The notes under the pieces were generated by a model that worked only from the letters and a program-made list of their open reading frames with translations, was not told the DNA's origin and did no database searches. Positions 1-64,000 of a stretch of 64,000 nt of DNA are shown one piece after another. The position numbers and the translations under genes were made by a program. The stretch is from Sphingomonas sp. Y38-1Y. GTDB lineage: Bacteria; Pseudomonadota; Alphaproteobacteria; Sphingomonadales; Sphingomonadaceae. The stretch covers positions 3,131,001-3,195,000 of the forward strand of contig NZ_CP135916.1 in assembly GCF_032391395.1 (NCBI RefSeq). Reading direction: 5' to 3'. How positions within the stretch are numbered: position 1 is the stretch's first letter; each line of letters opens with the position of its first letter.

Positions 1-288
1 GCTCGCGAACGCATGCGCCATGGTGATGAGCGACCAGGCGGCGACGAACATCGCAAATCCGGCGCGCAGGCCGATCGCATCGAGCGCGTAACCGGCCAGC
101 GGCTGGAACATGACGCCAATCTGGAAGGCGCCGGTGATCCAGCCATATTGCTCACTCGAGATGCCCTGCTCGGTCAGGATCACGGGCGCGGCAACGCCCA
201 GCACCGACCGCGCCAGATAGTTGATGACCATGGCGCCGACGAACAGCGCGATGATCGTCCACCGCAGCCGTGGAATCGTCCTCGTCAT
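1..288 (-). CDS. MFS transporter, N-terminal part (cut by window edge)
   Basis: The first 96 residues of an inner-membrane major facilitator superfamily transporter, read leftward and cut at base 1. The ATG at 288-286 follows a strong GGAGGGG ribosome site. Visible are a first membrane helix after a short basic start (MTRTIPRLRW), the stretch VINYLARSVLGVAAPVI, the loop ISSEQYGWITGAFQIGVMFQP and a second/third helix pair. The NYLxR and SSEQYGW pattern is typical of the anion:cation symporter (ACS, hexuronate/phthalate-type) branch, which imports organic acids. It is divergent from the TonB receptor and may import products of the same catabolic block. The substrate cannot be told from this piece. 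Confidence 0.8.
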   Translation of the reverse strand, partial: MTRTIPRLRWTIIALFVGAMVINYLARSVLGVAAPVILTEQGISSEQYGWITGAFQIGVMFQPLAGYALDAIGLRAGFAMFVAAWSLITMAHAFAS

Positions 289-516
289 CAACCCCTCCGT
301 TAACGTCATCATCGATTCGCATGCGCAAATCGCTGCTGACGCCTACCCTGTCGACCTGCCGCTAAACTGCGGAAGCCGCGCTTGTTATGGCTTTTGCGTC
401 ACGCCGTGCCCTCGCCGTTCATCCAAGTATAGTCGGACTATTGACATTGGCAACGCGCCTTCGCATGAAGCCAATGGTAGCGTTATCTATTCGGACGCGG
501 CAAGCATCAAAATCGC

Positions 517-548
517 TTGGCAAGCCCGGGTATCATATCGTATATGAT
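517..548 (+). promoter_or_regulatory. Palindromic operator over a possible promoter
   Basis: In the 345-base gap before the receptor gene there is a perfect 7-bp inverted repeat, ATCATAT-CGT-ATATGAT (532-548). A possible -35 TTGGCA (517-522) sits 18 bases before TATATG (541-546), so the repeat would cover the -10 element. The AT-rich palindrome stands out in GC-rich DNA and looks like a repressor site, perhaps for a GntR- or LacI-type protein. The rest of the gap shows nothing I recognise. Confidence 0.45.
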
Positions 549-633
549 CTGTGTTCGTTGCTGCAGGAGGGCGGCTTCGAGCGCTGCGGCAACCGCCGTC
601 AACAAGGCCCTAAGGGTCACAGGGAGAGATATC

Positions 634-3612
634 ATGGCTGTTCGAACAACCGATCGCTTCGGTGCGCCGTGGCGCCGCCTTGGCACCGCCAGCTTCGCCG
701 CCCTCGCCGTCTGCATGATCGCCGCGCCAGCCTACGCGCAGGACGCCGCCGCGCCGGCCCCGGCCGAGCCGCAGGCGCTTCCGCCCGCCGAGCAGACCGA
801 CAACAGCGGCGCCGCACAGGACATCGTCGTCACCGGCTCGCGCATTCAGTCGAGCGGCTTCAACGCTCCGACGCCGACCACGGTGATTGGCGAAGAACAG
901 ATCGCCGCCAACGCGCAGCCGAACGTCTTCACCACCATCGCCCAGCTCCCCTCGCTTCAGGGTTCGAGCGGCACGCAGACCAACACCTTCTCGACCTCGA
1001 GCGGTCAGCAGGGCCTCAGCTCGTTCTCGCTGCGCGGCGTGGGCGCGATCCGCACGCTGACGCTGCTCGACGGCCAGCGCGTCGTCGGTGCGAACGTTAC
1101 CGGCGTTCCCGACGTCAGCCTGTTCCCGCAGCTGCTCATCAAGCGCGTCGACGTCGTGAACGGCGGCGCGTCGGCTTCCTATGGTTCGGACGCGGTCGGC
1201 GGCGTCGTCAACTTCATCACCGACACCCGCTTCGAGGGACTGAAGGGCAACGTCCAGGGCAGCATCACCGACTATGCCGACGACGAGACCGTCCTCGTCC
1301 AGCTGGCCGGCGGCAAGAGCTTCCTGAACGACACGGTGCACCTGGTCGTCAGCACCGAATATGGCAACGAGGCGGGCGTCGGCCCCGGCCCCTACGGCAT
1401 CGGCCTGGCCGGTGGCCGCGACTGGTTCACGCAGCGCACGCTCGTCAACCGCAACATCACCAACGACGGCAATCCGCAGCTGGTGCTGCGCGACTTCGCG
1501 CAGTCGATCGGCTTCACCAAGTACGGCCTCATCACCGCCGGCCCGCTTCAGGGCATCGCCTTTGATGAGGCGGGCAACCCGTTCCAGTTCCAGTACGGCT
1601 CGAACGGCGTGCCCGTTCGCGACGCTGCCGGCACCGTCCGCGGCTGCGACTTCGGCTTCTGTCAGGGCGGCGACGTCTCGGGCAACGTCGACTCGGGCCG
1701 CTCGATCAAGTCGAGCATCGAGCGCCTGAACGCCTATACCCGCCTGGGCTGGGACTTCGCGCCGAACAACGAGCTGTATGTCAGCGTCAACATTGGCCAG
1801 GTGAAGACGCAGAACCAGCCGATCAACGGCCAGAACCGCCCCAACCTGACGATCCAGTGCGAGAATCCGTTCGTGCCGCAGATCGTCCGCAGCCAGTGCG
1901 CCGCGGCCGGCATCACCAGCTTCCGCTACGGCACCAGCAATGCCGCGCTCGGCAGCACGCAGGTCCATACCGATCGTCGTCAGTATCGCTTCGTCGGCGG
2001 CGCCAAGGGCAAGCTGCCCGTGTTCGGCGGCGACTGGAACTACGACATCTATTTCGAGCACGGCACGAACTACACCGACATCGACGTCGACAACATCCAC
2101 CTGTCGCGCCGCTTCAATCAGGCGATCGACGCGATCAGCTTGAACGGCACGATCGTCTGCCGCGACCCCGTCGCCCGCGCCAGCGGGTGCCAGCCGCTCA
2201 ACATCATTGGCGGCAATCCGTCGGAAGCGGCGCTGCGCTATGTCCAGCCGGAGAACGGCCCGTTCCAGCGGACGCGCCAGACGCAGGACGTGGTCAGCCT
2301 GAACTTCTCGGGCCAGCCCTTCGACCTGTGGGCCGGCCCGGTATCGTTCGCGTTCGGCGGTGAGTTCCGTCACGAATACTACCGGGTCTACGGCGATCCC
2401 TATGGCGGCGGCGTGGGCAATGCGCCTGACAACGCCAACTACCCCGTCGATCCGGTGCTGCTGCCGGGCGGTGCCAACTGGTACGCGGGCAACTACTATC
2501 CCGGCACCGGCGCCTACAGCGTCCGTGAGGCGTTCGTCGAAGTCGACCTGCCGATCATCAACTCGGACGGGCTGGGCCGCGCGAACATCAACGGTGCGGC
2601 TCGCGTCACCGACTATTCGACCTCGGGCACCGTCTGGGCGTGGAAGATCGGCGGCACCTGGGAGCTTCCGATCGAAGGCCTGCGCATCCGCGGCGTGACG
2701 TCGCGCGACATCCGCGCGCCCAACCTGTCGGAGCTGTTCGCTGCGCCCGTCACGACGACGCTGCCGAACTTCTTCGACCCCTTCAACAACCGCAACGTGC
2801 TGGCGCTGCAGTACACGGTCGGCAACCCGGCGCTCACGCCGGAGCTGGCGCGGAACACCACCGCGGGCATCGCGCTGTCGAACCCGTCGTGGCTGCCGGG
2901 CTTCAGCGCCTCGTTCGACTGGTACAAGATCAAGATCGACGACGTCATCGGCAGCCTGGGTGCAGGTGACATCGTCAACTACTGCTTCGGCAACATCCTT
3001 CCGCAGACGTGTAACTCGTTCAACCTGAACAACCCGAACGGGCCGAACTTCATCAACGTGCAGTCGTTCAACTTTGCGTCGATCGAGACCGAAGGCTTCG
3101 ACATCGAGGCGAGCTACCAGTGGCGCAATCCGCTGGGCCTGCCGGGTCAGTTCGTGCTGCGCGGCCTTGCGACGCACGTTGCCAAGTATGTCAGCGACAC
3201 CGGTCTGCCCGGCACCATCCCCAGCGACTCCGCCGGCCAGAACTTCGGCGCGACGCCGAACTGGAAGTGGCTGGTCACGCAGAGCTACTCGAACGACCAG
3301 TTCTCGCTGCTGCTCCAGGAGCGCTGGTTCACGAGCGGCGTCATCAACACCAACTATGTCGAGTGCGATCCGGGCAGCTGCCCGATCTCGACGCCGATCC
3401 GTCAGACGATCAGCCCGCAGGACAACTTCGTCCCCGGCGCCTTCTACATGGACGTGGGCGGCACCTATAACCTGACCGAAGAGGTCACCGCCTATTTCAA
3501 GGTCGACAACCTGTTCGACGAAGATCCGGCGCTGTCGCCCTTCTTCTCGAATCCCGCACTCTACGATGCGCTTGGCCGCACGTACCGGGTGGGCGTCCGC
3601 TTCAAATTCTGA
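634..3612 (+). CDS. TonB-dependent outer-membrane receptor
   Basis: A 992-residue TonB-dependent receptor. I chose the ATG at 634 because it follows AGGGAGAG and opens a clear signal peptide ending AAPAYA-QD near residue 35; the same frame is open further upstream to an ATG at 517, without a signal sequence there. The TonB-box/plug start DIVVTGSRI lies near residue 63, followed by the plug motifs SLRGVGAIRTLTLLDGQR and SYGSDAVGGVVNFIT, then a long 22-strand barrel ending in the aromatic C-terminus VGVRFKF. It takes a large or scarce substrate across the outer membrane with ExbB/ExbD/TonB energy. A good terminator follows. The substrate is unknown; the neighbours suggest an aromatic ester or aldehyde-yielding compound. 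Confidence 0.93.
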   Translation: MAVRTTDRFGAPWRRLGTASFAALAVCMIAAPAYAQDAAAPAPAEPQALPPAEQTDNSGAAQDIVVTGSRIQSSGFNAPTPTTVIGEEQIAANAQPNVFTTIAQLPSLQGSSGTQTNTFSTSSGQQGLSSFSLRGVGAIRTLTLLDGQRVVGANVTGVPDVSLFPQLLIKRVDVVNGGASASYGSDAVGGVVNFITDTRFEGLKGNVQGSITDYADDETVLVQLAGGKSFLNDTVHLVVSTEYGNEAGVGPGPYGIGLAGGRDWFTQRTLVNRNITNDGNPQLVLRDFAQSIGFTKYGLITAGPLQGIAFDEAGNPFQFQYGSNGVPVRDAAGTVRGCDFGFCQGGDVSGNVDSGRSIKSSIERLNAYTRLGWDFAPNNELYVSVNIGQVKTQNQPINGQNRPNLTIQCENPFVPQIVRSQCAAAGITSFRYGTSNAALGSTQVHTDRRQYRFVGGAKGKLPVFGGDWNYDIYFEHGTNYTDIDVDNIHLSRRFNQAIDAISLNGTIVCRDPVARASGCQPLNIIGGNPSEAALRYVQPENGPFQRTRQTQDVVSLNFSGQPFDLWAGPVSFAFGGEFRHEYYRVYGDPYGGGVGNAPDNANYPVDPVLLPGGANWYAGNYYPGTGAYSVREAFVEVDLPIINSDGLGRANINGAARVTDYSTSGTVWAWKIGGTWELPIEGLRIRGVTSRDIRAPNLSELFAAPVTTTLPNFFDPFNNRNVLALQYTVGNPALTPELARNTTAGIALSNPSWLPGFSASFDWYKIKIDDVIGSLGAGDIVNYCFGNILPQTCNSFNLNNPNGPNFINVQSFNFASIETEGFDIEASYQWRNPLGLPGQFVLRGLATHVAKYVSDTGLPGTIPSDSAGQNFGATPNWKWLVTQSYSNDQFSLLLQERWFTSGVINTNYVECDPGSCPISTPIRQTISPQDNFVPGAFYMDVGGTYNLTEEVTAYFKVDNLFDEDPALSPFFSNPALYDALGRTYRVGVRFKF

Positions 3613-3638
3613 GCCCCCGCCGCACGGCGAACCTTGGA

Positions 3639-3675
3639 GGGTGGTCGCGCTTCGGCGCGGCCACCCTTTCTTCTT
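3639..3675 (+). terminator. Rho-independent terminator of the TonB receptor gene
   Basis: A 12-bp stem (3639-3650 with 3655-3666, one G-T pair) closed by a TTCG tetraloop and followed by the T-rich tract TTTCTTCTT. It lies 26 bases after the receptor stop codon. Confidence 0.9.
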
Positions 3676-3702
3676 GGGCGCTTGCAGGCGGATCAGCGCG
3701 GA

Positions 3703-3717
3703 GTTATGACCCATAAC
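3703..3717 (+). promoter_or_regulatory. Palindrome upstream of the aldehyde dehydrogenase gene
   Basis: Perfect inverted repeat GTTATG-ACC-CATAAC ending 19 bases before the ATG at 3737, just before the ribosome site AGAGGA. Its position suggests an operator for the dehydrogenase gene. It shares the 3-base spacer of the palindrome at 532-548 but not the half-site. Confidence 0.4.
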
Positions 3718-3736
3718 AAATAACGCGAGAGGACTC

Positions 3737-5158
3737 ATGACCGAGCTTGCCGAAGCGCCTGCGCGCACCTTCGATCGCCTCAACCCCGTCACGGGCGAAG
3801 TCGCCACCACCGCCAGTGCCGCCACGGTCGCCGACGCGAACGCGGCCGCCGAAGCCGCCGCGGCCGCCTTCCCCGCCTGGAGCGCACTCGGCCCCAACGC
3901 CCGCCGCGCGGCACTGACCAAGGCCGCCGACGCGCTCGCGGGCAAGGCCGACGCCTTTGTCGACGCGATGATGGGCGAGATCGGCGCGACCGAGGGCTGG
4001 GCCCGCTTCAACCTGATGCTCGCGGTCGGCATGGTGCGCGAGGCGGCCGCGCTGACGACGCAGATCGGCGGCGAAGTCATCCCCTCCGACAAGCCGGGCT
4101 GCATCGCGATGGCGATCCGCGAGCCCGTCGGCGTGATGCTCGGCATCGCGCCCTGGAACGCACCGATCATCCTGGGCGTGCGCGCGATCGCCGTGCCGCT
4201 CGCCTGCGGCAACACCGTCGTCCTCAAGGCGAGCGAGCAGTGCCCGCGCACCCACTCGCTGATCGCAGAGGCGTTTGCCGAGGCACTGCCGGCGGGCGTC
4301 GTCCAGATCGTCACCAACGCTCCCGCCGATGCGGGCGAGATCGTCGGCGCGCTGATCGACAACCCGCATGTGCGCCGCATCAACTTTACCGGCTCGACCG
4401 CGGTGGGGCGCATCATTGCCAAGCGCGCGGCCGAGCATCTGAAGCCGGTGCTGCTCGAACTGGGCGGCAAGGCGCCGCTGATCGTCCTCGACGACGCGGA
4501 CCTGGACGAGGCGGTCAAGGCCGCGGCGTTCGGCGCGTTCATGAACCAGGGCCAGATCTGCATGTCGACCGAGCGGATCATCGTCGTCGATGCCGTGGCC
4601 GACGCCTTTGTCGAGAAGTTCGCCGCCAAGGTCGGGACGATGCCGGTCGGCGACCCGCGTGAGGGCAAGACCCCGCTCGGCGCCGTCGTCGACGCCAAGA
4701 CCGTAGACCATGTCCGCAGCCTGATCGCCGATGCGGTCGGTGCGGGCGCGGTCCAGGTCAATGGCGGCGAGGCGAACGGCGTGCTGATGCCCGCGCACGT
4801 CATCGACAAGGTGACGCCGGAGATGAAGCTGTTCCGCGACGAGAGCTTCGGCCCCGTCGTCGGCGTAATCCGCGCGCGTGACGAGGCGCATGCGATCGAG
4901 CTTGCCAATGACACCGAATACGGCCTGTCCGCCTCGGTCTTCACGCGCGACACCGCGCGCGGCCTTCGCGTCGCCAAGCGGATCAAGTCGGGCATCTGCC
5001 ACGTCAACGGTCCGACCGTGCACGACGAGGCGCAGATGCCGTTCGGCGGCGTCAAGGCTTCGGGCTATGGCCGCTTCGGTGGTCGCGCGGGCATCGACGC
5101 CTTCACCGAGCTGCGCTGGATCACGATCGAGACCGAGCCCGGGCACTACCCGATCTGA
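3737..5158 (+). CDS. NAD(P)-dependent aldehyde dehydrogenase (vanillin/salicylaldehyde type)
   Basis: A 473-residue soluble aldehyde dehydrogenase that oxidises an aldehyde to the acid with NAD(P)+. The fold is complete: cofactor-domain motifs PWNAPI and FTGSTAVGR, the general base in LELGGKAP (E241) and the catalytic cysteine in GQICMST (C275), plus ESFGPVV near the end. The MNQGQICMSTERI stretch and length resemble aromatic aldehyde dehydrogenases such as vanillin or salicylaldehyde dehydrogenase, but the exact substrate is inferred. ATG 3737 follows AGAGGA. With the esterase downstream and receptor upstream it could convert an aromatic aldehyde set free from an ester. Confidence 0.9.
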   Translation: MTELAEAPARTFDRLNPVTGEVATTASAATVADANAAAEAAAAAFPAWSALGPNARRAALTKAADALAGKADAFVDAMMGEIGATEGWARFNLMLAVGMVREAAALTTQIGGEVIPSDKPGCIAMAIREPVGVMLGIAPWNAPIILGVRAIAVPLACGNTVVLKASEQCPRTHSLIAEAFAEALPAGVVQIVTNAPADAGEIVGALIDNPHVRRINFTGSTAVGRIIAKRAAEHLKPVLLELGGKAPLIVLDDADLDEAVKAAAFGAFMNQGQICMSTERIIVVDAVADAFVEKFAAKVGTMPVGDPREGKTPLGAVVDAKTVDHVRSLIADAVGAGAVQVNGGEANGVLMPAHVIDKVTPEMKLFRDESFGPVVGVIRARDEAHAIELANDTEYGLSASVFTRDTARGLRVAKRIKSGICHVNGPTVHDEAQMPFGGVKASGYGRFGGRAGIDAFTELRWITIETEPGHYPI

Positions 5159-5178
5159 GATTAGCCACCAACGCACCC

Positions 5179-5310
5179 GTGCTCCCGCCTGCGCGGGAGC
5201 ACTCACCCTTGTTCGTCACCCCGGACTTGTTCCGGGGTCCACCTTTCCGCAAGCCAAGCCGCCGCTGAGTTCGCGGGTCCGTGGACCCCGGAACAAGTCC
5301 GGGGTGACGA
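5179..5310. repeat. Intergenic REP-like hairpin plus 30-bp inverted repeat
   Basis: Two elements fill most of the gap after the dehydrogenase gene. The first is a hairpin with 10-bp arms, GTGCTCCCGC and GCGGGAGCAC (5179-5202). The second is a perfect 30-bp inverted repeat, 5213-5242 with 5281-5310, built on CACCCCGGACTTGTTCCGGG. Related hairpins recur at 37.2 kb. These are dispersed palindromic repeats; no ORF is needed to explain them. Confidence 0.85.
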
Positions 5311-5369
5311 TAGAACGGGTATTTACTCCGACACAAACCTAGCGCCCCACCCCCGCATCTGCCATGCTG

Positions 5370-5381
5370 ATCCTATAGGAT
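5370..5381 (+). promoter_or_regulatory. 12-bp perfect palindrome before the esterase gene
   Basis: ATCCTATAGGAT is a perfect dyad 18 bases upstream of the esterase ATG. It is the best local candidate for the operator of the GntR/FCD regulator encoded at 7145, but this is inference from position and symmetry only. Confidence 0.45.
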
Positions 5382-5399
5382 AGCAACGGGAGAGGATGG

Positions 5400-7085
5400 A
5401 TGAAGCGGACGGGCATGAACCTCGATCGGCGGGCATTGCTCGGCGCGGCGCCGGCTGGCCTGCTGCTCGCGAACGCCGGCGTCGCCGAGGCGTCGGACAG
5501 CGTCAAGGTCGGCGCGCACAGCGGCCCGGGCGGCGCCTCCACCCCCCGCAACGCGATCGCCCGCACCCGCTACGGCCCCGTCCGCGGCTTCATCGCGGGC
5601 GACGTCTACCACTTCAAGGGCATCCCTTACGGCGACGACACGGGCGGCGCCAATCGCTGGCTGCCAGCCAAGGCGCCAAAGCCCTGGACCGATCCGTACA
5701 TGGCGCTCACCTATGGCGCCAACTGCCCGCAGGGGCTCCACAACTTTCGCGCGATCGAGCACACCTTCCTACAGGACTGGGACGACGGCTTCCTCGGCGA
5801 GGACATGCTGAAGCTCAACGTCTGGACCCCTGCCCTTACCGGCAACCGCCCGGTGATGGTCTATTTTCACGGCGGCGGCTTCGCCTTCGGCTCGGCCTAT
5901 GAGCTGCCGAGCCACGAGGGTGCGCAGATGGCGCGCAACCACGACGTCGTGCAGGTGTCGGTCAACCACCGCCTCAACGTGCTCGGCTTCTTCGATGTGT
6001 CGGAGCTTGGCGGCGATCCCTATGCCGACAGCGTCAATGTCGGGATGACCGACCTGACCGCCGCGCTCGCCTGGGTGCAGGAGAACATCGCTTCGTTCGG
6101 CGGCGATCCCGACAAGGTGATGATCTATGGCCAGTCGGGCGGCGGGTCCAAGGTGACGACGCTGCTCGGCATGGAGAGCGCCAAAGGCCAGTTCGGCCGC
6201 GCGATCGTCATGTCGGGCGGCGGCGGCAACATCCCGAGCGGCGACCAGTCGCGCGAGTTCGCCCGCGCCGTCATCAAGCGGCTCGACATCGGCAGCGGCC
6301 GCCGCGCGATCGAGGCGCTCCAGAAGATGGAGTGGGCCAAGCTCAACGAGGTCGGCAGTGCGGTGGCGGGGGAGATCAACGGGCCCAATCGCGGGCTTCC
6401 CGGCCCCGGCGGCCCACCGCCGGTCACGCCGCGGGTCGGCTGGGGTCCGACGATGGACGGTCGCTCGATTACGCTGCGCAGCTACTACGACGCCGCGCCC
6501 GATGCGTCGCGCAGCGTCCCCGTCGTGATCGGCGGGACCAGCGAGGAGGGCATGCGCTTTAGCCAGAACCCGACCGAGGCCGAATGGCGCGCCCAACTCG
6601 CGCAGTCGATGGGCGAAACGCGCGCGGGCGCGCTGGTCGACGCGATGAAGAAGGCTCATCCGGAGAAAGCGATCCGGACGCTGAGCTACGGCGTGCAGGG
6701 ACTCACCATGCGCAACAACGTCCAGCGCATGGTCCGCCTGAAGCACGAAAAGGGCGGTGCGCCCGTCTATCAGTATCATTTCCAGTGGCAGTCGCCGCAG
6801 CTCGACGGGTTTGCCGGTGCGTGGCACACCGCCGAGCTCGCCTTCTTCTTCGACAATACCAAGCGCTGCGAGCAGGGGACGGGCGACACGCGGGAGGCGC
6901 GCGCGCTGGCGACCAAGTGCGCGCGATCATTCGCCAATTTCGCGCGGACCGGCAATCCCAGCCAGCCGGGCCTCGCCTGGGCGCCGACCGATCCGGTACG
7001 ATGCCAGACGATGGTGTTCGACAATCGCTGTCGCATGGTCGACGACCCGGAGGGCGCCGCACGGCGCATCCTGCTGACGACCTGA
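5400..7085 (+). CDS. Type-B carboxylesterase, probably Tat-exported
   Basis: A 561-residue carboxylesterase family protein (PF00135) that hydrolyses carboxylic esters. The N-terminus NLDRRALLGAAPAG with a hydrophobic stretch ending in AEA is a twin-arginine signal, so the enzyme should act in the periplasm or outside. Catalytic parts are visible: oxyanion loop HGGGFAFG, nucleophile elbow GQSGGG (S246), acid in TSEEGMRF (E383) and histidine in AWHTAEL (H476). The ribosome site GGGAGAGG precedes ATG 5400; an ATG at 5415 would also keep the signal. It is followed by its likely regulator, and sits between two TonB receptors, so it probably cleaves an ester substrate of this catabolic block. Confidence 0.9.
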   Translation: MKRTGMNLDRRALLGAAPAGLLLANAGVAEASDSVKVGAHSGPGGASTPRNAIARTRYGPVRGFIAGDVYHFKGIPYGDDTGGANRWLPAKAPKPWTDPYMALTYGANCPQGLHNFRAIEHTFLQDWDDGFLGEDMLKLNVWTPALTGNRPVMVYFHGGGFAFGSAYELPSHEGAQMARNHDVVQVSVNHRLNVLGFFDVSELGGDPYADSVNVGMTDLTAALAWVQENIASFGGDPDKVMIYGQSGGGSKVTTLLGMESAKGQFGRAIVMSGGGGNIPSGDQSREFARAVIKRLDIGSGRRAIEALQKMEWAKLNEVGSAVAGEINGPNRGLPGPGGPPPVTPRVGWGPTMDGRSITLRSYYDAAPDASRSVPVVIGGTSEEGMRFSQNPTEAEWRAQLAQSMGETRAGALVDAMKKAHPEKAIRTLSYGVQGLTMRNNVQRMVRLKHEKGGAPVYQYHFQWQSPQLDGFAGAWHTAELAFFFDNTKRCEQGTGDTREARALATKCARSFANFARTGNPSQPGLAWAPTDPVRCQTMVFDNRCRMVDDPEGAARRILLTT

Positions 7086-7144
7086 ACCCGACGGTCCGCC
7101 GCCCGCGCTTGCTTGGGCGGCGCCGATCGTGACATTGTGGGCCG

Positions 7145-7822
7145 ATGGAGGAAGCTTCATCCCTGTCGGCCCGCAGTGAGGCGGTGAGTTCGCGTGACGT
7201 CGTCGAGTGGCTGCGCGACCGGATCCGCCGTGGCCGCTTCGTCCCCGGACAGCGTCTGATCGAGGCGGACGTGATCCGCGAGACGGGCGCGTCGCGCAGC
7301 CGCGTGCGCGAGGCGATGCAGCGGCTCGAGTCCGAAGGCCTGCTCGTTATCGAGGAGTTTCGCGGCGCCTCGGTCAAGCGCTTCGGCATTGACGAGCTGC
7401 GCCAGATCTATCGCGCGCGCATGGCGCTCGAGGGGATGGCGGCGCACGACTTCGCAGCGTTCGGCTCACCCGAGCTGAAGGCACAGCTCGGCGACCTGCA
7501 GGAGGCGCTGAACGGCTGCGAGCACGGCGCCAACCACGAGCAGTTCGCCGCGCTCAACGACGAATGGCATCGCCTCATCATCGACGGCGCCGACAACGAA
7601 TATATCCGCGGCTTCCTGGAGCGGCTGCGCGTCCCGCTCTATCGCCTGCTGTTCCAGAGCTTCTACGCCTCTGACCGCATCGACCTTGCCAATGCCGGCC
7701 ACCGGCGCATCACCGCGGCGATCCTGGCGAACGATGCCGATGCCGCCGAGCGCCTGATGCGCGACCACATCGCCGAAGGCCTCGACGCGCTGAGCGCGCT
7801 CGACACCGAATTCCACCGGTAG
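7145..7822 (+). CDS. GntR-family transcriptional regulator (FadR/FCD subfamily)
   Basis: A 225-residue DNA-binding regulator. Residues about 18-80 form the winged helix-turn-helix (PGQRLIEADVIRETGASRSR, then VREAMQRLESEGLL), and residues about 85-215 form an all-helical FCD ligand domain with the metal/acid-binding histidines in NDEWHRLI, AGHRRI and MRDHIAEG. FCD proteins sense organic acids or sugar acids. It lies 59 bases after the esterase gene on the same strand, so it probably controls the esterase/dehydrogenase block and itself; the palindrome at 5370-5381 is a candidate site. Confidence 0.9.
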   Translation: MEEASSLSARSEAVSSRDVVEWLRDRIRRGRFVPGQRLIEADVIRETGASRSRVREAMQRLESEGLLVIEEFRGASVKRFGIDELRQIYRARMALEGMAAHDFAAFGSPELKAQLGDLQEALNGCEHGANHEQFAALNDEWHRLIIDGADNEYIRGFLERLRVPLYRLLFQSFYASDRIDLANAGHRRITAAILANDADAAERLMRDHIAEGLDALSALDTEFHR

Positions 7823-7853
7823 GGGTCACTCGTTCGGTCACCCATTCCTAGCT

Positions 7854-7958
7854 TGTTCCCCGGCGAAGGCCGGGGTCCAGTTGGGAAGGCCCGTGCTGCG
7901 TAGCTCAACGTCTAACCGAAACGTGCCTCAACCGGCCCCCGGCCTTCGCCGGGGAACA
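7854..7958. repeat. REP-like 22-bp inverted repeat pair
   Basis: TGTTCCCCGGCGAAGGCCGG(GG) at 7854-7875 is repeated in perfect inverted orientation at 7937-7958, with a 61-base loop. The same CCGGCGAAGGCCGGGGTC core is found at 23.2 and 37.1-37.3 kb, so this is a dispersed palindromic family. Confidence 0.85.
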
Positions 7959-7963
7959 GAGGC

Positions 7964-7992
7964 AAGAAAAACCCCGGCACGATGGCCGGGGT
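7964..7992 (-). terminator. Rho-independent terminator of the second TonB receptor gene
   Basis: Read leftward, the stem ACCCCGGC / GCCGGGGT (7985-7992 with 7971-7978, 6-base loop) runs into TTTTTCTT. It lies 32 bases beyond the stop codon of the receptor gene at 8025. Confidence 0.85.
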
Positions 7993-8024
7993 CAAGTTGG
8001 GGAAGTCCCTGAACGGCTTGGCGG

Positions 8025-10733
8025 TCACCAGGTCTTGCGCAGGCTCACCGAGATGAGGCGACCGATCGGGTTGGCGACGGTCGCATCATACCCGCCGCTG
8101 CCGTTGCCGGAGGGCGCGAGGTTCACATAGGGCGGCTTGCGGTCGAACAAGTTCACCGCCTCGATCCCGAAGGTGAAGCCGTTGTCGAAGAAGCCCGACG
8201 CCTGGGGGTCGCCGACGACGAAATTGACGCCGAGATCAAAGGTGGTGAACGACTTCACGTCCTCCACCGGCGTGATGAGGATGTTCTCGTATCCGCCGAC
8301 ATGCGTGACCTGAAGCCGGGCGCTGACGTCGTCCAGATCCCAGACCACCGATCCGCGGGCGCGGAAAGTGAGCGGGTTGAAGATCGTGTTGCGTCGGTCG
8401 CGGGCGACCCCGTCGGGCGTCACCGACAGCTTGTATTCGGTCAGATAGGTGCCGTTGGCGTTGAGCGTGAACGCCCCCGCGCCCGCGGTCTCCAGCCGGT
8501 ACATCGCCTGGAAGTCGATACCCTTGGTCGTCGAACGGCCCAGGTTGAAGTTGCGCCCGTCGATATAGAGCGTGACCGGCGACGGCGGCACGCCCAGGAT
8601 CGGGATGCCCGAGCCCGTCAGCCGCGCGACCTCCGCCGCTGCCGCCTCGCCGCGGAAGATGATGCCGGTGCCGGCGAAGTCCGCCTCGTTGCCGAGCAGA
8701 GTCAGGTCGGAGAGATAGCCCGCGACCTGCCCCTCATACAGGACGTCAAAATAGGTGAGGCTGAGCTTGGCATTGGGCGCGGGCTCCCAATCGGCACCCA
8801 CGGTCCAGGTCGTCGCTTCCTCCGGCCCCAGGTCCAGGTTCGGCCCCGAACGGGCAAGCCCCGTCACCAGCGCCGAACCCTGCGTCGGGTCGACATAGCG
8901 CTGAACGAACAACGCGTTCGAATTGCCATAGATCTGCGAGAAGATCGGTGCGCGGAACGACGTGCCATAGCTGCCGCGGAAGGTGAGCCCGCGCACCGGC
9001 GACCAGATCGCGCCGAACTTCGGATTGGTTGTCGAACCGACGTCGCTGTAGCGGTCGTGGCGGATCGCGGCATTCAGGATCAGCCGCTCGAAGCCCGGCG
9101 TCGCGTTGGCCGCGCCGAAGATCGGCACGTTGAGCTCGCCATAGAAGCTGTCGACCTGACGATCAAACGTCCGGAAGGTGAGCGCCGAAGTCGGCGCGCC
9201 GCGCTGGCTACCCAGGTCAGTGACGATCTCCTGCCGTTCATAGCCCGCGGCGAAGCGGATGTCGTTGCCGCCCAGCTTGAACAGCGGACCATCCAGATTG
9301 GCCTGATAGACGGTCAGCTTGTTGAACGTCGGCGCGTAGAACACCTGGTCCGAGATTGCGTCGAGCACCGCTTGGCTGGTCCGGCCGAGGCCAAACGGAT
9401 CGAACGCCGTTGCCGGGTTGCTGCTGGCCAGCGCGGCGTTCAAGGCGGCGTTGTTGATGCCGTTGCGGCTGTCGGAGATGTCGCGCGTCTTGCCGTGGCT
9501 GACCTGCGCGTTGAGGCGCCAGTCCCAGGGCAGCTTGACGCGGAGGCCGCCTGTCACCTGCCACGTCTCGGTAAAGCCGAACGAGGCGTCGCGCTCCAGA
9601 TCGTCGGCGAAGTTGTAGCGCACCTGCACCGAACTGGGGTTGGTCCCCGGCGGCGCGACGAAGAAGGCGTTGGTGTTGGGCACCGTCAGCGTGCCGACCG
9701 CATAGGCCGGGTTCCGGAAGAACTCCCGGTGCGAGAAATAGCCGTCCGCCAGCACCGTCAGCCAGTCGGTGATGTCCTGGCTGAACGTGCCCGCCACGCT
9801 GTGATAGTCGGTCTGCGGGAACAGGTCCTGACCTGCGGCAGCCTCGCAGCGATTGGCCGTGCCGGCGACCAGAGCGCCCGCATTGGCCGGGGTGACGCCG
9901 CCCTGCGGGATCGCATAGCTGACGCCGCCCGCGACGATGTTGCCGGGCGTGCATTCCTGGACGCGATAGTCGCGGCCGCCGAAGCGGCGCTGGTCGCTGG
10001 TGAAGAAGTCGCGATCGTCGCCCGACAGGTTGGAGCGATAGACGCGCTCATAGGCGAGCATCGCCTGGCCGCCGGTCCAGCGCTTGCCGAGCGCGATGCC
10101 GTACTGCTCCTCGTGGAAATTGTCGGCAACGCCCATCCGCGCCAACGCCTCGATCCCGTCGAGCGAGCGGCGCGGGATCAGGTTGACGACGCCCGCCACC
10201 GCATCCGACCCATAGATGGCGGACGAACCGTCGGCGACGACCTCGACCCGCTCCAGCGCCAGCGTCGGGATGATCGACGGGTCGGCCGAGCGGCTGTTGC
10301 CGACGACCCGGTGCCCGTCGACCAGCAGCAGCGTCGCATAGGGGCCGATGCCGCGCAGGTTGACGCTGTTGCCATAGGTGATGTTGCTGTTGCCGCCCGA
10401 CTGGCCGCGCGAGTTTTCGGAGACGCCCAGGTCGAATACCTGCGGCAGTTCACGCAGCAGGCGGTCGGTGGTGACCGCGCTCGACGCACGGATTGCGCCG
10501 CGGTCGAGCGTCAGCTGCGGCGATCCTGCCGCCGCCACGCCGCGGATGCGCGTGCCGGTGACGACGATCTCGCCGTCATTGGGCGACGCTTCCCGCTGGG
10601 GCGCGGGCTCGGTCGAGGTGTTCTCCGCCTCGTCCGGCACCGCTTCCTGCGCGAGCGCGGGCATGGCCGCCAGCATCGCGATCGCCGCCGTTCCGAGCCG
10701 GAGCGCGGCCGGCATTCCCTTCAGATCTCGCAT
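8025..10733 (-). CDS. TonB-dependent outer-membrane receptor
   Basis: A 902-residue TonB-dependent receptor. The signal peptide (GTAAIAMLAAMPALAQEA) ends near residue 29, the TonB box/plug start GEIVVTGTRIRG is near residue 54, and plug motifs NLRGIGPYATLLLVDGHR and IYGSDAVAGVVNLI follow; the barrel ends ISVSLRKTW with an aromatic last residue. It transports a substrate through the outer membrane. Its gene begins 17 bases after the hydrolase gene that precedes it on the same strand, so the two are co-transcribed, and it is divergent from the TRAP/CoA-transferase operon. It probably takes up the substrate or product of the hydrolase. Confidence 0.93.
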   Translation of the reverse strand: MRDLKGMPAALRLGTAAIAMLAAMPALAQEAVPDEAENTSTEPAPQREASPNDGEIVVTGTRIRGVAAAGSPQLTLDRGAIRASSAVTTDRLLRELPQVFDLGVSENSRGQSGGNSNITYGNSVNLRGIGPYATLLLVDGHRVVGNSRSADPSIIPTLALERVEVVADGSSAIYGSDAVAGVVNLIPRRSLDGIEALARMGVADNFHEEQYGIALGKRWTGGQAMLAYERVYRSNLSGDDRDFFTSDQRRFGGRDYRVQECTPGNIVAGGVSYAIPQGGVTPANAGALVAGTANRCEAAAGQDLFPQTDYHSVAGTFSQDITDWLTVLADGYFSHREFFRNPAYAVGTLTVPNTNAFFVAPPGTNPSSVQVRYNFADDLERDASFGFTETWQVTGGLRVKLPWDWRLNAQVSHGKTRDISDSRNGINNAALNAALASSNPATAFDPFGLGRTSQAVLDAISDQVFYAPTFNKLTVYQANLDGPLFKLGGNDIRFAAGYERQEIVTDLGSQRGAPTSALTFRTFDRQVDSFYGELNVPIFGAANATPGFERLILNAAIRHDRYSDVGSTTNPKFGAIWSPVRGLTFRGSYGTSFRAPIFSQIYGNSNALFVQRYVDPTQGSALVTGLARSGPNLDLGPEEATTWTVGADWEPAPNAKLSLTYFDVLYEGQVAGYLSDLTLLGNEADFAGTGIIFRGEAAAAEVARLTGSGIPILGVPPSPVTLYIDGRNFNLGRSTTKGIDFQAMYRLETAGAGAFTLNANGTYLTEYKLSVTPDGVARDRRNTIFNPLTFRARGSVVWDLDDVSARLQVTHVGGYENILITPVEDVKSFTTFDLGVNFVVGDPQASGFFDNGFTFGIEAVNLFDRKPPYVNLAPSGNGSGGYDATVANPIGRLISVSLRKTW

Positions 10734-10750
10734 GTGTCTCTCCCCTCGTC

Positions 10751-12511
10751 TTATTTCGTGGTCGCGAAGCGGATCGGCTGCAGCGCCGGCACCTCGACGC
10801 GGGTGGCGCGTCCGCGCTCGATCGTCATCGTCTCGGCGGGCTTGCGCTCGATCTCGGCGATGTTGCGCTGGCGCGGATCGGCGCCGCGGATCGAGAAGCG
10901 CAGGCGATGACCGGCCCGGAACCGCTTGGCCGTGGGCGACAGCGCGATGGCGAGATCGTATGCCTCACCCGGCTTCACCGGCATGACGTCCGCCTGTCGC
11001 CCCGAATGCCAGGGCAGGCCAAGCGTGTCGTAGGGCGCCTTCGACAGCTTGCGATTGGCGAGCGCCAGGCGACCGAAGGCGACGTTCTCGGCCTTCCCGT
11101 CCGGCGCGACCTCCTCAAGGAACACGAAGACGTTGCCCGCGGGCTGGTCGCTCGACACGCGGACATGCGCGATCGGGAAACCGGTGACGGTGACGTCGGC
11201 GGCGAGCGGCGGACTGGTGTAGGTCAGCCCCTTTTCGTCCAGCACCGCGGGCCAGAAGGGGAAATATTCCTTGCTCGCCACATCATAGTCGGTGGTGAAG
11301 GCGTCGCGGCCGGCAGCGCCTGCGCCCATGCCGAGCATGCCGTCATTGGCCGACCGCACCGTCCCACTCTTGCCGCCGACGGCATAGAGCGCGGTCCGCG
11401 TCACGCCAACGCCGGGCAGCGTGTCGCTCTCCACCCAACGCTCCGCCTCCGGCGCGTCGAGCACCCACCAGCGATAGCGCTTGGTGCGGTCGATGCCGCT
11501 GTCGAGCCCCTTCAGATGCTTGTCGAAGAAGGCGCGCTGGACCTGGCCCAGATCGACGCCCGGCGGCGGCTCGCAATGGCTGCCGGGGCCCATGAGGAGT
11601 CGCCCGTTGAGGTTCGCGGCGGCGATGATGACCTGCGCCGCGGGCTCGTCATGCCAGGTCGCCCAATTGTAGAAGGCGATGCCCGAGCGCTTGAGCGTGT
11701 CGAGATAGGTGTACGGCCCCACCTCTTCCCAGAAGCGCGTCTGCGTATAGCGCGACACGCTGTCGCGATGGGGCATGGTGTTCCAGAGAAGCGCCATCGG
11801 ATCGTTGGCGGCATGCTGAGCGACCGCGGCCTTGAGCAGGCTGCCGTCCTTGTCCTCGTCGAGCGGCAGTGTCGCGAGATCGACCGACAGCGGGTCTTCG
11901 GGCCGAGTGTTGAACTGGCCGGTGATGCCGCCCGCGCGCACGAACTCGTATTTGTCGAAATCGCTGGCGCCCGCGAACACCGCCTTCAAATGCGGCGGCG
12001 CGGTGCTGGCGGTCTGGACCGTAGTGCCCCCCAAATACGAGCAGCCGGTCATTCCGACCTTGCCGCTGGACCAGGGCTGCGCCGCCAGCCATTCCACCAG
12101 ATCGCGGCCGTCCTGCGCCTCGGTCCGATCCTGCATGCCGCGGCGACGACCGAACGAAGCGCCCTTGCCGCGAATGTCGGCGACCGCGACGACATATCCG
12201 TGGTCGGTCATGCCCTTCAGCCCGAGCTCGGCCGACTGTGCGGTCTCGACGATCTTGCCGTCCTTGTCGCGGAAGCGCCCGCGATAGGGGGTGAAGGCAA
12301 AGATGACGGGCAGCTTCTCCGCCACCGGACGCCCATTCACCGCGGGGCGATAGACATGCATCGCCAGCCGCGTGCCGTCGCGCACGGCGATATAGCGCGA
12401 GCTTCGCACGACTTCGGAATAGCGCGGCGGCGCCTCCTGCGCAGCCGCAAGCACCGGCGCGGCAACCAGCAGCGCGGCAAGCGTGGCGTTCCGGCTCGAC
12501 AGGCCCAGCAT
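10751..12511 (-). CDS. Secreted CocE/NonD (X-Pro dipeptidyl-peptidase S15-type) hydrolase
   Basis: A 586-residue alpha/beta hydrolase of the S15/CocE group (PF02129 catalytic domain followed by the PF08530 beta-jelly-roll domain). The ATG at 12511-12509 follows GGAGAG and opens a signal peptide ending VLAAAQEAP; the frame runs further upstream but without these features. The nucleophile lies in TGCSYLGG (S158); a candidate catalytic histidine is in GPGSHCEPPP. Family members cleave acyl esters, amides or proline-containing peptides, for example cocaine esterase and glutaryl-7-ACA acylase. It is first in a unit with a TonB receptor, divergent from the TRAP operon, so it likely releases the acid that the TRAP system imports. 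Confidence 0.88.
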   Translation of the reverse strand: MLGLSSRNATLAALLVAAPVLAAAQEAPPRYSEVVRSSRYIAVRDGTRLAMHVYRPAVNGRPVAEKLPVIFAFTPYRGRFRDKDGKIVETAQSAELGLKGMTDHGYVVAVADIRGKGASFGRRRGMQDRTEAQDGRDLVEWLAAQPWSSGKVGMTGCSYLGGTTVQTASTAPPHLKAVFAGASDFDKYEFVRAGGITGQFNTRPEDPLSVDLATLPLDEDKDGSLLKAAVAQHAANDPMALLWNTMPHRDSVSRYTQTRFWEEVGPYTYLDTLKRSGIAFYNWATWHDEPAAQVIIAAANLNGRLLMGPGSHCEPPPGVDLGQVQRAFFDKHLKGLDSGIDRTKRYRWWVLDAPEAERWVESDTLPGVGVTRTALYAVGGKSGTVRSANDGMLGMGAGAAGRDAFTTDYDVASKEYFPFWPAVLDEKGLTYTSPPLAADVTVTGFPIAHVRVSSDQPAGNVFVFLEEVAPDGKAENVAFGRLALANRKLSKAPYDTLGLPWHSGRQADVMPVKPGEAYDLAIALSPTAKRFRAGHRLRFSIRGADPRQRNIAEIERKPAETMTIERGRATRVEVPALQPIRFATTK

Positions 12512-12604
12512 CGCTCTCCATCCCGAACTTGCCCGCGTTGGCGCGGGTCGTCGTGCCGCGAAAAAGCGGCGTCGGGCAGCGTGATGAGCTAGGTCGACAG
12601 GATT

Positions 12605-12622
12605 GTCAACAAAATGGTTGAC
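12605..12622. promoter_or_regulatory. Inverted repeat between the two divergent catabolic units
   Basis: GTCAAC-AAAATG-GTTGAC lies between the hydrolase start (12511) and the CapA-type gene start (12709). TTGTCAAC-type half-sites are common for GntR/FCD regulators. One site here could control both directions; no regulator gene is adjacent other than the GntR gene at 7145. Confidence 0.5.
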
Positions 12623-12708
12623 GCTCAAACCTGTGATCTTTAGCGCTGCCGTCAGTAGAGCAGCGGCGCCCTTTGTCATGCAAGGGGAAGCACGCAGGGC
12701 GGGAGCGG

Positions 12709-13824
12709 ATGGTGGCGACAGGCGAGGCACGCGAGAGGCTGAAGCTGGTACTGGCCGGCGACCTCGTGCTCGACGAACCCGATCCCGATCACTGGCTGTC
12801 GGGGATCGCGCCGGCGTTCCAACGCGCCGACCTCAGCATCGCGCATCTGGAAGTCCCGCATACCCATGCGCCCTCCTCGTTCGACGGCGACGTGCCGGCG
12901 CCCGGCGCCGACCCTGCGCACCTGTCCGCAATCGCGCGGGCGGGCATCGACATGGTCTCGCTCGCGGGCAACCACATGGCCGATTGCGGCGCGGCGGGGA
13001 TCGCCGACACGATCGCCGGCCTGGATGCGAGCGGTATCGCCCATGCCGGCGCCGGCGCGACCCTGACCGCCGCCCGCGCGCCCGCGGTCATCGAGCGCAA
13101 GGGCTGGCGCATCGGTTTCCTGAGCTACAACTGCGTGGGGCCGGCAGCGGGCGTCGCGACCGCCGATTGCGCGGGCTTCGCATCGCTGCCGATTGCCACG
13201 TCTGACGGATCGCCGGTCGCCCCCGCCGCCGATCTCGTCCAACTGACGTTGGAAGCGACCGAGATCCTCGCTGCCGATATTGCCGCGCTCCGCCGCGAGG
13301 CCGACCTGATCGTCGTGGCGCTGCACAAGGGGATCGTCCACACACCCGCGCGGCTCGCCCCCTATGAGCGGCCGGTCGCACACGCCGCGATCGATGCAGG
13401 CGCCGACATCGTCGCCGCGCACCACGCGCACATCGTCCGCGGGATCGAGCTTTATCGCGGCAAGCCGATCTTCCATGGCCTCGGCAACGCCTGCGTCGTC
13501 ACGCGCGCGCTGTCGCCCGATCAGGACCATCCCGCCCGCGCCGAATGGGCGGAGCGGCGCAAGCGGCTGTTCGGGTTCGAGCCCGACCCCGCCTATCCCC
13601 TTGCCCCCTTTCACCCCCAAGCGGTCAACGCGATGTTAGGGACGGTCGAGATCGAGGCGGACGGGACGCTGCGCACCGGCATGATCGCCGTCGACGTGCT
13701 ACCGCCCGGCCGACCGGTGTTGGCGACGGGTGCGCGCGCTGTCGAAATTCACGACTATGTCGCCGCGATTGGGCGAGAGGCAGGCTTGCCCCCTGCCCCG
13801 CTGTTGCTGGAGGGTGCGGCATGA
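12709..13824 (+). CDS. CapA-family metallophosphatase-fold protein, cytoplasmic
   Basis: A 371-residue CapA/PgsA-type protein (PF09587, calcineurin-like fold). Metal-site motifs appear in order: AGDLVLDEP, AHLEVP, LAGNHMADCG, ALHKGI, AAHHAHIVRG and FHGLGN. I use ATG 12709 because it follows GGGAGCGG; an upstream ATG at 12673 has no ribosome site. CapA proteins are best known from poly-gamma-glutamate synthesis and are usually membrane-anchored, but this one shows no signal or membrane segment, so a soluble hydrolase role is more likely. It heads the nine-gene rightward operon, joined to dctQ by an overlapping ATGA, which ties it to the same pathway. Its reaction is unknown. Confidence 0.82.
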   Translation: MVATGEARERLKLVLAGDLVLDEPDPDHWLSGIAPAFQRADLSIAHLEVPHTHAPSSFDGDVPAPGADPAHLSAIARAGIDMVSLAGNHMADCGAAGIADTIAGLDASGIAHAGAGATLTAARAPAVIERKGWRIGFLSYNCVGPAAGVATADCAGFASLPIATSDGSPVAPAADLVQLTLEATEILAADIAALRREADLIVVALHKGIVHTPARLAPYERPVAHAAIDAGADIVAAHHAHIVRGIELYRGKPIFHGLGNACVVTRALSPDQDHPARAEWAERRKRLFGFEPDPAYPLAPFHPQAVNAMLGTVEIEADGTLRTGMIAVDVLPPGRPVLATGARAVEIHDYVAAIGREAGLPPAPLLLEGAA

Positions 13825-14293
13825 ACGCCGATCCCGCGCCCACCACCCCACCGTCCGCCTGCTCAGCATCGTCGGCGGCGTCGCGCTGCTGTTCGCGATG
13901 GCGGTCGACGTAGTTTCCGTCATCGGCCGGCACATCAAGCTGCCGCTGCTCGGCTCGATCGAGCTCGTCCAGGCCGCGGTTGTCGTGTCGGCGAGCGCCG
14001 GGATGATCGTCGCCACGATCGCGCGGTCGCATGCGGTCGTCCATCTCGTCGTCGATCGGCTGTCGCCCGGCGCGAAGGGCGTGGTCCTGCGCGTGGCCGC
14101 CGCGCTGTCGGCGCTGTTCTTCCTCGCGCTCGCGATCGGCAGTGGCTGGGTCGCGGCGGACATGATGGGCGGACATGAGGAGAGCGAGTTGCTCCACATC
14201 CCCTATGCGCCGCTCCGCTTCGTGCTCGTCGCCGCGACGCTGACGGTCGCCGCGATCTTTGCCGCGCAGGCGATCGGGCGGGTGCGCCGATGA
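13814..14293 (+). CDS. TRAP transporter small membrane subunit (DctQ), possible frameshift at start
   Basis: The four-helix DctQ subunit (PF04290) of a tripartite ATP-independent periplasmic transporter: RLLSIVGGVALLFAMAVDVV, the conserved SVIGRHIKLPLLGSIELVQ, a third helix around SALFFLALAIGSGW and a fourth. The natural-looking start is the ATG at 13821, which overlaps the upstream stop and follows GGAGGG at ideal spacing, but that frame leaves the DctQ frame after nine codons. One extra C in the run 13846-13849 would join them as MNADPAPTTPTVRLLSIV. As sequenced, the only usable in-frame start is GTG 13814, with poor spacing. The gene is either intact with an assembly error or truly damaged at its 5' end. 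Confidence 0.8.
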   Translation: MRHERRSRAHHPTVRLLSIVGGVALLFAMAVDVVSVIGRHIKLPLLGSIELVQAAVVVSASAGMIVATIARSHAVVHLVVDRLSPGAKGVVLRVAAALSALFFLALAIGSGWVAADMMGGHEESELLHIPYAPLRFVLVAATLTVAAIFAAQAIGRVRR

Positions 14294-15603
14294 TGAGCTT
14301 CGCCACCCCCGCGACCGGCATGGCCGGGGTCGCGATCCTGTTCCTCCTGCTGCTCGCGGGGGTGCCGATCGGGGCTTCGCTGGGCCTCGTCGGCGTCGCG
14401 GGCCTCGCGATCGTGCTCGGCGGACTGGAGCCGGCGCTCATCAAGTCGAGCGTGACGCTCCTTCATGCCGCGACCAGCTACGAGCTCGGCACGCTGCCGC
14501 TGTTCCTCCTGATGGCGCATCTGTGCTTCTCGGCCAATGCCAGTCGCGACCTGTTCGACGCCGCCGCGTCGTTGATCGGGCATCGCCGCGGCGGCCTTGC
14601 CTCCGCATCGGTCGGCGGCTGCGCGGCGTTCAGCGCGATCAACGGATCGAGCCTCGCCACCGCCGCGACCATCGGTCTGGTCGCGCTGCCGGAGATGCGG
14701 CGGCGTGGCTATTCGGATGCGCTGGCGACGGGCAGCGTCGCGGCGGGTGGGACGCTCGGCCAGATGATCCCGCCCTCGGGCGCGCTCATCGTGTTCGGCA
14801 TCATCGCCGAACAGTCGATCGGCACGCTGTTCACCGCCGCGCTGATCCCCGGCATTACCCAGTTCCTCTTCTACCTCCTCGTCATCGCGCTGATCGTCCG
14901 CTGGAAGCCCGACCTCGCCCCGCCCAGCGAGCGCGTGCCCTGGCCGCAGCGCTGGGCCGCGCTCGCGCGTGTCGCCGACGTGCTCGCGCTGATCGCGCTC
15001 GTGATCGGCGGCATCGCGATCGGCTGGTTCACCCCGACCGAGGCCGCGTCGATCGGCGTCGCCGGCGCCATCGCCATCTCGGCCTTTCGCCGCCGTCTCA
15101 CCTGGGCATCGATGCGCACCGCGATGGAGGAGACGCTGCGCACCAGCGGGCTCATCTACATCGTCGTCGTCGGCGCGTTGATCTTCTCGGTGTTCGTCAG
15201 CGCCACCGGATTGGCCGACTCGCTGGGCGATGCGGTCAAGTCGGCGGGCGGTGGGCCGACGATGACGCTCATCATCATGGCGGTGCTGCTGCTCCTGCTC
15301 GGCTCTGTCCTCGACGGGCTGGCGCTGATGCTGCTGACGACGCCGATCCTGCTGCCGATCGTCACCAGCCTGGGACTGTCGCCGATCTGGTTCGGCATCT
15401 TCCTCGTCCGCGCGATGGAGATCGGGTTCGTCCACCCGCCGATCGGCATGAACCTCTATGTCATCCAGCGGATCGCCGGCGACGTGCCGATCGGCCGCAT
15501 CTTCCGCGGCGTCATGCCCTTCCTCGTGTCGGACCTCATCCATTTGCTGCTGCTGATCCTGTTCCCCGTCATCGCCCTGGGCCTGCCGCAATGGCTGAGC
15601 TAG
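14290..15603 (+). CDS. TRAP transporter large permease subunit (DctM)
   Basis: A 437-residue DctM-type permease (PF06808) with about twelve membrane helices. Visible family signatures include GVPIGASLGLVGVAGLAIV near the start, the cytoplasmic-loop pattern GSVAAGGTLGQMIPPSGALI, IGWFTPTEAASIGVAGA and the C-terminal GFVHPPIGMNLYVIQRIAG. With DctQ it forms the Na+-driven translocation unit that accepts substrate from DctP. The start overlaps dctQ (ATGATGA) and its end overlaps the next gene by 13 bases, so translation is coupled. TRAP systems typically import carboxylates such as hydroxy- or keto-acids, in keeping with the CoA-transferase genes downstream. Confidence 0.92.
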   Translation: MMSFATPATGMAGVAILFLLLLAGVPIGASLGLVGVAGLAIVLGGLEPALIKSSVTLLHAATSYELGTLPLFLLMAHLCFSANASRDLFDAAASLIGHRRGGLASASVGGCAAFSAINGSSLATAATIGLVALPEMRRRGYSDALATGSVAAGGTLGQMIPPSGALIVFGIIAEQSIGTLFTAALIPGITQFLFYLLVIALIVRWKPDLAPPSERVPWPQRWAALARVADVLALIALVIGGIAIGWFTPTEAASIGVAGAIAISAFRRRLTWASMRTAMEETLRTSGLIYIVVVGALIFSVFVSATGLADSLGDAVKSAGGGPTMTLIIMAVLLLLLGSVLDGLALMLLTTPILLPIVTSLGLSPIWFGIFLVRAMEIGFVHPPIGMNLYVIQRIAGDVPIGRIFRGVMPFLVSDLIHLLLLILFPVIALGLPQWLS

Positions 15604-16631
15604 ACACCGCGGTCGCGGCGATCCTCGCCGATCCGATGGCGCACGCGCGCAAGGCGCCGCGAGCGATCGGCTTCGTCGGCGACGTGCCCGCCGACGTGCT
15701 CGCCGCGCCCGGCCTCACCGCCGTCCATCTGCCCTGGCGTGTCGCCGAACCCAGCGAACGATCGCAGCAATGGGTGGAGCCAAGCTTCGGTCCGCATGTC
15801 TGGGCGATGATCGAGGATTGGGCCGACGGCGCCTATGACTTCATGGAAGCGGTGGTGTTCGGCCGCGGCGACGACAGTGCGCAGCGGCTCTATTACTATA
15901 TCTGCGAACTCCAGCGTGTCGGCGAGCTCAAGGGGCCACGCCCGCTGATCTGGGACGCCGCATTCATCCCACGGCCGTCGAGCGAAGCGCACGCCGCACG
16001 CGCGGTCCGCAAGCTGGCGGAGCAGCTCGGCGTGGATGACGCCGGTCTTGCGGAAGGCATCGTCAACGCCGACCACCGCCGCGAGTGGCTCGCCGCGGCA
16101 CAGGCCTCGCGCGTCGGCGACGGCGCCCGCTACGAACGCCTTGCCCGCGCCAGCCTCTATGCGCCGGTCGAGGACCTGCCGCTGCCCGAGGCCGGCACCG
16201 CCGCGACCGGACGTGTGCTCCTCGCCGGATCGGCACCCGCCGACGACACGCTCCATGCCGCGGTCGATGCGACCGGCTGGGCGATCGTCGCGGAGGATCA
16301 CCCGCTCTCGCTCGCCCGGCTCGGCGCGCCGATCGGCGACGCGAGCGACCCCGCCGCCGCCATCGCCGCGCATGCGCGCGCCGCCTCGGCCGCCAAGCGC
16401 GGCTTCGGCGACCGCGCTGCGCACATCGTCACCGCCGCTCGGGAGGCGAAGGCAGACGCCGTCATCCTGTGGCTGATCGAGGAGGAGGAGGCGCTGTCCT
16501 GGCACCTTCCCGCCCAGGCGGCCGCGCTCGATGCCGCCGGCATCCCGCACCTCATTCTCACGCGCCGCGCCTGGCATGGCCGCGACGGTGCCGGCGACAC
16601 GATCGCCCGCTTTCTCGAAGGACTGACCTGA
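15591..16631 (+). CDS. 2-hydroxyacyl-CoA dehydratase-like protein lacking cluster cysteines
   Basis: A 346-residue protein resembling the HgdB/FldC/BcrB side of the 2-hydroxyacyl-CoA dehydratase family (PF06050). The N-half has EAVVFGRGDDSAQRLYYYIC where iron-sulfur members have a cysteine-aspartate pair. The C-half has the family pattern TGRVLLAGSAPADDTLHAAV, WAIVAEDHPLSLARLGAPIG and the terminal DAAGIPHLILTRR. It contains only one cysteine (in YYYICELQ), so it cannot ligate a [4Fe-4S] cluster as usual members do. It is translationally coupled to dctM and to the CoA transferase (ATGA overlap), and probably pairs with the cysteine-rich homologue at 18742 as a structural or substrate-binding subunit. 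The assignment rests on motif resemblance only. Confidence 0.72.
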   Translation: MAELDTAVAAILADPMAHARKAPRAIGFVGDVPADVLAAPGLTAVHLPWRVAEPSERSQQWVEPSFGPHVWAMIEDWADGAYDFMEAVVFGRGDDSAQRLYYYICELQRVGELKGPRPLIWDAAFIPRPSSEAHAARAVRKLAEQLGVDDAGLAEGIVNADHRREWLAAAQASRVGDGARYERLARASLYAPVEDLPLPEAGTAATGRVLLAGSAPADDTLHAAVDATGWAIVAEDHPLSLARLGAPIGDASDPAAAIAAHARAASAAKRGFGDRAAHIVTAAREAKADAVILWLIEEEEALSWHLPAQAAALDAAGIPHLILTRRAWHGRDGAGDTIARFLEGLT

Positions 16632-18745
16632 TGACGTTGCTCGCCGGCCGCCGCGTGCTCGCGCTCGGCACGATGGAGGGGCGTCCGCTGTGGCGCTACC
16701 TCCAGTCGCTGGGTGCCGAGTCGACCGAGCGGCTTGAGGACGCCGATTTCCTGATCGACGATGCCGGTCCCGACACCGCCGCCGCGATCGGCTGGCCGCG
16801 CGATCGGATCGAACGCGAGTTGCCCGCTCTCGTCCACGTCTCCGTCACCCCCTTCGGCAGCCACGGCCCGCGCCGCGACTGGCGCGGCAGCGAGCTCGTC
16901 GCCTCGGCGATGGGCGGCACGCTGCGCCTGACCGGCAATCCCTACCGCCGGCCGGTCAAAGAAGCGCTCGACGCCTGCGGCTTCCATGCCGAGATGATCG
17001 CCGCGGCGGGCGCGATGGCGGCCCATCATGCACGGGTCGCGCACGGTCACGGCCAGCATGTCGACGTGTCGGTGCAGGAGGCGGCGTTCAACCGCGGCGT
17101 CAGCTCGATCGTCAGTTGGCAGTTCGACCAGCGCAAGCTGGCGCGGAGCGGCGGCGCGCTCAACTATGGCCGCGCGACGGTGCGGTGCATCTGGCCGCTT
17201 GCCGACGGGCATTGCTTCCATTCGCTGATGACCGGCCGCTTCGGCGCGCCCGCCAATCAGGGGCTGTCGGACTGGATCGACGAGGTCGGGATGCCCAACC
17301 CGCTCGCCGGCACCGATTGGCTGAAGTACAACCGCTCGACGCTCGACCCTGCGATCCGCGCCACCTGGGAGGCGGCGATCGAGGCGTTCTTCTCGACCCG
17401 CACCAAGGCGGAGATCGCGACCGAGGGCCGCCGCCGCGGGATCAACGCCTGTGTCGTCGCGATGCCCGCCGATGTGCTCGCCGATCCGCATCTCGCTGCT
17501 CGCGACTTCTGGACCGAGGAAGCGGGGGCCAAGCTGCCGCGCCGCTATGTCGCGCTCCGCGACGGTCCCGCCGCAGCCGTTCGCCCGGCCGCAGAGGCAA
17601 CGCGCCCCGGCCCGCTCGCGGGCGTTCGCGTGCTCGATTTCTCCTGGGCGCTGGTCGGGTCGATCACGTCGAAGACGCTCGGCGATCTGGGGGCCGAGGT
17701 GGTGAAGGTTGAAAGCCGCACCCGCCCGTGCCTGTCGCGCATCGACGTCCAGGTCGCCGCCTCGCGCGCCGACAGCTTCGACGACAAGCCGTGGTTCGCG
17801 CACCTCAACAGCTCGAAGCACAGTCTGGCGCTCGACGCCAAGCGGCCCGAGGCGATGGAGGTGCTGGGGCCGCTGATCGACTGGGCCGACGTGGTGGTCG
17901 AGAATTTCTCGCCGGGCACGATGGCCAAGCTCGGCCTCGACTATGACGCGATCGCCGCGCGCAATCCGGGCATCGTGATGGTGTCGGGCAGCGTCTATGG
18001 CCAGACCGGGCCGCTCGCGCACGAATGGGGCGTCGACGGGACGGGCGGCGCACTGTCCGGCCGCACCGCGCTGACCGGCTGGCCCGATCGCGATCCCGTC
18101 GTGCCGGGGGCGGTGCCTTATGGCGACGTCATCGTCCCCTTCGTCATGGCCGCCAGCGTCGCCGCCGCACTCGCCCGCCGGCGCGAAGGCGGCCCCGGCT
18201 GCCACATCGACGCGTCGATGTACGAGATTTGCGTCGAGCAGATGCGCGGCGCCTTGATGGCCGAACAGCGCGGTACGCCGCCGCACCGCATGGGCAATGC
18301 CGACCCCGATTGGTACGCGCAGGACGTCTATCCGACGATCGGCGAGGATCGCTGGATCGCGATCGGCGCGCGGGACGAAGCCGAATGGCGGACGCTCACC
18401 GGCCTGGCGGGCGGCGAGGACATCGCCGCCTGGACCGCCGTTCAGGAGGCGCATGCGCTTACCGACCAGCTCCAGCAGCTCGGTCTCGCCGCCGGCGTCG
18501 TGCAGGATATCGAGGAGTTGATGGTCGATCCGCAGCTTGCCGCACGCGGCGCGCTGGTGACGCTCCCCCATCCCGCGCTTGGGGCTTTCGGCCATGTCCG
18601 CACGCCGATCGACTTCTCGCGCGACAAGCCCGAACCCTTCCGCGCGCCCGCGATCGGCGAACATGCGCGCGACATTGCGGTGGATCTTGCCGGCATGGCG
18701 CCCGACCGCTTCGAAAGCCTGATGGCCGAAGGACTGTTCCGATGA
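16631..18745 (+). CDS. Two-domain CaiB/BaiF (family III) CoA transferase
   Basis: A 704-residue tandem family III CoA transferase (PF02515), which moves CoA from an acyl-CoA donor to a free acid. The shorter N-terminal unit (about 1-325) has LACKED-start CaiB features: VHVSVTPFGSHGP, the candidate catalytic Asp in KEALDACGFHAEM (D114) and HVDVSVQEAAF. The full C-terminal unit (about 335-704) starts GPLAGVRVLDFSWALVG and has VVVENFSPGTMAKLG, SGSVYGQTGP, a candidate Asp in VPYGDVIVP (D499) and HIDASMYE. ATG 16631 overlaps the previous stop and the gene's own stop overlaps the next start. It lies between the two dehydratase-like genes, so it probably makes their CoA substrate. Confidence 0.88.
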   Translation: MTLLAGRRVLALGTMEGRPLWRYLQSLGAESTERLEDADFLIDDAGPDTAAAIGWPRDRIERELPALVHVSVTPFGSHGPRRDWRGSELVASAMGGTLRLTGNPYRRPVKEALDACGFHAEMIAAAGAMAAHHARVAHGHGQHVDVSVQEAAFNRGVSSIVSWQFDQRKLARSGGALNYGRATVRCIWPLADGHCFHSLMTGRFGAPANQGLSDWIDEVGMPNPLAGTDWLKYNRSTLDPAIRATWEAAIEAFFSTRTKAEIATEGRRRGINACVVAMPADVLADPHLAARDFWTEEAGAKLPRRYVALRDGPAAAVRPAAEATRPGPLAGVRVLDFSWALVGSITSKTLGDLGAEVVKVESRTRPCLSRIDVQVAASRADSFDDKPWFAHLNSSKHSLALDAKRPEAMEVLGPLIDWADVVVENFSPGTMAKLGLDYDAIAARNPGIVMVSGSVYGQTGPLAHEWGVDGTGGALSGRTALTGWPDRDPVVPGAVPYGDVIVPFVMAASVAAALARRREGGPGCHIDASMYEICVEQMRGALMAEQRGTPPHRMGNADPDWYAQDVYPTIGEDRWIAIGARDEAEWRTLTGLAGGEDIAAWTAVQEAHALTDQLQQLGLAAGVVQDIEELMVDPQLAARGALVTLPHPALGAFGHVRTPIDFSRDKPEPFRAPAIGEHARDIAVDLAGMAPDRFESLMAEGLFR

Positions 18746-20031
18746 CCACCGCAGCCACCGGCCAGCGCAGCCGCAAGCTGCTCGCCTGCACCGCCGACGC
18801 CACCGCCTATCAAAAGGCGTTCGGCGCCGACCTCAAGCGGCGCGTGGTGGACGAGGGCGAGCCCTTCGTCGTCGCGCAGGCGGATACCCCGCACGAGATC
18901 TTCCACGCGATGGACATCCCCATCGTCAGCAACCAGTGGTGGTCGGCCTACATCTCCGCCAAGCAGCTGTCCGGCCGCTATTTCAAGGCGCTGACCGACA
19001 AGGGCTATCCCGAGAACAGCTGCAAATACTGCTCGCTCGGCCTTGCCTGCACGCTCGCCGACGATCCGGCCAGCGCGCCCTGGGGTGGGATGCCGAAGCC
19101 GACGATGCTCGTCGCACGGCTCACCTGCGATTGCATCCAGGGGGTGTTCGGTCATTGGGCAGAGGCGCTCGGCACCGAGTTCTTCCCGATGGAGGCGCCC
19201 GCCTGGGAGGACAAGGACCCCGCCTGGTTCGCCTCCTCGCGGACCGAGTGGGAGCGGGTCTATCAGCCCGACCGCATCGCGCTGATGGTCGACGAGCTGC
19301 ACGAGATGATCGCGGTGCTGGAGGCGCGCACCGGCCGCCGCTTCGACATGGACCGGCTCGAAGCGCTGATGCACCGCATCAACGAGCAAGAGGGCTATAT
19401 TGCGGAAGCGGCGACGATGATCGGCGCCGCCCGCCCCTGCCCCGTCGGCATCACCGACCAGATGCCCAACACAATGATCCCGCAATGGCATCGCGGTTCC
19501 GACTGGGCGGTGGCACATGCCAAGCGCTTCCGCGACGAGGTTGCCGAGCGCGTCGCCGCGGGCGCGGCGGCGAGCGACAATGAGCGCATTCGCCTGATGT
19601 GGATCGGCGCCGGACTGTGGCACGATCCGGGCTTCTATCAGGCGCTGGAGGCGCGGCTGGGCGCGGTGTTCGTCTGGTCGATGTACATGCCCTTCGCCGG
19701 CCCGCAGTATATCCGCGAGATGAAGGGCAAGCCGATGGAGGCGCTCGCCAGCCGCATCTGCTCGATGAACGAGGTGCTGCACCTGCCGCCCTGGATGAAC
19801 GGCTGGATGGTGAGCGAGGCGGAGCGGTGCGGCATCGACGCCGCGGTCGTGCTGATGCCCCCGCGCAACCGGCTGTCGCAATCGGGGACCAACCTCACCA
19901 TCCGCGCGCTCAGGGCAGCTGGCGTGCCCGTCCTCGCGCTCGATGCCGACATGGTCGATGCGAGCAAATGGGACCATGACCGCGTCGTCGGCCAGGTCGA
20001 GGACTTCCTTCGCGAGGCCGACCTCGCATGA
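18742..20031 (+). CDS. 2-hydroxyacyl-CoA dehydratase-family protein with cysteine-rich cluster site
   Basis: A 429-residue member of the HgdA/HgdB/BcrC family (PF06050). Characteristic parts are PIVSNQWWSAYISAKQLSGR, the cysteine groups SCKYCSLGLAC (C94, C97, C103) and TCDCIQ (C129, C131), a helical middle, RLMWIGAGLWHDPGFYQAL and the C-terminal ALDADMVDASKWDHDRVVGQ. Known members use a [4Fe-4S] cluster and an ATP-driven activator to remove water from 2-hydroxyacyl-CoA or to reduce benzoyl-CoA, in anaerobes. Here it is coupled (ATGA) to a CoA transferase and to dctP in an apparently aerobic bacterium. No activator gene is in the window. The actual reaction is unknown. Confidence 0.83.
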   Translation: MTTAATGQRSRKLLACTADATAYQKAFGADLKRRVVDEGEPFVVAQADTPHEIFHAMDIPIVSNQWWSAYISAKQLSGRYFKALTDKGYPENSCKYCSLGLACTLADDPASAPWGGMPKPTMLVARLTCDCIQGVFGHWAEALGTEFFPMEAPAWEDKDPAWFASSRTEWERVYQPDRIALMVDELHEMIAVLEARTGRRFDMDRLEALMHRINEQEGYIAEAATMIGAARPCPVGITDQMPNTMIPQWHRGSDWAVAHAKRFRDEVAERVAAGAAASDNERIRLMWIGAGLWHDPGFYQALEARLGAVFVWSMYMPFAGPQYIREMKGKPMEALASRICSMNEVLHLPPWMNGWMVSEAERCGIDAAVVLMPPRNRLSQSGTNLTIRALRAAGVPVLALDADMVDASKWDHDRVVGQVEDFLREADLA

Positions 20032-21068
20032 AGCGGGCGGGCCTAGTCCTTGCCGCGGCGCTGGCGCTCGCCGGGTGCGGCCGTGCGGCGCCGCCGGGCG
20101 TGACCGAGCTGGTCTATGCCTCTCCCTACAGCCCGCGCCATCCGTTCAGCCGCGCGGACCAGGCGTGGATGAAGTTTGTCGAGCAGCGATCGGGTGGGCG
20201 CATCCGCATCCGCCCCAACTGGTCGGGGGGGCTCCTCTCCTCCGAAGAGTCGATGACCGAGCTTCGCCACGGCGTTGCCGATATCGGCCTCGTCACGCCG
20301 ATCTATGTGAAGGGCGGCGCGCATCTGCTGCGCACCCAGACCGGCCTCTATTCGGGCGTTCGCGCGATCGAGGATCAGGTCGCGCTCTATCGCTGCATGG
20401 CGGCGACCAGCCCGCAGATCCAGGGCGAGCTTGCCGGCCTCCACATTCTCGCGGTCCAGGGCGGCGTGCTGCCGGGGATCGTCACGCGTGACCGGCCCGT
20501 GCGCTCGATCGCCGACCTGCGCGGCCTGCGCATCCGCGCGCCGGGCGAGCTCCTGCCTGTTCTGCGCGAGCTAGGCGCCGATCCCGTCAACATGCCGATG
20601 GGCGACGTCTATTCGGCGATGGCCAAGGGCGTGATCGACGGCGTGATCGCGCCCGAGGACACGTTCAAGTCGCTGCACCTGGCCGAGATCGCCAAGCATT
20701 TCGCCAGCCTCGACATCCCGCGCGGCGCCTATCCCGCGCGCGCGATCAGCGACAAGCGCTGGGCCGAGCTGTCGCCGGAGGTGCGCCAGGTGCTGAGCGA
20801 AGGCACTGCCGTCTGGGAAGCCGCACTTGCCGACGAGAACCGGCGCGAACAGGAGGCCGGGCGCAAGCTTGCCGCGGAAGAGGGCGTCGCGTTCACGACG
20901 ATCCCGGCGGCCGACCAGGCGCGGTTCGCCCAAGTCTATACCCGCGATACGCTTCGCAATGTCGAGAAGCTGCAGCGGCTTGGGATCGACGGGATGCCGA
21001 CCGCACGGCTTGCGGCGGCGAGTATCGGGCCGGGGGGCCGTGTCGCGTGCAGGGGGACTATCGCATGA
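20028..21068 (+). CDS. TRAP transporter substrate-binding lipoprotein (DctP)
   Basis: A 346-residue DctP-type periplasmic binding protein (PF03480). The N-terminus is a lipoprotein signal, LAAALALAGCG with lipidated Cys17, so the protein is membrane-anchored rather than free. Conserved regions are YSPRHPFSRADQAWMKFVEQ, LRHGVADIGLV, the anion-binding stretch SIADLRGLRIRAPG with its arginine, and PMGDVYSAMAKGVIDGVIAP. It captures a carboxylate and delivers it to the DctQM permease encoded 14.3-15.6 kb. Separation of dctP from dctQM by three enzyme genes is unusual and shows the enzymes and transporter form one unit. Start ATG overlaps the previous stop. Confidence 0.92.
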   Translation: MKRAGLVLAAALALAGCGRAAPPGVTELVYASPYSPRHPFSRADQAWMKFVEQRSGGRIRIRPNWSGGLLSSEESMTELRHGVADIGLVTPIYVKGGAHLLRTQTGLYSGVRAIEDQVALYRCMAATSPQIQGELAGLHILAVQGGVLPGIVTRDRPVRSIADLRGLRIRAPGELLPVLRELGADPVNMPMGDVYSAMAKGVIDGVIAPEDTFKSLHLAEIAKHFASLDIPRGAYPARAISDKRWAELSPEVRQVLSEGTAVWEAALADENRREQEAGRKLAAEEGVAFTTIPAADQARFAQVYTRDTLRNVEKLQRLGIDGMPTARLAAASIGPGGRVACRGTIA

Positions 21069-22258
21069 GCCAGCCGCTTGCCGGCATCCGCGTTGCCGAC
21101 TTCACGCATGTCATGGCGGGTCCGTTCGCCACGCACCTGCTGCGGCTGCTCGGCGCCGAGGTCATCAAGATCGAGAGCCCCGGCCGCGGCGACGCGATGC
21201 GCTATTACGGCGCCGACCGCGCCTATGACGGGATGGCGCCCGCCTTCATCGGCGTGAACTGCGGCAAGAAGTCGATCGCGCTCGACCTGAAGGACCCCGA
21301 CGAGCTGGAGCTCGCGCGCGGCATCGTCGACCGATGCGACGTGCTGGTCGAGAATTTTCGACCGGGCGTGATCGGGCGGCTGGGCCTCGGTTACGAGGAC
21401 GTGGCCGCGCGCAACCCGTCGATCGTCTATTGCTCGATCTCGGGCTACGGCCAGTCCGGACCACTGCGCGATTGGCCCGCGATCGACAACATCGTCCAGG
21501 CGACCAGCGGGATGATGAGCCTAGGCGGCAATCCCGGCGACCCGCCGATGCGCGTGGGCTTTCCCGTCGTCGACACGCTGACCGGCCAGACCGCGGCGTT
21601 CGCGATCCTGGCGGCATTGCTCCGGCGTGAGCGTGGCGGCGGCGCGGGCGAGTTCATCGACGTGGCGATGCTCGACGCCAGTATCGCGTTCATGACCTCC
21701 GCGGTGGTTCCCTTCCTCGTCACCGGCACCCCGCTCGAGCGGACGGGCAATGTCGGCTATAGCGGTCAGCCCACGGCCGCCTTGTTCGAATGCGGCGACG
21801 GGCGGCTGGTGTCGCTGGGCGTCGTCCAGCAGGCGCAGTTCGAGGCGCTGGCGCGCTTCCTCGACCGCACCGACTGGCTGGCCGACCCGCGGTTCGGCGA
21901 CCCCGACCTGCGCCGTGCCAATGCCGCCGACATGCAGGCCGAGCTCGACGCCGAGCTTCGCCGCCGCCCCGCCGCCGAGTGGGAGCAGGCGATGAGCCTC
22001 AAGGGCATTCCCTGCGGCATGGTCCGCGGCGTCGACGAGGCGGCGATGCTGCCGCATCTGGCCGGGCGCGGTGCCAAGCTGCCCGTCACCATCGCCGGAC
22101 TGCCCGGCGGCAACGAGGCGGCCGAGATCGTCAACGCCGGCTTCTCAATGCGCGAAGACGGACCGCGCGTCGATCAGCCACCGCCGCGGCTCGACGAGCA
22201 TCGCGCCGAAGTGCTCGACTGGCTAGGATCGAACGAGCGCCGCCGCGCCAACGGGTGA
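21065..22258 (+). CDS. CaiB/BaiF (family III) CoA transferase
   Basis: A 397-residue single-domain family III CoA transferase. It begins QPLAGIRVADFTHVMAGPFA and contains LLGAEVIKIESPGRGD, the CoA-site loop VLVENFRPGVIGRLGLGY, SISGYGQSGP, the catalytic Asp in FPVVDTLTG (D170, matching Asp169 of formyl-CoA transferase) and FIDVAMLDAS. I use the ATG at 21065, which overlaps the dctP stop and follows AGGGGGAC. It transfers CoA between acids; as the second CoA transferase in the operon it may activate a different intermediate or recycle CoA from the product. The exact donor and acceptor cannot be read from sequence. Confidence 0.92.
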   Translation: MSQPLAGIRVADFTHVMAGPFATHLLRLLGAEVIKIESPGRGDAMRYYGADRAYDGMAPAFIGVNCGKKSIALDLKDPDELELARGIVDRCDVLVENFRPGVIGRLGLGYEDVAARNPSIVYCSISGYGQSGPLRDWPAIDNIVQATSGMMSLGGNPGDPPMRVGFPVVDTLTGQTAAFAILAALLRRERGGGAGEFIDVAMLDASIAFMTSAVVPFLVTGTPLERTGNVGYSGQPTAALFECGDGRLVSLGVVQQAQFEALARFLDRTDWLADPRFGDPDLRRANAADMQAELDAELRRRPAAEWEQAMSLKGIPCGMVRGVDEAAMLPHLAGRGAKLPVTIAGLPGGNEAAEIVNAGFSMREDGPRVDQPPPRLDEHRAEVLDWLGSNERRRANG

Positions 22259-22269
22259 AGGGGAGAAAG

Positions 22270-23181
22270 ATGAAGAGGTTGCTGACCGCATCGCTGATGA
22301 TGCTCGCTTTGCCCGCGGTCGCTCAGGACGCGGCGCCCAAGCCCGAGCCGGTGACGACGCCGGGCTCGGGTCGCTGGCCCGCCAGATTCGAGCGGGCGGC
22401 GAACCTGCCTGACCATGTCGTCTATCGCCCCGGCGACCTGTCGGCGCTCGGCAAGCGCAAGCTCGGCGTCTATGTGTTCGGCAATGGCGGGTGCAGCGCG
22501 GACGGGACGAGTTCGCGCAACCACCTGCTCGACATCGCCTCGCACGGCTATCTGGCGATCGCGCCGGGGACGATCCCCGATCCGGCCGCCCGGAAGGAGG
22601 CGCCCACCGCTCGCCCGCCGGGCCAGCTGTCGGCACAGACTCCGGCTTCCTCGCTAAAGGCGGCAATCGACTGGGCGGTCGCGGAAAATGGCCGCGCGGA
22701 CAGCCCCTATCGCGGACGCATCGACACGTCGCGCATCGCCATTTCGGGCTTCAGCTGCGGCGGGCTTCAGGCGCTGATGAACGCGGACGACCCCCGCGTG
22801 AAGACGATCGTCGTGATGAACAGCGGCGTCTTCAACGAAGGCGGCAGCCGGATTACCGGGATCGAGGTGGGCAAAGACGCGGTCGCGCGGCTGCGCGGGT
22901 CGGCGCTCTACGTCCTCGGGGGCCCGAGCGACATCGCCTATGCCAACGGCATGGACGATTACCGCCGGATCGCGGGCATCCCGGCCGCGGTGGTCAACAT
23001 CCCCGTCGGCCATGGCGGCACGTACATGCAGCCCAATGGCGGCGTTGCGGCGGAGGTGGTGGTCGCCTGGCTCGACTGGCGCCTGTGGGGCGACAAGGCG
23101 GCGGCGGCAAAGTTCGTGGGCGCGGACTGCGGCTTCTGCCGAGACCCGCGCCTCACGATCGAGCGGAAGAACATCCGCTAG
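22270..23181 (+). CDS. Secreted alpha/beta hydrolase
   Basis: A 303-residue exported protein with a signal peptide (MKRLLTASLMMLALPAVAQD) and an alpha/beta-hydrolase core: strand and oxyanion region LGVYVFGNGGCSADG, nucleophile elbow ISGFSCGGLQAL, and a candidate histidine in VGHGGTYMQP. Cys residues in NGGCS and DCGFCRDP may form disulfides. ATG 22270 follows AGGGGAGA. It is the last gene of the rightward operon, 11 bases after the CoA transferase. A periplasmic esterase, lactonase or thioesterase-like role in substrate release is plausible; the substrate is unknown. Confidence 0.8.
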   Translation: MKRLLTASLMMLALPAVAQDAAPKPEPVTTPGSGRWPARFERAANLPDHVVYRPGDLSALGKRKLGVYVFGNGGCSADGTSSRNHLLDIASHGYLAIAPGTIPDPAARKEAPTARPPGQLSAQTPASSLKAAIDWAVAENGRADSPYRGRIDTSRIAISGFSCGGLQALMNADDPRVKTIVVMNSGVFNEGGSRITGIEVGKDAVARLRGSALYVLGGPSDIAYANGMDDYRRIAGIPAAVVNIPVGHGGTYMQPNGGVAAEVVVAWLDWRLWGDKAAAAKFVGADCGFCRDPRLTIERKNIR

Positions 23182-23187
23182 GCAGTT

Positions 23188-23280
23188 GTACCCCGGCGAA
23201 GGCCGGGGTCCAGTTGGGCAACCTTCGTTGGCTGTCCCATCCGGGCCTTCCCGACTGGACCCCGGCCTTCGCCGGGGTAC
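23188..23280. repeat. REP-like 27-bp inverted repeat pair
   Basis: Perfect 27-bp arms at 23188-23214 and 23254-23280 (core CCGGCGAAGGCCGGGGTCCA) around a 39-base loop, directly after the operon's last stop codon. Same family as at 7.9 and 37.2 kb. It could stop transcription by forming a strong hairpin, although there is no T tract. Confidence 0.85.
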
Positions 23281-23286
23281 GGCGGG

Positions 23287-23535
23287 TCAGCGCAGCGTGA
23301 TCGGATCGACGCCCTGCTGGGCGATCCACTCGCCGCGCGTCTGGCAGACATTGTGGGCGATGCGCGAGCCGGTCAGCTGGACCTTGGCGCAGACCTTCTC
23401 GTCGGCGGCGACCGCGGCGGGCTTTGCGGCGGCGGTGACTTCCTCGGCGCTCGCGACGCCGGCGCAGAAGGTGGTGCCGGCGACCAGGCTGAGGGCGGCG
23501 AAGGCGGTGGTGGCGGCGATCGAACGGATGGTCAT
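23287..23535 (-). CDS. Small secreted protein, sphingomonad type
   Basis: An 82-residue exported protein. ATG at 23535-23533 follows AGGGAGAA. A signal peptide (TTAFAALSLVAGTTFCAG, ending GVASAEE) is followed by a short mature region EKVCAKVQLTGSRIAHNVCQTRGEW with two cysteines that could pair. Proteins with this VCxxVQLTGSR..xxVCxTRxEW pattern are, as far as I recall, common in sphingomonads but of unknown function. It stands alone between repeat elements. Confidence 0.75.
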   Translation of the reverse strand: MTIRSIAATTAFAALSLVAGTTFCAGVASAEEVTAAAKPAAVAADEKVCAKVQLTGSRIAHNVCQTRGEWIAQQGVDPITLR

Positions 23536-23758
23536 GGTGCTTCTCCCTACAAGTTCAGGCGATGCGCCTGCTTGTCCGGAGCTTTGCGAGGACCGTGCCA
23601 AGTTCGGTGAATGACGGTTTTCTGCGGCTTTCACGATGCCGGCGAGGCAAACTTCGCAAAGTTCGCCACCCGCTCCGCCAACGACTGGCGCATTTCGCCG
23701 ACCAGCCTGTCCGCAATCGACCGCGTCCCCGTCCGGATTCGAACAGCGCAATCTTAAA

Positions 23759-23902
23759 TCCTCCCCCGGCGGGGGAGGGGGACCGTTGCGCAGCAACGGT
23801 GGAGGGGTAGGTGGCCGCATGAGACGAGTTCGCGACCGGGCGCGTGCGGCGACTACCCCTCCACCATGCTTTGCATGGTCCCCCTCCCCCTCCGGGGGAG
23901 GA
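23759..23902. repeat. 144-base structured palindromic element
   Basis: The 398-base gene-free stretch 23536-23933 contains one nested element. Outer arms 23759-23784 and 23877-23902 are inverted with one mismatch (C/G-rich CCTCCCCCGG type). Inside are a hairpin ACCGTTGC-GCA-GCAACGGT (23782-23800), an inner stem 23798-23810 with 23853-23865 (GGTGGAGGGGTAG) and a second hairpin ACCATGC-TTT-GCATGGT (23863-23879). It would fold into a branched structure on either strand. It carries no gene, and looks like a non-autonomous mobile repeat. I see nothing else in the gap. Confidence 0.75.
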
Positions 23903-23933
23903 ACTCAGCACCTCTCCCCTCCAGCGAAGGAAC

Positions 23934-24617
23934 TCAAGCCGCCTTCAGCCACCTTCCTTCGCGGAACCACTTGGTGAAGATGTATTTGGTGCCCTCGACC
24001 ACCGCCATCCCCTCGTGCAGCGTCGCTTCGTTGGGGGCGCCGTCGAGCTTCATGTTGTTCCAGATCAGCAGCATCCGCTTGCGCGGCGGGATGCGGATGC
24101 CCGCGTGCGGGAACCAGGTCGCCCCGCCCTCCTCGACCTCGTTGAGATAGGCCATCGCTGTCCAGGTGCGCTGCCCGCCCTGCGTCTGCATCGCGGCCCA
24201 ATAGGGCTCGCTTTCGTGGAAGAAGTCGTGGTGCGCGCGGAACTGCTGGCCGGGGGCGTAACGCTGGCCCTGCATCGTCTCGCCATGTTCGGGCGCGATA
24301 CCGAGCAGGTCGGCGACGCGCTCGTCGATCGGCTGAATGAGCGGCGAATAGCGGTCCATGTCGCAGCTCTCGCTCGTGCGAAAGCCGGGGTCCTTTGCCT
24401 GGCTGAGCAGCGTTGACGGCCGCCGTCCGGAATCGATCACGCGGATCAGCGTCGCGCATTCCTCGTCGGTGAGGAAGTCGAGCACGTAATAGACCTGCGC
24501 GACCTCCAGCGGCACCTTGGTGACGCGCGGGTTCGCCTCCAGCTTGGCCGCGGTGTTGAGGCCGAAGGTGCGGCGCGCGGGGCTTGGGCCGCCGGGGGAT
24601 TTCGCTGCGGTTGCCAT
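23934..24617 (-). CDS. Prolyl 4-hydroxylase-like 2OG-Fe(II) oxygenase
   Basis: A 227-residue protein of the P4Hc/2-oxoglutarate-Fe(II) oxygenase family. The iron-binding HxD is in QQFRAHHDFFHES and the distal His in ATLHEGMAVVEGTKYIF, with the 2-oxoglutarate-binding lysine in that last stretch. RTSESCDMDRYSPLIQPIDE and TWTAMAYLNEVEEGGATWFP are typical bacterial P4H sequence. ATG at 24617-24615 follows CAGGAAAG; the frame is open further upstream but without a ribosome site. It hydroxylates a peptidyl proline or a related substrate in the cytoplasm; the target is unknown. Confidence 0.88.
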   Translation of the reverse strand: MATAAKSPGGPSPARRTFGLNTAAKLEANPRVTKVPLEVAQVYYVLDFLTDEECATLIRVIDSGRRPSTLLSQAKDPGFRTSESCDMDRYSPLIQPIDERVADLLGIAPEHGETMQGQRYAPGQQFRAHHDFFHESEPYWAAMQTQGGQRTWTAMAYLNEVEEGGATWFPHAGIRIPPRKRMLLIWNNMKLDGAPNEATLHEGMAVVEGTKYIFTKWFREGRWLKAA

Positions 24618-24644
24618 GCCGCTTTCCTGCCGCGCCGCCCGCCC

Positions 24645-24682
24645 AAAAAGCAAGAGGCCGGCGCGTTCCCGCACCGGCCTCT
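24645..24682 (-). terminator. Rho-independent terminator of the arginine/tryptophan-rich protein gene
   Basis: Read leftward, a 9-bp stem AGAGGCCGG / CCGGCCTCT (24674-24682 with 24653-24661, 12-base loop) is followed by TGCTTTTT. It begins 10 bases after the stop of the gene at 24692. Confidence 0.85.
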
Positions 24683-24691
24683 CGCCATCAC

Positions 24692-25834
24692 TTACCAGAA
24701 GATGTCGTATTCGACATCGACGACTTCGCCGGTCTCCAGATCGACCAAAAGCGCATCGTTGTAATAGCGCACCCAGCGATACGGCCCATCGGCATCGGGC
24801 AGGCGATAGCTGAACGGATCGTCGATCCAGTAATCGGGCGCGAACAGCACGCTGCTCAATGTGAAGCCGATCCCGAACCGGCGATAGCCACCATAATAGC
24901 CGGACGGCGCATAATAGCGCGGCAGGCGATACAGGTTGCGGTTCGACTGGCGATAGCCGCGCCAGTCGTACCGCTGGTCACGCCGCCAGTCCCGGTCCCA
25001 GCCGCCGCGATTGTAGCCGCCGACGTTCCAGCCGCTCCGATCGCCGCGATTTCGGTTCCAGTCGCCGCGGTCGCGATCGCGACCCCAATTGTTGTCGCCA
25101 TACCAGCGCCGGTCGCCCCGGTTCCACTGGCCGCGGCGATCGCCGTCGCGGCGCCCATCGCGGTCCACGCGCTCCTGGCGCTCGCGCAGAAAGCGGTCGC
25201 GATCGGCGGCGTTGCCGGGACGCCCGTCCCCGCGGTTCCAGTCGCGGCCGGCACGATCCTGGCGTTGCTGGATCCAGCGGTCGCGCTCGGCCGCGGCGCC
25301 GGGGCGCTGCCAGCCGGGCTGGCCGGGGCTGGTGCCCTGTGGTGCCTGTCCCTGCCATTGCGGGCGATCAGGACGTTGCCCTTCCGGCCGGCCGGCAAAG
25401 CCGCGACGCGGGTTATCGGTGCCGCGCGGCTGATCGGCACGCTGCCAATCGCCGCGCGGGCGATCGGGGCGCTGCCAGCCGCCCGCCTGTGCGCCCGCGC
25501 CTGCCTGGACACCGGCACCACCGTCACGGCGCCAGCCGCCGACGCGCGCACCCGCCTCGACACCAGGCGCCGGGCGCACATTGCCGAAGCGGCGGCCGCC
25601 GTCGCCCTGCGGCCGCTCGGGCCGTTGGAAGGCGGGGCGTGGCTCGCTGCGCTGGAAGTCGGGGCGCCCGCCGAGCGCCACGCCGCTGTCGCGCTGGCGT
25701 TCGGCGCGGGCGGCGGCGCGCGCACCATTGTCGGCGCGGCGCCACTCGCGCCCGCCGCCCTGGTCCTGCGCGATGGCCGCGGCCGGCAACAGTGCGGTGG
25801 CGGCGGCAAGCGCGAGCATCAACTTACGCTTCAT
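24692..25834 (-). CDS. Secreted Arg/Gly/Trp-rich protein with RcnB-like C-terminus
   Basis: A 380-residue exported protein. ATG at 25834-25832 follows CCGGAGGAA. After the signal peptide (KLMLALAAATALLPAAAIAQD) comes a long low-complexity region to about residue 300, made of RP, DR, GDW and NR repeats and rich in R, D, G, W and Q. The C-terminal 80 residues are ordered-looking: RLPRYYAPSGYYGGYRRFGI, SYRLPDADGPYRWVRYYNDA and LLVDLETGEVVDVEYDIFW. This end resembles the RcnB/YohN family linked to nickel/cobalt balance, where Y/W-rich motifs face the periplasm. A structural or nucleic-acid/metal-binding role in the envelope is possible; function is not known. Confidence 0.78.
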   Translation of the reverse strand: MKRKLMLALAAATALLPAAAIAQDQGGGREWRRADNGARAAARAERQRDSGVALGGRPDFQRSEPRPAFQRPERPQGDGGRRFGNVRPAPGVEAGARVGGWRRDGGAGVQAGAGAQAGGWQRPDRPRGDWQRADQPRGTDNPRRGFAGRPEGQRPDRPQWQGQAPQGTSPGQPGWQRPGAAAERDRWIQQRQDRAGRDWNRGDGRPGNAADRDRFLRERQERVDRDGRRDGDRRGQWNRGDRRWYGDNNWGRDRDRGDWNRNRGDRSGWNVGGYNRGGWDRDWRRDQRYDWRGYRQSNRNLYRLPRYYAPSGYYGGYRRFGIGFTLSSVLFAPDYWIDDPFSYRLPDADGPYRWVRYYNDALLVDLETGEVVDVEYDIFW

Positions 25835-25940
25835 CTTCGAATTCCTCCGGCGGGGGCCCGACAAGCCGGAGCGCCCCGCATGCAACACGAACTATGCCAG
25901 ATGCGGTGAGCGGTTGCTGAATTGCGCTGACAGCAAATCG

Positions 25941-26495
25941 TCAGCTTTGTGGACGGCGAGTCGGCGCGGTCAGCGCGGGCACGCCGCGTGCCGCATCGCG
26001 GGCATCGGTCCCCGGCGGCGCGACGGGCGCGACCGTCTCGTCCCCTCGCTCGATCGAGGCCGCCCGGCGGACGGCGTCGACCAGGCGCGGCTGGATGCCG
26101 CAGCGGCAATGGTGCGACATCGCGCGCCGGATCGCCTCCTCGTCGGGATCGCGCACCTCGCGGATCAGGACCGCCGCTGCCATCACCATGCCGGGGATGC
26201 AAAAGCCGCATTGCGACACGTTGGCGGCCAGGAACGCCTGCTGCACCGGATGGTCGCGGTCGCGGGCGAGGCCCTCGATAGTGGTGACGAAGCTTCCTTC
26301 GATCGCGCCGATCGCGACGGTGCACGACCGCACCGCGCGCCCGTCGATGTCGACCGTGCAGGCGCCGCACTCCCCCGTCGAGCAGCCGATCTTGGTCCCG
26401 GTCAGGTTCGACGCGTCGCGCAGCGCATAGGCAAGCGGCGTGTCGGGCGACAGCGCATACTGGATCGGCTGGTTATTGACGGTCATCCGGGTCAT
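25941..26495 (-). CDS. Orphan [2Fe-2S] small subunit of a xanthine-dehydrogenase-family oxidoreductase
   Basis: A 184-residue protein with the two-cluster layout of CoxS/IorA subunits: plant-type cluster motif GCSTGECGACTV plus Cys58 (residues about 38-58), then the helical domain cluster QCGFCIPGM and CRCG. These subunits carry electrons from a molybdopterin large subunit, as in isoquinoline 1-oxidoreductase or aldehyde oxidase. No large subunit is adjacent, and the protein has a roughly 30-residue A/P-rich C-terminal extension not usual in the family. A second possible start is the ATG at 26486. It either serves a large subunit coded elsewhere or is a leftover. Confidence 0.87.
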   Translation of the reverse strand: MTRMTVNNQPIQYALSPDTPLAYALRDASNLTGTKIGCSTGECGACTVDIDGRAVRSCTVAIGAIEGSFVTTIEGLARDRDHPVQQAFLAANVSQCGFCIPGMVMAAAVLIREVRDPDEEAIRRAMSHHCRCGIQPRLVDAVRRAASIERGDETVAPVAPPGTDARDAARGVPALTAPTRRPQS

Positions 26496-26592
26496 GATGC
26501 GGCTCTAGCGCAAGCCAATGGGCGTCCGCCAGCGCGACACAAAGTTGCTCGGCGACTTGCGATTCAGCAGCAAAAGGTTAAAGGCGCGCGCC

Positions 26593-28032
26593 ATGGCCAG
26601 CAAACCCCTCACCCTTTACGAGAAGATCTGGGCCGACCATCTGGTCGAGCGCCGGGACGACGGCACCTGCCTCATCTATATCGACCGCCACCTGGTGCAT
26701 GAGGTGACGAGCCCACAGGCGTTCGCCGGGCTGCGCGCCGCCGGTCGCCCGGTCCGCCGACCCGAGCTGACGCTGGCCGTGCCCGATCACAACCTGCCGA
26801 CAACGCCCCGCGTCGATGCCGCCGGCCGGCGCCTGCCGATCGCCGATCCAGCAAGCGCGCAGCAGCTCGACATGCTCGAGCGCAACACCGCCGAGTTCGG
26901 CGTCCGCTACATCGGCGCGACCGATGCAGAGCAGGGCATCGTCCATGTCGTCGGCCCCGAACAGGGCTTCACCCTGCCCGGCACGACGCTCGTCTGCGGC
27001 GACAGCCATACTTCGGCACACGGGGCGCTCGGCGCCCTCGCGTTCGGGATCGGGACGAGCGAGGTCGAGCATGTCCTCGCGACGCAGACATTGCTCCTCC
27101 AGCAATCGAAGACGATGGAGGTGCGCGTCGACGGCACGCTCGGCTTCGGCGTCAGTGCCAAGGACGTGATCCTGGCGATCATCGGCCGCATCGGCGCGGC
27201 GGGCGGTACCGGCCATGTCATCGAATATACCGGCGAGGTGATCCGCGGCCTGTCGGTCGAGGGGCGGCTGACCGTCAGCAACATGTCGATCGAAGGCGGC
27301 GCGCGCGCCGGCCTGATCGCGCCCGACGAGACGACCTTCGCTTACCTCAAGGGCCGGCCGATGGCGCCCACGGGCGAGGCATGGGACCGCGCCGTCGCCT
27401 ATTGGCGGACGCTGCCGACCGATCCCGGCGCCCGCTATGACGCGCGCGTCGTGCTGGACGGCAGCGAGATCGCGCCGTCGCTCACCTGGGGCACCAGCCC
27501 TGAGGATGTCGTGCCGATCACCGGCGTCGTGCCCGAGCCGGAGAGCTTCGCCGATCCGTCCAAGCAGGCCGCCGCGCGCAAGTCGCTCGACTATATGGGC
27601 CTGACCCCCGGTACGCGGATGCAAGACGTGGGGATCGAGCACGTCTTCATCGGCAGCTGCACCAACAGCCGCATCGAGGATCTGCGCGCCGCAGCCGCCG
27701 TCGTCGAAGGGCGCCGCATCGCCGACCGCATCCGCCAGGCGCTGGTCGTCCCGGGCTCGGGCCTGGTCAAGCGACAGGCGGAGGCCGAGGGGCTCGACCG
27801 CATCTTCACCGAGGCGGGGTTCGAATGGCGCGAGCCCGGCTGCTCGATGTGCCTGGCGATGAACCCCGACAAGGTGCCCGCGGGCGAACGTTGCGCTTCC
27901 ACCTCGAACCGAAATTTCGTAGGGCGCCAGGGACCGGGGGCGCGAACGCACCTGGTCTCGCCCGCGATGGCGGCGGCGGCGGCGGTCACGGGACGGCTGA
28001 CCGACGTGCGCGATCTGGTCGCGGGCGGATAA
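26593..28032 (+). CDS. leuC: 3-isopropylmalate dehydratase large subunit
   Basis: A 479-residue aconitase-family large subunit of isopropylmalate isomerase, which converts 2- to 3-isopropylmalate in leucine synthesis together with LeuD. The [4Fe-4S] ligands are Cys356 ([14 protein letters not shown]), Cys417 and Cys420 ([12 protein letters not shown]). Other family motifs are [32 protein letters not shown] and [21 protein letters not shown] use ATG 26593, as in known LeuC starts; the frame is open to an ATG at 26518. Unlike most genomes leuD does not follow directly: two genes intervene. Confidence 0.97.
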
Positions 28033-28065
28033 TGGCCGGGGACATGCCCGGGGAGGGTCGTTGGT

Positions 28066-28200
28066 ATGCGTCGAGTGATGGTCCTGCTGATCGCGGGCAC
28101 CGTAATGTCCGGTCTGGCCGCGGCCTATGCCTCATCGGGCAAGGTCCGCACCAAGGGCGACGCGCCCGTCCAGCAGGCGAGCACAGTCGCCGAGGGCTGA
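28066..28200 (+). CDS. Small 44-residue membrane or secreted protein between leuC and leuD
   Basis: A 45-codon frame with a strong GGGGAGGG ribosome site 8 bases before its ATG. The peptide is a hydrophobic N-terminal segment (MRRVMVLLIAGTVMSGLAAA) and a short polar tail ending STVAEG, so it is either an exported peptide or a single-pass membrane protein. It lies 33 bases after leuC in the same direction. The function is unknown. Confidence 0.65.
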   Translation: MRRVMVLLIAGTVMSGLAAAYASSGKVRTKGDAPVQQASTVAEG

Positions 28201-28266
28201 CGCCCACGCGTGACAGACGAAGCGATGGCTGGCACATCCGCCCCGGTTCAAAGGGGAATTGATGCC

Positions 28267-29082
28267 ATGCGCCTGATCGCCGCCATCCTGATCGCCGCCG
28301 CCACGATCGGCGCGGCGCCGCTACAGGCCCCTTCCGGCGTCCGTCTGTCCGCCTTCGAATGCGGCAGGCTGGTCCAGCCCGACCTTGGCCGCTTCAACGA
28401 CACCATGCTGTTCGCTGGCGAGCGGCGCGAGTTCGCCGCGGGCTGCTTCATCGTCCGCCACCCCAAGGGCGTGCTGCTCTGGGATACGGGCCTCTCGGCC
28501 GAGATGGCGGCACGTGCGCCCGACCGGATGACCGCCGGCCAGCCGATCGCGGAGCGGTTGAAGGCGCTGGGCCTCACCCCTGCCGACGTCACCCATGTCG
28601 GCATCAGCCACTATCATGCCGACCATACCGGCGGCGCCCGCGCCTTTCCCGACGCGAACCTCCTGATCGGCGCAAAGGACTGGGCGGCCGTCCAGGCGAT
28701 GGCAGGCGACGACCCGCAGCGCGCCGCGCTCAAGCCCTGGACCGATGGTCCCGCCAAGGTGACGCCCGTCACCGGCGACCGCGACGTGTTTGGCGACGGC
28801 AGCGTGATGATGCTGACGATGCCCGGCCACACGCCCGGCCATTCGGCGCTGCTGGTCAGGACGGCGCGCAACGGCGCGGTGCTCATCAGCGGCGACCAGT
28901 ATCACTTCCGCGAGAACCGCCCGGTGCGCGGCGTGCCCACCTTCAACGCCAGCCGGGCCGAGACGCTGGCAAGCCACGATCGCTTCGAAGGCATCGCCAA
29001 GAACCTGAAGGCGCGCGTCGTCATCCAGCACGATCCGCGCGACCTTGCCGCCCTACCCGCTTTCCCCAAGGAACTCGACTGA
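28267..29082 (+). CDS. Secreted metallo-beta-lactamase-fold hydrolase, AHL-lactonase type
   Basis: A 271-residue protein with a signal peptide ([20 protein letters not shown]) and an MBL fold. The dinuclear zinc site is visible as HYHADHTGG (from His115), the distal His in [12 protein letters not shown], Asp in ISGDQYHF and a His in [10 protein letters not shown]. It belongs to the N-acyl-homoserine-lactonase-like (AttM/AiiB) group, which opens lactone rings. ATG 28267 follows AAGGGGAA; an ATG at 28210 would lack both. It sits between leuC and leuD, its stop only 2 bases before the leuD start. It may degrade quorum signals or another ester outside the cytoplasm. Confidence 0.87.
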
Positions 29083-29084
29083 CC

Positions 29085-29717
29085 ATGCGAGCCGTCACCC
29101 GCGTCGAGGGGCGCGCCTATCCCTTCGGTGCCAAGAATATCGACACCGACATCATCATCCCCGCGCACTGGCTGAAGACCGTCACGCGAGAGGGGCTGGG
29201 CAAGGGTGCGTTCGAGGCGCTGCGACGTGAGCCGGGCAATTTGTTCGACGACCCTGCATATGCCGGTAGCCCGGTCCTGATCGCGGGCGAGAATTTCGGC
29301 TGCGGCTCCAGCCGCGAACATGCCGCCTGGGCACTGGACGACATGGGCGTTCGCGCCGTGATCGCGCCGAGCTATTCGGACATCTTCTCGGGCAATGCGG
29401 TGAAGAACGGCATCGTCCCGGTCGTCTTGCCGCAGGACGCGATCGACCGGCTGGTCGAGGTGGCGCGTGAGGGGGCGGCCGTCACCGTCGATCTGGAGAC
29501 GATGAGCGTCACCACCCCCTATCAAGACCGCTTCCCCTTCGACATGGATCCCTTTCGCCGACAGTGCCTGATGGAAGGGCTGGACGAGATCGGCATCACG
29601 CTGGCAAAAGATACCGCGATTTCGAATTTCGAGGCGACCGTTCGTGAGAGTCGCCCGTGGATCGCGGAAGGGAGCCGAAATGCGGGCGTTGCTGTCGAGG
29701 GTGCCGGGCGGACCTGA
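29085..29717 (+). CDS. leuD: 3-isopropylmalate dehydratase small subunit
   Basis: A 210-residue LeuD, the swivelling domain subunit that completes the LeuC active site. Signatures are [20 protein letters not shown] at the start, [20 protein letters not shown] and [18 protein letters not shown], then [16 protein letters not shown]. The length matches the family. Its start follows the lactonase stop by 2 bases, and its own 3' end overlaps the next gene by 38 bases. Confidence 0.97.
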
Positions 29718-30678
29718 AACTCTGGAACTGGCCGAGCTGCCCGATCCGGCACCCGGCCCCGGACAAGTCGTCGTCGCCGTTCGCGCCTGCGCGATCAACT
29801 ATCCGGACGTCCTCATCATTGAGGACAAGTACCAGTTCAAGCCGCCCCGCCCCTTCGCCCCCGGCGGCGAGATCGCCGGCGTGGTCGAGGCGGTCGGCGA
29901 GGGCGTGACCGGCTGGGCACCGGGCGACCGGGTGATCGCGGTGATCGGCAATGGCGGCCTGGTCGAAAAGGTCGCGGTTCCCGCCGCGCAGCTCCACCGC
30001 CTGCCCGACGGGCGCGACTTCGCCGAGGGGGCGGCGCTGCTCCTCACCTATGCCACCACGATCCACGCGCTCGCCGATCGCGGGGGATTGGCCAAAGGAC
30101 AGACGCTGCTGGTCCTCGGTGCCGCGGGCGGCGTCGGGCTCGCCGCGGTCGAGCTCGGCAAGGCAATGGGCGCGCGCGTGGTCGGTGCCGTCTCGTCCGA
30201 GACGAAGGCAGCGGCGGTGCGAGAAGCCGGCGCGGACGACGTCATCGTCTATCCGCGCGGCCCCTTCGACAAGGAAGCTTCCAAGGCGCTGGCCGAGCAG
30301 TTCAAGGCGGCGGTCGGGCCGAAGGGCGCGGACGTGATCTACGACCCCGTCGGCGGCGACTATACCGAGCCGGCGCTGCGCGCGATCGCGTGGGAGGGGC
30401 GCTATCTCGTCGTCGGCTTCCCTGCCGGCATCCCCAAGCTGCCGCTCAACCTGACGCTTCTCAAGAGCTGCGACGTCTGCGGCGTCTTCTGGGGCGCGTT
30501 CGCCGCACGCGATCCCAAGACGAATGCCGCGCATGTCGAGCGTCTGCTGGAAATGTGGGAGGCCGGACGCATCGCGCCGCGCGTCACCCAGCGCTTCCCG
30601 CTGGCCCGCGGCGGCGAGGCGATCGCGGCGCTGACGACGCGCGAGGTGGTCGGCAAGGTCGTCGTCGAAACGACCTGA
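29680..30678 (+). CDS. NADPH:quinone oxidoreductase-like protein (zinc-free MDR)
   Basis: A 332-residue medium-chain dehydrogenase/reductase of the quinone oxidoreductase group. ATG 29680 follows GGAAGGGAG and lies inside the 3' end of leuD. Seen are the N-terminal GroES-like domain ([33 protein letters not shown]), the nucleotide-binding [20 protein letters not shown] (residues about 140-160) and [20 protein letters not shown]. The structural zinc cysteines of alcohol dehydrogenases are absent. It probably reduces quinones or enoyl-type substrates with NADPH. Confidence 0.9.
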
Positions 30679-30756
30679 CGTAGCCGCCCGTTGCGGAGCC
30701 GCAACCGCCCCCCTATCTCGCCCCTCACAGAAGCGTAACGAAGGGGCCGAGACCAG

Positions 30757-31080
30757 ATGACCACGTTCGACGACCGCGAGCGCGCATTCGAAGCGAAGTT
30801 CGCGCGCGATGAGGAAATGCTCTTCCGCGTCGTCGCACGCCGCAATCGCCTGGTCGGCCAGTGGGCCGCCGGCTTGATGAAGCTGACGCCCGAAGAGACC
30901 GAGGCCTATGCCAAGGCGGTGGTCCAGGCCGATTTCGAGGAAGCCGGCGAAGAGGACGTGATCCGCAAACTCTATGGCGACCTGATCGCCGCCAATATCG
31001 ACGTCGACGAGGCCGCGGTGCGCAAGGCCCTGGAGGACCAGACGGTCGAGGCGCGTCGCCAGCTGCTAGAGGCACCCTGA
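30757..31080 (+). CDS. F1-ATPase zeta-type inhibitor (DUF1476)
   Basis: A 107-residue four-helix protein matching the alphaproteobacterial DUF1476 family, which includes the zeta subunit of Paracoccus F1F0-ATP synthase. It starts TTFDDRERAFEAKFARDEEM, the inhibitory N-terminal helix, and continues RRNRLVGQWAAGLMKLTPEE. It blocks ATP hydrolysis by F1. Next to bolA and grx, the usual alphaproteobacterial neighbourhood. Its C-terminal region ends EDQTVEARRQLLEAP. Confidence 0.9.
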   Translation: MTTFDDRERAFEAKFARDEEMLFRVVARRNRLVGQWAAGLMKLTPEETEAYAKAVVQADFEEAGEEDVIRKLYGDLIAANIDVDEAAVRKALEDQTVEARRQLLEAP

Positions 31081-31083
31081 TCC

Positions 31084-31320
31084 ATGCCGATGGCGGCCGA
31101 AGAGATCGAGGCGCTGATCCGCGCCGAACTGCCCGATGCGGAAGTGACGATCACCGACCTGGCGGGTGACGGCGACCATTATGCCGCGCACGTCGTGTCG
31201 GGCGCGTTCAAGGGCTTAAGCCGGGTCAAGCAGCACCAGACCGTGTACGCGGCGCTGGGCGGCCGGATGGGCGGCGTGCTCCACGCACTCCAGCTCACCA
31301 CCGCCGCGCCAAAGGAGTGA
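31084..31320 (+). CDS. bolA: BolA-family protein
   Basis: A 78-residue BolA protein with the class II KH-like fold. Motifs are [20 protein letters not shown], the flexible loop [17 protein letters not shown] and the helix [19 protein letters not shown], with the His residue used to share a [2Fe-2S] cluster with a CGFS glutaredoxin. The grx gene starts next to its stop, which supports that partnership in iron-sulfur trafficking or iron sensing. It starts 3 bases after the upstream stop. Confidence 0.93.
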
Positions 31321-31325
31321 CAGTG

Positions 31326-31655
31326 ATGACCGATGAAGTGCAGGCGCGGTTGCGCGAGATCGTCCAAGCCAATGACGTGGTGCTGTTCATGAAGGGCAGT
31401 CCGCTGTTCCCCCAGTGCGGCTTTTCGAGCCGAGCGGTGGCGATCCTCAATCACCTGAACGCCGATTTCGAGAGCGTCGACGTGCTTCAGGATCAGGGGA
31501 TACGCCAGGGGATCAAGGCGTTCAGCGACTGGCCGACGATCCCGCAACTCTATGTCCACGGGGAATTTGTCGGCGGCTCGGACATCATGATGGAGATGTA
31601 CGAGTCGGGCGAACTCCAGACGCTCCTGGGTGAAACCGGCGCGGCGCAGGCCTGA
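31326..31655 (+). CDS. grxD: Monothiol CGFS glutaredoxin (Grx4 type)
   Basis: A 109-residue monothiol glutaredoxin. The active site is PQCGFS (Cys31), followed by the glutathione-site motifs [19 protein letters not shown] and [14 protein letters not shown]. It carries and transfers [2Fe-2S] clusters, with the adjacent BolA as partner. I choose ATG 31326, 8 bases after GGAG; a GTG at 31317 is also in frame but lies on that ribosome site. Confidence 0.95.
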
Positions 31656-31696
31656 ATTCGGGGGCCGCGCGCCCGCCAACAGACGAGGGGGGCGTG

Positions 31697-33001
31697 ATGC
31701 TCCAGCAGACCGGCGCCGCATTCGCGGCGGAGGGTCGGTTGCGCGCGGGCGCGCCGCTGATCCTGTGTGACCTGACGCAGAGCTACTCCCCCGCCGGCGG
31801 CGGCGGGATCAGCACGTATCTGCGCGAAAAGCGTGACTATGTGCTACGCGAGACGCCGCACCACCTGCTCCAGATCGTGCCGGGGCCAGAGGATCGGGTG
31901 ACGGTCAACGGCCGCCACATCTTTGCGGAGGTCGGCGCCGATCCCGTGCGCGGCAGTCCCAATTACCGCTTCATCCTGCGCACCGGCATCGTCCGAAACC
32001 TGCTCGCACAGTATCGGCCCGACGTAATCGAGTCGCTGTGCCCCTGGGTGCTGCCCTGGACGGCGATCCATCACCGCCGCGCCTTTCCGGAAACGACACT
32101 GGTCGCGGGCTATCGCACCGACTTTCCCAACGCGCACGTCTATCGCGTCGGCGCGGAGAAGTTCGGCGAGACGCTGGGGCGCGGGCTGCGTTGGCTGTCC
32201 TATGGCTATGCCGAGATCACCTATCGCGAGTTCGACTGGGTCTACACGCTGAGCGAGGCAGCGCGGCAGCCGCTTGGCGAGCGTGGCATCCATCAGACGT
32301 CGGTCCTGCCGCTCGGCGTCGACACGACGCTGTTCAGTCCGGCTCGCCGCGACGCGGGCTATCGCGCCGAGCTCGGCCTACCGCCGGGCGATGGTCCGCT
32401 GCTCGCCTATGCCGGCCGCATCGACAACGAAAAGCGCGCCGATCGGCTGGTCGACATGTTCCGCCGCCTGCCGCCGGCGCTCGGCGCGGCGATGGTGATG
32501 ATCGGCGACGGCAAGCTGCGCGAGCGGCTGGTCGCCGAGTCCGCCGGGCTGCCGATCGCCTTCCCCGGCTTCGAAAATGGCCGGGCCGAGCTCGCCCGTG
32601 CGCTCGCCTCGTCGGACATCTACGTCTCGGCGATGGCGGACGAGACGTTCGGCGTGTCCGTGCTGGAGGCGCAGGCGTCGGGGCTTCCCGTCGTCGGCGT
32701 GACCGGCGGTGCGATGCCCGACCGGGTGCCCGCGGGGTTGGGTCTGCTCGGCCCCGTTGACGATGTCGAGACGATGGCGCGCAACGTCGCGGCGCTGTGG
32801 CACGGCGATCCGCACGGAGCGGGCCGGCGCGCGCGCGCGATGGTCGAGGCGAAGTTCGGCTGGGATCGCACCTTCGCGCGCCTGTTCGACGACATCTATC
32901 CCGCCGCGATGGCGGTCAGCGCCGATCGCCAGGCACGCCGCCAGGCGAGCCGCTTCGCCTCGGCGCGGCCCGCGCTGCCTGCGGGGTTGGTGGCTGCCTG
33001 A
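31697..33001 (+). CDS. Glycosyltransferase family 4-type (GT-B fold)
   Basis: A 434-residue cytoplasmic glycosyltransferase. The N-domain opens ILCDLTQSYSPAGGGGISTY with the glycine-rich acceptor loop; the C-domain has LPLGVDTTLFSPARR, LAYAGRIDNEKRADRLVDMF and the donor-binding EX7E-like region around SAMADETFGVSVLEAQASGLP. It moves a sugar from a nucleotide donor to an envelope acceptor, perhaps a glycolipid or polysaccharide. ATG 31697 follows GAGGGGGG; a GTG precedes it. It is a lone gene here, so the product is not evident. Confidence 0.87.
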   Translation: MLQQTGAAFAAEGRLRAGAPLILCDLTQSYSPAGGGGISTYLREKRDYVLRETPHHLLQIVPGPEDRVTVNGRHIFAEVGADPVRGSPNYRFILRTGIVRNLLAQYRPDVIESLCPWVLPWTAIHHRRAFPETTLVAGYRTDFPNAHVYRVGAEKFGETLGRGLRWLSYGYAEITYREFDWVYTLSEAARQPLGERGIHQTSVLPLGVDTTLFSPARRDAGYRAELGLPPGDGPLLAYAGRIDNEKRADRLVDMFRRLPPALGAAMVMIGDGKLRERLVAESAGLPIAFPGFENGRAELARALASSDIYVSAMADETFGVSVLEAQASGLPVVGVTGGAMPDRVPAGLGLLGPVDDVETMARNVAALWHGDPHGAGRRARAMVEAKFGWDRTFARLFDDIYPAAMAVSADRQARRQASRFASARPALPAGLVAA

Positions 33002-33012
33002 ACCATCCGGGT

Positions 33013-33041
33013 GGGCGGGCGTCCGATGAGGACACCCGCCC
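33013..33041 (+). terminator. Terminator-like hairpin after the glycosyltransferase gene
   Basis: Arms GGGCGGGCGTCC and GGACACCCGCCC (one mismatch) around a 5-base loop, 11 bases after the stop. The T tract is weak (GGTTTG), so intrinsic termination is likely but not certain. Confidence 0.5.
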
Positions 33042-33209
33042 GGTTTGAAGCGTCGGACAGGACGCGTCGGATGTGCCGGTGAGGTTGCATTTGCCGTGCC
33101 AGACGTGCCGACCCGCGGAAATCCGCACGTTCGTTCGTTAACGCGCGTCCACCATCACGCTGGATTGTAAACGCTGCCGACAGCCGCGCTCGCCGCTTAA
33201 CGATCCCGC

Positions 33210-33248
33210 TTGACTACAAGCGTAATCAGTACGATTACAGCCGTAGTC
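33210..33248 (+). promoter_or_regulatory. Doubled BlaI/MecI-type operator over the -35 element
   Basis: The 37-base stretch 33212-33248 is a nested palindrome with a single centre at 33230: outer arms GACTAC/GTAGTC, inner arms GTAATC/GATTAC. It also reads as two boxes, TACAAGCGTA (33215-33224) and TACAGCCGTA (33236-33245), each one change from the BlaI consensus TACAnnTGTA. A -35-like TTGACT (33210-33215) touches the first box. It lies 12 bases before the regulator ATG, so it should mediate autorepression of the pair. Confidence 0.75.
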
Positions 33249-33260
33249 GAGAGGGAAGTG

Positions 33261-33629
33261 ATGACCGAGCGAATCAGCGATGCCGAACATGCGGTGATGG
33301 AGGTCCTGTGGGACGAGAGCCCGCTGACCGCGCAGGAAGTCGCCGAGCGGGTACCCGCCGATCGCGACTGGAGCGTCAACACCGTCAAGACGCTGCTCGG
33401 CCGGCTCCTGGGCAAGAACATCATCGCGCATGAAGAGGACGGCCGCCGCTATCGCTACCGGCCGCTGGTCGCGCGTGAGGACTACGTGTCGGGCGAGTCG
33501 AAGAAGCTGATCGACCGGCTGTTCGGCGGCCGCCTGACGCCGCTGGTCGCGCACATGGCGGAGCGCGACGAACTCACCCGCGACGACATCGCCGAGATCG
33601 AGGCGCTTCTGAAGGAACTCAAGCAATGA
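33261..33629 (+). CDS. BlaI/MecI/CopY-family repressor
   Basis: A 122-residue winged-helix repressor (PF03965). ATG 33261 follows GAGGGAAG; the frame is open to 33210 but that part is the operator. Recognition region: SVNTVKTLLGRLLGKNIIAH, then EDGRRYRYRPLVAREDY, with a C-terminal dimerisation helix bundle. Repression is normally lifted when the partner membrane protease causes its cleavage. The M56 gene follows with a 4-base overlap, and a doubled operator precedes. Confidence 0.93.
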   Translation: MTERISDAEHAVMEVLWDESPLTAQEVAERVPADRDWSVNTVKTLLGRLLGKNIIAHEEDGRRYRYRPLVAREDYVSGESKKLIDRLFGGRLTPLVAHMAERDELTRDDIAEIEALLKELKQ

Positions 33630-35356
33630 TCGCCTGGGCCATCGAAACCTTCGTCGCGACCTCGCTCCTGATGGCGCTGGTTCTCGTCATCCGCGCGCCC
33701 GTGCGCCGCGCGGTCGGGCCGCAGATCGCCTATGCGCTCTGGGCGCTTCCCCTGCTACGGATGCTGCTGCCGCCGATGCCCGCCGAGTGGCGCGAGGCGG
33801 GCGTGGCGCCGGTCGCGTTGGCGAGCGAGGCGCTGGCCTATTATGTCGACCTGCCCGTCGCGGTCGACGCGACGCCCCAGGCGGGCCTGCCCTGGGCGAC
33901 AATGATCGTTGCCACGTGGATCGTCGGCGCCCTGGGCTTCGTCGCCTGGCATCTCATCGCCTATTCGCGCTTCTGCAACCGGATGAAGGCGGGCGCCCGC
34001 CGCCAGGCCTCCCTCGTCGGTGGGCGCGTGGCGATGATCGAGAGCGACGGTGCCGCCGGCCCGCTCGCCTTCGGCATCTGGCGCAAATACGTCGCCTTCC
34101 CGGCCGACTTCGCCGAACGGTACGACGAGCTCGAGCGCGACCTCGCGCTCGCGCACGAGCTTGGCCACCATGCCCGCGGCGACCTTGCCGCCAATTGGGC
34201 GGCGCTGGCGATGCTCGGCTTCCACTGGTTCAATCCGCTCGCGTGGCGCGCCTTTCGCGCCTTTCGCGCGGATCAGGAAATGGCCTGCGATGCGCTCGTG
34301 CTCGCCGGTCGTCACGCGGCGCTGCGCCATGCCTATGGCCGCGCCATCGTCAAGAGCGCGCATGGGGGCGCGGTCTCGGCGGCATGTCACCTTCACACCG
34401 TCAACGAGATCAAAGGTAGACTCCGCATGCTGACCCAGCACCAGAAACCCCGCCCCCAGACTGCCCGCGCCGGGTTCGCCGGCATCGCCGCGCTGACGCT
34501 CACCGGCCTCGCCCTCACCGCCTCCGGCACCCGCGCGGCCGAGAATCTGAAGGCGAAGGTCGAGGACAAGATGGGCGTGTCGATCGACGATATCGAACTG
34601 CCACAGCTTCCGCTCCCGCCCGAGCCCGCGGCGGCGCCCGAGGCACCCGCCGCGATCGCAGCCCCCGAAGCCACCGAGGCGCCCGCCGCCCCCCGCGTCA
34701 TCCACATCAGCAAGGACGGCAAGCGCACGGTCATCGTCCGCCGCGGCGATCCTGCCGACGCGGCCGAGGTCGCCCGCCTGACCGCCGACGCGCACCGCAT
34801 GGCCGATGCCGCGCGCCAGGCCGGCGAAGGCGCGCGCCGCGCCGCGCTGGCGATCCGGGTTCCGCTGGTGCGCAGCGAACGCTGCGGCGGCAATGGCCCG
34901 ACAAGCTATCATCAGAGCAGCGCCGACGGTCGCACGCGCGTGACGATCATCTGCACCGATCGGATCGAGCGCGATGTCGCCAGCGCCAACGACGCCCAGC
35001 GCAACGCCGCGCTGATCGAGCGCCAGGCCGAACGTCAGGCGCGCCTCGCCGAGCAGAGCGCCGCCTGGGCCGAGCGTCGTGCGGAGTCGAACGCGCGTCT
35101 CGCCGAGAAGCGCGCCGAACTCAGCGCGCGGCTGGCGGAGCGGAACGCGGAACGCTCACAGCGTCTTGCCGAGCAGCATGCGGAGCGCCTCGCCTTTGCC
35201 AGCAGCACGCGCGGGATCGTGATCGCCCGCAGCTCGATCCGGAGTGCCCGCTCGGCGATCCTTGCCGACCGCGACCTGACCCCCGAACAGCGCGATCAGG
35301 CGCTCAAGGGCATGGACGAGGCGCTGGCCGAGATGGAGCGCGACCACGGAGAATAA
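33626..35356 (+). CDS. M56 (BlaR1-type) membrane metalloprotease with coiled-coil tail
   Basis: A 576-residue protein. Residues 1-~250 form an M56 peptidase domain: membrane helices (FVATSLLMALVLVIRAPVRR), the zinc site HELGHHARGD (His177-His181) and the downstream acid in RADQEMACDALVLAG. A further membrane helix near 285-300 (AGIAALTLTGLALTASG) leads to a periplasmic part with an A/P/E-rich linker and, from about 440, an alpha-helical coiled coil of repeated AERRAE/LAEKRAE units. It lacks the penicillin-binding sensor domain of BlaR1, so beta-lactams are unlikely to be its signal. It should inactivate the upstream BlaI-type repressor in response to an envelope cue. Confidence 0.9.
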   Translation: MIAWAIETFVATSLLMALVLVIRAPVRRAVGPQIAYALWALPLLRMLLPPMPAEWREAGVAPVALASEALAYYVDLPVAVDATPQAGLPWATMIVATWIVGALGFVAWHLIAYSRFCNRMKAGARRQASLVGGRVAMIESDGAAGPLAFGIWRKYVAFPADFAERYDELERDLALAHELGHHARGDLAANWAALAMLGFHWFNPLAWRAFRAFRADQEMACDALVLAGRHAALRHAYGRAIVKSAHGGAVSAACHLHTVNEIKGRLRMLTQHQKPRPQTARAGFAGIAALTLTGLALTASGTRAAENLKAKVEDKMGVSIDDIELPQLPLPPEPAAAPEAPAAIAAPEATEAPAAPRVIHISKDGKRTVIVRRGDPADAAEVARLTADAHRMADAARQAGEGARRAALAIRVPLVRSERCGGNGPTSYHQSSADGRTRVTIICTDRIERDVASANDAQRNAALIERQAERQARLAEQSAAWAERRAESNARLAEKRAELSARLAERNAERSQRLAEQHAERLAFASSTRGIVIARSSIRSARSAILADRDLTPEQRDQALKGMDEALAEMERDHGE

Positions 35357-35429
35357 GGGCGCGGCGGGCGCCTCCCCCAACCCGTACCGAGATGACGAAT
35401 GAGATCGGTCGCCGCCGGGCGACCGGTCC

Positions 35430-35645
35430 TCACCCCTTCTTCTTGGCACCCCGGTTGGAATAGATCAGCGCCGCCGCGAGCGCAGCCGAGCCGATGCCGA
35501 TCCCGGCGACCGTCGCGATCGGCCACTTCTTCGCCTCGGCCGGCGGCGGGTTGGCGTCGGTGGCGGAGCGGCGATCCTTGACGCGCTTGGCGTCCTTGGC
35601 CGCGGCCATGATCTCGTTGTCGGGCACGTCGTCGCTGTCGGCCAT
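35430..35645 (-). CDS. Small single-pass membrane protein
   Basis: A 71-residue protein with an acidic, charged N-terminus (MADSDDVPDNEIMAAAKDAK) and one C-terminal membrane helix, WPIATVAGIGIGSAALAAAL, followed by a basic tail RGAKKKG. The orientation is likely N-in or tail-anchored. A ribosome site GAGGAC precedes the ATG. It is 15 bases after tgt on the same strand, so probably co-transcribed. Function unknown. Confidence 0.75.
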   Translation of the reverse strand: MADSDDVPDNEIMAAAKDAKRVKDRRSATDANPPPAEAKKWPIATVAGIGIGSAALAAALIYSNRGAKKKG

Positions 35646-35660
35646 GTCCTCTCCTCGTCT

Positions 35661-36818
35661 CTAGCCTGTCGTAACGCCTGTCGGCGCCGGCCGCTCCGCC
35701 AGATAGTCGCGCCGAAACGCCGCGGCGAAGTCGGCGAGCGTCCCCGCGCGGATCGCCGCGCGCAGATCGGCCATCAGCGCCTGATAGAAATAGAGATTGT
35801 GCTCGGTCATCAGCATCGCGCCCAGGATCTCGCCCGCGCGGACCAGATGGTGGAGATAGGCGCGGCTGAACCCGCCACACACCGGACAGGCGCAGGCGGG
35901 GTCGAGCGGCCCCTGGTCCTCGCCGAATTTCGCATTGCGGATGTTGATCGGGCCGTTCCGCGTGAACGCCTGGCCCGTCCGCCCCGAGCGCGTCGGCAGT
36001 ACGCAGTCGAACATGTCGATCCCGCGCTCGACCGCACCCACGATGTCGTCGGGCTTGCCGACGCCCATCAGGTAACGCGGCTTGGCCGGATCGAGCTGGC
36101 CCGGCGCATAGTCGAGCACGCCGAACATCGCTTCCTGCCCCTCGCCGACCGCCAGCCCGCCCACGGCATAGCCATCGAAGCCGATGTCCTTGAGCGCGTC
36201 CGCCGACGCCCGGCGAAGTCTCTCGTCCAGCGCACCCTGCTGAATGCCGAACAAGGCCGCTCGCCCGGCATGCTCGCCGCCGGCGTCGAACGCCTCGCGG
36301 CTGCGCCTGGCCCAGCGCATCGACCGCTCCATCGCCGCGGCCTGCACGTCGCGGGTCGAGGTCGTCGGCACCAGTTCATCGAACGCCATGACGATGTCGC
36401 TGCCCAGCAGCCGCTGGATCTCGATCGACCGCTCCGGACTGATGAGGTGCCGCGCGCCGTCCAGGTGGCTCTTGAACGCCACGCCCTCTTCGCTGCGCTT
36501 GGTCAGTTCGGCGAGGCTCATCACCTGATAGCCGCCGCTGTCGGTCAGGATCGGCCGGTCCCAGCCCATGAACTGGTGCAGCCCGCCCAGCCGCGCGACC
36601 CGCTCGGCGGTGGGTCGCAGCATCAGGTGATAGGTGTTGCCGAGCAGGATGTCGGCGCCCGATGCGCGGACATCGCTGGGCTTCATCGCCTTGACGGTCG
36701 CCGCGGTGCCGACCGGCATGAAGGCGGGCGTGCGGATCGTGCCGCGCTGCATCGCGATCTCGCCCAGGCGCGCGCGGCCGTCGGTCGCATGGATGGTGAA
36801 GGCAAAGCGCGGCGGCAT
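35661..36818 (-). CDS. tgt: Queuine tRNA-ribosyltransferase (tRNA-guanine transglycosylase)
   Basis: A 385-residue Tgt, which swaps guanine-34 of tRNAs with GUN anticodons for preQ1 on the way to queuosine. Motifs: [20 protein letters not shown], the general base in [13 protein letters not shown], the nucleophilic Asp in [15 protein letters not shown], and the structural zinc site [18 protein letters not shown] use ATG 36818 ([14 protein letters not shown]), the usual family start; the frame is open to 36881. The flanking genes are not other queuosine genes. Confidence 0.96.
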
Positions 36819-36916
36819 GGGGCAGGCCTCATGCCCGCCCCGCGCCCGCTTGCCAAGCCGGGAGGGAGCCTGTGCCGCCATCCGGACGTTGGAACGCGGT
36901 CAAGGAGAGGCGAGCG

Positions 36917-37078
36917 ATGACCGAACCCACCCATCCCGGCGACCAGGCCGAACCCGGCACCCCCGGCACCGGCGAGAATCTCTGCCCCGATTGCGGCGGA
37001 TCGGGCCGGCTGAGCGGCGGCGACTGCCCGACCTGCGACGGCACCGGCCGGGTGGTCGAGGGGATCGGCGGAGCGTAG
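36917..37078 (+). CDS. Small zinc-ribbon-like protein (DnaJ-type CxxCxGxG repeats)
   Basis: A 53-residue protein with two CxxCxGxG-like units, LCPDCGGSGRLSGGD and CPTCDGTGRV, the spacing of half a DnaJ cysteine-rich domain; together they can bind one zinc ion. ATG 36917 follows AAGGAGAGG. Divergent from tgt. Small proteins of this kind are common in alphaproteobacteria and have no assigned role; a chaperone-like or metal-binding function can only be guessed. Confidence 0.75.
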   Translation: MTEPTHPGDQAEPGTPGTGENLCPDCGGSGRLSGGDCPTCDGTGRVVEGIGGA

Positions 37079-37109
37079 GACGAGGTCGTTCCCGACCTTA
37101 CCTTGTACG

Positions 37110-37293
37110 CCGGCGAAGGCCGGGGTCCAGCTGCGGCACGTTGGCTGGAACGCGCAACCTGAGCCTCTCCCGTGCTCTCGCGAAGGCGGGAGCCCAGAGC
37201 CAAGCAGCGCAACGTCAGATAACCCTGGGCTCCCGCCTGCGCGGGAGCACAGCTTGCGGTGAGCCTTCCCAACTCGACCCCGGCCTTCGCCGG
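37110..37293. repeat. Nested REP-like palindromes
   Basis: The 285-base gap before recJ holds a nested set. The outer pair is 37110-37127 with 37276-37293 (CCGGCGAAGGCCGGGGTC and its complement, 18 bp perfect). Inside are 27-base arms 37172-37198 and 37224-37250, matching at 24 positions, the right one carrying the GCTCCCGC-CTGC-GCGGGAGC hairpin also present at 5181. Both families seen elsewhere in the window are thus combined here. Confidence 0.85.
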
Positions 37294-37363
37294 GAAGGTG
37301 CCATGTCAGGATCGAAGGCCATCCCCCTTTAACCATCCCCCCGCCCGCGCTAATCGCTAGCCG

Positions 37364-39121
37364 ATGCTCCCCGTCTGTAACGTGTCGCGCTCGATCCTCG
37401 GCCAGCCCTGGCATTGGCGCGGGCTGGCGGGCGATACGCTGGACGCCGGCTTCGTCGCCGACGATCTGGTGACGCGGCTCCTCCTCGCCCGCGGTTGCCC
37501 GCGCGAGGCGATCGAGGCGCATCGCACCCCCTCGATCCGCGGGTTCATGCCCAACCCCTCGATCTTCCGCGACATGGACGTTGCCGCGCGCCGCTTGGCC
37601 GACGCGGTGCAGGCGCGCGAGCACGTCGCGGTGTTCGGCGACTATGACGTCGACGGCGCGACGTCGGCGGCGTTGATGATCCTCGTCCTGCGCGACCTCG
37701 GCCTCGAAGCTCGCCCCTACATCCCCGACCGGCTGATGGAGGGCTATGGCCCGTCCGCCGAAGCGCTCGTCCGCCTGGCCGAGGAAGGCGCCAGCCTCAT
37801 CGTCACCGTCGATTGCGGCGCACAGGCGTTCGAGGCGCTGGCGAGCGCAAGCGCCGCGGGCACCGACGTCGTCGTCGTCGACCACCACAAATGCTCGAGC
37901 CTGCTGCCGGAGGCGCATGCGGTGGTGAACCCCAACCGCCTGGACGAAGGCGAAGGCGCCGCGCACGGCCATCTCGCCGCGGTCGGCGTCGCCTTCCTCC
38001 TGTGCGCCGCGTTGCTCCGCGAACTGCGCGCCCGCGGCTTCTTCGCCGAGCGGCCCGAGCCCAAGCTTCTCGACCGCCTAGACCTGGTCGCGCTCGGCAC
38101 CGTTGCCGACGTCGCGGCGCTGCGCGGTCTCAATCGCGCGTTCGTCGCCCAAGGGCTCAAGGTGATGACGCGCCGCGCCAATCCCGGCCTCGCCGCGCTT
38201 GCCGATGCCGCGCGGCTGACCCGCGCGCCGACCTGCACCGACCTGGGCTTCGCGCTCGGCCCACGCATCAACGCCGGTGGCCGCGTTGGCCGCGCCGATC
38301 TCGGCGTCCGCCTGCTCACGACCCGCGACCCGAACGAGGCACAGGCGATCGCCGCCGAGCTCGATCGCCTCAACGAGGAACGCCGCGCGATCGAGGGCGA
38401 GGTGCAGACCGCGGCCGAGGCGATGTGCGGCGGCGATTGCGCGATCGCGGTCGTCTCCGGCGAGGGCTGGCATCCGGGCGTGATCGGCATCGTCGCCGGC
38501 CGCCTCAAGGAGCGGCTCGGCCGCCCCTCGCTCGTCATCGCGGTGGGGGAGGACGGCATCGGCAAGGGATCGGGCCGCTCGATCCCCGGCGTCGACCTGG
38601 CCGCGGCGGTGCTCGCCGCCAAGGAAGCCGGGCTACTGATCGCCGGTGGCGGCCATGCCGCCGCGGCGGGCGTCACCGTGCCGCCAGGCGGCGTACCCGC
38701 GCTGGCGGCGTTCCTGGAAGAAAAGCTCGCTGCCGCCGTTACGCGCGCGCGCGAGGATCGGGCGCTGCTGCTCGACGCGGTGCTCGCGCCCGGCGGCGTC
38801 TGTGCCGATCTGGTCGACGCGATGGAGGCGGGCGGCCCCTATGGCATGGGCTGGCCCAGCCCGCGCGTGGCCGCCGGTCCCGTGCGCATCGTGCGTGCAG
38901 ACCGCGTCGGCAACGGCCATGTCCGCGCGATCGTCGCGGGCGAGGACGGCCGCAGCCTGAAGGCAATGGCGTTCCGCATGGCCGACACCGATCTCGGCGC
39001 CGCCCTGCTCGGCGCGCCGCCGCATCGCCGCCTGTGGCTGGCCGGCCGGGCCAAGCGCGACGACTGGAGCGGCAAGGCGGTGGCAGAGCTCCACATCGAC
39101 GATGCCGCCTGGTCCGATTGA
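37364..39121 (+). CDS. recJ: Single-stranded-DNA-specific exonuclease RecJ
   Basis: A 585-residue RecJ, the 5'-3' single-strand exonuclease used in recombination and mismatch repair. DHH-family motifs are present: HVAVFGDYDVDGATSAALM (motif I), VDCGAQAFEAL, VVVDHHKC (DHH), LVALGTVADV and the DHHA1 part GRSIPGVDLAAAVLAAKEAG with GGHAAAAG. The C-terminal OB-like domain ends LHIDDAAW. No strong ribosome site is visible before ATG 37364. The gene is followed by tRNA-Glu. Confidence 0.95.
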   Translation: MLPVCNVSRSILGQPWHWRGLAGDTLDAGFVADDLVTRLLLARGCPREAIEAHRTPSIRGFMPNPSIFRDMDVAARRLADAVQAREHVAVFGDYDVDGATSAALMILVLRDLGLEARPYIPDRLMEGYGPSAEALVRLAEEGASLIVTVDCGAQAFEALASASAAGTDVVVVDHHKCSSLLPEAHAVVNPNRLDEGEGAAHGHLAAVGVAFLLCAALLRELRARGFFAERPEPKLLDRLDLVALGTVADVAALRGLNRAFVAQGLKVMTRRANPGLAALADAARLTRAPTCTDLGFALGPRINAGGRVGRADLGVRLLTTRDPNEAQAIAAELDRLNEERRAIEGEVQTAAEAMCGGDCAIAVVSGEGWHPGVIGIVAGRLKERLGRPSLVIAVGEDGIGKGSGRSIPGVDLAAAVLAAKEAGLLIAGGGHAAAAGVTVPPGGVPALAAFLEEKLAAAVTRAREDRALLLDAVLAPGGVCADLVDAMEAGGPYGMGWPSPRVAAGPVRIVRADRVGNGHVRAIVAGEDGRSLKAMAFRMADTDLGAALLGAPPHRRLWLAGRAKRDDWSGKAVAELHIDDAAWSD

Positions 39122-39180
39122 TCCAATCGCAGGGCTTGACCGCCCCGCCCGCCTCCCCTAATCGCGCGGCCTGCCCACGC

Positions 39181-39255
39181 GGCCCCTTCGTCTAGCGGTT
39201 AGGACGCGGCCCTTTCACGGCTGAAGCACGGGTTCGATTCCCGTAGGGGTCACCA
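39181..39255 (+). tRNA. tRNA-Glu (anticodon TTC)
   Basis: A complete 75-base tRNA with encoded CCA. Acceptor arms GGCCCCT (39181-39187) and AGGGGTC (39245-39251), anticodon stem CGGCC/GGCTG with the loop CTTTCAC and anticodon TTC at 39214-39216, T-loop GGTTCGATTCC. It carries glutamate. The region just after it holds a gene remnant, which would fit an old integration at this tRNA, though no attachment repeat was found. Confidence 0.97.
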
Positions 39256-39332
39256 TCTTCCTATCGGAAGCGCGGATTTCCGCCGCTCTGGCGCGTTTCG
39301 TCGATTTAGTAGCCGTCCGGTGATACAAATAG

Positions 39333-39620
39333 GGTGGCAAGCGTACGCCGACGGCGAAGCTGAGCCTGGCGACCTGCGGCAAGTTGGTGGCCGATGTCGC
39401 CCGCCAGTCGAAGCTGAACGTCGATGTCCAAAGCTTTCCGGGCCAGCTCGTGATCGTGAAAGGCGGCCGGACGGGCGCCGGTGCGTTCGTGGTCCAATGC
39501 ATCGCCGTCGACGGCAAGACGGTGAGCGTGGTGCAAGGGATCGACTATCAGAACAGGAAGGCCGCCATCGGTCAGATCGCCGACCGCGCCTTTGCAGCGA
39601 TCAAGGGCGCGATCCGCTAG
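39333..39620 (+). pseudogene. Probable gene remnant downstream of tRNA-Glu
   Basis: An open frame of 96 codons from just after a TAG (39330) to a stop at 39618-39620, without ATG; the first possible start is TTG 39384. The translation looks protein-like: AKLSLATCGKLVADVARQSK, VDVQSFPGQLVIVKGGRTGA, FVVQCIAVDGKTVSVVQGID and a helical end ADRAFAAIKGAIR. It reads as the C-terminal part of a small protein that has lost its 5' end. The rest of the 744-base interval 39256-39999 shows no recognisable gene, only short low-quality frames. Confidence 0.4.
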
Positions 39621-39999
39621 GCTTGGCTGGTGCATGCGGCGTCGGTTCGCCGCAGCCGCCACAATGCTGACACGCGATGTGGGTTCAGGCGGCACCGAGG
39701 CGGGCGTGCTCCATACGGACAGCAACCAGGAGCGCGCCTTCCTTACCGCCGGTCCGCTCGGCGCTAACGGTGAGCCGACACGGCGATGGCTTGATCGTTC
39801 AGCGACAGATACCATGCGCGAATTGCTTTGCTAGGGCCTGAAGAATGACAGCCTCAACCGCATCCGGCGCCGCAGAGATCGTCGCAGTGCGCCGCCAAAC
39901 GAAAGTCGGCCCAAATACGGCCGCTTGCCGGCCGACTGAGGAGACTATGATGCGGGCCGATGACGCCCGCTATGCGGTCTTCAGGCTTGGAACGCGCGA

Positions 40000-40674
40000 A
40001 TGATCCCCCGTGAGCTGATCGGCGTCGCCGACGTGCCGGGCGGTCCGCCGCTCAGGCTGTTCAAGCGCAACGACGATTTCATGATCGTGCTCGAGCGTAA
40101 CGAGCTGATGAGCACGCGGATGAGTGGCTCGGAAGTGGCGCTCGGTACGCTGACCTGCGCGCGCATCGCCGGCATCCGGGCGCCGCGCGTTCTGATCGGC
40201 GGCTATGGGATGGGGTTCACGCTTCGAGCAGTGCTGGGCCGGCTGGGCGCGGATGCGGAGATCGTCGTCGCCGAGCTCGTGCCCGGCATCATCGAGTGGG
40301 CGCGTGGACCGATGGCGGCGCTGACCGACGGCTGTCTCGACGATCCGCGGGTGAAACTGGAAATGGGTGACGTGCGGGCGTTGATCCGCGGCACGGTCGG
40401 CGGCTTCGACGCGATCATGCTCGACGTCGACAACGGCCCCGATGGCCTGACGCGCGAGGCCAATGGCGGCCTGTACGCCTCGGCTGGCCTTGCCGAGGCC
40501 CGGCGTGCCCTTCGTCCCGGTGGAACGGTGGCGGTCTGGTCGGCGGCGCCGGACCCGGCGTTTACCAACCGCTTGATCAAGGCGGGCTTCTCGACGGACG
40601 AGGTGCGCGTTCGCGCCCGTGAGAATGGCAAGGGCGCGACGCACGTCATCTGGCTGGCGAAGACGAAGCCATAG
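40000..40674 (+). CDS. Spermidine-synthase-like / methyltransferase-fold protein
   Basis: A 224-residue Rossmann-fold protein of the spermidine synthase-like group. The nucleotide/AdoMet loop is LIGGYGMGFTLRAVL, followed by the acidic EIVVAELVPGIIEWARG, MGDVRALI and DAIMLDVDNGPDGLT (motif where SpeE binds substrate), and RRALRPGGTVAVWSAAPDP. It lacks the N-terminal beta domain and gatekeeper sequence of true polyamine synthases, so a methyltransferase or unknown role is as likely. The ATG at 40000 has no clear ribosome site. Confidence 0.75.
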   Translation: MIPRELIGVADVPGGPPLRLFKRNDDFMIVLERNELMSTRMSGSEVALGTLTCARIAGIRAPRVLIGGYGMGFTLRAVLGRLGADAEIVVAELVPGIIEWARGPMAALTDGCLDDPRVKLEMGDVRALIRGTVGGFDAIMLDVDNGPDGLTREANGGLYASAGLAEARRALRPGGTVAVWSAAPDPAFTNRLIKAGFSTDEVRVRARENGKGATHVIWLAKTKP

Positions 40675-40771
40675 TGGAATTCGCGGGCGGCCAGTCCTGC
40701 CACGGCCACCGCCCCCATCGTGACGATCTGGATAACGGAAAATAAAGCACTGCCGCGCCATCTTCCGGCGC

Positions 40772-40954
40772 ATGACAACTCAGGCTTTCGCAGCGGTCGG
40801 ACTTTTCAGCGCCATGGCGGTCGGCACCGGCGCCATCTTCAGCTCCGTGATCGAGCTCGTTCGCGATGGCTGGAGCCTGCGGCAGGGCTTGTCGGTGTCG
40901 CTGACCGCCACCGGAACGCTCGCCGTCGTCGCGTCGATCTGCGGCGTCGCCTAG
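40772..40954 (+). CDS. Small membrane protein
   Basis: A 60-residue frame with two hydrophobic segments, AAVGLFSAMAVGTGAIFSSV and LSVSLTATGTLAVVASICGV, joined by the polar turn RDGWSLRQG. This hairpin layout is what a small inner-membrane protein would look like. The ribosome site is weak. No family recognised. Confidence 0.5.
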   Translation: MTTQAFAAVGLFSAMAVGTGAIFSSVIELVRDGWSLRQGLSVSLTATGTLAVVASICGVA

Positions 40955-41174
40955 GCGGCCCTTCGCGCTCGGGCCCTTCCGTGCAACCTTCTGCCGATCG
41001 CACGGCAACGAACGCTGGTTCTGATGCGCGATCGCGCGGGTTCCAACTTCTTCGTAGCTGACCACCAAGCGCCAGCATGCGCGTACGGCGCAACATGACT
41101 TGAGAAGAGCCCTCGGCGGCTCACTTCTATTGCCAATTGATTTTCAGCGGACTTCGGCGCAGGCGCGCGAGCCG

Positions 41175-41864
41175 ATGCGCCTTCTCTCGCTCGCCACCGG
41201 CCTTGCCGCCCTGTTCATCGCCGCACCTGGCTGGGCACAGCAGGATGACCTTCAGGCATGGGAGCAGCTCAACGTCGTCCTGCCCGTCGCCAAGGGTGTT
41301 CGCGTCACCGGCGAGCAGATCGCGCGGACCAGCGACCGCCAGCAGGGCGTCTATACCACCGAATACGGCGTCCTGGTCGGCATCCAAATCGCCAAGGGTA
41401 TCGAACTCGGGATCGGTTACCGCCATGTCGGTTTCTTCAACGCCAATACTGCCGCCGATGAGGATCGCGTCCGCCAGCAGATCGTGATCTCGCGCGGTCG
41501 CTTCGCCGGTCGGCTGCGGCTCGACGAGCGCTTCAATCCGGGCGGGGCCGAAATCGGCTTCAGGGTACGTCCGCTCGTCCGGTACAATCTGCCGATCGGC
41601 CGGACGCGGCTGTCGCTGTTCGGCAGCCACGAGAGCTTCATCCTGCCCAACAGCACCGTCTGGGGGCAGCGCGCGGGCTATGAGCGGATGCGCAACATCG
41701 CAGGGATCAACGTGCCGATCGGCAAAGCGCTGAGCGCAGACGTCGGCTATCTCAACCAGTTTCGCCCCGGTCGCGGCGGGGCGCGGTCACAGATGGATCA
41801 TGCGTTGTCGCTCCAGCTGACCGTCAACCTCGACAAGCTGGGCGTGCCGATGCTCCACGACTGA
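41175..41864 (+). CDS. DUF2490 outer-membrane beta-barrel-like protein
   Basis: A 229-residue exported protein with signal peptide LLSLATGLAALFIAAPGWAQ and the DUF2490 pattern: DDLQAWEQLNVVLPVAKGVR, alternating strands such as ELGIGYRHVGFF, RLRLDERFNPGGAEIGFRVR, YNLPIGRTRLSLFGSHESFI and the C-terminal repeat SADVGYLNQFRPG. The strands and aromatic girdles fit a small outer-membrane barrel. Function is not known. ATG 41175 is chosen for the signal peptide; a frame extension to 41100 lacks one. Confidence 0.8.
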   Translation: MRLLSLATGLAALFIAAPGWAQQDDLQAWEQLNVVLPVAKGVRVTGEQIARTSDRQQGVYTTEYGVLVGIQIAKGIELGIGYRHVGFFNANTAADEDRVRQQIVISRGRFAGRLRLDERFNPGGAEIGFRVRPLVRYNLPIGRTRLSLFGSHESFILPNSTVWGQRAGYERMRNIAGINVPIGKALSADVGYLNQFRPGRGGARSQMDHALSLQLTVNLDKLGVPMLHD

Positions 41865-41883
41865 CCGCGCGAAGTCCCGCGGC

Positions 41884-42111
41884 TCACACGTCCAGCAGCG
41901 CGCGGAGTTCGAGAATGGCCTTTCCGCTCCAGGTCCGATCGGAACAGACGATCGAGTAGGGCCAGAGCACCTTGTCCGGATCGCTCAGCGCGATGCGGAC
42001 CATCTTCACCAACGGCCCTCTGCCGATCTCCTCGGCCGGATGGAGGTGAAGCTCTTCGATCCAGTGCGCACGAGACCGCAGCAGCTGCGCCGGCGTGTCC
42101 GCTTCGGGCAT
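41884..42111 (-). CDS. Small hypothetical protein after the phosphate transporter gene
   Basis: A 75-residue soluble protein beginning MPEADTPAQLLRSRAHWIEE, with LHLHPAEEIGRGPLVKMVRI and YSIVCSDRTWSGKAILELRA. The longer open frame runs back into pitA; I use the ATG at 42111-42109. It lies 41 bases after the transporter gene on the same strand and could be part of that unit. No family recognised. Confidence 0.5.
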   Translation of the reverse strand: MPEADTPAQLLRSRAHWIEELHLHPAEEIGRGPLVKMVRIALSDPDKVLWPYSIVCSDRTWSGKAILELRALLDV

Positions 42112-42152
42112 GGTTCCAGCCGAACTGCGCTCCACCGTCAAACCGGTGTGCC

Positions 42153-43166
42153 CTAGAACAACAGCGTGAGCGAGTAGAACAGCGCGCCGACCGCCGCGGA
42201 TGCCGGAATCGTGATGATCCAGGCCGCGACGACGTTCTGCGCGACACCCCAGCGGACCGCCGACGCGCGACGCGCCGTACCCGCTCCGATGATGCTGCCC
42301 GTAATGGTGTGGGTCGTTGACACCGGGATGCCGAGCAGCGACGCGGTGAACACCATGATCGATCCGCCCATCGACGCGCTGAAACCCTGGTGCTGGGACA
42401 GCTTGGTGATGCGGCTTCCCATCGTCTCGATGATCTTCCAGCCGCCGCTCAACGTGCCGAGGGCGATCGCAATGTAGCAGGCGATCGCCACCCAATGGGG
42501 GACGTGAAACTCACCGGACAGATAACCCGTCGAATAGAGGAGGACGGTGATGATCCCCATCGTCTTCTGGGCGTCGTTCAGGCCGTGGCTGATCGAATAG
42601 GCCGCCGATGAGAGCAGATGCAGAAAGCGAAAGCTCTTTTCGGCCGTACGGTTCTTGGCTCGTGCGAATGCCCAGCTCGTCACCAACATGATGAGCATCG
42701 CCAGCAGCATGCCGAGCAGCGGCGAGAGAATGATCGCGATCAACGTCTTGTTGAGGCCCGTCCACTGGATCCCGGTGAAACCGGCATGAGCCACACCTGC
42801 GCCCACGATGCCCCCCACGAGCGCGTGGCTTGAGGAGGATGGGATACCCTTGAGCCAAGTCACGACGTTCCAGAACATCGCGCCGACAAGGGCGCCAAAG
42901 ACGACCGCCGGGGTCACCAGATCCCTGTCCACCAATCCTTGGCCGATCGTCTCCGCGACCTTGTGCAGCTCTGGAAAGCCGAGCGTCAGGAAATAGGCGG
43001 CGAAGTTGAAGAAGGCGGCGAACGCGACCGCCTGCACCGGCCCGAGCAATCGGGTGGCGACGACCGTCGCAATGGCGTTTGCCGCGTCATGCAAGCCGTT
43101 CAGGAAGTCGAACGCAAGCGCGACCAGGATGAGGCCGACCAGCAGCGGAAAGGCAAGTTCATGCAT
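42153..43166 (-). CDS. pitA: Low-affinity inorganic phosphate transporter (Pit family)
   Basis: A 337-residue inner-membrane phosphate:cation symporter (PF01384). The duplicated family signature is present: DFLNGLHDAANAIATVVATR near the N-terminus and SYSISHGLNDAQKTMG-like AAYSISHGLNDAQKTMGIIT in the middle, with GIPSSSSHALVGGIVGAG and GIPVSTTHTITGSIIGAGTA. The short central loop is typical of alphaproteobacterial Pit. It is 6 bases after the DUF47 coding frame, the usual Pit accessory partner. Confidence 0.95.
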   Translation of the reverse strand: MHELAFPLLVGLILVALAFDFLNGLHDAANAIATVVATRLLGPVQAVAFAAFFNFAAYFLTLGFPELHKVAETIGQGLVDRDLVTPAVVFGALVGAMFWNVVTWLKGIPSSSSHALVGGIVGAGVAHAGFTGIQWTGLNKTLIAIILSPLLGMLLAMLIMLVTSWAFARAKNRTAEKSFRFLHLLSSAAYSISHGLNDAQKTMGIITVLLYSTGYLSGEFHVPHWVAIACYIAIALGTLSGGWKIIETMGSRITKLSQHQGFSASMGGSIMVFTASLLGIPVSTTHTITGSIIGAGTARRASAVRWGVAQNVVAAWIITIPASAAVGALFYSLTLLF

Positions 43167-43172
43167 CGGACG

Positions 43173-44243
43173 TCAGGCGTGATCGATGACGATACCGTCG
43201 ATTTCGTTGGCGACATCTTCCAGCGCGTCGACGATCCGCTCCAGATGCTTGTAGATTTCACGCGCGACCACGAATTTGAGCGTGTCGCTGGCGCCATATG
43301 CCTTGAACGCTCGCTTGATACCGGCGTCGTGGATCTCGTCCGCGTGCCCCTCCATGCGAACCAGTCGCTCGGTGAGCTCGTGCAGGCGCCCCCCATTTTT
43401 CGCCACGTCGCGCAGCAGCGGCATGGCTTCGGCGGTGAGCCGCGCGGCATCGACGATGATCGCCGCCATGTCGCGCATCTCGGGCTCGAACGCCGTCACC
43501 TCGTAAAGGTCGACGGCGCCCGCGGCGGCCTGCATCTCGTCGACGGCATCGTCCATCGCGCCGATCAAGCTGGTGATCGCGCTGCGATCGAAGGGCGTGA
43601 GGAACGTCTTGCGAACCGTCTGGAGCACTTCCCGGATGATGTTGTCGGCATCGTGCTCACGCTCCATGATCTCGCGGATGTGATCGGCCGTCGCCCCGCC
43701 ATTCTGCTGAAAGAGCCGGGCGAGCGCGTCCGCTGCGGCCGTGATGGTGACGGCATGCGCTTCGAACAGCTCGAAGAAGTTGCCCGTCTTTGGAAGCAGC
43801 CGCTGAAACCAGCCGAACATGTTAGCAGTCCTCGAATGTTGAGCAGCGGCGGCGAACATCGTCCCGCGGCGGGTGGCGGCGACGAACTCGCGCGCGTCGA
43901 ATGACCGGATGAGGTCGCGCAGATCGGGTTCCTCGACGGCATCGGCCGCTTCGGCGAGCGAGAACCAGCGGCGCTCCCGCTGATGCTGCTCCTTCCACTG
44001 CGAAAGCTCCGCCGTCACCGCGAGCGGAAACACCTCGACATCGGCCATCAGAGACGCACCGTTGCCACGGCGCTTGCGGTACCGATAGTTGCCGAGCGGC
44101 GTGGGGCACGCCGCACCGACGACGCCCGCCTCCTCCTCGGCTTCGTTCGCCGCCGCTTCGTGCGCGGTCATACCCGGCGACACGTTACCCTTGGGGATGA
44201 CCCAGCGACCGGTCCCCCTCGACGTGACCAGCAACACGCGCAC
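43173..44243 (-). CDS. Nudix hydrolase domain in frame with DUF47 (PhoU-like) Pit accessory domain
   Basis: One continuous 357-codon frame. Residues about 1-125 are a Nudix domain of the diphosphoinositol-polyphosphate phosphohydrolase type (SRGTGRWVIPKGNVSPG, then the Nudix helix HEAAANEAEEEAGVVG; the usual Arg is Asn). Residues about 142-356 are a complete DUF47/PhoU-like protein starting MFGWFQRLLPKTGNFFELFE and containing REHDADNIIREVL-type helices. The internal Met (43820-43818) has its own ribosome site, so the cell may make both a 356-residue fusion and a 215-residue DUF47 protein. The 5' end is odd: Nudix-like sequence (QIAALPYR) continues upstream of the GTG start without a canonical start codon. 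Confidence 0.7.
   Translation of the reverse strand: MRVLLVTSRGTGRWVIPKGNVSPGMTAHEAAANEAEEEAGVVGAACPTPLGNYRYRKRRGNGASLMADVEVFPLAVTAELSQWKEQHQRERRWFSLAEAADAVEEPDLRDLIRSFDAREFVAATRRGTMFAAAAQHSRTANMFGWFQRLLPKTGNFFELFEAHAVTITAAADALARLFQQNGGATADHIREIMEREHDADNIIREVLQTVRKTFLTPFDRSAITSLIGAMDDAVDEMQAAAGAVDLYEVTAFEPEMRDMAAIIVDAARLTAEAMPLLRDVAKNGGRLHELTERLVRMEGHADEIHDAGIKRAFKAYGASDTLKFVVAREIYKHLERIVDALEDVANEIDGIVIDHA
43818..43834 (-). promoter_or_regulatory. Internal ribosome binding site and start for DUF47
   Basis: Read leftward, GAGGAC stands 8 bases before ATG TTC GGC, the exact point at which DUF47 homologues begin. It suggests translation of DUF47 independent of the Nudix domain (43173-43820, 215 residues). 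Confidence 0.6.
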
Positions 44244-44400
44244 CGGCGCGTCGATCGCGGAACTTTCTGAACGATATGGCAGAGCAGCAATCTGGCGAAT
44301 GAGGCGTCTCCTCGCGGAGGCGCATGCCTCATTTCACCAGTCGAGACAATCGCGTGAAACCGCTGCCGCCACCCGTGCGCACCGAGGGGGGCGGATGACG

Positions 44401-44721
44401 TCAGTTCCCGTCGGCGTCGACCATGAAGATCATGGGCCGGCCGCGAGACATCGGGTCCCAACCGGCCGCTAGCGCCGATCGGATGCCGCGGGTGATCGTC
44501 GGATCGTCGAGCTGAAGGCGGCCGCGCGGCAAGCCCCTGAGCAGCCGCTTGGGCGCCGGAAACTCGATCAGGGCTTCGCGCTTGGCATCACGCTGCCGAA
44601 GCGCGATGGTCATCCCCTTCCAGCCCTCGTCGTCCGAAAGATGCGGCTCACGCTCAAGCTGCCAGTCATAGGTGACGCCGTCGACCTCGACCGCGCCGCT
44701 GTTGCTTTGAGAACGTGCCAT
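44401..44721 (-). CDS. Conserved-looking hypothetical protein
   Basis: A 106-residue soluble protein. ATG at 44721-44719 follows the strong site AGGAGGAC. It begins MARSQSNSGAVEVDGVTYDW and continues ERKPH-type polar sequence, WKGMTIALRQRDAKREALIE, RGLPRGRLQLDDPTI and a C-terminal GRPMIFMVDADGN. The mixed beta/alpha pattern looks like a real small domain but I cannot name the family. It is 24 bases after the 74-residue gene on the same strand. Confidence 0.65.
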   Translation of the reverse strand: MARSQSNSGAVEVDGVTYDWQLEREPHLSDDEGWKGMTIALRQRDAKREALIEFPAPKRLLRGLPRGRLQLDDPTITRGIRSALAAGWDPMSRGRPMIFMVDADGN

Positions 44722-44745
44722 TTGTCCTCCTAGCATGCAGCAGCC

Positions 44746-44970
44746 TCAATGCACGCCCTGCCGACGCGCCCCGGCGATCATGCGACGGGCGATCTGCCGC
44801 ACCGCCTCATCATCCTTGTCGGCGCCATCGGCCGGGTCGCCGAGATGGTCGAGGCTGGCTTCCAAGAAGTCGAGCAAGCCAGGATGGTTCGCCTCGACAT
44901 ACTCGATCAGCTTGAACAGGAGATGCTCGGTTGCGATCTCGCGGCGGCGGGTCTGGATGGCATCGGTCAT
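44746..44970 (-). CDS. Small helical hypothetical protein
   Basis: A 74-residue protein: MTDAIQTRRREIATEHLLFK, LIEYVEANHPGLLDFLEASL, then an acidic stretch DPADGADKDDEAVRQIARRM. ATG at 44970-44968 follows AAGGAG with 9-base spacing; the longer frame upstream is a shadow of the exonuclease gene. Mostly alpha-helical. Probably co-transcribed with the gene at 44401. Function unknown. Confidence 0.65.
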   Translation of the reverse strand: MTDAIQTRRREIATEHLLFKLIEYVEANHPGLLDFLEASLDHLGDPADGADKDDEAVRQIARRMIAGARRQGVH

Positions 44971-45091
44971 GTACGCAGGCTCCTTGGTGCGACACGTCCA
45001 ACGCCGCGCGGCAGCATACGGGCGCAGGATTTCCGCTCCGAAACATGACGATGCAATGGCGCGACCCGCGCGTGGTGGATAAGAGGCATTG

Positions 45092-45928
45092 GTGAACGCC
45101 TCTTCGCAAGCCGACCGTGCACCCGACTTCGTTGTCATCGACGTCGAGACTGCCTGCTCACGGACGAGCAGCATCTGCCAGGTCGGTATCGTCGGCTTTC
45201 GCGATGGGCAGGAGGTGTTCGCCTGGGAAACGTTGCTGGATCCCTGCGACGAGTTCCATGCGGGAAACACGAGGATCCACGGCATCGCCGCCCACCATGT
45301 GGTAGGCCAGCCGATCTTTGCCGATGTGCACGCGACGATCGACGCCCATCTGACCGGCCGCATCACGGTCGCGCATTCGTTGTTCGACAAGGGAGCGATC
45401 GCCGCCGCCTGCCGCCTGCACGACCGGACGCCGATCGAGACGCGGTGGCTGGACAGCGTCCGCGTCGCGAGAGAGGCATGGCCCGATCTCGAGAACCACA
45501 AGCTGGGCAACCTCGCACGCTTCCTGAGCGTCCCGCATCGTCACCATGATGCACTGAGCGATGCGCGGGCCGCAGGCTGGGTGATCGTCCGCGCCATCGA
45601 GCACACGGGCACGTCGCTCGCCGAGTGGATGGCGCCGCCCCGCCCCGTCGGACCGGCGCCGCGGGCAGCCGCCGACGGCCCTTATCTTGGCGAGCGGATC
45701 GCCATCCTGGGTCAGCCGAGGGATGGCCCGATCGCACATGCCATCGCTGCGCTTGGCGGCACCATCCATTCGTCCGTCGGCCTGACCACGACGATGCTCG
45801 TGGTGGCGCGTGCCGAGCCGTTCGGCCGGTCGGTCCTCGCAAACGCCGGCTATCGCCGCGCCTTGAAGGCGATTGCCGATGGCCGACGCCTCCGCATCGT
45901 GTCCGCGCAGGCACTCGGACTGGCCTAG
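45092..45928 (+). CDS. DEDDh 3'-5' exonuclease with C-terminal BRCT-like domain
   Basis: A 278-residue protein. The exonuclease domain has the DnaQ-type motifs FVVIDVETACSR (Exo I), TVAHSLFDKGAI (Exo II) and HRHHDALSDARAAGWV (Exo III). From about residue 190 there is a BRCT-like domain: LGERIAILGQPRDGPIAHAI, ALGGTIHSSVGLTTTMLVVA and NAGYRRALKAIADGRRLRIV. Such exonuclease-BRCT proteins are thought to act in DNA repair or proofreading-like trimming. The start is GTG 45092, 5 bases after AGAGG; TTG 45089 is an alternative. Confidence 0.87.
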   Translation: MNASSQADRAPDFVVIDVETACSRTSSICQVGIVGFRDGQEVFAWETLLDPCDEFHAGNTRIHGIAAHHVVGQPIFADVHATIDAHLTGRITVAHSLFDKGAIAAACRLHDRTPIETRWLDSVRVAREAWPDLENHKLGNLARFLSVPHRHHDALSDARAAGWVIVRAIEHTGTSLAEWMAPPRPVGPAPRAAADGPYLGERIAILGQPRDGPIAHAIAALGGTIHSSVGLTTTMLVVARAEPFGRSVLANAGYRRALKAIADGRRLRIVSAQALGLA

Positions 45929-46079
45929 AACCCGTTAGCTCGCTCTAGAGCATCGGCTGGCCTGAGGCCGATGCATCTCCGCCCGAGCGCCCTCGGCTAT
46001 AGAGGCGATCATCATTCCGTGAACCAAAACAGCTTCAACAATCGTTGGTCGTGCGCAGATCAGCGATGCGGAGGGGCGA

Positions 46080-46847
46080 GTGACAGGTCGAACGATCGTC
46101 GTGACCGGCGCGGAGTCGGGTATCGGTGCGGCATGTGCGACGGCATTCGGGGCCGCCGGTGATCGTGTCGCAGTCCTCTACTTCGCCGACCATGCCGCGG
46201 CCGAGGTGACGATCGCCGCGGTGCGCAGCGCCGGGGGCGAGGCGATGGCCGTGCAGGCCCATGTCGATGACGAAGCCTCCGTCGACGCCGCGTTCGCCGC
46301 GGTCGAGCGCGCCTGGGGGCCGGCGGACGTGCTCGTCAACTCGGCGGGCGTGAACATGACCGGCGTTGCCGTTCGCGAGATGACGCTCGATCATTGGCGG
46401 CGCATGATCGACACCGACCTGACCGGCGCGTTTCTCGTCTCGCGCCGCTTCCTGGCCGGGCGCGGTCAGGCGGTCGCGGATGCCGCGATCATCCACATCT
46501 CCTCGATCCATGCCTATGCGGTGCGCGCGGGCGGTGCCGACTATTGCGCGGCGAAGGGGGGGCTTTCTAATCTAGTCGAGACGGTTGCGATTGAGGAGGC
46601 GCGGCGGGGCATCCGCGTCAATTCGATCGAGCCGGGCATGATCCTGACACCCATGAACGCACGCGCGCAGCAGGACGATGCCTATCGCCGCACGCTGGAG
46701 GCCAACATCCCGCTCGGCCGCGCGGGCAAGGCGGAGGAAGTCGCCGACCTCGCCGTCTTCCTCGCATCCGACCGCGCGCGGTACATCACCGGTGCGCGGA
46801 TCGTCATCGATGGCGGGCTGTCGCTGATGCAGGCGCTGGGCGCGTGA
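46080..46847 (+). CDS. Short-chain dehydrogenase/reductase
   Basis: A 255-residue classical SDR. Cofactor loop TGAESGIGAACATAFGAAG, NSAGVN, catalytic Ser in HISSIHAY and the YxxxK pair in DYCAAKGG (Tyr155, Lys159), then RVNSIEPGMILTPM. It oxidises or reduces an alcohol/ketone, often a sugar, with NAD(P). GTG 46080 follows GGAGGGGC. It overlaps the GH130-type gene by GTGA, so both enzymes likely act on the same carbohydrate. Confidence 0.92.
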   Translation: MTGRTIVVTGAESGIGAACATAFGAAGDRVAVLYFADHAAAEVTIAAVRSAGGEAMAVQAHVDDEASVDAAFAAVERAWGPADVLVNSAGVNMTGVAVREMTLDHWRRMIDTDLTGAFLVSRRFLAGRGQAVADAAIIHISSIHAYAVRAGGADYCAAKGGLSNLVETVAIEEARRGIRVNSIEPGMILTPMNARAQQDDAYRRTLEANIPLGRAGKAEEVADLAVFLASDRARYITGARIVIDGGLSLMQALGA

Positions 46848-47776
46848 CGGCGGCGGAGAAGGACAAGGTCGTCGATTTCGACGTGCCACTCGACTTCAAC
46901 GTCAAGCGGATCGAGCCGGTGACGCTCGGCGGCCCGGCGGCGCTGATGGGCCGCGACCTGATGAGCCCCTATGTCTGGCGCGAGGCCGACGGGCGCTGGG
47001 GCATCATGGTTCGCGCCGTGACCAAGGCGGGCGAGCCGATGGTCGATACGGGCCAGATCTGGGCGGGCTGGAGCGAGGACGGCGTCAACTTCGCGATGCT
47101 CGACGCCCCCTCGATCGTGCCGGGCCCAGGCGACCACGATGCCGGCGGCGTGGAGGATCCGACGGTCATCCGGCGCGATGACGGCTATGTCGTCTATTAT
47201 TCGGGCGTGCTCGCCGACCACGCGCATGGCGAACTCTCCTATGCGACCGGGCCGTCGCTCGACCGACTGGTCAAGAGCGGGGTCGCGCTCGCCTCTTCGA
47301 AGTCCGAGGGTAACACCAAGGAAGCGACGATCGACCGGACCGCCGATGGCCAGTGGCGGCTGTTCTACGAATATGCCGCGGACGAGGCGTCGCGCATCGG
47401 CCTGGCGAGCGGCCCAGACATCGCCGGTCCGTGGACCGAGGCACCCACGCCCTTCCTGCCGCGCGTGGATAGCTGGGACGACTGGCATCTTTCGACGGGG
47501 CCGCTGCTCACCGACGATCCGGCGCGGCCGGTGATGTTCTATAACGGGGCGACGCGGGACGCGCGGTGGCGGATCGGCTGGGCGGCGTTCGATGCCGAGT
47601 ACACGCGCGTGGTGGCGCGCGGGCTGCAACCGCTGCTGACGCCGCCCCCGGCCGACGATCGCGGCGCCACCGACATCGCCTTTGCCGCCTCCGTTGTGGT
47701 CGAGGATGGGCAGATCTGGCTCTATTACTCGCTCGAAGATCGCAAGCTCGCGCGGGCGCTGATCCGCCGAAGCTGA
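46844..47776 (+). CDS. GH130/GH43-like five-bladed propeller glycoside enzyme
   Basis: A 310-residue cytoplasmic protein with the beta-propeller pattern of GH130 mannoside phosphorylases and mannosidases. Repeated blade ends are GRDLMSPYVWREADGRWGIM, GGVEDPTVIRRDDGYVVYYS (the ExDP acid motif), NTKEATIDRTADGQWRLFYE and HLSTGPLLTDDPARPVMFYN. It has no signal peptide. Translationally coupled to the SDR (GTGA). Likely cleaves or phosphorolyses a beta-mannoside or related sugar; the family call is from motifs only. Confidence 0.8.
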   Translation: MTAAEKDKVVDFDVPLDFNVKRIEPVTLGGPAALMGRDLMSPYVWREADGRWGIMVRAVTKAGEPMVDTGQIWAGWSEDGVNFAMLDAPSIVPGPGDHDAGGVEDPTVIRRDDGYVVYYSGVLADHAHGELSYATGPSLDRLVKSGVALASSKSEGNTKEATIDRTADGQWRLFYEYAADEASRIGLASGPDIAGPWTEAPTPFLPRVDSWDDWHLSTGPLLTDDPARPVMFYNGATRDARWRIGWAAFDAEYTRVVARGLQPLLTPPPADDRGATDIAFAASVVVEDGQIWLYYSLEDRKLARALIRRS

Positions 47777-48467
47777 CGCGCGTAGGGAGCCGCGCGGCGG
47801 GACGCGCGGCTCCTGTCGGACGATCAGCCTTGCGGCGGGATCGGCGCGGCAGGCGGCTGTGCCTGGCCGGGGGCGGAGGCGGCGGTGCGACGCCGTTGGC
47901 CGCAGGTGGCGGGGGCGGAGGCGGCGGTGCAACGCCATTGGCCGCAGGCGGCGGGGGCGGCGGCGGCGCGCCGTCCGGCCCGGCGGGGCCACGCGGTCCC
48001 GGTGCGCAGCCCGCTGGCGGCGGTGGCGGCGGTCCGCCGTCGCGACCCGGCCCGTGGGGGCCGGCCGGCCGCGGCGGCCGCGGACCGACTGCCGTGACCT
48101 CGCCATTCTGAGCGACGACATAGCTGGCGCGAAGCTGCCCGTCGTCGAACCGGCCCTGCACCATCACCGGCTCACCCCGGCGCACCAGCCCCTGTGCCTC
48201 GCGCCCGGCCGCGACCATCGCGCGGCCGCCATCGTCCTGGACGATGAAGCGGTCGCCATAGACCTCGGCCACCCGGCCCTTGACCGTGACGAGGCCGCTT
48301 TGCGTCGCCAGCTTGGCGATCGGCGTGCGCACGGTCGGCGCCATCTCGATCGCAGGGCGCGTCACCTGAACCGCGCCCGCGCCGCCGGCGGCGCCCAGCC
48401 CCACCAGGATCGCCGCGCCCGCGACCATCGCCGCGCGGCTGTTCTTCCACTTGTCGAAACCGACCAT
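47508..48467 (-). CDS. Secreted OB-fold-like protein with proline-rich tail, 3' end probably frameshifted
   Basis: A protein with a signal/anchor (NSRAAMVAGAAILVGLGAAG), a domain of about 90 residues TVKGRVAEVYGDRFIVQDDG...GEPVMVQGRFDDGQLRASYV that resembles bacterial OB-fold (BOF/DUF5666-like) proteins, and a tail of three PPPPPPAANGV-type repeats. ATG at 48467-48465 follows AAGGAG. As sequenced the frame then turns into arginine-rich, unlikely sequence and runs antisense into the GH130-type gene. One extra G in the run 47869-47873 would instead give PPGQAQPPAAPIPPQG and a stop at 47826-47824. I think the true gene is 47824-48467. Divergent from the two-component genes, it may be their target or sensor partner. 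Confidence 0.65.
   Translation of the reverse strand: MVGFDKWKNSRAAMVAGAAILVGLGAAGGAGAVQVTRPAIEMAPTVRTPIAKLATQSGLVTVKGRVAEVYGDRFIVQDDGGRAMVAAGREAQGLVRRGEPVMVQGRFDDGQLRASYVVAQNGEVTAVGPRPPRPAGPHGPGRDGGPPPPPPAGCAPGPRGPAGPDGAPPPPPPPAANGVAPPPPPPPPAANGVAPPPPPPARHSRLPRRSRRKADRPTGAARPAARLPTRVSFGGSAPARACDLRASNRARSAHPRPQRRRQRRCRWRRDRRPGAASAAVAARAPPRACTRHRTPPSRSATARPASPRYRTSPAAPDRR
47786..47813. terminator. Bidirectional hairpin between convergent genes
   Basis: Perfect 11-bp arms GGAGCCGCGCG and CGCGCGGCTCC with a 6-base loop, lying between the stop at 47776 and the expected (frame-corrected) stop of the proline-rich gene at 47824. No T tract, but the position between converging genes suggests a shared transcription end. 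Confidence 0.5.
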
Positions 48468-48574
48468 CGATCTGCTCCTTGCTTGTCGATGCACCGGCTC
48501 TAGGCCACGCTTGCCGCCGCCCCGCTGAACCCGGCGGTTCAGTTTCGGTTTAAGCGGCGGAGGTAGCCGGCCCC

Positions 48575-49243
48575 ATGCGCATCCTGCTTGTCGAGGACGA
48601 TCCCGATCTTGGCCCCGCCATCGCCCGCGCGTTGCGGGCCCAGCAGTGCGCGGTCGACCTGTTCGCCGATGGTGTCGACGGCGGCCATGCGGGTGCGACC
48701 GAGGCTTATGACGCCGCGGTGCTCGACCTTGGCCTGCCGGGACAGGACGGCATCACCGTGCTTCGCCAATGGCGCGCGGCGGGGCGGCCGATGCCCGTGC
48801 TGATCCTCACCGCGCGAGAGGCGTGGTCGGACAAGGTCGCCGGGTTCAAGGCGGGCGCCGACGACTATCTGGTCAAGCCCTTCCGGGTGGAGGAACTGGT
48901 GATGCGGCTGCGGGCACTGGTGCGCCGCGCCGCCGGGCACGCCGCGACCCGGCTGGAATGCGGCCCGCTCGCCTTCGAGAGCCAGACCGGGCAGTTCGAG
49001 CTCGATGGCCTGCCGCTCCGGCTGACGGCGCTGGAGTGGCGCGTGCTGTCCGCACTGATGCTGCGCAAGGAAGCAGTGATCGAGCGGCTGGACCTGCTGG
49101 AGCGTGTCTATGAGGGCGATGCCGATGTCGATTCGAACAGCCTAGAGGTGATCGTCGGACGGCTGCGCAAGAAGATCGGCTCGGCGCTGATCGAGACGGT
49201 GCGTGGCCGCGGCTATCGCCTGACCGCGAGTGCGCTGGGATGA
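48575..49243 (+). CDS. OmpR/PhoP-family response regulator
   Basis: A 222-residue two-component regulator. Receiver domain 1-~115: acidic pair LLVEDDPDLG, phosphorylated Asp51 in AVLDLGLPGQDG, and the Lys in DDYLVKPFRVEE. DNA-binding winged helix ~125-222: PLRLTALEWRVLSALMLRKE, DSNSLEVIVGRLRKKIG and TVRGRGYRL. Closest in style to QseB/PmrA regulators. Its stop overlaps the kinase start, and the divergent secreted OB-like protein recalls the ygiW-qseBC arrangement. Confidence 0.95.
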   Translation: MRILLVEDDPDLGPAIARALRAQQCAVDLFADGVDGGHAGATEAYDAAVLDLGLPGQDGITVLRQWRAAGRPMPVLILTAREAWSDKVAGFKAGADDYLVKPFRVEELVMRLRALVRRAAGHAATRLECGPLAFESQTGQFELDGLPLRLTALEWRVLSALMLRKEAVIERLDLLERVYEGDADVDSNSLEVIVGRLRKKIGSALIETVRGRGYRLTASALG

Positions 49244-50550
49244 GGCTGCTGCCCCGCTCGCTGTTCGGTCGCATGTTCGCGCTGTCGCTCCTGGCGACGC
49301 TGGCCGCCTTGGTGGTCGCGGGGTTTGCGATCGGCGGCGTGCTGGAGCGGTTCGTGATCGGCGGCGTCGATGCGCGGCTTCGCGACCGGCTGGTGGCGCT
49401 GGAGAGCGCGGTTCGGGACGACGGCTCGCTCGACCGCGCGCAGCTTGGCAGGGTGGCCGCGCGGCTTCGCTCCGGCGAGCCTTGGCAGGTCGTCGCGGTG
49501 GCGGGCACCGTCGGCGGCGGCGGCGATCTGGCGAAGATCGACACGCCGCCCGGTCACAGACCCCCGCGGCCGTTCGAGGACGAAGCAGCACCGTTCGAAG
49601 GGCGGATGCGCGACGGTACCCGGGTGCATGGGTTGTCGACAACGGTGGCGACCAGAACGGGCGACGTGCGCGTCCTCGTCGCGGTGCCCCGCTCGGAGAT
49701 CGACCGGCCGGTGCTCGCCGCGCTGACGCCGCTCGCCGCGTCACTCGCGATCCTGGGCCTGGCGCTCGGCGGCGCGGCGCTGGTGCAGTTGCGCTTCGGC
49801 CTGCGCCCGCTGGCGACCCTGCGCACCGCGGTCGAGGCGATCCGCCGCGGACGCGCGTCACGCGTGCCCGAGGACGTTCCCGACGAACTCGTCCCCCTCG
49901 CACGCGAACTGAACGCCCTCGCCGCCGACAGTGCGGCGGCGCTGACGGGGGCTCGGGCGTCCGCCGCCAATCTCGCGCATGCGCTCAAGACCCCGGTCGC
50001 GACACTGTCGCTGCATGTCGGCGACGATCCGGTGGCGCGCGCGCAGCTTCAGCGGATCGAGGCGACGCTGCGCCATCACCTGGGCCGCGCGCGCGCCGTC
50101 TCGGTCGACCGGCGGGCCACCACCGTGCTCGCTCCTGCGCTCGCCGATCTGGTCGCGGCGATCGTCGCGCTGCATGGCGACCGCGTCCGCGTTTCTCTGG
50201 ATGTGGCCGAAGACCTTGCCGCGGCGATCGATCCGCAGGACCTGGACGAGCTCGCCGGCAACCTGATCGACAATGCCGCGCGTCATGCTGCGGCGAATGT
50301 CACCGTCAGCGCCCTGGCGCGCGACCGGGACGTCCAGCTCGCGGTGGCGGACGATGGTCCCGGCATTCCGGCGGCGGATCGCGATCGCGCCACCGCGCCG
50401 GGCATCCGCCTAGACGAGCGCGCCGATGGTCACGGCTTCGGCCTCGCCATCGCGCGCGAGCTGGCCGAGCTCTACGGCGGCACGCTCATGCTGGCCGATT
50501 CACCCGAAGGCGGATTGCTCGCGACCGTTACCTTGCCGATCGCGCGTTAG
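49240..50550 (+). CDS. Two-component sensor histidine kinase
   Basis: A 436-residue inner-membrane kinase partnering the regulator before it (ATGA overlap). First membrane helix FALSLLATLAALVVAGFAIG, periplasmic domain to about residue 160 containing a P/G-rich stretch, second helix AASLAILGLALGGAALV, HAMP-like linker, H-box NLAHALKTPVATL (His247), N-box NLIDNAARHA and G-boxes VADDGPGIP and GHGFGLAIAREL. The H-box HALKTP is that of PhoQ-like kinases. The signal sensed is unknown. Confidence 0.93.
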   Translation: MRLLPRSLFGRMFALSLLATLAALVVAGFAIGGVLERFVIGGVDARLRDRLVALESAVRDDGSLDRAQLGRVAARLRSGEPWQVVAVAGTVGGGGDLAKIDTPPGHRPPRPFEDEAAPFEGRMRDGTRVHGLSTTVATRTGDVRVLVAVPRSEIDRPVLAALTPLAASLAILGLALGGAALVQLRFGLRPLATLRTAVEAIRRGRASRVPEDVPDELVPLARELNALAADSAAALTGARASAANLAHALKTPVATLSLHVGDDPVARAQLQRIEATLRHHLGRARAVSVDRRATTVLAPALADLVAAIVALHGDRVRVSLDVAEDLAAAIDPQDLDELAGNLIDNAARHAAANVTVSALARDRDVQLAVADDGPGIPAADRDRATAPGIRLDERADGHGFGLAIARELAELYGGTLMLADSPEGGLLATVTLPIAR

Positions 50551-50569
50551 GCGCAGCGCGCGACCCCGG

Positions 50570-51364
50570 TCAGCGCGCCGCCCAGCGGATCGCGTTGGTC
50601 AGGATCAGGCGGTAATTGGGGTCGTCGTAATTCTCTGGATTGTGGCCCATCGCCGAATAGACGACCCGCCCCTTGGTGCGCGGATTGACCCAGATCACCG
50701 GATGCACCGCGCCCATCTTGAGCTTGTCGCCGGGGCGATAGCTCGCCTCGTCGATCCGCGCGAGGATCGTCATGCCGCGCGTCGCCGGATCGACGTCGAA
50801 CGAATACCATTCGTCGGCGGGCTTCCACGGCAGCTTGACCCCCGCCATCACTGGGTGGCGCGGCTGGTCGATCAGCACGCTGGCCGGCTGGATATGGTCG
50901 GGGCCGTTGGGGTGGCCGGTAAAGGTCGCGCCGATGATCGTGTCGAAATACCAGGGCGCCTTGTGGCTGTTGTCGCCCGCGGCATGCAGCGCGACGATGC
51001 CGCCGCCGCGCGCGACGAAGCGCGCCAGCGCCTCTCGCTGCGGCGCGGTCATGAAGTCGCCGCTCGCGCTGTTGAGCACCACGACCGAGAAGTTCTTGAG
51101 GATCGCGTCGTCGAACACCGCGGCGTTCTCGGTCGTGAAGCTCGGGCGCTTCAGATCCTTGGCGATGCCGGCGATCACCTCGTTCGAATGCGGAATATGC
51201 TCCAGGTGGCGCCACGCATTGGTCTTCGACACGATCAGGACGCCGCGCTGGATGCCGGCGGGGACCGCGGGCGGCACGCTGTCATAGGTCGGCTTGGGCA
51301 AATGCGGATTGGGCGCGGTCTGCGTCAGCGCCGCCAGCATTGCGACCGCCAGAACCTTGAGCAT
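50570..51364 (-). CDS. Secreted ThuA-domain protein
   Basis: A 264-residue exported protein of the ThuA-like (class I glutamine amidotransferase fold) family. After the signal peptide (KVLAVAMLAALTQTAP) come GVLIVSKTNAWRHLEHIPHS, FSVVVLNSASGDFMTAPQRE, ALARFVARGGGIVALHAAGD, FTGHPNGPDHIQPA and the end VVYSAMGHNPENYDDPNYRL. Such domains occur in trehalose and other sugar utilisation loci and are thought to bind or process carbohydrates; a catalytic role is unproven. ATG 51364 follows GGGAGGGA. Confidence 0.9.
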   Translation of the reverse strand: MLKVLAVAMLAALTQTAPNPHLPKPTYDSVPPAVPAGIQRGVLIVSKTNAWRHLEHIPHSNEVIAGIAKDLKRPSFTTENAAVFDDAILKNFSVVVLNSASGDFMTAPQREALARFVARGGGIVALHAAGDNSHKAPWYFDTIIGATFTGHPNGPDHIQPASVLIDQPRHPVMAGVKLPWKPADEWYSFDVDPATRGMTILARIDEASYRPGDKLKMGAVHPVIWVNPRTKGRVVYSAMGHNPENYDDPNYRLILTNAIRWAAR

Positions 51365-51494
51365 CCGTCCCTCCCCTCGTCACCGATATCGTCGTTGCGA
51401 CAGCGGGTTATCGCAGCAGCAGGGGCCGCGCAATCGGTGAGCGCCCGATGCGCGGCCTTGAACGCCCGCACCGATCGCGGCATGCCCCCTTCCG

Positions 51495-54400
51495 ATGAAT
51501 GGACGCTGGCAGTTCTGGGTCGATCGCGGCGGCACGTTCACCGACGTCGTTGCGCGCGATCCGGATGGGGGACTGCGCACCGCCAAGCTGTTGTCGGAGG
51601 ATCCCGGCCGCTATGACGATGCGGCGGTGGCGGCGATCCGGCAGCTGACGGGGGCAGGCGACGGCCCGCTGCCGCCGCTCGACCTGCGCATCGGCACGAC
51701 GATCGCGACCAACGCGCTGCTCGAGCGCAAGGGCGAGCCGGTGCTGCTGGCGATCACGCGCGGGTTCGGCGACGCGCTGGTGATCGGCACGCAGGACCGT
51801 CCGGACATTTTTGCACGCGACATCCGCCGCCCGCCCCCGCTCCACGCCGCGACGATCGAGATCGACGAGCGCGTGACGCATGGCGGCGAGGTGCTGGTGC
51901 CGATCGACACCGATGCGGCGCGGCGAGCGCTTCATGGCGCGTATGACAAGGGGCTGCGCGCCGTCGCGATCGTGCTGATGCACGGCTATGCGCATCCCGC
52001 GCACGAGCAGGCGCTGGCGGCGATCGCGCGCGAGACCGGCTTTGCCGAAGTCGTCGCGAGCCATGAGGCGGGCGCGCTCATCAAGCTGATCGGGCGCGGC
52101 GATACCGCGGTGGTTGACGCCTATCTCTCACCAGTGCTGCGCCGCTATGTCGACCGGCTGACGGCGGCGCTGGGCGAAAACACCGCGCCGCTGTTCATGC
52201 AGTCGAGCGGCGGCCTCGCTCCCGGCCACAGCTTTCGCGGCAAGGACGCGATCCTGTCGGGACCGGCGGGCGGGATCGTCGGCATGGCGCAGACCGCGCG
52301 CGCGGCGGGGTTCGATCAGGTCGTCGGCTTCGACATGGGCGGCACCTCGACCGACGTATCCCTCTATGCCGGCCGCTACGAGCGCGACAATGAGGGGCAG
52401 GTCGCGGGGGTGCGCATCCGCGCGCCGATGCTGCGCATCCATACCGTCGCGGCGGGCGGCGGATCGATCTGCGGCTATGACGGCGGGCGGCTGTTCGTCG
52501 GGCCGGCATCGGCGGGGGCGGTGCCGGGCCCGGCCTGCTATCGCCGCGGCGGGCCGCTGACGCTGACCGATTGCAACGTGGCGCTGGGCAAGATCCAGCC
52601 GGCGCATTTCCCCGCGGTATTCGGTCCGTCAGGCAACGAGCCGCTTGATGCCGAGGCCTCGCTCGACCGGCTGGAGCAACTCGCGGCCGAGGTCGGGCGG
52701 CCGGCGGACGAGGTTGCCGAGGGCCTGATCGCCATCGCCGTCGCCGACATGGCCAACGCGATCCGCGCCGTCTCCGTCGCCCGCGGGCACGACGTTCAGC
52801 GCTTCGCGCTCGCCTGTTTCGGCGGCGCGGGCGGGCAGCATGCGTGCCTCGTCGCCGACGCGCTGGGCATCGACCGTGTGCTCGTCCACCCGCTGGCGGG
52901 CGTGCTGTCGGCCTATGGCATGGGCCTCGCCGAACGCAGCGCGGTGCGCGAGCGAACGCTGGCGCTGCCGATCGAGGATGCCGCGGCGCTTGCCGAGGCT
53001 GCCGACGCGCTGACCACAGCCGCGCGCGAGGGGCTGGCCGATGCCGCCGGCGCGATCCGCATCGCCGCGACCGCGCATCTGCGGACCGCCGGTGCCGACA
53101 GCCCGATCGAAGTCCCGCTCGGCTCCGAGCCCGCGATGCGCACGGCGTTCGAGGCGGCGTTCCGCGCGCGCTTCGGCTATCGCCCGACCGGCCCGCTGAT
53201 CGTCGACATGCTCCGGGTCGAGGCGATCGCCGCCAATGACGGCGACGTCCCCGCCCCGCCCCCGCCGCCGACCGAGAGCGCGCCGCCGATCGGCCACGCG
53301 CGCGTCCGCATGGCGGGCGAGACGCACGATGTCGCGATCCATGCGCGCGCCGCGCTTGCCGAGGCGAGCGAGATCGCCGGGCCGGCGCTCGTCATCGACG
53401 CCAACTCGACGACGGTGGTCGAGCCGGGCTGGCGCGCCGCGATCGATATGGCGGGGAACATCATCCTCGCCCGCACCGCGCCGCGCGCCACGACGGCGAT
53501 CGGCACCGCCTATGATCCGCTCAGGCTCGAAATCTTCGCCGGCCTGTTCATGTCGATCGCCGAGGAGATGGGCGGCGCGCTCCGTCACTCCGCCTCCTCG
53601 GTCAACATCCGCGAGCGGCTCGATTTCTCCTGCGCGCTGTTCGACGGCGCGGGCAACCTCGTCGCCAATGCGCCGCACATCCCCGTCCATCTGGGATCGA
53701 TGGGCGAGAGCGTGAAGACGATCCTGCGCCGCCGAGGTGCGGATGGCCGCGGGATCCGGCGCGGCGACGTCTATGCGCTCAACGCGCCCTATGACGGCGG
53801 CACGCACCTGCCCGACATCACCGTCATCCAGCCGGTGTTCGTCGGGACCGGCGACACCCCCGACTTCTTCGTCGCGGCGCGGGGACACCATGCCGATGTC
53901 GGTGGCATCACGCCCGGATCGATGCCGCCCGACAGCCGCACGATCGAGGACGAGGGCATCGTCTTCGACAACGTCCTGCTGGTCGAGGATGGCGTGCTGC
54001 GCGAGGGCGAGGTGCGCGACCTGCTCGCGTCCGGTCGCTGGCCCGCGCGCAACATCGACATGAACCTTGCCGACCTCGCCGCCCAGGTCGCCGCCTGCGC
54101 GCGCGGGGCGGAGGGCCTCACGCGGGCGGCGGAAGAACACGGGCTCGGCACCGTCGCCGCCTATATGGGGCATGTCCAGGACTATGCCGAAGCGGCGGTG
54201 CGGCGGCTGATCCCGACGCTGGCGGAGGGCGACTTCGCCTATGAACTCGACAGCGGCGCGGTCGTGCGCGTCGCCGTTCGCCGCGCGGGCGACGCGCTGT
54301 CGATCGACTTCACCGGCACCAGCGACCAGCAGCCGAGCAACTTCAATGCGCCGCTGGCGGTGGTGCGCGCCGCGGTCCTCTATGTCCTGCGCACGCTGAT

Positions 54401-55049
54401 CGACGTGGCGGTGCCGCTCAATGATGGCTTCCTCCGCGCGGTCCTGCTGACGGTGCCGGAAGGATCGATGCTCAACCCGCGCGCGCCCGCCGCAGTGGTC
54501 GCCGGCAATGTCGAGGTGAGCCAGGTCGTCACCGACGCGCTGCTCGGCGCGCTCGGCGCGATGGCGGGGTCGCAGGGGACGATGAACAACCTGACCTTCG
54601 GCGACGCGGCGCACCAATATTACGAGACGATCGCCGGCGGATCGGGCGCGGGGCCCGGCTTCGACGGCACCGCGGCGGTGCAGACGCACATGACCAACAG
54701 CCGCCTGACCGATCCCGAGGTGCTGGAGGCGCGCTTCCCCGTGCTGGTCGAGGCGTTCGCGATCCGCCACGGATCGGGCGGCGCCGGCGAGAGCCGCGGC
54801 GGCGACGGCGCGGTGCGGCGGCTGCGCTTCCTCAAGCCGCTGCGCGCGGCGATCCTGTCCAACCGCCGCCGCGTGCCGCCCTTCGGTCTTGCCGGCGGCG
54901 AGCCCGGCGCGACCGGCGCCAACCGCATCGAGCGTGTCGACGGGACGGTCCAGCCGCTCGGCGCCACCGACGCCGCGGCGATGGGCGTGGGCGACGTGCT
55001 GGTGATCGAGACGCCGGGCGGCGGCGGCTTCGGGCGGGCGGCGGACTGA
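51495..55049 (+). CDS. 5-oxoprolinase-type enzyme (fused HyuA-HyuB hydantoinase)
   Basis: A 1184-residue ATP-dependent amidase. The N-terminal HyuA half (to about 650) has the nucleotide-binding [31 protein letters not shown] and [19 protein letters not shown]. The C-terminal HyuB half (from about 675) has [53 protein letters not shown] and the end [13 protein letters not shown]. Full-length fusions of this kind include 5-oxoprolinase, which opens pyroglutamate to glutamate using ATP. The downstream DUF969/DUF979/DUF2891 genes, all overlapping, support an oxoproline role. Confidence 0.9.
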
Positions 55050-55702
55050 TGCTCGTCCTGTCGGGCATCGCGGTGATCGTGCTCGGCTTCCTGCTGCGGT
55101 TCAATCCGTTGCTCGTCGTGGCGGTCGCGGCGGGCGTGACGGGGATCGCCGCGGGGCTCGACCCGCTCGCGATCCTCGCGGCCTTCGGCAAGGCGTTCAA
55201 CGACGCGCGCTACGTCACCGTCATCTACATCGTCCTGCCCGTCATCGGCCTGCTAGAGCGGCACGGGCTCCAGGAGCGGGCGCGCAGCCTGGTCGCGGCG
55301 ATGCGCGGCGCGACCGCCGGGCGGCTGCTGATCGGCTATCTCCTGTTCCGCCAGGTCACCGCCGCGCTCGGCCTCACCTCGATTGCCGGGCCGGCACAGA
55401 CCGTCCGGCCGCTGGTCGCGCCGATGGCGACCGCCGCGGCCGAGAAGGAGGGCGCGGAGCCGAACGACGAACAGGTTGCGGCGATGGCGGCGGCGACCGA
55501 CAATGTCGGGCTGTTCTTCGGCGAGGACATTTTCATCGCGATCGGATCGATCCTGCTGATGAAGGGCGTGCTGGAAGGGTACGGCATCGTCATCGAGCCG
55601 CTGCACCTGTCGGTCTGGGCGATCCCGACCGCGATCGCCGCGTTCCTGATCCACGGGGCGCGGCTGCTGTGGCTCGACCGCCGGTTGAAGCGGGCGTCGT
55701 GA
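55049..55702 (+). CDS. DUF969 membrane protein, putative oxoproline permease subunit
   Basis: A 217-residue inner-membrane protein with about five or six helices and the DUF969 pattern [60 protein letters not shown] and [23 protein letters not shown]969 and DUF979 always travel together and are found beside pyroglutamate-processing genes, so a two-part transporter for 5-oxoproline is a reasonable inference. Its ATG shares a base with the oxoprolinase stop (TGATG). Confidence 0.9.
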
Positions 55703-56637
55703 TCGGCCTGCCCTTCATCTATGGCGTGGCGGGGCTCGTCTTCCTCGCCTTCGCCGCATTGAGCGCCGTCGATGCGAGCCACCCGAAGCGCTTCGGCAAT
55801 GCCGCCTTCTATGCGCTGATCGCGTTGAGCTTCCTCGCCGGCGATCGGCTGGGCGATATCGGCAACGGCGTGCTCGTGCTCGCGCTGGTCGGGATCGCCG
55901 GCGCGGGCGGCGTCGGTCGCGGCACGCCCGCGACGACGAGCGGCGAGGAGCGCGCGGCGGAGGCGGCGCGGCGGCGCGACCGGCTGTTCCTGCCTGCGCT
56001 CGTCATTCCCGTGACGGCGCTTGCGGGTACCTTCGCGTTCAAGGCGATGCCGGGGCTGGTCGATCCGAAGCAGGCGACGTTGGTCGCGCTGACGATCGGC
56101 GCGGCGCTGGCGCTTCTCATACTCTATCTCTGGCTGCGGCCCCGGCCGGCCACGCCGTTTCAGGAAGGGCGGCGCCTGATGGACGGGATCGGCTGGGCGG
56201 CGGTGCTGCCGCAGATGCTGGCGAGCCTGGGCGCGGTGTTCGCGCTGGCGGGCGTGGGCGAGGTCGTCGGCGGGCTTGCGGGCGCGGCGATCCCGGAAGG
56301 GAGCCGGCTGGGCGCGGTGATCGCCTATGGGCTCGGCATGACGGCGTTCACGATGGTGATGGGCAATGCCTTTGCCGCGTTTCCGGTGATGATGGCGGCG
56401 ATCGGGATGCCGCTTCTCATCCGTCAATATGGCGGCGATCCGGCGATCGTCGCGGCGATCGGCATGCTCGCGGGGTTCTGCGGCACGCTGATGACGCCGA
56501 TGGCGGCAAACTTCAATCTCGTCCCCGCGGCGCTCCTGGAGCTCAAGGATCGCAATGCGGTGATCCGGCGACAGGTGGCGACCGCGCTTCCCCTGCTGGT
56601 GGTCAATATCGTGCTGATCCATGTCCTCGCCTTCTGA
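55699..56637 (+). CDS. DUF979 membrane protein, putative oxoproline permease subunit
   Basis: A 312-residue multi-spanning membrane protein of the DUF979 family: [40 protein letters not shown], an internal charged loop near residues 75-95, LPQMLASLGAVFALAGVGEV, GMTAFTMVMGNAFAAFPVMM and LAGFCGTLMTPMAANFNLVP. I use GTG 55699, which overlaps the DUF969 stop as GTGA; the frame is open to an ATG at 55669 within DUF969. Likely the main translocation subunit paired with DUF969. Confidence 0.9.
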   Translation: MIGLPFIYGVAGLVFLAFAALSAVDASHPKRFGNAAFYALIALSFLAGDRLGDIGNGVLVLALVGIAGAGGVGRGTPATTSGEERAAEAARRRDRLFLPALVIPVTALAGTFAFKAMPGLVDPKQATLVALTIGAALALLILYLWLRPRPATPFQEGRRLMDGIGWAAVLPQMLASLGAVFALAGVGEVVGGLAGAAIPEGSRLGAVIAYGLGMTAFTMVMGNAFAAFPVMMAAIGMPLLIRQYGGDPAIVAAIGMLAGFCGTLMTPMAANFNLVPAALLELKDRNAVIRRQVATALPLLVVNIVLIHVLAF

Positions 56638-57628
56638 CCTCACCCCCGATATCGCCGCCGGGTTCGCCCGGCTGACGCTCGGCCATCTGGGCCAGCCATG
56701 GCCGTACAAGCTCGACCATGTGATGACCGGGCCGGACGACGTTCGCGCGCCTGCCGAGCTCCACCCGATCTTTCACGGCAGCTTCGACTGGCATAGCTGC
56801 GTCCATGGCTGGTGGCAGGTGCTGCGCATCGCCCGCGCGTTTCCCGACCTGCCCGTCGCGGCCGAGATCCGCGCGCGTGCCGACACGATGCTGGTACCCG
56901 CCAACGTCGCGGGCGAGCTCGCCTATCTCGCGCGTCCGGCGAGCGGCGGGTTCGAGCGGCCCTATGGCTGGGGATGGCTGCTCGCGCTCCATCATGAGGC
57001 GTCGCGCCACGACGCCGGCTGGGGCGCGGCGCTGGAGCCGTTGGCGCGGGCCTTTGCGGCGCGCTTCCACGCCTTCCTGCCCAAGCTCACCTATCCCATT
57101 CGTGTCGGTACCCACTTCAACACCGCCTTTGCACTGACGCTCGCGCGCGAATGGGCGCTGGCGTTCGACGGGGCGCTGGTCGAGCGGATCGACGATCGCG
57201 CGCGCGGCTGGTTCGGCGGCGATGCCGATTGCCAGGCGTGGGAGCCGGGCGGCGACGAGTTCCTGTCGCCCGCCTTGTCGGTCGCGCTGCTGATGAGCCG
57301 GGTGGAGCCCGACTTCGCGCGCTGGTTCGACCGCTTCCTGCCGCGCGCCGCCGATCGCCAGCCGGCGAGCCTGTTCACCCCCGCGCATGTCAGCGACCGC
57401 AGCGACGGCAAGATCGCGCATCTCGACGGCCTGAACCTCAGCCGCGCCTGGGCATGGACGGCGATCGCCGATGCGCTGGGCGCGGACCATCCCGCCACCG
57501 TTCCCACCCGCGCAGCCGCATCCGGGCATCTGGCGGCGAGCATCGATCACCTGGCCGACGACTATATGGGCACGCACTGGCTCGCCAGCTTCGCGCTGCT
57601 GGCGCTCGGCGGCGAGACGCGCACTTAA
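56621..57628 (+). CDS. DUF2891 protein of the oxoproline operon
   Basis: A 335-residue soluble, mostly helical protein of the DUF2891 family: HPIFHGSFDWHSCVHGWWQV, FERPYGWGWLLALHHEASRH, YPIRVGTHFNTAFALTLARE, DCQAWEPGGDEFLSPALSVA and HLDGLNLSRAWAWTAIADAL. The repeated His/Trp-rich motifs look like an alpha/alpha-toroid active site, as in some glycan enzymes or epimerases, but no activity is known. It overlaps the DUF979 gene by 17 bases, which ties it to oxoproline use. Confidence 0.88.
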   Translation: MSSPSDLTPDIAAGFARLTLGHLGQPWPYKLDHVMTGPDDVRAPAELHPIFHGSFDWHSCVHGWWQVLRIARAFPDLPVAAEIRARADTMLVPANVAGELAYLARPASGGFERPYGWGWLLALHHEASRHDAGWGAALEPLARAFAARFHAFLPKLTYPIRVGTHFNTAFALTLAREWALAFDGALVERIDDRARGWFGGDADCQAWEPGGDEFLSPALSVALLMSRVEPDFARWFDRFLPRAADRQPASLFTPAHVSDRSDGKIAHLDGLNLSRAWAWTAIADALGADHPATVPTRAAASGHLAASIDHLADDYMGTHWLASFALLALGGETRT

Positions 57629-57712
57629 TCCTATCGACTTAGTGGTTCATGCGCGATACGACGCGCTGCTCGCGAACGGGGTCACCGACCCGGTGAGCGC
57701 AAAGGAGACGCC

Positions 57713-57973
57713 ATGAAGAAGACTGTTTTCGCCGCCATCGCGCTGTCCTCGCTGACGCTGGTGGCTTGCGGCGGCACGCCGTCGGGCAACAGCACGGTCG
57801 AGAATGTCGGTACGGTCGACGACCTCAATACCACGGAAACGCTGGACGAGACGACGTTCGGCAACGACACGACGCTCAACACCGGCGACCTCAACACGCT
57901 GGGCCCGATCGACGATCCGGCGCTGGCGAACGGCGCGGGTGCGCTCGACAACACGACCACCAACGCCCTCTGA
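57713..57973 (+). CDS. Small lipoprotein, Thr/Asn/Asp-rich
   Basis: An 86-residue protein with a lipoprotein signal, KTVFAAIALSSLTLVACGG, lipidated at Cys19, and a short acidic, T/N/D/G-rich mature part (NSTVENVGTVDDLNTTETLD) that looks disordered. AAAGGAGA precedes the ATG. It may be a minor envelope lipoprotein; function unknown. A T-tract terminator lies 96 bases beyond its stop. Confidence 0.78.
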   Translation: MKKTVFAAIALSSLTLVACGGTPSGNSTVENVGTVDDLNTTETLDETTFGNDTTLNTGDLNTLGPIDDPALANGAGALDNTTTNAL

Positions 57974-58036
57974 CATAGCCGCGCTTCGGGCATCGCGACC
58001 GCTTCTTTATTCCCATTAGATAAATGGGTGTTATAA

Positions 58037-58068
58037 GCGGTGCGTGCCTAGAGCTCCCAGGCAACTCC
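58037..58068 (+). ncRNA. Possible small RNA body before the 58069 terminator
   Basis: Between the lipoprotein stop (57973) and the terminator there is a hairpin CCCATT-AGATA-AATGGG (58012-58028), a -10-like TTATAA (58031-58036) 18 bases after TTATTC, and a short stretch with the hairpin GCCT-AGAGCTCCC-AGGC exposing CTCCC and then ACTCCT, sequences able to pair with ribosome binding sites. Together with the terminator this could be an independent small RNA of about 60 bases, or just the 3' untranslated end of the lipoprotein mRNA. Confidence 0.25.
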
Positions 58069-58100
58069 TGCCCGGCGGATCACCGCCGGGCATTTCTTTT
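58069..58100 (+). terminator. Rho-independent terminator
   Basis: A 10-bp stem TGCCCGGCGG / CCGCCGGGCA with a 4-base loop, followed by TTTCTTTT. It works rightward only and ends at the stop codon of the converging LacI-type gene. Confidence 0.88.
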
Positions 58101-59146
58101 CAAGCTCGCGGCGGCGCCGTCGATGCGCGTACCGTCAGGCTCGCGGGTACCACCTCGGGCGTCGGATCGGCCTCCCCGCCCGCCTGTTCGGCGATGATCC
58201 GTTCGGTCGCGCGCGCGGCTACCTCGGCGATCGGCTGGACGATCGCGGTCAGCGGCGGATGGGTGAAGCGGACGATCGGGGTGTCGTCGAAGCTGACGAT
58301 CGACAGGTCGCCGGGCACCGCCAGCCCCCGCTCCCGCGCGACCTCCAGCGTCGCCAGCGCCATGCGGTCGTTGCTGGCGATGATCGCGGTCGCGCCGCGT
58401 TCGACCAGCAGCCGCGCCGCCGCGAGGCCCGCCTCATAGCCGAAGTCGCCGCGCGCCATCAGGTCGTCGGTCGCCAGCCCCGCCGCCGCCATCGCCGCGC
58501 GCCAGCCCTCGATCCGCCAGCCGCTCAGCTCATAAGCCTCCGGCCCGGCGATGAAGCCGATCCGCGCATGGCCTAGGCCCGCCAGATGCTCGGTCGCGAG
58601 CCGCGCGGCGCGCTCGTCGTCCATCGTCAGCGCAAAGCCGTAGCCGTCGCGCAGTGATCCGATCCGCGCGACGCTGACATGCTGCGCCTCCAGGAGCTGG
58701 AGGATCAGCGGATTTTCCGAATGCGGCGGGGTCAGGATCACGCCGTCGGGCCGCAGCGCCGCGAGCGCCGCCGACAGCTCGCGCTCGATATGATCGCTGT
58801 GCGTGTCGACCAGCTCGACCAGCAGGCGATAGCCATGCTCGGCCGCCTTCACCATGCCGCCCAGCATCATCTGGTCGACCCAGTCGGTGCCCTGCCGCTC
58901 ACGCCAGTCGGCGATCGTCCGCTCGCGATCGTTGAGCGCCAGGATCAGGTAGGAGCGCGAGCCGCCCATCCGCTGCGCGGCGATCGAGGGGACATAGCCC
59001 AATTTGTCGATCGAGGCCTGGACGCGCTCGACCATTTCGGGCCGGACGGTTCCCTCCTTGTTGATGACGCGGCTGACCGTCTGGAGCGAGACCCCCGCAT
59101 CCGCCGCGACATGCTTGATGGTGACCGCCAGCCGGCGCCTGGCCAT
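58100..59146 (-). CDS. LacI-family transcriptional regulator
   Basis: A 348-residue LacI/GalR repressor. The HTH is TIKHVAADAGVSLQTVSRVI (residues about 9-28) followed by the hinge helix YVPSIAAQRMGG; the periplasmic-binding-protein-like domain has DGVILTPPHSENPL, GHARIGFIAGPEAYELSGWR and AIIASNDRMALATLEVARER with SIVSFDDTPI. It lies 3 bases after the halogenase gene on the same strand, at the end of the TonB/halogenase/SapC/cupin unit, and most likely controls that unit in response to a sugar. Confidence 0.94.
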   Translation of the reverse strand: MARRRLAVTIKHVAADAGVSLQTVSRVINKEGTVRPEMVERVQASIDKLGYVPSIAAQRMGGSRSYLILALNDRERTIADWRERQGTDWVDQMMLGGMVKAAEHGYRLLVELVDTHSDHIERELSAALAALRPDGVILTPPHSENPLILQLLEAQHVSVARIGSLRDGYGFALTMDDERAARLATEHLAGLGHARIGFIAGPEAYELSGWRIEGWRAAMAAAGLATDDLMARGDFGYEAGLAAARLLVERGATAIIASNDRMALATLEVARERGLAVPGDLSIVSFDDTPIVRFTHPPLTAIVQPIAEVAARATERIIAEQAGGEADPTPEVVPASLTVRASTAPPRA

Positions 59147-59149
59147 CGG

Positions 59150-60646
59150 TCAGGCGGCCCGGTCGGCGGGCTCGGCGGCCCCGCAATAGCGCGTTACATA
59201 GGCGCCGTGCGCGGGCAGCGTCGCGACCGTCTGGGCCACGCGATCGCGCACCGAGGCCAGGAAGCGGGCGAGCTCGTCGTCGGTCAGCTTGGCGGCGATC
59301 GGGTGCCAGGACCGCGGCATGATCCCCTGCCCCATCATCACCTGCACCCAGCTGTTCTCGGCGAACAGCTCCTCGTTCTTGCGGAACACGCGGCCGGTCT
59401 CGCGGAACAGCGCGATCTTCTGCGCAAGCGTGTCTGGCACGTCCATTGCCGCGCACTGGCGCCAGAAGGGCGCGTCGCGGCGGTCGGTCGCCTTGTAGTG
59501 CAGGATCAGGAAGTCGCGGATCTGCACCATGTCGGTGAGCTGCTGCTCGTTGAACTCGGCCACGTCGCTGGGATTGACGGGGCCGAGCGGCAGCATCCGG
59601 ATCAGCCGCAGGATCGCTCGCTGGATGAGGTGAATGCTCGTCGATTCGAGCGGCTCCATGAACCCGCCCGACAGGCCGATCGCGATGCAGTTGCGCATCC
59701 ACTGCCGCCGCCGCGCACCGGTCACGAAGGACAGGTGATTGGGCTCGGTCAGCACCCGCCCCTCGACATTGCCGAGCAGGCGATCGAGCGCCTGGTCGCG
59801 GCTCAGGTAACGGCTGCACCAGACGATGCCGTTGCCGGTGCGATGCTGGAGCGGGATGCGCCATTGCCAGCCGGCATCATGCGCCATCGCGCGCGTGTAC
59901 GGCGCCGGCGAGCCGACATTCTCGGTCTGGATGGCGATCGCGCTGTCGCAGGGCAGCCAATGCGTCCAGTCGTCATAGCCCGCGTGCAGCGCGCCCTCGA
60001 TCAGCAGCGCGCGAAAGCCCGTGCAGTCGAGGAACAGGTCGCCCTCGACCCGCTGGCCGTCCTGAAGCCGGAGCGCGGCGATCTCGCCGCTCGCGCCGTC
60101 CAGCTCGACCTCAGCGATGCGGCCCTCGATCCGGCGCGTGCCGTCGCCCTCCGCCATCTTGCGCAGGAAGCGGGCATAGAGGCCGGAATCGAGCTGATAG
60201 GCATAGTTGAGCGCATTGTCGGGCAGATGCGCGAACCGCCCCTTCAGCGCGGCGACGAGTTCGAGACAATAATCGTCGTAGGGCGCCGCCTGGCCCCGTT
60301 CGAGCCCGCTCAGCCAGTAATGCTGGAAGCCGGCGGCCCAATGATCCTTGCCGGTCAGGCCGAAGGAGTGGAAATAGCGGTCGCTCCCGTCGCGCCAGCC
60401 GTCGAACAGGATGCCCAGCTTGAACGTCGCCTGCGTCGCGCGCATGAACTCGGCTTCGTCGATGCCGAGCAGGCGGTTGTAGGTGACGAGCGGCGGGATC
60501 GTCGATTCGCCCACGCCGACGGTGCCGATCGCTTCCGATTCGACGAGCGTGACCGTCACCGCGCGGCCCATGGTGCGCGCGATCGCGGCGGCGGCCATCC
60601 ACCCTGCGGTGCCGCCGCCCGCGACGACGATCCGGCGCGGACTCAT
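59150..60646 (-). CDS. Tryptophan 7-halogenase-family flavoprotein (locus copy 1)
   Basis: A 498-residue flavin-dependent halogenase-family protein (PF04820). FAD loop VVAGGGTAGWMAAAAIAR, GVGESTIPPL, catalytic Lys in ATQATFKLGILF (K76), the halogenase motif WxWxIP as AGWQWRIPLQHR, and the Glu in GGFMEPLESTS (E331) are all present. Despite the intact motifs, proteins of this type in sphingomonad and xanthomonad TonB/SapC loci are linked to carbohydrate use, and halogenation is not shown for most of them. ATG at 60646-60644 overlaps the cupin gene stop (ATGA). Confidence 0.9.
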   Translation of the reverse strand: MSPRRIVVAGGGTAGWMAAAAIARTMGRAVTVTLVESEAIGTVGVGESTIPPLVTYNRLLGIDEAEFMRATQATFKLGILFDGWRDGSDRYFHSFGLTGKDHWAAGFQHYWLSGLERGQAAPYDDYCLELVAALKGRFAHLPDNALNYAYQLDSGLYARFLRKMAEGDGTRRIEGRIAEVELDGASGEIAALRLQDGQRVEGDLFLDCTGFRALLIEGALHAGYDDWTHWLPCDSAIAIQTENVGSPAPYTRAMAHDAGWQWRIPLQHRTGNGIVWCSRYLSRDQALDRLLGNVEGRVLTEPNHLSFVTGARRRQWMRNCIAIGLSGGFMEPLESTSIHLIQRAILRLIRMLPLGPVNPSDVAEFNEQQLTDMVQIRDFLILHYKATDRRDAPFWRQCAAMDVPDTLAQKIALFRETGRVFRKNEELFAENSWVQVMMGQGIMPRSWHPIAAKLTDDELARFLASVRDRVAQTVATLPAHGAYVTRYCGAAEPADRAA

Positions 60647-61659
60647 CGCGACAGCCTCCGCAGGAGATATGCCCGCAGCCTTCCGGCGACTTCGGCGGTC
60701 ATCGAGCCGAGGATGCCGCGCGATCCCTCGGGGATGTGCGCCGCCGCATCGCCGCTCTCGAAGACATAGGCGTCGTACATCGCCCGCCAGTGCGCGCGCT
60801 GGTCGGCGGGCAGGTCGCGGATCGCCAGCATCGCGTGGTTGAGCGCATCCTGCGGGTCGCCCATCCAGCGCGGGCTGTCGCGCCACCAATAGTTGAGGAG
60901 GATGTTGAACGCCTCCAGCGCCTCGACATGATGCCACCACAGCGCGGGGATGTAGAGCGCGTCGCCCGCCGCCAGTTCCGCCACCTGCGCCGCCGCGAGC
61001 GCGTCGGCAAAACGCGGGAAGCGGTCGAGGTCGGGGGCGTGGAAGTCGACCATGCTGATCGCGCGGCCGGCGGGCGTGTTGTCGACGGGTCCCAGATAGA
61101 GGTTGGCGAACTGCTCGCGCGGGAACAGCGTGAAGCGCCGGCGGCCGGCCGCGACGCAGGCCAGATTGTGCGGCAGGTCGTTGTGCGCGGCGATGCGCGT
61201 GCGCGTGCCGATCCAGATGCTCGCGGTGGGCTGGCGGTCGCCCAGGTCGACATGGTTGGCGGCGTGGAGCCCGTCGAAATAGTCGTGAACGTCGATCGAA
61301 CCGAGATAGATCGCCGGTCCGGCACCGCTCGCCTCGCCTTCCTCGATCCGGGCGAAGATCTCGGCCAGACCCGCGTTCATCATGCGGAAGTTCATCGCCA
61401 TCGCGGCGTCGTAGAACAGCCGCCCGTCGCCCTCGCCGCCGACCGACACCGGGAAGGCGCGCTGGCGGGCCTGGGCGAGGAGATAACCGCGCGCTTCCGC
61501 CGCCGAACGCTGCGCCGCCTGAACGAGCGGCCAGTCGGCGACGAGGCCGCGGACGACGAACGGCGTCGTCGCTTCGCGCAGCGCCGCGTCGAGGTCGCCG
61601 GCCGCGATCTCGCGCACCGCGATCAGTGCCGCGAAGATGCCGGGATCGGCGTCAGCCAC
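60643..61659 (-). CDS. JmjC/cupin-like domain protein (Cupin_8, FIH-type)
   Basis: A 338-residue protein of the cupin-like family (PF13621), related to factor-inhibiting-HIF asparaginyl hydroxylases. The iron site is IAAHNDLPHNL (HxD) with the distal His in PALWWHHVEAL; TTPFVVRGLVADWPLVQAAQ is the usual N-terminus and FNILLNYWWRDSPRW a typical end. It should be a 2-oxoglutarate/Fe(II) dioxygenase. Start GTG 61659 overlaps the SapC stop; TTG 61665 is an alternative. Coupled to halogenase copy 1 and to sapC. Confidence 0.88.
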   Translation of the reverse strand: MADADPGIFAALIAVREIAAGDLDAALREATTPFVVRGLVADWPLVQAAQRSAAEARGYLLAQARQRAFPVSVGGEGDGRLFYDAAMAMNFRMMNAGLAEIFARIEEGEASGAGPAIYLGSIDVHDYFDGLHAANHVDLGDRQPTASIWIGTRTRIAAHNDLPHNLACVAAGRRRFTLFPREQFANLYLGPVDNTPAGRAISMVDFHAPDLDRFPRFADALAAAQVAELAAGDALYIPALWWHHVEALEAFNILLNYWWRDSPRWMGDPQDALNHAMLAIRDLPADQRAHWRAMYDAYVFESGDAAAHIPEGSRGILGSMTAEVAGRLRAYLLRRLSR

Positions 61660-62359
61660 CGACAAGCCGGTTCTTGCGCGCGATCAGCCCGGACATGTTG
61701 GTGAGCGAGGCGAGCGCCATGAAGATCGGCATCAGATGCCCCTCGCCATGCAGCTCGCCCAGCACCGCGGCGTCGAGGCTGCGCAGCCGATCCTCGTCGA
61801 TGACGTGATAGCCGATCAACCGGTGCTGCGCGCCGCTTTGTAGCGTGACGTCGAGCGTCAGCGGCTCGAGCAGCTCGTGCCGGCGGAGCGCCGCAAAGAA
61901 GGCGGGTGCGCGTGCATGGCCGCTGTCGAGCGCGCGCAGCTTCTCGATCGCGGCCTCCAGATAGGGCGTCGGCGCGCCGGCATCGTCGAAGACGCGGACG
62001 CCCGCCGGATCGATGCGCGCGCTGTCGGCGTCGAGATGGACCTGCCCCTGTCCCTCGGGCGTGCGGCCGATCAGGAAGGGGCGGATCTCCATCGAGAGCG
62101 GCAGCGCGCCGGCATCCCAGCGATCGCCCGCCAGATAGAGGTTCTCGCCGGTCTCGAACCCGAACAGCGCCAGCGCGTCGAAGCGGTCGGTGGCGAGGTC
62201 TAGGCGGAACAGGATCGGATAATCGTTCTGGACGCGCCGGAACTCGTCGGGAACGACCACCGCGCTCATGATCGCATCGCCCCACCCGGCGCCATGCTGG
62301 GTGGCGACGCGAAGCTCGCGGTGGTGGGCGGGATCGAGGATCGTGTGGTTGGCCATCAT
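61652..62359 (-). CDS. SapC-family protein
   Basis: A 235-residue SapC-like protein (PF07277): [71 protein letters not shown] and [17 protein letters not shown] sequence ([20 protein letters not shown]). The name comes from a Campylobacter surface-layer locus, but in sphingomonads it is a regular member of TonB-receptor/halogenase loci, role unknown. No signal peptide is seen, so it appears cytoplasmic. It overlaps the halogenase copy 2 stop (ATGATGG). Confidence 0.9.
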
Positions 62360-63885
62360 CGTGCTTTTGCGAGGGGCGGTGCGGCGCGCAAGCCGTCGAG
62401 ATAGGCGCGCTGCGTCGGAAGGCTGGCGACGAGCGTGCGCGCGCGCTGGCGCTGCTGCGCGATCCGCGCGGCGACTTCATCGGCATCGGCCAGGCGCATC
62501 GCGCCCGATGCAGGCGGCGCCGCGCCCATGCCGTAGAGGACATATTGGTGGCTGGCGGCGGGAAACAGCTCGTCCACGGCGTCGAAGTCTGCAGGCATCG
62601 GCGGGCGATCGCGCCAGAGGTCGAGCCACTCGGCAAGCCGCGGGGGCACGCTCGCGGGATCGCGATGCGCCTGCCAGTAGGGTTCGGTGCGCTCGCTGAG
62701 CACATAATGAAGCTTCAGGAACTCGACGATGCGGTCCCAGCGCGCACGAAACCGTGCGTCGAAGCGGCGGGCGATCGCGGGTATCGCCGCGTCGCTTGCC
62801 GGAAAGTCGTCGATCAGCGCGTCGAGCGACAGTTCGATCAGCACGATCGCCGAGGCTTCGAGCGGCTCGAGGAACCCCGCCGACAGACCGATGGCGAGGC
62901 AGTTGCCGACCCAGAACCGCTCGCGATGGCCGGAGCGGAAGCTGAGCCGGCGAAAGGCGAGGCTTGCGGGATCGCAGTCGGGCGCGGTGCGCGCGAGATA
63001 GCCGGTCAGCACCGCCGCCGCCTGATCGTCGCTCATATGGGCGGCGGCATAGACGCAGCCGACGCCGCGGCGCGCGGGCAGGCCGACGTCCCAGATCCAG
63101 CCGGCCTCGTGCGCGGTCGCGTCGGTCTGTGCGGCGATCGGCGATCCGGGCGCGACCGGCACCTGCACCGCGAGCGCGCGATCGTTGAAGAGGATGTTCG
63201 ACCGGTCGACAAAGGGCACGCCGCAATGGCCGCCGATCAGCAGCGCGGCATGGCCGGTGCAGTCGATGAACAGGTCGCCTTCGATTCGGCCATGCTCGCG
63301 CGTCTCGACCGCGGCGATGCGATCGCCGTCGCCCACCACGCGCTCGACACGGTCGGCGATGTGGCGCACGCCCAGCTTCTCGGTGGCATGGCTGCGCAGC
63401 AACGCGGCGAAGCGGCCGGCATCGAGATGATAGGCGTAGTTGAGCGCGCCGGCATAGTCGGGCATCGCCGACTGGCGCGGCGCGAGGCCGGCATCGCAGA
63501 CCGCGGGCTGCGCGCAGACGGCATCGGCAAACGCGCCCTGTCCGCCCCAGGCGGCGGCCAGCGTCCTCGCCTCCCCCTCCACCGGCGGGGTGAAGGGGTG
63601 GTAATAGGCATCGCTGCCATTGCGCCAGCCGATGAAGCGCGATCCCTGCTTGAACGCGCCATCGCACGCGGCGAGGAAGTCGGGCTCGGCGATGCCGATC
63701 CGCGACAAAGTGCGGCGCATCGTCGGCCAGGTACCCTCGCCCACCCCGATCGTCGGGATGTCGGGCGCCTCGATCAGCGTGACGTCGAGCGCGGCCGGCG
63801 TGGCCGCGGCGGCAAGCCGGCACGCGGCCAGCCAGCCGGCGGTGCCGCCGCCGACGATCACGATCCGCTTCACCGGTTCCGCCAC
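62356..63885 (-). CDS. Tryptophan halogenase-family flavoprotein (locus copy 2), altered WxWxIP
   Basis: A 509-residue flavin-dependent halogenase homologue. FAD loop [29 protein letters not shown], catalytic Lys in [14 protein letters not shown] (K79) and Glu in [13 protein letters not shown] are present, but the WxWxIP motif is changed to [15 protein letters not shown] use GTG 63885, 9 bases after GAGGAG; a GTG at 63939 is further upstream. It is first after the TonB receptor and coupled to sapC. It differs clearly from copy 1, so the two are not a recent duplication. Confidence 0.88.
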
Positions 63886-63957
63886 TGGCGTCCGCTCCTC
63901 ATCGCCGCGACTGTGCCGCGGGGCGGCGACAAACGCCACCCCGCCCCCCTTGGCCTC

Positions 63958-64000
63958 TTAGAAGGTGAAGCGCAGGCCACCCATGTAGCGGGCGTATCCC
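63958..64000 (-). CDS. TonB-dependent receptor, C-terminal end only (cut by window edge)
   Basis: The last 13 codons of a leftward gene, GYARYMGGLRFTF, then TAA (63960-63958). The terminal strand with alternating hydrophobics and a final Phe is the signature of an outer-membrane beta-barrel, and the following halogenase/SapC/cupin genes make a TonB-dependent receptor the obvious candidate. It lies 72 bases before the halogenase start. Confidence 0.7.
   Translation of the reverse strand, partial: GYARYMGGLRFTF

Follow-up and report, generated by a model that had tools for sequence, protein, structure and literature searches.

A gene cluster in Sphingomonas sp. Y38-1Y encodes two PF06050 proteins, here termed HGDa and HGDb, beside a TRAP importer, two class III CoA-transferases and secreted hydrolases. 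Such proteins are mostly named by their sources as subunits of 2-hydroxyacyl-CoA dehydratase or benzoyl-CoA reductase, and these usual names imply anaerobic radical chemistry. The host was originally predicted to be aerobic, and apparently is so; no class III ribonucleotide reductase was found in its complete genome. What might such a cluster do there? The window (i.e. the whole stretch of 64,000 nucleotides that was analysed) contains the following features, numbered from its first nucleotide.

3737-5158, plus strand: aldehyde dehydrogenase (ALDH; Aldedh 5e-149).
5400-7085, plus strand: carboxylesterase type B, likely exported (COesterase 1.4e-78).
7145-7822, plus strand: GntR/FCD transcriptional regulator (profile match).
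8025-10733, minus strand: TonB-dependent outer-membrane receptor (profile match).
10751-12511, minus strand: CocE/NonD (S15) hydrolase with signal peptide (TIGR00976 7e-72); the open reading frame reads back to 12730.
12709-13824, plus strand: CapA, PGA_cap/calcineurin-like metalloenzyme (PF09587 2.7e-53); no signal peptide seen.
13730-14293, plus strand: DctQ, TRAP small permease (PF04290 1e-13).
14290-15603, plus strand: DctM, TRAP large permease (TIGR00786 4.6e-99).
15591-16631, plus strand: HGDa, HadC/BzdN-like subunit without conserved cluster ligands (PF06050, weak, 3e-9).
16631-18745, plus strand: CaiB2, two-domain class III CoA-transferase (PF02515).
18742-20031, plus strand: HGDb, HadB/BzdO-like subunit with an altered cysteine set (PF06050, strong, 7e-50).
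20028-21068, plus strand: DctP, TRAP solute-binding lipoprotein (PF03480 5.8e-32; LAGC lipobox by eye).
21065-22258, plus strand: CaiB1, single-domain class III CoA-transferase (PF02515 1.4e-108).
22270-23181, plus strand: secreted alpha/beta hydrolase (PETase-like 4e-6, below cut-off; signal peptide by eye).

The original prediction described nine rightward genes facing a CocE/S15 hydrolase and a TonB receptor, and every one of these is present. The nine run in the order CapA, DctQ, DctM, HGDa, CaiB2, HGDb, DctP, CaiB1 and secreted hydrolase, with the hydrolase and receptor genes facing them on the minus strand. The genes do overlap as had been proposed, but an in-frame ATGA is present at just four of the eight junctions (DctQ/DctM, CaiB2/HGDb, HGDb/DctP and DctP/CaiB1) rather than at nearly all. 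The HGDa/CaiB2 junction is TGATG and that of CaiB1 with the hydrolase is GTGA, where the GTG at 22255 overlaps CaiB1. DctM and HGDa overlap by 13 nt, the HGDa start being ATG 15591; CapA and DctQ overlap by at least 11 nt, and the ATGA there is out of frame. The real start of DctQ is probably GTG 13814. For CocE a start at 12511, where a signal peptide was identified by eye, is more probable than one at 12730. The ALDH and GntR/FCD genes lay outside the gene set first described; the unit probably reaches upstream to include both. The LeuC/LeuD-like genes downstream (26518-29717) were considered as a second dehydratase and rejected; they are ordinary 3-isopropylmalate dehydratase subunits, scoring above the NCBIfam cut-offs.

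Conserved co-occurrence had been suggested as a check on the cluster. We compared the core-type loci (L003-L044, n = 42), 23 of which are well covered (at least 19 kb each); 19 rows, all of non-carriers, were dropped. DctQ, DctM, HGDa, HGDb, DctP and CaiB1 are each present in 23/23 well-covered loci, CaiB2 in 22 and CapA in 21. All eight occur together in 20 of the 23, with CapA missing from L009 and L040 and CaiB2 from L030; the raw count of 21/23 includes a cross-match between CaiB1 and CaiB2. Flanking genes were counted as matched at E values of 1e-6 or lower, at any position in the DNA of each locus; CocE was matched in 19/23, the TonB receptor in 20/23, the secreted alpha/beta hydrolase in 16/23 and the GntR/FCD regulator in 11/23. 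The carboxylesterase type B is rarely kept with the cluster (1/42 core-type loci). The gene set occurs together far above chance and is spread over many lineages, and there is hardly any doubt that the cluster is a conserved island. The outside-to-inside catabolic system envisaged earlier (TonB receptor, secreted hydrolases, TRAP uptake, CoA transfer and the PF06050 pair) is supported, with conservation in many lineages. The earlier view that no system with this gene set has been described also stands, in that full-text searches of the open-licence literature, assessed on the title or the start of the abstract, found no published description of such a cluster.

The assignment of both proteins to PF06050 is upheld by profile and by fold. 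Against the PF06050 (HGD-D) cut-off of 28.4 bits HGDb scores 170.9 and HGDa 37.4, and no other protein of the host genome belongs to the family. Structure comparison by VIA-align shows that the two share the fold of the BCR/HAD catalytic heterodimer. In BzdO the [4Fe-4S] ligands are Cys95, Cys128 and Cys380, and Glu65 is the acid/base residue beside the cluster (PMC11971306); this set of the class I benzoyl-CoA reductases (BzdNO/MbdON) is present just partly in HGDb. The cysteines of HGDb are C94, C97, C103, C129 and C131; the third canonical cysteine is missing, and residue 65 is Gln. Among the 120 closest relatives of HGDb, Cys occupies columns 94 and 129 in all and column 376 in none; all have gained the CxxC and CxC cysteines, and all carry Gln at the position of the catalytic Glu. 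The distant homologues taken as canonical have all three Cys (7/7) and the Glu (7/7). All three ligands are gone in 9 of 33 aligned family rows, and all three columns are retained in the deeper relatives L045-L047. Conserved cluster ligands were sought in HGDa and not found, and it has no conserved Cys set comparable to the six double-cubane ligands of BzdN.

C94, C97, C129 and C131 of HGDb, perhaps with C103, probably form a protein-ligated metal or Fe-S site with a structural role. Metal binding was also considered for the HExxH sequence of HGDb (51-55). All of the 120 closest relatives have it unchanged, but L085 has lost it, so we make no such claim. The counterpart of BzdO His131 was set aside as evidence; the seven canonical rows have a gap at this position, which in HadB is Ala.

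No PF01869 (ASKHA ATPase) activase was found by profile search of the complete host genome, nor any PF01869 match over cut-off in 23 of the 24 Sphingomonadaceae carriers. The PF01869 family also includes sugar kinases, and matches over cut-off occur in 12 of the 30 genomes reached via the named loci. The two Sphingomonadaceae genomes whose only homologues are distant ones with all ligands, G088 and G152, each have a PF01869 gene ~0.4 kb from a PF06050 gene. The radical-type dehydration allowed by the original prediction is unsupported because there is no activase, the three-Cys site is broken, HGDa lacks conserved cluster ligands and Glu is replaced by Gln; HGDab is very probably not a canonical ATP/radical dehydratase. 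Apart from HGDa, the same differences, together with the aerobic host and the TRAP/TonB/esterase context, separate HGDab from the 2-hydroxyacyl-CoA dehydratases HadBC and FldBC.

A canonical radical dehydratase or benzoyl-CoA reductase (HadABC/FldABC, BzdNOPQ) would here receive its activating electron from an unrecognised reductase. It would share the fold and heterodimer, C94 and C129 are kept in the core clade, L045-L047 keep every ligand column (the L046 and L047 genomes having 9 and 10 PF01869 matches), and class III CoA-transferases are also the partners in FldA/HadA. We nevertheless regard it as highly improbable, given the uniform loss of the third ligand and of Glu in the closest relatives, the rows with none of the three ligands, the lack of conserved ligands in HGDa and the missing activase. 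A redox-active cluster that receives electrons from some other reductase could still sit on the five conserved cysteines of HGDb, a point against the reading favoured below. Alternatively HGDab might be a degenerate or structural remnant, non-enzymatic, that scaffolds or regulates the CoA-transferases. HGDa is poorly conserved (32-54% across L003-L044), and some branches have lost every ligand. However, no other gene of the operon is as well conserved as HGDb (63-81%), in which dozens of residues do not vary across 29 aligned rows, and this makes a remnant very hard to credit.

CaiB2 is like two benzylsuccinate CoA-transferase subunits in one chain. The best match of its C-domain is 9fn0_B (3e-46) and its N-domain aligns best to 9fn0_A (3.6e-27), so that the similarity holds for both domains. 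The two subunits of BbsEF align to both domains, whereas CaiB2 is a single fused chain in an aerobe. BbsEF-type class III CoA-transferases have a catalytic Asp in the active subunit, and CaiB2 has an Asp one column off this position in the printed alignment. CaiB1 is formyl-CoA transferase-like (10uh, 1.4e-62). The closest solved chains to DctP are 4nap and 4pgn, whose ligands we take to be indole-type acids and have not used as evidence; full-text search of the open-licence literature found no paper on the ligands of DctP relatives. The closest solved relative of CapA is the calcineurin-like epimerase MslH (8gq9, 1.7e-21), of which it keeps the active-site Asn87, His88, Asp91, His259 and His295 within the printed alignment. 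However, the match is just 80 bits, the metal ligand His261 is Gly in CapA, and CapA is far below the NCBIfam equivalog cut-off (92.7 of 700 bits).

The original prediction named no substrate class, and the association with hydroxycinnamates is new in the present analysis. In Sphingomonadaceae p-hydroxycinnamoyl-CoA hydratase/lyase is present in 24/24 carriers vs 61/373 others (Fisher 4.8e-18, relatedness ignored), and tannase/feruloyl esterase in 20/24 vs 12/56. The control, PaaA/PaaC, shows no bias (2/24 vs 6/56). These counts are of genomes and not of independent events, and the co-occurrence may reflect a plant-associated lifestyle. Outside the family the link is weaker (8/12 core-type carriers and 3/9 distant ones), in a test of 21 of the 52 loci, several being MAGs of untold completeness; among the tested carriers the hydratase/lyase is absent from Maritimibacter, Mesobacterium, Devosia and two deltaproteobacterial genomes.

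In the host the hydratase/lyase (G000:C1:3334602-3335408, G000 being the host genome; 450.6 bits vs a cut-off of 276) is ~184 kb from the HGD cluster, in a locus shared with a FerA-like ligase (G000:3326-3345 kb); the genome also carries a tannase/CapA2/P450 island (G000:184-203.5 kb). It adjoins the cluster in Croceicoccus (L026 and L096, the latter from genome G321), L045 and G204, and a tannase island lies on one replicon with the cluster in L100, G098 and G321. The window ALDH is 76-79% identical to ALDHs adjoining the HGD cluster in L015, L030, L045, L096 and L097, and 84% and 89% identical to those directly adjoining the hydratase/lyase in G063 and G027, respectively; it probably serves the hydroxycinnamate pathway as its hydroxybenzaldehyde dehydrogenase. 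Known ferulate/hydroxycinnamate catabolism (FerA, FerB/Ech, ALDH) co-occurs with the cluster, sometimes adjoins it, and has an ALDH of the type found in the window. To our knowledge the described pathway does not include the HGD, TRAP and CaiB modules. We consider it likely that the cluster serves hydroxycinnamate-type compounds, and doubtful that it makes a hydroxycinnamoyl-CoA directly.

The strong co-occurrence with both enzymes would also be expected if HGDab and the CoA-transferases degraded the non-phenolic half of the ester, i.e. a hydroxy acid (quinate, malate, tartrate or an aldarate, for example), the hydroxycinnamate going separately through a FerA-like ligase, the hydratase/lyase and ALDH. 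MmgE/PrpD proteins adjoin some HGD clusters, and the neighbours of the Rhizobium homologue include an enolase-superfamily (MR/MLE) protein and MmgE/PrpD, in keeping with this. We think it rather unlikely; the two-domain CaiB most resembles a CoA-transferase acting on aryl acids, and the many invariant Trp of HGDb would suit an aryl group.

FldA/FldBC (a class III CoA-transferase and PF06050 pair) convert phenyllactate to cinnamoyl-CoA. A similar route without radicals might take 3-(hydroxyphenyl)lactate, e.g. from rosmarinate-type esters, via its CoA ester to hydroxycinnamoyl-CoA, to be cleaved by the hydratase/lyase and ALDH. This would fit the presence of the hydratase/lyase in every Sphingomonadaceae carrier and beside the cluster in G204, L096, L026 and L045. 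Yet it is chemically difficult to remove the alpha-hydroxyl unless a radical is involved, the atoms that perform this step in HadBC/BzdNO are altered in HGDab, and the hydratase/lyase is missing from several of the carriers outside Sphingomonadaceae; the route seems improbable.

On balance we lean towards an island for the catabolism of plant hydroxycinnamates in ester linkage, or of aryl acids close to them, with an activase-independent acyl-CoA enzyme. Esterases would release a carboxylic acid, the TRAP importer would bring it inside, and CaiB1 and CaiB2 would put it onto CoA. HGDab would then act on the acyl-CoA without ATP-driven electron injection. Its chemistry would be of an acid/base or metal-assisted kind, for instance an elimination or a rearrangement of the side chain, and the product would pass to the hydroxycinnamoyl-CoA hydratase/lyase and ALDH route. 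Non-radical dehydration by HGDab is possible. Still more tentatively, HGDab may represent a new non-radical, activase-free class of acyl-CoA lyase/dehydratase from the BCR/2-hydroxyacyl-CoA dehydratase family, in which the open [4Fe-4S]-OH2 site has been re-ligated by CxxC/CxC in one branch and lost in others. An anaerobic radical scaffold would thereby have become able to act on acyl-CoA esters of plant phenolics in strictly aerobic hosts.

Judged by their sequences, HGDa and HGDb descend from oxygen-sensitive radical enzymes and no longer have what radical chemistry requires, so the chemistry implied by their usual names is not one that they support. The island is probably the sign of a route of plant-compound use that has yet to be described, and its conserved operon is an enzyme set open to direct testing. 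If confirmed, HGDab would show the conversion of an oxygen-sensitive radical family to oxygen-tolerant chemistry, and the island would be an unrecognised branch of the aerobic use of plant phenolic esters in sphingomonads and other proteobacteria.

The nine rightward genes (CapA, DctQ, DctM, HGDa, the two-domain CaiB2, HGDb, DctP, the single-domain CaiB1 and a secreted alpha/beta hydrolase), together with the facing CocE and TonB receptor genes, are present as originally predicted, with slight corrections to starts and overlaps. The unit probably starts further left than these nine genes, its extended left part comprising:

517-3612, second TonB receptor
3737-5158, aldehyde dehydrogenase (ALDH)
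5400-7085, carboxylesterase
7145-7822, GntR/FCD regulator

Directly after the last gene lies a terminator- or REP-like inverted repeat (23188-23280), whose arms, GTACCCCGGCGAAGGCCGGGGTCCAGT and its complement, are 27 bases long each. A BlaR1-like sensor protein further downstream (33626-35356; below the NCBIfam cut-off) is unrelated to the cluster.

A scan of 84,980 species genomes with HGDb gave 52 loci, with records from Sphingomonadales, Asticcacaulis, Hyphomonadaceae, gammaproteobacterial, Steroidobacteraceae, Lysobacteraceae, deltaproteobacterial and other genomes. Gene content was counted in the 23 of 42 core-type loci with at least 19 kb of sequence. All 23 have DctQ, DctM, HGDa, HGDb, DctP and CaiB1, whereas 22 have CaiB2 and 21 have CapA. 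The search for co-occurrence proposed with the original prediction found these eight genes jointly in 20 of the 23 loci, the raw count of 21 having been inflated by a CaiB cross-match in one locus (L030). Across the core-type loci (L003-L044) HGDb is the most conserved cluster protein (63-81%) and HGDa the least (32-54%). HGDb was matched in 26 of 397 sampled Sphingomonadaceae genomes, comprising 24 window-family carriers (identity at least 72% in 19 and 41-46% in 5) and two genomes with only distant homologues (G088 and G152); a phylum-wide sample gave matches in 6 of 398 genomes, some merely distant.

According to PMC11971306 the active cluster of BzdO is ligated by Cys95, Cys128, Cys380 and water, with Glu65 and His131 as adjoining acid/base residues, and that of HadB is coordinated in the same way. 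Seven distant HGDb homologues from fetched genomes, some close to one another and three adjoining an activase (L080, L081 and L099), served as canonical references; in the alignment all seven have cysteine at the three ligand columns and glutamate at the Glu column. Among the best 120 of 1,790 database relatives of HGDb, the first two ligand columns are cysteine in every protein and the third in none, while the Glu65 position is invariably glutamine. C97, C103 and C131 are cysteine in all 120; the canonical proteins have no cysteine in the C97 and C131 columns, and 3/7 have one in the C103 column. All three ligands are absent from 9 of 33 aligned window-family sequences (including the window's own HGDb), and three (L045-L047) have all three canonical ligands plus C97. 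The CxxC/CxC sequences all lie to one side of a branch with support of 100/100. The sequences lacking the cysteines require three changes on the best tree but are also compatible with a single change; re-ligation of the cluster site by cysteine in one branch and its loss in others is therefore an inference. For HGDa, no column is cysteine throughout the 121 aligned proteins (the best reaches 95), and nine have no cysteine at all.

At the Maritimibacter-type loci (L048, L050, L051 and L052) HGDb stands alongside MarR, CaiB, TRAP and cytochrome P450 genes, and is ligand-free in the three aligned copies (L048, L050 and L052).

The radical-type dehydration originally considered is not supported, as the radical machinery is missing: the third HGDb ligand and Glu65 are altered, HGDa has no invariant cysteine, and the window genome (3.58 Mb, a single contig rated 100% complete) contains no PF01869, the ATPase family of the activase. 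PF01869 is likewise absent above cut-off from 23 of the 24 window-family Sphingomonadaceae carriers, the exception (G380) having one match. G088 and G152 have one each, with a PF06050 gene some 0.4 kb away. PF01869 exceeds the cut-off in 12 of 30 carriers reached via named loci, which overlap partly with the genomes already counted (e.g. L014 and G319); the two with the highest numbers of matches (9 and 10) are the deltaproteobacterial L046 and L047, whose HGDb keeps all three ligands. No class III ribonucleotide reductase was found in the window genome, consistent with an aerobic host.

Some sphingomonads have activase-linked genes of 2-hydroxyacyl-CoA dehydratase/benzoyl-CoA reductase type with the full ligand set (G088, G152 and the Sphingopyxis macrogoltabida plasmid L099), those of L099 lying near a molybdopterin oxidoreductase, an AMP-binding ligase and acyl-CoA dehydrogenases.

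Neighbouring genes indicate that the cluster probably acts on hydroxycinnamates. The window ALDH has 76-79% identity to ALDHs adjoining the cluster in five other loci, and 84% and 89% to ALDHs directly adjoining p-hydroxycinnamoyl-CoA hydratase/lyase in genomes G063 and G027. The hydratase/lyase itself adjoins the cluster in L045, in G204 and at two Croceicoccus loci, L096 (whose genome is G321) and L026, the L026 copy being recognised by similarity; the copies of L096 and L045 exceed the curated cut-off. Genome-wide it is present in 24/24 window-family carriers versus 61/373 other Sphingomonadaceae of the same draw (Fisher 4.8e-18, counting genomes as independent and ignoring kinship). Tannase/feruloyl esterase occurs in 20/24 carriers versus 12/56 sampled non-carriers, and the control aromatic-CoA family PaaA/PaaC in 2/24 versus 6/56. 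Outside Sphingomonadaceae, in 21 of the 52 loci, the association is weaker (8/12 core-type and 3/9 distant carriers), the hydratase/lyase not being found there in Maritimibacter, Mesobacterium, Devosia or either deltaproteobacterial genome. CaiB2 resembles a fusion of the two benzylsuccinate CoA-transferase subunits into one chain; that enzyme acts on an aryl acid.

The window genome has a second island (G000:C1:184000-203500; L117, 9845-19493) with tannase, TonB receptor, EamA-like transporter, second CapA, P450, LacI and hydrolase genes; "EamA-like" is our putative label for an unannotated membrane protein with no Pfam match. A comparable set of tannase, TonB receptor, EamA-like and second CapA genes lies within about 25 kb of the cluster on the same replicon in Novosphingobium ES2-1 (L100), G098 and G321. 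On the downstream side of the cluster six loci (L009, L018, L019, L023, L036 and L039) share a conserved protein; that of L009 (13982-15664) has no Pfam match and two CxxCH haem motifs.

Within the open-licence literature the cluster is apparently undescribed, full-text searches having given no paper that describes it by its title or the start of its abstract. On top of what the sequences show (which genes are there, how they are conserved and co-occur, the fold, and the lack of ligands and activase), we propose that an acid would be freed by the secreted esterases, taken in by the TRAP system and loaded on CoA by the CaiB proteins. HGDa and HGDb together would then convert the acyl-CoA without ATP-driven electrons, working either on the phenolic part of the ester or on its counterpart, and their products may feed into the hydroxycinnamoyl-CoA route.
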